Shown here: positions 1 through 16,771 of the stretch, one piece after another | Layout: every line of letters begins with the position of its first letter | Numbering within the stretch: position 1 is the first letter of the stretch | Assembly (NCBI GenBank): GCA_015485455.1 | Contig: WFTN01000180.1 | Span: 1-16,771, forward strand | Source: Planctomycetota bacterium | Lineage (GTDB): Bacteria > Planctomycetota > GCA-002687715 > DRQF01 | Reading direction: 5' to 3' | DNA length: 16,771 nt | Program-made: the position numbers and the translations under genes | The notes under the pieces: generated by a model | Told to the model about the DNA's origin: nothing | Database searches by the model: none | The model's input: the letters and a program-made list of their open reading frames with translations, nothing else

Positions 1-15
1 ATGATGGCGTCATGA
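1..15 (+). CDS. Possible 3' end of an upstream gene (partial)
   Basis: Frame 1 reads four codons and then TGA at 13-15. That TGA overlaps the ATG of the lipoprotein gene in an ATGA arrangement, which would fit the last codons of an upstream gene that is translationally coupled to it. Only 15 bases are visible, so nothing about its product can be said and the reading may be chance. Confidence 0.25.
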   Translation: MMAS

Positions 16-521
16 AATGGAAGAACATACTTATTACTGCTTTGCTCTGCTGCTTGCCCAGTTGTATCCAAGTGGACCCTATCAGTGCTGATGATTTGGA
101 TGATTCTGGCGTCGGTTCACGGCTGGATGGCACCGGATCTGGCCACGTCCGTCCCCCTGAGAATTGGCGATATGATTCGATTTTGGAGCGTGACGTTCCG
201 ATTCCCGCCGTTGCTGAATACCCCGAGCTTCCCCTGGAATCCATCAAAAGAGTCAAACGACGGATGACCAAGAGTGAGGTTTTCTCTTTATTGGGGGATC
301 CGGTGCGCGAGGATGTGGAGCTTCAGAATGTGGATAGCGGGGGCAATGACTACAACGCCACCGTCTACACATGGCGGTATTCTGATCAGCGCCACGCTTC
401 TCACCCCTTGTTGCGAGAATTCGTCGTTCGCTTTGCCTGGGTCGACAATGGGCGTTCCTATCCTCAGCGCCCTGAGGTTGTCGGTCCTGACTGGATTGTC
501 ATGAGCTGGGATCTCTATTGA
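12..521 (+). CDS. Predicted lipoprotein with a BamE/SmpA-like motif
   Basis: This 169-residue protein starts MKWKN, followed by a hydrophobic stretch and a lipobox-like LPSC with Cys18. The Pro before Ser is atypical, but Ile at +2 suggests outer-membrane sorting if the Cys is lipidated. Residues 26-60 are acidic and Gly/Pro rich and look disordered. Residues about 84-100 read MTKSEVFSLLGDPVRED, which resembles the (M/T)-x-x-x-V-x-x-LLG-x-P turn of BamE/SmpA/OmlA small lipoproteins; the Tyr/Trp-rich remainder (TVYTWRY, FVVRFAW) would form the beta strands. The ATG may be coupled to an upstream stop at 13-15, since there is no clear Shine-Dalgarno site. The frame is open to the window edge, so the start rests on the signal peptide. 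An OM assembly or envelope-stability role is inference only. Confidence 0.6.
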   Translation: MKWKNILITALLCCLPSCIQVDPISADDLDDSGVGSRLDGTGSGHVRPPENWRYDSILERDVPIPAVAEYPELPLESIKRVKRRMTKSEVFSLLGDPVREDVELQNVDSGGNDYNATVYTWRYSDQRHASHPLLREFVVRFAWVDNGRSYPQRPEVVGPDWIVMSWDLY

Positions 522-542
522 CCATCATTCGCGATTCCCGAC

Positions 543-577
543 AAAAAAAGGACCCCACCGTTGGGTGGAGTCCTTTT
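543..577 (-). terminator. Intrinsic terminator after tRNA-Ala
   Basis: Bases 546-559 pair with 564-577 in a 14-bp stem with one mismatch (C554/A569) and a GTTG loop at 560-563. Read on the minus strand the stem is followed by a run of T (complement of A543-549), the form of a Rho-independent terminator ending the tRNA transcript. Its 3' arm also ends in TTTT on the plus strand, so it may terminate the lipoprotein gene as well. Confidence 0.85.
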
Positions 578-584
578 GAGGGAG

Positions 585-657
<73 letters not shown>

Positions 658-669
658 TCTGAGGCGCGA

Positions 670-698
670 AATATATCAGCAGGTCCGTGGCGCTTCAA
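670..698 (-). promoter_or_regulatory. Sigma70-type promoter of the tRNA-Ala gene
   Basis: On the minus strand TTGAAG (complement of 693-698) is separated by 17 bp from TATATT (complement of 670-675). The start of transcription would lie about 5-8 bases before the tRNA. The stretch just after the -10 box is G+C rich (TCGCGCC), the type of discriminator seen in stringently controlled stable-RNA promoters. That regulation is inferred from sequence alone. Confidence 0.6.
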
Positions 699-761
699 GG
701 CACAGGGTGGATGAAAGTTCATGGCTCCGCCGGATTGCCCCTTAAATGGACTCTCTTTCGC

Positions 762-2357
762 TTAAGAAGCGAAGATACGGATATCCATGTCGGGGAAAAT
801 CGCGTCTTGCCGCTCCCATGATGCCAATTCCTCGACGTTTACCTCATCATTGAGCAGCATGTCTTCCAAGGTGAAGAAACGAAATACATGGTCGCGGAAG
901 CGTTTCTCTGCGTACCAAGTGGATGTTTCCATGGTCAAAATGAAGGGCCAATCGCTGGATTGAGCCAGGAGCAGCTCCCGGGCCATCTGGTGAAGAATGC
1001 GGCGTTGCAATTCTCTGTCAGGCAGAGTTTTCTTGGCCCAGACGACCATGCGCTCTTCCATCTCATGGAGATGGGGCCAAAACCACTGGTTTTTGTCATT
1101 CAACCAGACCTTGTAGAAACCGTCTTCGCCCCAGGAGCAAGGGCCGATTTTGGCCTCATGGATTTCTGCCGACTGCTGGAGGATTTCACTGGGAGTACAG
1201 AGATTGAAGGTGGCATCGTCGGCATGATCCGCCGCCTGTCGAAATACCTCCTCTAAGAACCATGGCCCTTCGTACCACCAGTGGCCGAATAACTCGGTGT
1301 CGAATGGTGCTGTGATGACCACGGGTTTCCCCTGTACTTCATTTTGGTGAGCAATCTGCTGTCCTCGATTGAAAAGGAAATTACCCGCGTGGGTGGCCGC
1401 ACGGGCCTTCGCCAAGGAAGGGGAATAGAGTTCTTTTTCATGAAGGGGCACGTCCCCGGTGATGCGGTGGTATTTCATGCCGATATTGCGGCGCACACCA
1501 TCTTGTTTGAGGAAGGGCAGAATGTAGCGGTAGTCAGCGTCGTAGCCGATGTCTCGATAGAGTTCCCGGTAGTCTGGGTCCCCAGGATAACCGACGATGG
1601 ATGACCAAACTTGTTGGGAACATTCCGAGTCTCGACCGAAAGCAGCTAAACCGGCCGGTGTCTTGACGGGACGAAAGCTCCCGTTTTCAGGGGGTGGTTC
1701 CGCGCCGGTGAGGGCATGGGTGTCCAACACTGTGAAGGCGATTCCCTCGTCCACCAACATGCGATCGATTCCTGGGCCAATAGCACATTCTGGTAGCCAG
1801 AATCCCTTGGGAGCCCCGCCGAAGACATCTTTGTGTAGTTGAACACCCAAGGCAATCTGGGCTTTGGTGGCCGCTTCAGTCCGAAACAGGGGGAGGAAAC
1901 CATGAGTCGCTGCGCTGGCAATGATCTCGATGAGACCTAAGTCCTGGAATCTGCGGAATGCGGCGGAGAGATCTCGGTCACAGGCATGGAAGAAACTAAG
2001 CATTTGCTCAAACCGAAGCTGGTAGTGGCGAGCAGTTTCTAAGCGAAGCCGATCTCCGGCATGCCGTTTGACTTCTAAGCCAGCTAATTTGATTCTCTTC
2101 TCAAGGTAGATCTCGAATTTCGCCATGAGGTCGGAGCATCTCAACATATGCACCAAAGGTGGAGTCATGGAAAATGTGAGTCGGAAAGGAACCTTGTCTA
2201 TCCATAAGTCATTCATGACGAAGAGCAGAGGCAGATAAGTCTCTGTTATGGCCTCAAATAGCCAATCTTCTTCCAGGAAGTCTTCGAAGTCTGGGTGGTG
2301 GACATAGGGAAGGTGGGTGTGAAGGACGATGCACACGGATCCTTGCTTTGGACTCAT
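762..2357 (-). CDS. GH57 (DUF1957) 1,4-alpha-glucan branching enzyme
   Basis: This 531-residue protein is the GH57 type of glycogen branching enzyme, which cuts an alpha-1,4-glucan and rejoins it in alpha-1,6 linkage. Motif 1 is HTHLPY (residues 13-18). The nucleophile motif GFWLPEC places Glu190, and the acid/base motif FDTELFGHWW places Asp353, both close to the positions known in Thermus and Thermococcus enzymes. A Trp-rich helical C-terminal region (QSSDWPF, 466-472) is also typical. The reading frame extends 93 bases further into glgA, but the ATG at 2357 overlaps the glgA stop as ATGA and gives the expected N terminus. Translation is therefore probably coupled to glgA. Pure amylase or 4-alpha-glucanotransferase activity is possible for GH57, but the motifs and context favour branching. 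No GH13 GlgB is in the window, so this may be the cell's main branching enzyme. Confidence 0.9.
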   Translation of the reverse strand: MSPKQGSVCIVLHTHLPYVHHPDFEDFLEEDWLFEAITETYLPLLFVMNDLWIDKVPFRLTFSMTPPLVHMLRCSDLMAKFEIYLEKRIKLAGLEVKRHAGDRLRLETARHYQLRFEQMLSFFHACDRDLSAAFRRFQDLGLIEIIASAATHGFLPLFRTEAATKAQIALGVQLHKDVFGGAPKGFWLPECAIGPGIDRMLVDEGIAFTVLDTHALTGAEPPPENGSFRPVKTPAGLAAFGRDSECSQQVWSSIVGYPGDPDYRELYRDIGYDADYRYILPFLKQDGVRRNIGMKYHRITGDVPLHEKELYSPSLAKARAATHAGNFLFNRGQQIAHQNEVQGKPVVITAPFDTELFGHWWYEGPWFLEEVFRQAADHADDATFNLCTPSEILQQSAEIHEAKIGPCSWGEDGFYKVWLNDKNQWFWPHLHEMEERMVVWAKKTLPDRELQRRILHQMARELLLAQSSDWPFILTMETSTWYAEKRFRDHVFRFFTLEDMLLNDEVNVEELASWERQDAIFPDMDIRIFAS

Positions 2358-4252
2358 CCTAGGGGCACCATTTTCTTTGGGGTTTGAATTGTGTTGGATC
2401 CCAGGATGACGCATCGGGGGAAATCTGTGGTCTGCATCAAGAGTTCGCAACGATAGCGCTGATTGGGATCAACGGTGATAAACCAATTCTTGGCCATGCC
2501 TTCGACTTCGATTTCCCAGGAGAAATGCGTGTCCAGGTTTTCGATTCTCAGAGTCCAGGTCGATTCCCACTTCTGGCTTTCAGAAAGGGAATCCAAGATG
2601 GCCTTACCTCGAGGTCCTTGGACTTCCCAATAGGCCCAAATGGTCTCAGGGTCTTTGAGCATCAAGCGCAAGGTGTCTTTGTGGTAGTAAACCGGGATTT
2701 GTGCCTGCTCTTCTGGCAGGGTTGCAGTAGGTTCCAAGCGCATATGAGACAGTAATTCTGTTTCTCTTTCTCGATTGAGGCGCATGGCAATGGCCTCTTC
2801 GTAAACCCGCAAGTATGCAGAGGCACTTTCGTCCCAGCCCCAATCTTGAGCCATGGCGTTTTGGACCAAGCGTCTCCAGCTACCACTTCTTCGAAACAAA
2901 GTGAGGGCCCGTTTGGTGATGTCGGTGAATGCCTCAGCACTGGCCTTCGAAAAGACAAACCCCGTGGCTTCTTTCAGATTGCCCCCTTCGTAGGCGACAA
3001 CCGTGTCGGCCAAACCACCCGTTTCGCGAACGATAGGAATTGTGCCGTAGCGCTGGGAGATCATTTGATTGAGTCCGCAAGGCTCATAGCGAGATGGCAT
3101 GAGGAAGATGTCAGAACCCGCTTCGATTAAGTGGGCCAAAGCCGGGTCGAACTTAAGAGCAACTCCTACCCGGCCAGGGTACTTCTTTGCGGTTTCCGTG
3201 ACCGCCAACTCGACGTCCTTGTCCCCTTGGCCTAAGATCACTAACCGAAGGTCCTTTCGCCTGGCGAAAAGGGCAGGGAGGGCATCTAAGATGATGTCGA
3301 TGCCCTTTTGCCATGTGAGCCTGGCAACAACCGCTAAGAGAGGGCCAGAACTGGGGTCCAAGGCGAAGGCTTCCAGAAGGGCTTTCTTGTTGGCTTTTTT
3401 GCCTTCCATGTTATTGGCGTCAAAGTGATGGGGGATGAGTGTGTCATGGGCCGGATCCCACTCTTGGCTATCCAGGCCATTGGGAATGCCGTGGAAGTGC
3501 TCGGCTCGCGCTTCAAAAATGGCTTCCAGCCCTTTTCCTTGATCTGGGCTCTTGAGCTCCGTTGCATAACGTTTGGAAACGGTGGTGACCCGTTCTGCAA
3601 AGATGGTTCCAGCCTTCAAAAGGTTGATATCTCCTCCCTGAAGCAGGTACCAGTCGCTGAGCAGATCTGTTCTCAATCCGCTTCTGCGGTAGTCGTCTGT
3701 GGACATACGGCCTTGAAAAGCGGCGTTATGAATCGTCAGGACGCAAGCCGTATCAGCGCAATCTTCGTCGAAGTAATGTTCTGAACGGTAAAGGGCAGGC
3801 ACTAAAGCGCTATGCCAATCGTGAACGTGAAGGAGGTTGGGCTTAAAGCTCATGCGCTCGCAGGCATGGCGAATAGCCGCGCTGAAGTAAAGCCAACGCA
3901 GGTCACCGAGGCCGGTGGGTCCTAGCTCATTGCCATAGATAGCATCCTCAATCTCGAAGAAGTCTGGGGCCTCGATGAGGAAAACCGGGACGTCCCGGGG
4001 GTCCGTGTCCATAGCTAAAAGGTTAAATGGGCGGTTTTCACCAGCGAATGCGAAGGGGATACTCTGAGCAACGGTTTTCAGATGCCCCAGCGACTCTCGC
4101 ATATGAGAATAGAGGGGCGTGATGATCCGCACATCGACTTGGAGTGATTTAAGAGCTTTCGTGAGGCCAGCAGATACTTCACCTAATCCACCAACCTTGG
4201 AGTAGGGCGAAAGCTCAGGCGTGACAAAAAGCACCCGTGTATTGTCGGTCAT
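2354..4252 (-). CDS. glgA: Glycogen synthase (GT5) with C-terminal DUF4912-like domain
   Basis: ADP-glucose:glycogen glucosyltransferase elongates alpha-1,4-glucan chains in the cytoplasm. The N-terminal GT5 domain starts VLFVTPELSP and carries KVGGLGEV, with Lys19 for ADP-glucose binding. The VHDWHSALV region lies near 143-151, and the nucleotide-binding domain has SRYEPCGL with catalytic Glu390 and TGGLADTV. The catalytic part ends near residue 485. About 145 further residues follow, including YHKDTLRLMLKDPETIWAYWEV (split as YHKDTLRLML then KDPETIWAYWEV), the hallmark of DUF4912, so the protein (632 residues) is much longer than the usual 480. The first ATG (4264) would give MGNH plus this sequence, but the ATG at 4252 has GGGA six bases upstream and fits the putative promoter better. 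The stop overlaps the GH57 start by 4 bp. A carbohydrate-binding role for the extra domain is inference. Confidence 0.93.
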   Translation of the reverse strand: MTDNTRVLFVTPELSPYSKVGGLGEVSAGLTKALKSLQVDVRIITPLYSHMRESLGHLKTVAQSIPFAFAGENRPFNLLAMDTDPRDVPVFLIEAPDFFEIEDAIYGNELGPTGLGDLRWLYFSAAIRHACERMSFKPNLLHVHDWHSALVPALYRSEHYFDEDCADTACVLTIHNAAFQGRMSTDDYRRSGLRTDLLSDWYLLQGGDINLLKAGTIFAERVTTVSKRYATELKSPDQGKGLEAIFEARAEHFHGIPNGLDSQEWDPAHDTLIPHHFDANNMEGKKANKKALLEAFALDPSSGPLLAVVARLTWQKGIDIILDALPALFARRKDLRLVILGQGDKDVELAVTETAKKYPGRVGVALKFDPALAHLIEAGSDIFLMPSRYEPCGLNQMISQRYGTIPIVRETGGLADTVVAYEGGNLKEATGFVFSKASAEAFTDITKRALTLFRRSGSWRRLVQNAMAQDWGWDESASAYLRVYEEAIAMRLNRERETELLSHMRLEPTATLPEEQAQIPVYYHKDTLRLMLKDPETIWAYWEVQGPRGKAILDSLSESQKWESTWTLRIENLDTHFSWEIEVEGMAKNWFITVDPNQRYRCELLMQTTDFPRCVILGSNTIQTPKKMVPLG

Positions 4253-4277
4253 ATGATTTCCCATGGAACAGTGGGAT

Positions 4278-4305
4278 AAGATAACCCTCGCTGAGGATTT
4301 GTGAA
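4278..4305 (-). promoter_or_regulatory. Candidate promoter of the glgA-GH57 operon
   Basis: On the minus strand TTCACA (complement of 4300-4305) lies 16 bp from TATCTT (complement of 4278-4283). Transcription would begin near 4271, leaving only about 7 bases before the ATG at 4264 but about 19 before the ATG at 4252, which has a Shine-Dalgarno site. This supports the second start. The -10 match is 4 of 6, so the call is moderate. Confidence 0.4.
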
Positions 4306-4378
4306 ACCCAGGAAATGTCAGAAGTTCAATCTCTCCCTTCTGAGTTGGTGAAGAACGGGAATAAAGTCAAGCTGGTGG

Positions 4379-4407
4379 TTGGGAGGGCGCTGGCAGACAA
4401 ATAGAAT
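4379..4407 (+). promoter_or_regulatory. Candidate promoter of the lysine-tailed ATP-grasp gene
   Basis: TTGGGA (4379-4384) is followed after 17 bp by TAGAAT (4402-4407). The predicted transcription start near 4414 falls inside the hairpin at 4411-4425, leaving a leader of about 85 bases before the ATG at 4501. Confidence 0.4.
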
Positions 4408-4410
4408 TCA

Positions 4411-4425
4411 CCACCTCGGGGGTGG
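4411..4425 (+). other. Short G+C-rich hairpin at the predicted 5' end of a leader
   Basis: CCACC (4411-4415) and GGTGG (4421-4425) form a 5-bp G+C stem around TCGGG. There is no T tract, so it is not a terminator. It sits where the ATP-grasp transcript should begin and could be a 5' stabilising stem or a protein-binding dyad between the two divergent promoters. The rest of the 4253-4500 intergenic stretch shows nothing I can name. Confidence 0.3.
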
Positions 4426-4500
4426 AGATACCCTCAACTCATACAAAACAAGGGGTCGGGTTGCTGCAGCCTGAACTCATGATTTCCAAAGGTGAATGTG

Positions 4501-5583
4501 ATGAAAATTGGATTGCTGGTCGGTCGGGAAGAGTCTTTTCCCAAGGTGTTCTTAGAACGAATCGCGGATCTTGGCCGGGATGATGTGACGGCGGAGATGA
4601 TCGAATTGGGCGGAACTCGCCATGATGCTTTGGCTGACTACGATGTCATTATCGATCGTATCTCCCATGACGTGCCTTACTACAAATTGGCACTCAAGCA
4701 GGCCCAACTGGCGGGTACACGGGTGATCAATAATCCATTTTGGACAACTGCCGACGATAAATTCTTCGGCTATGCCTTAGCGGATCGTTTGGGACTTGCC
4801 ATTCCCAGAACTGTGCTTTTGCCCAATAAGGACCACAGCGATGATGTGGCTCCTGAAACCTTGCGCAACCTCATGTACCCCATCCCTTGGGAAGAGCATG
4901 TGGAGTGGGTGGGCCTTCCTGCGTTTCTCAAACCTGCCACCGGCGGGGGATGGAAGCAAGTGGACCAAGTGCACAGCGTTGAAGAACTGATTCATCGCTA
5001 TGACCAGTCCGGCACAGAGACCATGGTGATGCAACAAGCCGTCGACTTCGACCGCTACATTCGATGCTTCTGCTTCGGCGGCAAAGATGTGATCATCACC
5101 CGCTATGACGTCGAGAATCGTTGTTACCTGCCGTTGGATGATGATTATCTGACAAAAGCTGAGACCAAGCGCGTCATCAAGGATTGTCGCAATATCAACA
5201 AAGGCCTGGGTTATGACATCAACACAGTCGAGTTCGCCTTCGAAGACGGTGTTCCTTACGCTATCGACTTCACCAACTTCGCTCCCGACATGGAGTATTG
5301 GTCGGTGACCCCCGTCTACTTCGATCGCATTATGGATGCCGTCGTCAAGTTGGCTTTGGAATCTGGCAAGGTGAAATACAAGTCTTTGACTTCGGACGCC
5401 TTTGTTGCCGGGGGCATTCCTCTACCCAAGAAACGAGCTAAGAAGAAATCAACAAAGTCTTCGACCAAGAAGGCAGCAGTCAAGAAGAGCGCCAAGAAAA
5501 AAGTAACCACGAAGAAGAAAGCATCGACTAAGAAAAAGACCGTTGCAAAGAAGAAGTCGAAAAGAAAAAGCGCCGCTAAGTAG
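4501..5583 (+). CDS. RimK-like ATP-grasp ligase with lysine-rich C-terminal tail
   Basis: This is a 360-residue ATP-grasp protein. Such enzymes activate a carboxylate as acyl phosphate and join it to an amine; the substrates here are unknown. MKIGLLVGREESFP begins a pre-ATP-grasp fold. Residues 84-90 (ADDKFFG) carry the first ATP-binding Lys. AFLKPATGGGWK (141-152) is the glycine-rich loop, and NTVEFAFEDG with AIDFTNFAPD (241-263) supplies the metal-binding acidic residues and Asn. Residues 310-360 are a low-complexity tail of Lys, Ala, Ser and Thr (25 Lys in 51 by my count), like histone H1/AlgP tails, suggesting binding to nucleic acid or a polyanion. Although GTG at 4492 is open, the ATG at 4501 has AAAGGTGA six bases upstream and a cleaner N terminus. 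The gene is divergent from glgA and converges on the RNase gene. The presence of two other ligases nearby suggests a shared pathway. Confidence 0.85.
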   Translation: MKIGLLVGREESFPKVFLERIADLGRDDVTAEMIELGGTRHDALADYDVIIDRISHDVPYYKLALKQAQLAGTRVINNPFWTTADDKFFGYALADRLGLAIPRTVLLPNKDHSDDVAPETLRNLMYPIPWEEHVEWVGLPAFLKPATGGGWKQVDQVHSVEELIHRYDQSGTETMVMQQAVDFDRYIRCFCFGGKDVIITRYDVENRCYLPLDDDYLTKAETKRVIKDCRNINKGLGYDINTVEFAFEDGVPYAIDFTNFAPDMEYWSVTPVYFDRIMDAVVKLALESGKVKYKSLTSDAFVAGGIPLPKKRAKKKSTKSSTKKAAVKKSAKKKVTTKKKASTKKKTVAKKKSKRKSAAK

Positions 5584-5596
5584 CCAAGTCGGCGGA

Positions 5597-5634
5597 CGAA
5601 GGGAAGGTCCGGTTAGTGTGGACCTTTCCCTTCG
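5597..5634. terminator. Terminator-like hairpin between convergent genes
   Basis: CGAAGGGAAGGTCC (5597-5610) pairs with GGACCTTTCCCTTCG (5620-5634), a 14-bp stem with a one-base bulge and loop GGTTAGTGT. It lies 14 bases after the ATP-grasp stop and 57 bases beyond the RNase stop. The T tract is poor (ATTT), so termination on the plus strand may be partial or the hairpin may protect the 3' end. Confidence 0.6.
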
Positions 5635-5690
5635 ATTTGAACACCGATGGCTCTTACTCTCCTGAATAGGTCCATTGGCTTGTTCGTTTT

Positions 5691-7118
5691 CTAATCCTCA
5701 AGGACAATGGTTGAGAATAATTTGGCAATCTCAACGTTCTTGTGGCCTTCATCTTCTAGCTTTTCCTTTAGGGGGAGGCTTTGAGTTTCTTCTCCGTGAA
5801 TCAGGATGACTTTCTTGAGTGTATCCTTCAGGTGCTCTAAAGAGTGGATGATGCCAGCTTGGTCACCATGGGCGGAGAATCCATTCATTGTTACCACCCC
5901 TGCATTGAGTTCGTACTCTTGGCCGAAGATGCGGATGTTCTTTTCTTTCTTTCGTATGCGCCGCCCCAAGGTGTGCTCCGCCATGTAGCCAACGATGCAA
6001 ATGACGTTCTTTGGGTCTTCAACAGTTCGTTTGAGATGGTGGAGGATACGACCCGCTTCGCACATGCCCGAAGACGTGATGATGATCATGGGATTTGGCA
6101 TGTCATTGAGTGCCTTCGATTCGTCGACAGACTCGACGTAATGGAAGTTGCTCATGCGGTCTTCGTCTTCCTTCTTTAGAAAAGCCAGAGTTTCTTTATC
6201 GAAACACTCAGGATGATTGAAGTAAACCTTGGTTGCCTTTTTCGATAAGGGGCTGTCGACGTAGGTCGGGATTGGCTCGATTTCCCCACGAGAGAAAATG
6301 CTTTGCAGGAAGTAGATGATGTTTTGCGTCCTGCCCACGGAGAAAGCCGGGATGATGAGACGACCTCCCCGTTTCTTGGTCTCTTTGAGTACTTCAACGA
6401 GCTGCGCTTCCATGTCGCCGATCGGTTCGTGGAGACGGTCGCCGTAGGTGCTTTCTGTGAGTATGTATTCGCAGGGAGGATAGGGAACTGGATCTCGGAG
6501 AATGGGCATATTCGGCCGCCCCAAATCACCGCTGAACACGACGCGCACGTCTTTCTTGCCAGGGCGTTTGATGGTCACATGGGCTGAGGCAGACCCAATG
6601 ATGTGTCCTTGGTCGGTCAGCTGGACTGTGATTCCTGGAGCAACATCAAATTCCTGATCGTAGGACACAGGGAAGAAAAAAGAGTCGCAAGCCTCGGCGT
6701 CTTTGACAGTGTAAATGGGCTCGACCAAATTCTTCGGTGTTTTCTTGCCTTCTTTGCGGGCATGGCTCTTGCGTTTCTTGTTCAGATGCTCAGCGTCACG
6801 CTCTTGAATGTTACCACTATCTCTGAGCATGATTTTGGCTAGGTCTGCGGTTGCGCGGGTGCAATAGATGTGGCCTTCGAAACCTTCACGGATCAAAATA
6901 GGCAAGGCCCCACTGTGATCGATGTGAGCATGGGTGAGGACCATATTGTAAATAGTTTTGGGATCAATTGGAAAAGCAGAGTTGCGTTCGCGACTCTCTT
7001 GTCTGCGCCCTTGGAACATACCGCAATCGAAGAGGATTTTGGTGCCATCGACGTCCAGAACGTGCCGGGAACCAGTGACTCCCTGGGCCGCTCCATAAAA
7101 TGTGATTGAAATACTCAT
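5691..7118 (-). CDS. Beta-CASP metallo-beta-lactamase RNase (CPSF73-like)
   Basis: This 475-residue protein has a metallo-beta-lactamase core plus beta-CASP domain, the family of RNA-processing nucleases related to CPSF73/YSH1. After ITFYGAAQGVTGSRHVL it carries the zinc motif LTHAHIDHSG (His63, His65, Asp67, His68), later QGHIIGSAS and SGDLG (further metal ligands), then the beta-CASP motifs ESTYGDR, PAFSVGRTQ, SSGMCEAGR, GFSAHGDQ and ILIHGE. It lacks a C-terminal RNase J domain and any KH domain. A GTG at 7136 is in frame, but the ATG at 7118 gives the conserved N terminus and lies directly at the predicted transcription start, so the mRNA is probably leaderless. RNA decay or 3' processing is the family role; specific targets are unknown. 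Its place beside the ligase operon may be incidental. Confidence 0.92.
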   Translation of the reverse strand: MSISITFYGAAQGVTGSRHVLDVDGTKILFDCGMFQGRRQESRERNSAFPIDPKTIYNMVLTHAHIDHSGALPILIREGFEGHIYCTRATADLAKIMLRDSGNIQERDAEHLNKKRKSHARKEGKKTPKNLVEPIYTVKDAEACDSFFFPVSYDQEFDVAPGITVQLTDQGHIIGSASAHVTIKRPGKKDVRVVFSGDLGRPNMPILRDPVPYPPCEYILTESTYGDRLHEPIGDMEAQLVEVLKETKKRGGRLIIPAFSVGRTQNIIYFLQSIFSRGEIEPIPTYVDSPLSKKATKVYFNHPECFDKETLAFLKKEDEDRMSNFHYVESVDESKALNDMPNPMIIITSSGMCEAGRILHHLKRTVEDPKNVICIVGYMAEHTLGRRIRKKEKNIRIFGQEYELNAGVVTMNGFSAHGDQAGIIHSLEHLKDTLKKVILIHGEETQSLPLKEKLEDEGHKNVEIAKLFSTIVLED

Positions 7119-7124
7119 ACGAGG

Positions 7125-7152
7125 ATTATCAAGCACCTCATGTTTTTGTCAA
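7125..7152 (-). promoter_or_regulatory. Strong sigma70 promoter of the RNase gene, giving a leaderless mRNA
   Basis: On the minus strand a perfect TTGACA (complement of 7147-7152) is followed after 16 bp by GATAAT (complement of 7125-7130). Only six bases separate the -10 box from the ATG at 7118, so transcription should start on the A of that ATG. This matches the absence of a Shine-Dalgarno sequence there and makes the upstream GTG at 7136 unlikely. Confidence 0.65.
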
Positions 7153-7161
7153 CGTGGTAGA

Positions 7162-7189
7162 TTTACAGCTTGGCCCCAATGTGGATAAT
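7162..7189 (+). promoter_or_regulatory. Sigma70 promoter of the permuted ATP-grasp/GCS2 operon
   Basis: TTTACA (7162-7167) and GATAAT (7184-7189) are separated by 16 bp, each one base from consensus. It is back to back with the RNase promoter: the two -35 boxes are 9 bp apart, and both promoters have a 16-bp spacer and a GATAAT -10 box. Transcription near 7196 would place a GGGAG ribosome site (7209-7213) in a short leader. Confidence 0.55.
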
Positions 7190-7220
7190 AACGCCTCGTA
7201 CTTTTATCGGGAGAATTCCA

Positions 7221-8555
7221 TTGACGGCTGAAACTGTATGGCAGGGGCTCTTGGACGGCAAGCGTGATGCCTGGATCGAGTCGATCCCGAGTCTCAAAAA
7301 GGAACTGGAAGCCGCTGGGGTTGTTTTTGGCGGCCGCCACCTTTGCAATCATTTGCGGCCGAAATTCTTGACGCGGGAAGAAGCTGCGAATCTCACTTTG
7401 ATCTCTGAGGCCGTCATGAGTGGTATTATGGCGGCGAAAGACCGGCTTCTTTCCGATCCAGCTTTGATGTCCATGCTGTGTCTGACGGAGGTCGAAAAGG
7501 AGATGGTCTCCCATGACCCTGGCTATGCCCATGTTGCTCCTTGCGTTCGTCTCGATTCTTTCATTACTGACAAAGGTGTTCAATTCGTTGAGCTCAATGG
7601 AGAATGTCCTGCCGGTCCTGCCTTCGGCGATCAGTTGGCGGACGTCTTCTTCGCTCACCCGATTTCTCTTGAGTTCGCTCAACAGTTTGACACGGAATAT
7701 GTGCGTACATTGCCGCCACTCTTGGACACGCTCTTAGCCTGCTATCAGGAGTATGGTGGGCGAAAGACACCCTCCATCGCCATCGTCGACTATGACCATG
7801 TGCCCACGGTGGTCGAGTTCAATCTCTGTGCCGAATATTTCGAGTCTCAGGGTTACCCGACGATCGTGTGTGATCCCCGGGAGTTGGAGTACGACGGTGA
7901 ACACTTGACTGCCAAGGGACGCAAAATTGACCTGGTCTATAAGCGTGTTCTCATGAACGAGTTCATCGAGAAATACGATGAAGTCAAGAACATGTATCTT
8001 GCCTACCGGGACCGAAATGTCTGTGTGGTCAATCCGTTTCGCTCCAAGTTAGTTCACAAAAAAGCTATATTTGCCATTTTGACCAGCGATGATCGAGATG
8101 TCTGGTTGCCCAAGGATTTGGCCCAGAGAATTGACCAAGCTGTTCCATGGACGCGCAACGTCAAGGAATGCAAAACGAGGTTTGAAGGGCAAGAAGTCGA
8201 CTTGTTGCCTTTCGTCGCGGAAAATCGTGCCATGTTCGTTATGAAACCAAATGATGACTATGGCGGCGCAGGGATCTACCTCGGTTGGGAAATGGATGAT
8301 GCTGCCTGGTCTGAGGCGCTGCAGGAAGCGACGAAGGGTGATTACGTCGTGCAAACGCGGTTGCACATGATTCCTGAAGAGTTTCCGGCTATGGACGATG
8401 GCCTCCAGTCGCAAAGCCTCTTTGTTGATCTCGATCCCTACATGTACTTAGGGAAGATGCGCGGGGCATTGGCTCGCTTGGGCGCTGGTGGTTTGTGTAA
8501 TGTTAGTTCTGGTGGCGGGCAAGTACCGCTATTGATCGTTGGCAAGTCGCTCTAA
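7221..8555 (+). CDS. Circularly permuted ATP-grasp-like ligase
   Basis: This 444-residue protein resembles the circularly permuted ATP-grasp/glutathionylspermidine synthase-like group. It has FVELNGECPAG (about 122-132), LVYKR (238-242), MKPNDDYGGAGIYLGWE (341-357), DYVVQTR, and a closing NVSSGGGQVPLLIVG. In permuted enzymes the metal- and nucleotide-binding halves occur in reversed order, as here. The frame is open from TTG at 7170 and ATG at 7179, but neither has a ribosome site and both precede the putative -10 box or lie before the predicted transcript start. TTG at 7221 has GGGAG seven bases upstream, so I choose it; the start remains uncertain. AAGGAG for the next gene overlaps this gene's stop, so the two are co-transcribed. 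Amide-bond formation is inferred from the family; the substrate is unknown. Confidence 0.8.
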   Translation: MTAETVWQGLLDGKRDAWIESIPSLKKELEAAGVVFGGRHLCNHLRPKFLTREEAANLTLISEAVMSGIMAAKDRLLSDPALMSMLCLTEVEKEMVSHDPGYAHVAPCVRLDSFITDKGVQFVELNGECPAGPAFGDQLADVFFAHPISLEFAQQFDTEYVRTLPPLLDTLLACYQEYGGRKTPSIAIVDYDHVPTVVEFNLCAEYFESQGYPTIVCDPRELEYDGEHLTAKGRKIDLVYKRVLMNEFIEKYDEVKNMYLAYRDRNVCVVNPFRSKLVHKKAIFAILTSDDRDVWLPKDLAQRIDQAVPWTRNVKECKTRFEGQEVDLLPFVAENRAMFVMKPNDDYGGAGIYLGWEMDDAAWSEALQEATKGDYVVQTRLHMIPEEFPAMDDGLQSQSLFVDLDPYMYLGKMRGALARLGAGGLCNVSSGGGQVPLLIVGKSL

Positions 8556-8565
8556 GGAGTCTCAC

Positions 8566-9669
8566 ATGGCAAATTTAACTCTCGGTGTCGAAGAAGAGCT
8601 CATGCTCATCGATCCGGAAACTCTGGAGCTTTCCAATAAGACCGAATCGTTTCATGCGGAAGCTGGAGAGATTCATGGAGAAAACCTGAAAGCGGAATTT
8701 CACGCGGCTTGCATCGAAATTGTGACGGATGTTTGCGGCTCGGTAGATGAAGTATTCAGCGAACTTTCCAGGCACCGCCAAGATGTGATTCGTTTGGCCA
8801 CGAAACACAATCTCTTGGTGGGGGCAGCAGGAACCCACCCTTCGACTCATTGGAAAGATGTGAACCTGACGGAAGGCAAACGTTACGGTGAAATCCTTGA
8901 TCGACTTCAAGACTTAGCCCGAGCTAATCTGATCTACGGTATGCATTGTCATATCGGAATTGACGATCCTGAGGCTCGCATTCAAGTGATGAATGCGGCG
9001 CGCTATTTTCTACCTCATCTTTTGGCCCTCAGTTGCTCCAGTCCTTTGTGGCAGGGGAAGATGACGGGGCACAGATCGATCAGGAGCCACATCTTTAAGC
9101 GATTCCCGCGCACGGGAGTACCTGACTACTACGGAGACTATGATGAGTATCGTCGTTTCGTTGAACTCTTGGTGAAGACCAAGTGTATCGACAATGCTAA
9201 GATGATCTATTGGGATATCCGGCCCCACCCGTTCTTTGATACGGTTGAATTTCGAGTTTGCGATACGCCCACAAGAGTAGAAGAAACTGCGGCGATCGCA
9301 GCCTTACTTCAGGCCATCGTGCACAAGTTGCTCAACCTCTACGAGAACAATTTGGGCCATCGCTTGTATCGTCGAGCCTTGATCGCCGAAAACGTCTATC
9401 GGGCGGCCCGGTGGGGACTTGATGGGCATTTGATTGATTTCCAGAAAGCCAAGGAAGTGCCCACAAGAGACGCTATTCGCGATCTTTGCCGATTCCTCAA
9501 AGATGATTTTGCGGCTTTGGGTTCGGAAAGATGGGTTGAAGTTATTGAAAGAATCTTGGAGGGCGGTAATTCGGCCCAACGCCAGTTGGCACGATTCGAA
9601 GAAACTCACGACACAAAGACGGCAACTCAGGGGATTATTGACGAAACCCATGAGGGGCTCATGTCCTAA
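8566..9669 (+). CDS. GCS2/YbdK-type carboxylate-amine ligase
   Basis: This 367-residue protein belongs to the glutamate-cysteine ligase family 2 (YbdK-like), which has the glutamine-synthetase-type fold and makes gamma-glutamyl or related amides using ATP. Diagnostic stretches are LGVEEELMLIDP (6-17), GMHCHIGIDD (125-134), SSPLWQGKMTGHRSIR, and WDIRPHPFF followed by DTVEFRVCDTP (216-235), with acidic and His metal or substrate residues. The length matches YbdK (about 370). The frame extends up to TTG 8539, inside the preceding gene, but the ATG at 8566 has a perfect AAGGAG six bases upstream that overlaps the upstream stop. It probably acts on the same pathway as the permuted ATP-grasp protein. 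True glutathione synthesis is only one possibility. Its TAA stop overlaps the stop of glgC on the other strand. Confidence 0.9.
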   Translation: MANLTLGVEEELMLIDPETLELSNKTESFHAEAGEIHGENLKAEFHAACIEIVTDVCGSVDEVFSELSRHRQDVIRLATKHNLLVGAAGTHPSTHWKDVNLTEGKRYGEILDRLQDLARANLIYGMHCHIGIDDPEARIQVMNAARYFLPHLLALSCSSPLWQGKMTGHRSIRSHIFKRFPRTGVPDYYGDYDEYRRFVELLVKTKCIDNAKMIYWDIRPHPFFDTVEFRVCDTPTRVEETAAIAALLQAIVHKLLNLYENNLGHRLYRRALIAENVYRAARWGLDGHLIDFQKAKEVPTRDAIRDLCRFLKDDFAALGSERWVEVIERILEGGNSAQRQLARFEETHDTKTATQGIIDETHEGLMS

Positions 9670-10901
9670 CCCATGTTGCTGGGTTCCTTGGGAATCACGA
9701 CGATGCCCGACTCGGAGACGAAAAATCTCTCTTCGTCTTTCTCGCGGTCGTAGCCGATGATTTCTCCGGCAGGAACGTGGACGTTCTTGTCAATGATCAC
9801 TCCCCGGAGCTTGGCACCTTCACCGATGTCGACATTGTCCATGATGATGGAATCTGTGATTTCAGCGAAGGAATGGATGTGCACGTTACGCCCGATGACG
9901 CTTCCTTGGACGCTGGCCCCAGAAATTATGCTTCCCTCAGCGATGAGAGTTTGGACCGCTTCTCCGCGTCGCCCTTGTTCGTCATGGACGAATTTTGACG
10001 GAGGGAGATCTCTCTGAGCGGTGCCAATGGGCCAATAAGGATTGAATAGATCGAAGCGTGGCACTACGTCCCTCAAGTCTAAGGTGGCTTCATAGTAGGC
10101 GTCGATGGTTCCAACATCGCGCCAATACGTATTAGGCTCGTCTGTGGTTCCGGGAATGATGTTCGTTTCGAAATTGTAGCAGAAGAGGTCTTTTCCTTCG
10201 GCCAAGAGTCGGGGAAGAATATCTTGACCGAAATCGTGAGAAGATGATTCGGTAGCCGCGTCTTCTGTCAAAGCGGTGGTCAAAGTGCGTTCAGAGAAAA
10301 CGTAGTTCCCCATGCTTACCAGGGCGCGACTTGGGTCGTTTGGCATGGGTGAAGGATTGGCCGGTTTTTCTTCGAAATCGAGAATGCGTCCATCATCGTC
10401 AATCTTCATCACGCCGAATTCTGTGGCTTGCTCGATTGGCACAGTAATGCCAGCAATGGTGACGTGGGCTTTTTGGGCCTCATGGAAGTTCACCATTTGG
10501 GTAACGTCCATGCGGTAAATGTGATCGCCACCGAAAACGGCCACGTATTGGGGGCGGTTCTCACGGATCAAGTTGAGGTTTTGGAAGATGGCATCGCCAG
10601 TTCCTTTGTACCAGCTTTCACCGGTTTGCATTTGGGCTGGCACGGGTATGATGAAATGATTCTTTAGAAGGGATATGTGACCCCAACCCCTTTGGAGGTG
10701 CTCGGTCAGGCTCTGGGACTTAAACTGAGTGAGCACGTAGATTGAGTAGATCTCTGAATTCATGAAATTCGAGAGCGCAAAGTCGATGATGCGATACTTG
10801 CAGCCAAATGGTACCGCAGGCTTTGCCCTATCCCGGGTTAAGGGAAAGAGTCTTGTTCCTTTGCCGCCGGCCTTGATCATTCCAAGGACGCGTTTGCGCA
10901 T
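9666..10901 (-). CDS. glgC: Glucose-1-phosphate adenylyltransferase (ADP-glucose pyrophosphorylase)
   Basis: This 411-residue enzyme makes ADP-glucose from glucose-1-phosphate and ATP, the committed step of glycogen synthesis. The nucleotidyltransferase signature AGGKGTRLFPLT and AKPAVPFG lie at 11-33. GGDHIYRMD is the metal/sugar loop, ILDFEEKP the phosphate-binding Glu-Lys region, and TYWRDVGTIDAYYEA the family's hallmark. The C terminus forms the left-handed beta helix (repeats such as IISGASVQGSVIGRNVHI). The residue before AGG is Lys10, where Leu or Met is common. The ATG has GGAGAG upstream. It follows the glucoamylase gene by 57 bases on the same strand, so the two are likely one operon. 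Effector-binding residues for allosteric control cannot be judged by eye. Confidence 0.96.
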   Translation of the reverse strand: MRKRVLGMIKAGGKGTRLFPLTRDRAKPAVPFGCKYRIIDFALSNFMNSEIYSIYVLTQFKSQSLTEHLQRGWGHISLLKNHFIIPVPAQMQTGESWYKGTGDAIFQNLNLIRENRPQYVAVFGGDHIYRMDVTQMVNFHEAQKAHVTIAGITVPIEQATEFGVMKIDDDGRILDFEEKPANPSPMPNDPSRALVSMGNYVFSERTLTTALTEDAATESSSHDFGQDILPRLLAEGKDLFCYNFETNIIPGTTDEPNTYWRDVGTIDAYYEATLDLRDVVPRFDLFNPYWPIGTAQRDLPPSKFVHDEQGRRGEAVQTLIAEGSIISGASVQGSVIGRNVHIHSFAEITDSIIMDNVDIGEGAKLRGVIIDKNVHVPAGEIIGYDREKDEERFFVSESGIVVIPKEPSNMG

Positions 10902-10958
10902 TTCTCTCTCCTCGATGAAGGGGCATGTGATCCTAACGCGGCTATCCTTTTAGCGCCA

Positions 10959-12851
10959 CTATGGAATCTGGCTGTCTGGATTTCGAGCAGCCATGGCGAC
11001 GTCAATCCAGGTGCTGTGGCTCCAAAGAAGGGGGCAAACGGAGATGCTCTCGCCGTTGAGAGGGTGTACCTGTTCAGGCATGGCGCCGCTGGGTCGCATG
11101 TGTCGAATGACCCAATCCATGAGCTTTCTCGCTTGTTCCTTGGAAGACTTGCCGCCGACCAAGAGATGCCAATGAGCGAACCAGAGGGTGCAAATGAGCC
11201 AGGGATTGCCAGGGATCACCTCGGGTTTTCTGCTCCGACGATGATAGTGGTCGTCTGAATAGCGAGCAATCCCACCAACCCCTTGGTCGACGGTGAGGAG
11301 AGGTTCGATAGACTCTATTGTCTTCTTGATCAAATCGTCGTGAATAAGGTCGTGATCGAAGAGAAAAAGGCCACAGAGTGATGCGTCCGGTGTGGTATCT
11401 AAATGAAGATCACCGTTTTCGGCCACTGTGGCCATGCGGGCATAGCGGCCGGCGTCTTGATGGAAGAGCCGGGTGCGCATGGATTCTTCCATGGTTTTTG
11501 CGGCCTGGAGATATTCTCTATAATCGTCTCTATTGAGTTTATGCCCCAAGGTTCCGCAGGCTTTCAAGGCAGCTATGACGCTGGCTACGGTGAAGGTGTG
11601 AATTCCGAATCGTTCTTCCCAAAGGTCATGGGAGGGATGAGGGAGTCCAGTTTCTGCGTTGCGATAATTGAGCAAGAATCGGCCGCAAGGAAACACCAAA
11701 TCATCCGCCAATTGAGATGATTCCCCCCTCAGGAGCCCCGCTTCGACGTGTTTAGCCGCAGCCAAACAGCAAAGAGCCGTGGAGTCTTCCTGGATCGGAC
11801 GGTAGGGGTTTGCTCTTTCAAAGTCTGGGTGCCAACTACTGCCGGGAGAACCATCCGGAGAATAGCGCTGCCCGAGAAAGCCTTCCCTGGAAAGGCCTGA
11901 GACACAGAAATCATAGAACTTCTTGGCGGCTAGCCTGTTTCCCAATTGATCCCATGTCATGGCAACAAAAGCCCCGTCCCGGGGCCAGACATAGGCGTAG
12001 TGTTCTCGGGCTTGAGAGAGGCTTTCCGTGTCTGGAGAAGCGATGACCGCGTCTTCGAAAACGCTGAGGACGTCGATGGAAAGAGAGGTCACAGCGGGGA
12101 TCGTCCAACTGGGTCTGGAGGCGGTTTCTTCTTTGTCCCATTGTTTCATGCTCCAGGTGCCGGAGATCTCCTTGCGAAGTGCGGTCTCCACATCTTTGTG
12201 CTGCCAAGCAGCCAAGTAGGTCGAAACCACGGCGGTACCGTTTTCATCGCAGGTAAGGTCAATGCCCAAGACGCTTTCCCCTGCCCCCACAGCACAGGGG
12301 TTATTGTCGAGTCCTTGCCGCTCCACAAGAGCACGAATACCCCGGCCATCTTCACTGTCTCTTCGTCCGAGAGTCCATCGCGGAGTCAGACTTGAGTCAA
12401 GAAGACCGATGCCGATTGACTGCTGCCGTTTGCTGTGACGAATTTCAGATTCATCTGGGAGAAATCGAACTCCATCTTGGTATTCCGTTTCTAATAGACG
12501 AAAGTCATGGTGGAGTAGAAGAGTGAGATGTTGCCCTGGATGGGCTTGCAGGTGAAAGTCTCGCCGCACCAAGGGGAGAGTGTCGTCCACTAGGGTCGAC
12601 ATAGACAACGCGATTTGGGGGCCAGACAACTCCCATTGCGCCTCCAGGTGCCGTGAGCTCTTCATGATCGTGGCGTGTTGGCCACCATCCCCGATCCAGT
12701 TTGTCGTTCCTTTGGTGATGATGCCGATTTCACAGGGAGCCCCTAAGGTGTGGTTCCACAGACCAGGGATAGGGTGAAACACCTCGCGTACCCGCCCTTT
12801 GGCATCAAACACTAGGGTTAACTTTCCGTTTCCGATTGTTAGGTCTCTCAC
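10959..12851 (-). CDS. GH15 glucoamylase (glucan 1,4-alpha-glucosidase)
   Basis: This 630-residue protein has the layout of bacterial GH15 enzymes: an N-terminal beta-sandwich (about 1-250) and a C-terminal (alpha/alpha)6 barrel. YVWPRDGA (287-294) is the conserved substrate-binding loop, DLWEERFG (409-416) carries the general acid Glu412, and GAMPEQVHP (589-597) the general base Glu593. It removes glucose from non-reducing ends of alpha-glucans, including branch points in some members. There is no signal peptide, so it should act on intracellular glycogen rather than external starch. Start is GTG with GGAG six bases upstream. No strong promoter is evident between it and the preceding terminator. 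Trehalase or glucodextranase specificity within GH15 cannot be excluded. Together with glgC it forms a synthesis plus breakdown pair. Confidence 0.92.
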   Translation of the reverse strand: MRDLTIGNGKLTLVFDAKGRVREVFHPIPGLWNHTLGAPCEIGIITKGTTNWIGDGGQHATIMKSSRHLEAQWELSGPQIALSMSTLVDDTLPLVRRDFHLQAHPGQHLTLLLHHDFRLLETEYQDGVRFLPDESEIRHSKRQQSIGIGLLDSSLTPRWTLGRRDSEDGRGIRALVERQGLDNNPCAVGAGESVLGIDLTCDENGTAVVSTYLAAWQHKDVETALRKEISGTWSMKQWDKEETASRPSWTIPAVTSLSIDVLSVFEDAVIASPDTESLSQAREHYAYVWPRDGAFVAMTWDQLGNRLAAKKFYDFCVSGLSREGFLGQRYSPDGSPGSSWHPDFERANPYRPIQEDSTALCCLAAAKHVEAGLLRGESSQLADDLVFPCGRFLLNYRNAETGLPHPSHDLWEERFGIHTFTVASVIAALKACGTLGHKLNRDDYREYLQAAKTMEESMRTRLFHQDAGRYARMATVAENGDLHLDTTPDASLCGLFLFDHDLIHDDLIKKTIESIEPLLTVDQGVGGIARYSDDHYHRRSRKPEVIPGNPWLICTLWFAHWHLLVGGKSSKEQARKLMDWVIRHMRPSGAMPEQVHPLNGESISVCPLLWSHSTWIDVAMAARNPDSQIP

Positions 12852-12965
12852 AAGGTGCTCCGGTTTGTGGTGGATGCTCGGTGCCTCAATCTACTTGAAA
12901 TTCAGAAAAAGGAAACTGGGCCCTGGTGATGTGTGCTCGGCGTTTGCTGTTTTTGGCCCCCCCCC

Positions 12966-12999
12966 AAAAAAAAGCGAGCCACTGGGATGTGACTCGCTT
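12966..12999 (-). terminator. Intrinsic terminator of the blaI-blaR1-type operon
   Basis: Bases 12972-12978 (AAGCGAG) pair with 12993-12999 (CTCGCTT). After one C/A mismatch CAC (12980-12982) pairs with GTG (12989-12991) around a TGGGAT loop. On the minus strand this is followed by eight T (complement of 12966-12973) and then nine G. It sits 34 bases past the blaR1-type stop. Confidence 0.88.
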
Positions 13000-13033
13000 C
13001 CAAAGAGCAAGGACTGTGATTGGCGGGAAGAGC

Positions 13034-15343
13034 TTAGCGACCGTTTGTTTTCTTATTCTTGTTGGATTTCTTAGCTCGAGCCCGTTTTCTTAGTTCGGCA
13101 GATGCAGATTTCAGGGCGTTGATTCTCGCCACCTTTTCTGCGATGAGTGCTTTCTTCAATGCGTTGACTTGTTCGCGCTCTTCGGATTTATTCTTCAAGT
13201 CTTGATCGACCTGGAGCAAGCGACTTTCAAGGGCGTTTCGGCTCCTGAGCTCGTTGAGCAGAGTTTCAACTTGGCTGAGTTCTTTCTTTGTCTTGGCGAT
13301 TCGATGGGCGCTCTCGTTTCTCTTCATCAGGCGTTCGATGAGGCGCGCTTGCCGTTCCATGGTCTTGGTCAAGCGATCGATCCGTCGGTTGAGGTTCATG
13401 ATCTGGCGGTCGACAGTGCTTCGGGCCCGGCTTTGGCGCGCCCGAGCTCTTGAAGATGGCTGTTCTTCTACTATTTCCAATTCACTTACTTCTTCTAATT
13501 CTTCATCTTCGAAGATCTCGACGATCCTTTTCGGGGCGACTTTCACTTGCTTCTTGTGGTTGAAGCTAACAACAATCGTTTTGATGGATGCCCCGCGCAT
13601 GACAAGGAACTTGATGGGTGTCTTGCCACCGCTCCGTTTCTTGGCCGCTCTGATCTGCTTCATGGAAGCATACTCCCCGTCGATCTTGACGATGGGATCG
13701 TTGACCTTGAGGCCGGAACGCTCGGCATGAGAGTTCTTGATTATCTTTGTGATGATGAGCCCTGTGCCTTTAGGCATGCCCAGATTTTCCGTCAACTTGG
13801 AATCGAATGACTTCAAGATGACACCAATCTCGAATTTTGTTTTGGTTTTTTTCCATGACTTGATGCTCTTAAGGGTGGCATCCATGGGGCGGGGGGCCTT
13901 GATGAAATCGATGGTCGCATTCGGAGGTAATTCTGGCGCTGGTGGAGACAGGGTGTCCGTCGTTGTGGCATCGATCTGAGCCGCCTTCGGCGCCGTGTCC
14001 GTTGATTGAGGAATAGGCATGTGGGCGGCAAGGGCGACTTGGCTTCCAAAGAGGCAAACTGCTGCGAAGGCTGCACCTAACACCTGCATGAGGCGCAAGG
14101 GGCGAATCGTGTTCCGTTCTGACTGAGCTAACATTTTGATTCTCCTTTCTAATTGGGACATGGAGCCCGACCAAGGAATGAGGGCCGGCGCGGTGGGGGA
14201 CAAGGTTGGTAGACGTGACGTCTTGTTTTTTTGTTCGGCGTATTCAAGAAGGGCCAAGGCGTAACTCTTTCGGCTGCCCTGGGAACCAACAACTGTGTGG
14301 TCGCAAGATATCTCACGCATCCGGTTCAACTCAGAATTGAAGAACCAGGTTGCAGGATGAAACCAGAACAAGATTCTCAAGGCACTCTGAAACAATGTCG
14401 TTCGTGGGTCACCCCGTTTGAGGTGAACGAGTTCATGACGCAAAGCCCATTTGAAAGGTGTCTTGTTTTCATTTCTGATGATCAAGTTTGGGACGATGAT
14501 CATAGGCTTGAAGACTCCCCAGCATACAGGAGCATGAACAAGAGGCGATTGGCACAATTGAATCCGGTCCGATGCGGACCCGGCCACTTCCCGCCATACT
14601 TTGAGGGTAAGTTCGTCGGTGACAGGTGTCGCTGTGTTTGTAATCTCTTGGGTTTTACGAAGTCTTAAGAGCTCGATAACTGAGGTGATTGCCACGCCGA
14701 ATAGGTGAAGGTAAATCAACCAAGGAGCACCAACATGGGGTGCTAAGGAACTTGATAGGCGCTCGAGGGTCGTTTGTTTTCTTTCATCGTTTACCAATGT
14801 GGCCAGTGCTGCTGAGGAATCTCTTGGACTGAGCTCTTGGTTTTGATTCTGGCTGTCGGTGAAATCTAGTGAAGAACTGCCCATGTCTGCATTTTCTCCA
14901 GCTTCCACCCAACTAACGAATGGCTCTTGGCCGAAGGCCGTCTGCGAGTCTCTGGGCCATGGGGTGGCAGAATCTGTGGTAAGGCTTTCTGCGAAGAATG
15001 ACTCGGGGGACTGGGTTGCGCGTGTTACACGGGAGTCTTCTGAGCTGAAGATTTCTTTCAAGGGGATGACATTTTCTCCGACGATATCGACGCCTTTTTG
15101 CATAAGAGGGTCTGAGGATCTCTTGAGCGGTTCGGGATCTTCATGGTGACTGTTTTGTAAATATGCTGTTCCGAACTGCAAAGGCAGAGTGATCAAAAAT
15201 GCCATGAGGATGAAAACCAAGAAACCGTGGTAGATCGTTGGGCGCCGACTGAGGAGAGCACGGCCCAAGTAGATCGTCAGAGCCGTCACCACCCCTAATG
15301 TCACGGAACTGATCAGAAAATGAGTGTTCCAAAGAGCCATCAT
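13034..15343 (-). CDS. BlaR1/MecR1-like M56 metalloprotease sensor with PDZ and coiled coil
   Basis: This 769-residue membrane zinc protease is paired with a BlaI-type repressor. Predicted membrane segments lie near 8-28, 38-62, 206-226 and 419-440. The M56 domain has RHELVHLKRGD with zinc ligands His303 and His307 and catalytic Glu304; Glu344 in REISCDHTVV is the likely third ligand. The loop between segments 2 and 3 is enlarged (about 140 residues, acidic and Ser/Gln rich). Instead of a penicillin-binding domain, the extracytoplasmic part has a PDZ domain (about 503-595, with GTGLIITKIIKNSHAERSGL), an acidic patch (610-627), a long coiled coil (about 640-745) and a Lys/Arg tail. It should therefore sense something other than beta-lactams, perhaps exposed protein C termini. 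The ATG has GGGGAGG upstream and overlaps the repressor stop as ATGA. The protease would cleave or trigger loss of the repressor. Confidence 0.9.
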   Translation of the reverse strand: MMALWNTHFLISSVTLGVVTALTIYLGRALLSRRPTIYHGFLVFILMAFLITLPLQFGTAYLQNSHHEDPEPLKRSSDPLMQKGVDIVGENVIPLKEIFSSEDSRVTRATQSPESFFAESLTTDSATPWPRDSQTAFGQEPFVSWVEAGENADMGSSSLDFTDSQNQNQELSPRDSSAALATLVNDERKQTTLERLSSSLAPHVGAPWLIYLHLFGVAITSVIELLRLRKTQEITNTATPVTDELTLKVWREVAGSASDRIQLCQSPLVHAPVCWGVFKPMIIVPNLIIRNENKTPFKWALRHELVHLKRGDPRTTLFQSALRILFWFHPATWFFNSELNRMREISCDHTVVGSQGSRKSYALALLEYAEQKNKTSRLPTLSPTAPALIPWSGSMSQLERRIKMLAQSERNTIRPLRLMQVLGAAFAAVCLFGSQVALAAHMPIPQSTDTAPKAAQIDATTTDTLSPPAPELPPNATIDFIKAPRPMDATLKSIKSWKKTKTKFEIGVILKSFDSKLTENLGMPKGTGLIITKIIKNSHAERSGLKVNDPIVKIDGEYASMKQIRAAKKRSGGKTPIKFLVMRGASIKTIVVSFNHKKQVKVAPKRIVEIFEDEELEEVSELEIVEEQPSSRARARQSRARSTVDRQIMNLNRRIDRLTKTMERQARLIERLMKRNESAHRIAKTKKELSQVETLLNELRSRNALESRLLQVDQDLKNKSEEREQVNALKKALIAEKVARINALKSASAELRKRARAKKSNKNKKTNGR

Positions 15344-15756
15344 TGTTTTTCCTCCCCATCATCCAATTTGGATTCGATGAATGACCGCAGATCTTCTAAC
15401 GCAGTCCGGGAGAGAGCTTCGTCGTCCACCAGGTGGTGGAGCAGGGGTTCGACTTTTCCGTCGAACAGCCGTTCTACTAAGTCCCCGATCATCTTGGCGC
15501 TGACTTGACCCCGTTCTTTCTTGGCCATGAAGAGGTGTGCCCGGGAAGGGCCTCGTTTGGTTTTGACGAAGCCTTTGTCACGCAAAATGGTCAAAACAGT
15601 TTGGACGGTATTGTAGGCCAGAGCCTTTGTTTGGCCGCGATTGATCAGCTCTGTGACTTCTCGCACTGTCATGGGGTCGCCCTGGGAGTCCCAGATGACG
15701 CGCATGACCGATAGCTCAAGCTTGGTGAGTAACTCTGTTGATTTTCGTGTTGCCAT
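15340..15756 (-). CDS. BlaI/MecI-family transcriptional repressor
   Basis: This 138-residue protein has the winged-helix N-terminal domain of BlaI/MecI/CopY regulators. LELSVMRVIWD is the first helix, REVTELINRG and LAYNTVQTVLTILRDKGFV form the helix-turn-helix, and KRGPSRAHLFMAK is the wing. The remaining helices (about 83-130) would form the dimer interface, where the partner protease normally cuts (an Asn-Phe or similar site is not evident). The ATG has GAGGA upstream. It is the first gene of the pair and its stop overlaps the protease start, so the two are coupled. Two palindromes in the promoter region are probable operators, giving negative autoregulation. The true target genes beyond this operon are unknown. 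Confidence 0.93.
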   Translation of the reverse strand: MATRKSTELLTKLELSVMRVIWDSQGDPMTVREVTELINRGQTKALAYNTVQTVLTILRDKGFVKTKRGPSRAHLFMAKKERGQVSAKMIGDLVERLFDGKVEPLLHHLVDDEALSRTALEDLRSFIESKLDDGEEKQ

Positions 15757-15781
15757 GGATATTCCTCAATGGGGTCACTAT

Positions 15782-15799
15782 CTCCTATTGTTTTAGGAG
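15782..15799. promoter_or_regulatory. BlaI-type operator 1 (18-bp palindrome)
   Basis: CTCCTA-TTGTTT-TAGGAG is a perfect 6-bp inverted repeat with a 6-bp centre. It covers the candidate -10 box of the repressor promoter, so binding would block RNA polymerase. Confidence 0.75.
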
Positions 15800-15817
15800 T
15801 TAATTTCTCCGTGTCCA
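15790..15817 (-). promoter_or_regulatory. Candidate promoter of the blaI-blaR1-type operon
   Basis: On the minus strand TGGACA (complement of 15812-15817) lies 16 bp from TAAAAC (complement of 15790-15795). The -10 box lies within operator 1, and operator 2 begins 6 bases upstream of the -35 box, a layout that suits repression by a BlaI dimer pair. Confidence 0.5.
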
Positions 15818-15822
15818 GTGTT

Positions 15823-15840
15823 CTCCTAAATTTTTAGGAG
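15823..15840. promoter_or_regulatory. BlaI-type operator 2 (18-bp palindrome)
   Basis: CTCCTA-AATTTT-TAGGAG has the same arms as operator 1. The two centres are 41 bp apart, close to four helical turns, so two dimers would lie on the same DNA face. Both sites are followed by TT, so the shared core is TCTCCTA-N6-TAGGAGTT. Confidence 0.75.
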
Positions 15841-15967
15841 TTCAAGGCCTCTTTTTCTTCAATTGACCGACAATTGTGATGATGGGCCGGGATTTTCGGC
15901 ATTTGAAGTAAATGCGGCTTTCCTTCGTCTCTCTCATGGCAGTGGACTTGTCTCGGAAAGAAAGACT

Positions 15968-15994
15968 TGAAACCCAATGGGGGGGATTAGCGTA
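15968..15994 (+). promoter_or_regulatory. Candidate ECF-type promoter of the sigma factor gene
   Basis: TGAAACC (15968-15974) and CGTA (15991-15994) are separated by 16 bp, resembling the GAAC-type -35 and CGT-type -10 elements often recognised by ECF sigma factors. This would fit autoregulation. The motifs are short, so the call is weak. The stretch 15841-15967 shows only two CAATTG repeats (15860 and 15871) and nothing else I can name. Confidence 0.3.
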
Positions 15995-16010
15995 GTATTT
16001 GGCGAAGTCA

Positions 16011-16016
16011 AAGGAG
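16011..16016 (+). promoter_or_regulatory. Ribosome binding site that decides an ATT start
   Basis: AAGGAG lies seven bases before the ATT codon at 16024. No ATG, GTG or TTG occurs in the open frame between the in-frame TAG at 15988 and the TTG at 16072, which has no ribosome site at proper distance. Confidence 0.65.
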
Positions 16017-16023
16017 AAAAACC

Positions 16024-16506
16024 ATTAGCAAACCAATCGACAATCTGATTCAGCAATATCAAGGCCGCGTCTTGTCACTATGTCGCCGGATCTTGGTCAA
16101 TGAAGATGATGCCCAGGATGCTTGTCAAGAGGTGTGGTTCTCCATGTGGCGGGCTGTGGAGCGGCTGAAATGGGGCAGAGATCCTTGGCCATTTATTCGC
16201 AAAACGACTGTGCGCAAGGCAATAGACAGAATTCGCATTGCCCAGCGCAATGGTCGCATGGAAACAGGGTTGATTGTCGAACCCTCGTCAGAGGTTCATG
16301 TGCCCTCTATTGAGGTTGATCTCAATTGTCTCAATTGGGAGGAAAGGGCCTGTTTGGTCCTTTTCTTCTGGGAAGAATGTTCCGTTAAAGAGATCGCTGA
16401 GCAGCTTCGAGTTCCCACGGGGACAGTTAAGACTTGGATGTTTCGAGCTCGAGGTAAACTCAAACGCAAGTTGACGGATGCGGACCAAATGGAGGAGAGA
16501 GCGTGA
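16024..16506 (+). CDS. ECF-like sigma70-family sigma factor, apparent ATT start
   Basis: This is a 160-residue sigma factor with regions 2 and 4 only. From the ATT it reads (M)SKPIDNLIQQYQGRVLSL, then CRRILVNEDDAQDACQEVW, the canonical region 2.1-2.2 with the DDAxDxxQEV motif. WPFIRKTTVRKAIDRIR is region 2.3-2.4. Region 4 is LNWEERACLVLFFWEECSVKEIAEQL followed by the recognition helix PTGTVKTWMFRARGKL (split across 107-150). Starting at the TTG at 16072 would remove the first 16 residues of region 2, so the ATT with AAGGAG upstream is preferred; a sequencing error in an ATG is the main alternative. ATT starts are known for infC, where they limit translation. It is divergent from the BlaI-type operon, and its stop overlaps the next GTG by 4 bp. 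Its regulon and signal are unknown. Confidence 0.85.
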   Translation: MSKPIDNLIQQYQGRVLSLCRRILVNEDDAQDACQEVWFSMWRAVERLKWGRDPWPFIRKTTVRKAIDRIRIAQRNGRMETGLIVEPSSEVHVPSIEVDLNCLNWEERACLVLFFWEECSVKEIAEQLRVPTGTVKTWMFRARGKLKRKLTDADQMEERA

Positions 16507-16771
16507 GAGCCCTGTCTGTGGTTTTCTTCGTGTTGCTAACCGCCTCTTCTTCCAGTGCCCAGAACGTTAATTTCCAGCTGGAGTCGGTGGGGCTGGGGAG
16601 AAGCCGACTTCGCTGCACCATCGTTGAAAGGCGAGGTGTCCCGGCTGCAAAAAATACAGGTTCGGTCAGCCTCGGTAGAGTTGAGTTTCGCGATCAGTGG
16701 TTGCAGAAAGAATTACCCCGGTTGTTTACGGATCTTTCTGGCGTCGACATTGTTGACCGAGCTTTGGTTCG
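16503..16771 (+). CDS. Secreted protein of unknown function (5' part only)
   Basis: The gene starts at GTG 16503, overlapping the sigma stop as GTGA, with GGAGGAGAG a few bases upstream, and stays open for 89 codons to the window edge. Residues 1-19 form a clear signal peptide (MRALSVVFFVLLTASSSSA, then Gln-Asn), so the product is exported. The mature part begins NVNFQLESVGLGRSRLRC and has no motif I recognise; VDIVDRALV near the end might begin a repeated fold. Co-translation with a sigma factor suggests it is either the regulatory partner or a first target. It lacks the cytoplasmic N-terminal zinc anti-sigma domain (HxxxCxxC) usual for anti-sigma factors. Confidence 0.75.
   Translation, partial: MRALSVVFFVLLTASSSSAQNVNFQLESVGLGRSRLRCTIVERRGVPAAKNTGSVSLGRVEFRDQWLQKELPRLFTDLSGVDIVDRALV

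Follow-up and report, generated by a model that had tools for sequence, protein, structure and literature searches.

In a metagenome-assembled genome of the Planctomycetota, a glycogen biosynthesis locus contains genes for three amide-forming ligases of different families, which together form a co-conserved amide-ligase module. We consider it somewhat favoured that this module acts stepwise to make a γ-glutamyl-type pseudopeptide that works with or on glycogen. The stretch of DNA analysed (16,771 nt; assembly GCA_015485455.1, contig WFTN01000180.1, class GCA-002687715) is referred to below as the window.

The locus and its three ligases

The ligase genes are flanked by the GH57 and GlgA genes on one side and by the GlgC and GH15 genes on the other, in the following arrangement:

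762..2450, minus strand: GH57 glycogen branching enzyme with BE_C domain (PF03065, 118 bits; PF09210, 110.5 bits)
2354..4264, minus strand: glycogen/starch synthase GlgA with C-terminal DUF4912 (TIGR02095, 503.4 bits, cut-off 328.45; PF16258, 53.4 bits)
4265..4500, no strand: short intergenic region from which GlgA and the RimK-like gene diverge, read from the sequence
4501..5583, plus strand: RimK-like ATP-grasp ligase with a 65-residue tail, 42% Lys/Arg
5691..7136, minus strand: beta-CASP metallo-beta-lactamase (PF10996, 130.8 bits)
7221..8555, plus strand: circularly permuted ATP-grasp ligase of the glutathione synthetase/GspS/YgiC fold (fold, conserved residues)
8566..9669, plus strand: YbdK/GCS2 carboxylate-amine ligase (family scores, motif residues; Shine-Dalgarno AAGGAG ahead of the ATG)
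9666..10901, minus strand: ADP-glucose pyrophosphorylase GlgC, convergent with GCS2 (TIGR02091, 469.2 bits, cut-off 424.9)
10959..12851, minus strand: GH15 glucoamylase-like protein (PF00723, 64.3 bits)

The glycogen genes make up a bacterial glycogen locus, with GlgA and GlgC over their curated cut-offs and the GH57/BE_C branching enzyme assigned by Pfam. The GH57 reading frame was opened from a TTG and overlaps GlgA, so that its real start probably lies further inside. The first-pass annotation had described three amide-forming ligases clustered in a glycogen locus; this is confirmed, and the marker residues checked in the three proteins are intact. The permuted ATP-grasp and GCS2 genes form one operon. 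The RimK-like and GlgA genes also lie close together in five relatives from the same class (G002, G011, G008, G004 and G006), with the edges of the two matches 64-226 bp apart. The intervening beta-CASP gene is present in the window, G001 and G002, and gave no match in eight further glycogen loci of the class used for comparison; it is probably a family-level insertion that lies outside the ligase module. Its restriction to the window and G002, considered at one point, was dropped because G001 has one too.

The GCS2 protein scores above its family cut-offs (NF010039, 446.5 versus 371 bits; PF04107, 197 versus 21). It shares with YbdK (1r8g), in alignment, the motifs GxExE, HxH, WDxR and TxExR, at least 97% conserved among 48 sequences, which we take to be the catalytic residues of YbdK/GCS2.

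The permuted ligase shares the fold of eukaryotic-type glutathione synthetase, and its residues R110, D112, E124, N126, K281, K342, R419 and N427 are at least 97% conserved among 110 sequences. Sequence cut-offs place it neither in CP_ATPgrasp_2 (PF14403, 19.4 bits, gathering cut-off 32) nor in a glutathione synthetase Pfam family, none of which was listed at E ≤10, a search in which the HMMER filters already remove most hits with E beyond roughly 0.1. A relative gives sub-threshold matches to GSP_synth (22.8 bits, cut-off 29.3) and to a glutathione synthetase model (25.1, cut-off 408). Since many of the listed relatives carry a precomputed PF14403 domain, the protein is best regarded as a border case of CP_ATPgrasp_2, with a fold of the glutathione synthetase/GspS/YgiC type. 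Peptide-tag systems built on CP_ATPgrasp_2 have alpha-E, transglutaminase or NTN partners, none of which was found among a selection of neighbours run against Pfam.

The RimK-like protein has the ATP-grasp fold of RimK. Canonical RimK membership was rejected on a TIGR00768 score far under the curated cut-off (33.6 versus 143.4 bits), as was R2K membership (R2K_2, 16.5 versus 26.2 bits; R2K_3, 13.6 versus 26.3). The RimK end motif is E-x-N. The window protein instead has D-x-x-N (D256, N259) as its end motif and carries a basic tail, unlike RimK, LysX and ArgX ligases. It belongs to a large family, with 7746 proteins at E ≤1e-10 among 8000 scored; none of 120 members among the matches listed has a Pfam domain. 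The lysine-rich tail, initially thought unusual, is not so in kind: tails of at least 30 residues occur in 44 of the 50 family members aligned, with a net positive charge in 43 of those 44, and the window protein stands out by its Lys/Arg share, the highest among them.

A RimK-like protein with a basic tail could instead tag proteins, adding amino acids or a peptide to GlgA, a ribosomal protein or its own tail and thereby controlling glycogen synthesis. This reading is unlikely, given how far the protein falls below the RimK cut-off; moreover, GCS2 and glutathione-synthetase-type ligases work on small molecules.

Conservation of the ligase module

The three ligases constitute a real co-conserved module. 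Among 119 Acidobacteriota genomes, 25 matched the permuted ligase, of which seven with weak partial matches only were set aside. The remaining 18 encode a full-length permuted ligase; all 18 also encode the RimK-like protein (Fisher 2e-13, weak RimK matches excluded) and 15 encode GCS2, and stricter versions of the count additionally exclude four genomes with weak RimK and six with weak GCS2 matches. The genes also tend to be close together. At least two ligase families lie within 5 kb in 23 of the 28 Acidobacteriota genomes having at least two, with all three together in six. In a separate choice of 17 genomes with the permuted ligase, each has the RimK-like gene, known to be in the locus in 12 and elsewhere in five. 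Across 80 named loci, GCS2 lies within 5 kb of the permuted gene in 31 and the RimK-like gene within 10 kb in 19; these proximity counts leave out weak permuted matches, one weak second copy (G096) and GCS2 matches under 55% identity, and short contigs depress every neighbour count. Co-occurrence and proximity thus support the first-pass idea that the amide ligases form a module which is conserved as such and probably makes a peptide-like compound. Acidobacteriota neighbours that appear Nuo-like, LpxC-like and AccD-like by eye, and a PilZ protein assigned by Pfam, give no clue to a pathway.

Closer to the window, the module is less uniform. The RimK-like gene is missing from the glycogen locus in G003, G005 and G007, as is the permuted gene in G004, G006 and G009. 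In the RimK-like protein of the glycogen locus, the number of changed marker positions out of 14 is nine in G004, nine in G006, ten in G009, six in G008 and four in G011, where the changes include the ATP-lysine position. By sequence, the protein is degenerate in the first four of these genomes and altered in the last, which makes its ligase activity doubtful in part of the class. With members missing or altered elsewhere, the window and G002 are the only class glycogen loci that look fully intact. Scattered genes and lost catalytic residues in close relatives, named at the outset as observations that would speak against a functional cluster, therefore do occur in part of the class (G003-G009 and G011), and the window and G002 appear unaffected.

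Outside the window, the module is accompanied by esterases of family PF00756, by an M29 aminopeptidase and, in loci that have the RimK-like and GCS2 genes and lack the permuted gene, by a second protein resembling a permuted ATP-grasp ligase (f15, recognized by eye from its motifs; no Pfam match). Other variants contain a BesA-like Glu ligase (NF042917, 164 bits, cut-off 750) or an amidotransferase-like protein, read by eye. One of the esterases, in locus L089, has an Enterochelin_N domain, barely over the Pfam cut-off. A relative of the esterase Est28 is present in all 12 class genomes, the copy in the window's genome being 33% identical, which rules out esterase loss from the class; no trio member was found around these relatives on the stretches examined.

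These partners bear on the possibility that the product is a peptide reserve or compatible solute, a second storage compound that shares only its regulation with glycogen. Several ligases and hydrolases (the M29 aminopeptidase and the esterases) occur in one cluster, and storage of carbon or nitrogen would be common to the two products. This reading nevertheless has a rather low probability: no cyanophycin synthetase over cut-off was found among selected neighbours tested against Pfam and NCBIfam, and it is hard to see what esterases would do in a reserve joined purely by amide bonds.

Linkage to glycogen synthesis

GlgA, GlgB or GlgC is encoded at 12 of 27 planctomycete RimK-like loci outside the window's class. 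No glycogen gene is visible at the other 15, several of which are cut by contig ends. By comparison, none of 14 control loci (four from class genomes) and none of 114 non-planctomycete loci, a few labelled only 'bacterium', has any of the three genes. The 27 loci are a non-random choice, best-ranked with some lower, from 58 non-class places (26 of 55 genomes). The count excludes GH15 and matches under 150 bits, dropping one locus (L242) with a GlgA cut by the stretch end, and duplicates (L111, L151, L217-L220) were removed. In four sampled loci, GlgA, GlgB and GlgC score over curated cut-offs; the GlgC of L233 was assigned by tblastn (55%).

In nine of 26 genomes searched (23 of which have GlgA), GlgA lies within 15 kb of the RimK-like gene, with about 0.18 expected. 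All nine fall in one RimK clade and so are not independent events. Overall, a quick tree spreads the glycogen-linked RimK-like proteins over at least three clades, and the glycogen enzymes beside them differ. The careful search for this tree was unfinished, and the tree carries a long-branch warning that takes in clade B as well as the degenerate proteins of the class.

The earlier suggestion of a non-random tie between these ligases and glycogen genes is thus borne out by its recurrence across Planctomycetota. A tie wherever the module occurs was rejected on the 0 of 114 loci beyond the planctomycete set, so that glycogen is unnecessary for the module as such. That the genes adjoin glycogen genes by coincidence, without any functional tie, is very improbable. 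Modules outside Planctomycetota without glycogen genes, and class loci with a missing or degenerate member, fit such a view, but the excess of GlgA-RimK proximity over expectation and the spread over several RimK clades with different glycogen enzymes argue against it.

Proposed pathway

The proposal builds on the observed module conservation, marker residues, folds and recurrent glycogen linkage. The trio would form one stepwise, ribosome-independent module. In the order that we infer, GCS2/YbdK would first join an amine to glutamate, or to a similar acid, at the γ-carboxyl. The permuted ATP-grasp ligase would then convert a carboxylate of this product into an acyl phosphate and, in the manner of glutathione synthetase and GspS, add a second amine; and the RimK-like ligase would attach a further amino-acid-like unit, giving a γ-glutamyl-type pseudopeptide. 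The module or its variants may have been recruited repeatedly to glycogen-synthesis loci in Planctomycetota, in which case a role of the product alongside glycogen is the most likely one: it could regulate glycogen enzymes, be stored with the glucan as a reserve or be attached to it.

The same chemistry could yield a glutathione-like low-molecular-weight thiol, with GCS2 making γ-Glu-Cys, the permuted ligase adding a third residue and the RimK-like ligase a fourth. The operon of GCS2 with a glutathione-synthetase-fold ligase, the sub-threshold matches of the permuted-ligase relative and the accompanying PF00756 esterases, a family that also includes S-formylglutathione hydrolase, fit this reading. 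It is nonetheless quite improbable: BshC, which catalyses the final step of bacillithiol synthesis, is encoded in 10 of 12 class genomes, the window's included, so a main thiol is probably made already, and the third ligase and the glycogen genes would be superfluous. A thiol product, entertained at first, accordingly loses ground to the γ-glutamyl-type pseudopeptide.

Relation to known systems and significance

Glutathione and glutathionylspermidine synthesis likewise use a permuted ATP-grasp synthetase, together with GCL or GSH. The window differs in its third ligase, its glycogen context, the prior presence of BshC and a permuted ligase for which no glutathione synthetase Pfam family was listed at E ≤10. 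Clusters of unrelated amide ligases are an already known kind: Iyer and Aravind (2009) reportedly read amidoligase neighbourhoods, with operons of several unrelated peptide ligases, as successive ligations. In the part of the R2K account consulted (PMC4431377), such operons and successive ligations are likewise described, and the combination of GCS2, M29, PF00756 esterases and glycogen genes does not appear. The Cp1B pathway of E-64 synthesis differs, as far as covered by the portion of the source consulted (PMC12568646), in being fungal, using an epoxysuccinate substrate and having no glycogen link. The first 300,000 of 445,374 characters of a review of prokaryotic alpha-glucan metabolism (PMC11046441) contain neither 'ATP-grasp' nor 'DUF4912'. 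Among the literature matches listed (titles and the starts of abstracts), none joins these ligase genes or describes a recurrent tie to glycogen synthesis within one phylum.

A bolder reading, which we hold to be distinctly unlikely, is that Planctomycetota decorate glycogen or its chain ends with a short non-ribosomal pseudopeptide, built on or for the glucan by the ligases and removed by the PF00756 esterases, an arrangement reached separately at least three times; if true, this would amount to a peptide-modified storage glucan. More broadly, the findings suggest that a small peptide-like product and glycogen are connected in a way not described before, and the locus provides a small, testable gene set for a product search and for the question of glycogen control or modification.

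The ligase genes and their locus

The glycogen locus of the window, a 16,771-base contig from a metagenome-assembled genome that is 77% complete, has the gene order GH57 (-), GlgA (-), RimK-like ATP-grasp (+), beta-CASP (-), circularly permuted ATP-grasp (+), GCS2 ligase (+), GlgC (-) and GH15 (-), with the following further features.

584-657, minus strand: tRNA-Ala (GGC), adjoining the glycogen locus
2354-4264, minus strand: GlgA with a C-terminal DUF4912 domain (domain match), a possible glucan-binding or regulatory module
5691-7136, minus strand: beta-CASP metallo-beta-lactamase (353.8 bits against NF045584, cut-off 800; 292.5 against aCPSF1)
13034-15756, minus strand: BlaI-type repressor and M56/BlaR1-type protein with a PDZ domain
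16072-16506, plus strand: sigma-70-type factor, close to the contig end

NF045584 models the type VII CRISPR-associated Cas14. In each of the three genomes of the window's family, the beta-CASP gene neighbours the permuted gene.

The three ligase genes form a module. All three families were searched in one set of 119 genomes sampled evenly across Acidobacteriota, the phylum of a genome carrying the trio. The permuted ligase was matched in 25 genomes (18 full-length and 7 weak, the latter excluded from co-occurrence counts), the RimK-like family in 35 and GCS2 in 38. The 18 genomes with a full-length permuted ligase contain the RimK-like gene in 18 cases and GCS2 in 15. A pair is no more than 5 kb apart in 23 of the 28 genomes having at least two families, and all three are together in 6. 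A genome scan of named records gave 557 stretches encoding a relative. The best 80 loci were retained, and their records are mostly titled Acidobacteria, the rest including early-branching groups of Cyanobacteria, Calditrichaeota and Armatimonadetes. These 80 loci, selected on permuted-ligase similarity and many on short contigs, have GCS2 within 5 kb of the permuted gene in 31, the RimK-like gene within 10 kb in 19, and both in 15.

Neighbours were scored in 73 loci, 8 kb either side of the RimK-like gene, revealing the PF00756 esterase Est28 (22/73), an M29 aminopeptidase (10/73) and a second PF00756 esterase, Est83 (6/73). Loci with the RimK-like gene and lacking the permuted gene contain f15, a family of 406 residues without a Pfam match that by eye is putatively another permuted ATP-grasp, mostly together with GCS2; further variants include a BesA-like Glu ligase and an amidotransferase-like protein. 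The components therefore seem to be interchangeable about a shared core.

TldD/PmbA-like proteins (HEVLGH motif, by eye) occur in the first 4 kb of loci L134, L135 and L145, two of the three with records titled Obscuribacterales, near an Est28-RimK-permuted-GCS2 cluster. The planctomycete genome G043 has permuted ATP-grasp superfamily matches on five contigs (C114, C144, C155, C157 and C204).

Linkage to glycogen genes across Planctomycetota

A search of 392 Planctomycetota genomes detected the RimK-like family in 66 genomes and at 75 places, of which 58 lie outside the window's class. Examination of 27 of these 58 found GlgA, GlgB or GlgC at 12 (13 if L242, which is cut off, is included). Clade A loci (L082, L083, L233, L234) contain GlgB and/or GlgC near Est28 and the RimK-like gene, with GCS2, M29 and f15 where the contig permits. 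Clade B loci (L089, L237, L238, L240, L241, L245, L246, L249) contain GlgA and/or GlgC with copies of the ATP-grasp AG122, Est83, the RimK-like gene and Est28. The third arrangement, that of the window's class, has GH57, GlgA, GlgC and GH15. Curated cut-offs were passed by GlgA (L240, L246), GlgC (L240) and GlgB (L234, L083). As controls, no glycogen gene was found at any of 14 planctomycete loci that were retrieved through the permuted ligase or GCS2 and lack the RimK-like gene, nor at any of 114 loci from outside the planctomycetes, of which 50 have the RimK-like gene.

GlgA lies within 15 kb of the RimK-like gene in 9 of 26 genomes (23 with a GlgA), against a chance expectation of about 0.18. 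The Poisson value of 6e-13 for nine genomes overstates independence, the nine being one RimK clade across four families; counting four events gives 4e-5.

In a quick-method tree of 91 RimK-like sequences, the window and G002 (another genome of its family) form a starred pair beside two Acidobacteriota-phylum sequences (support 85, open). Clade A (support 88) is nested in two starred sets that also include members from Acidobacteriota. Clade B, starred too, has 15 members and sits on a long branch. The starred branches force at least five changes of the Planctomycetota label. The glycogen-locus copies of class genomes G011, G008, G004 and G006 lie apart from the window, together near the drawn root, where several rows are long and degenerate and the program warned of possibly false joins. 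That separate clades are linked with different glycogen enzymes favours recruitment on several occasions, or else rearrangement that recurred under selection. Among the matches listed for ATP-grasp combined with glycogen in open-licence papers, none addressed the link, and a four-term search of such papers adding esterase and neighbourhood returned none.

Variation within the class

Of the 12 class genomes compared, 10 show a glycogen locus that includes one or more of the trio (G000, the window's own, G002-G009 and G011). In G001 only a contig of 3.3 kb was seen, bearing part of GCS2, the permuted gene and the beta-CASP gene; G010 yielded no such locus. The complete trio lies between GlgA and GlgC in the window, G011 and G008, and RimK-like and GlgA matches are divergent, 64-226 bp apart, in five genomes. 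Among the 16 RimK-like loci of the class, paralogues counted, 7 have a glycogen gene.

Paralogous RimK-like and permuted ATP-grasp pairs lie elsewhere in class genomes (L091 457-2777, L093 8176-10543, L101 3026-5295, L103 9203-11472), with no GCS2 or glycogen match on the stretches fetched.

Scattered genes and lost catalytic residues in relatives, named in the first-pass annotation as grounds against the association, are both seen in part. The glycogen loci lack the RimK-like gene in G003, G005 and G007 and the permuted gene in G004, G006 and G009, and GCS2 was not found in G002. In five genomes the glycogen-locus RimK-like protein is changed at marker positions, 14 residues scored for intactness: 9/14 in G004 and G006, 10/14 in G009, 6/14 in G008, and 4/14 in G011, including the ATP-lysine position. 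Four degenerate copies beside glycogen genes are, from their residues, possible pseudoenzymes.

L105 6873-7790: degenerate RimK-like
L108 8823-9773: degenerate RimK-like
L072 10759-11358: degenerate RimK-like
L096 10698-11543: degenerate RimK-like

Each of the five genomes has an extra RimK-like copy elsewhere, and the glycogen-locus copy may be non-catalytic or fading, which counts against a simple constant function. The alteration of the G011 copy too slightly weakens the reading as a stepwise ligase module making a gamma-glutamyl-type pseudopeptide that acts with or on glycogen, which is still judged somewhat more probable than not.

Possible product

Linked peptide ligases are described in PMC4431377 as carrying out successive ligation, and this would be the simplest chemistry for the trio: GCS2 would form gamma-Glu-X, the permuted ligase would add a second amide at a carboxylate, and the RimK-like enzyme another amide. 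A thiol product had also been suggested; a role in making the main thiol is unlikely in the window's class, because BshC, the last enzyme of bacillithiol synthesis, is present in 10 of the 12 genomes. The product could regulate the enzymes of glycogen metabolism, be stored alongside glycogen, or be attached to the glucan. In clades A and B, esterases lie beside the ligase genes, a hint that an ester bond is cleaved there; the last reading draws on this.
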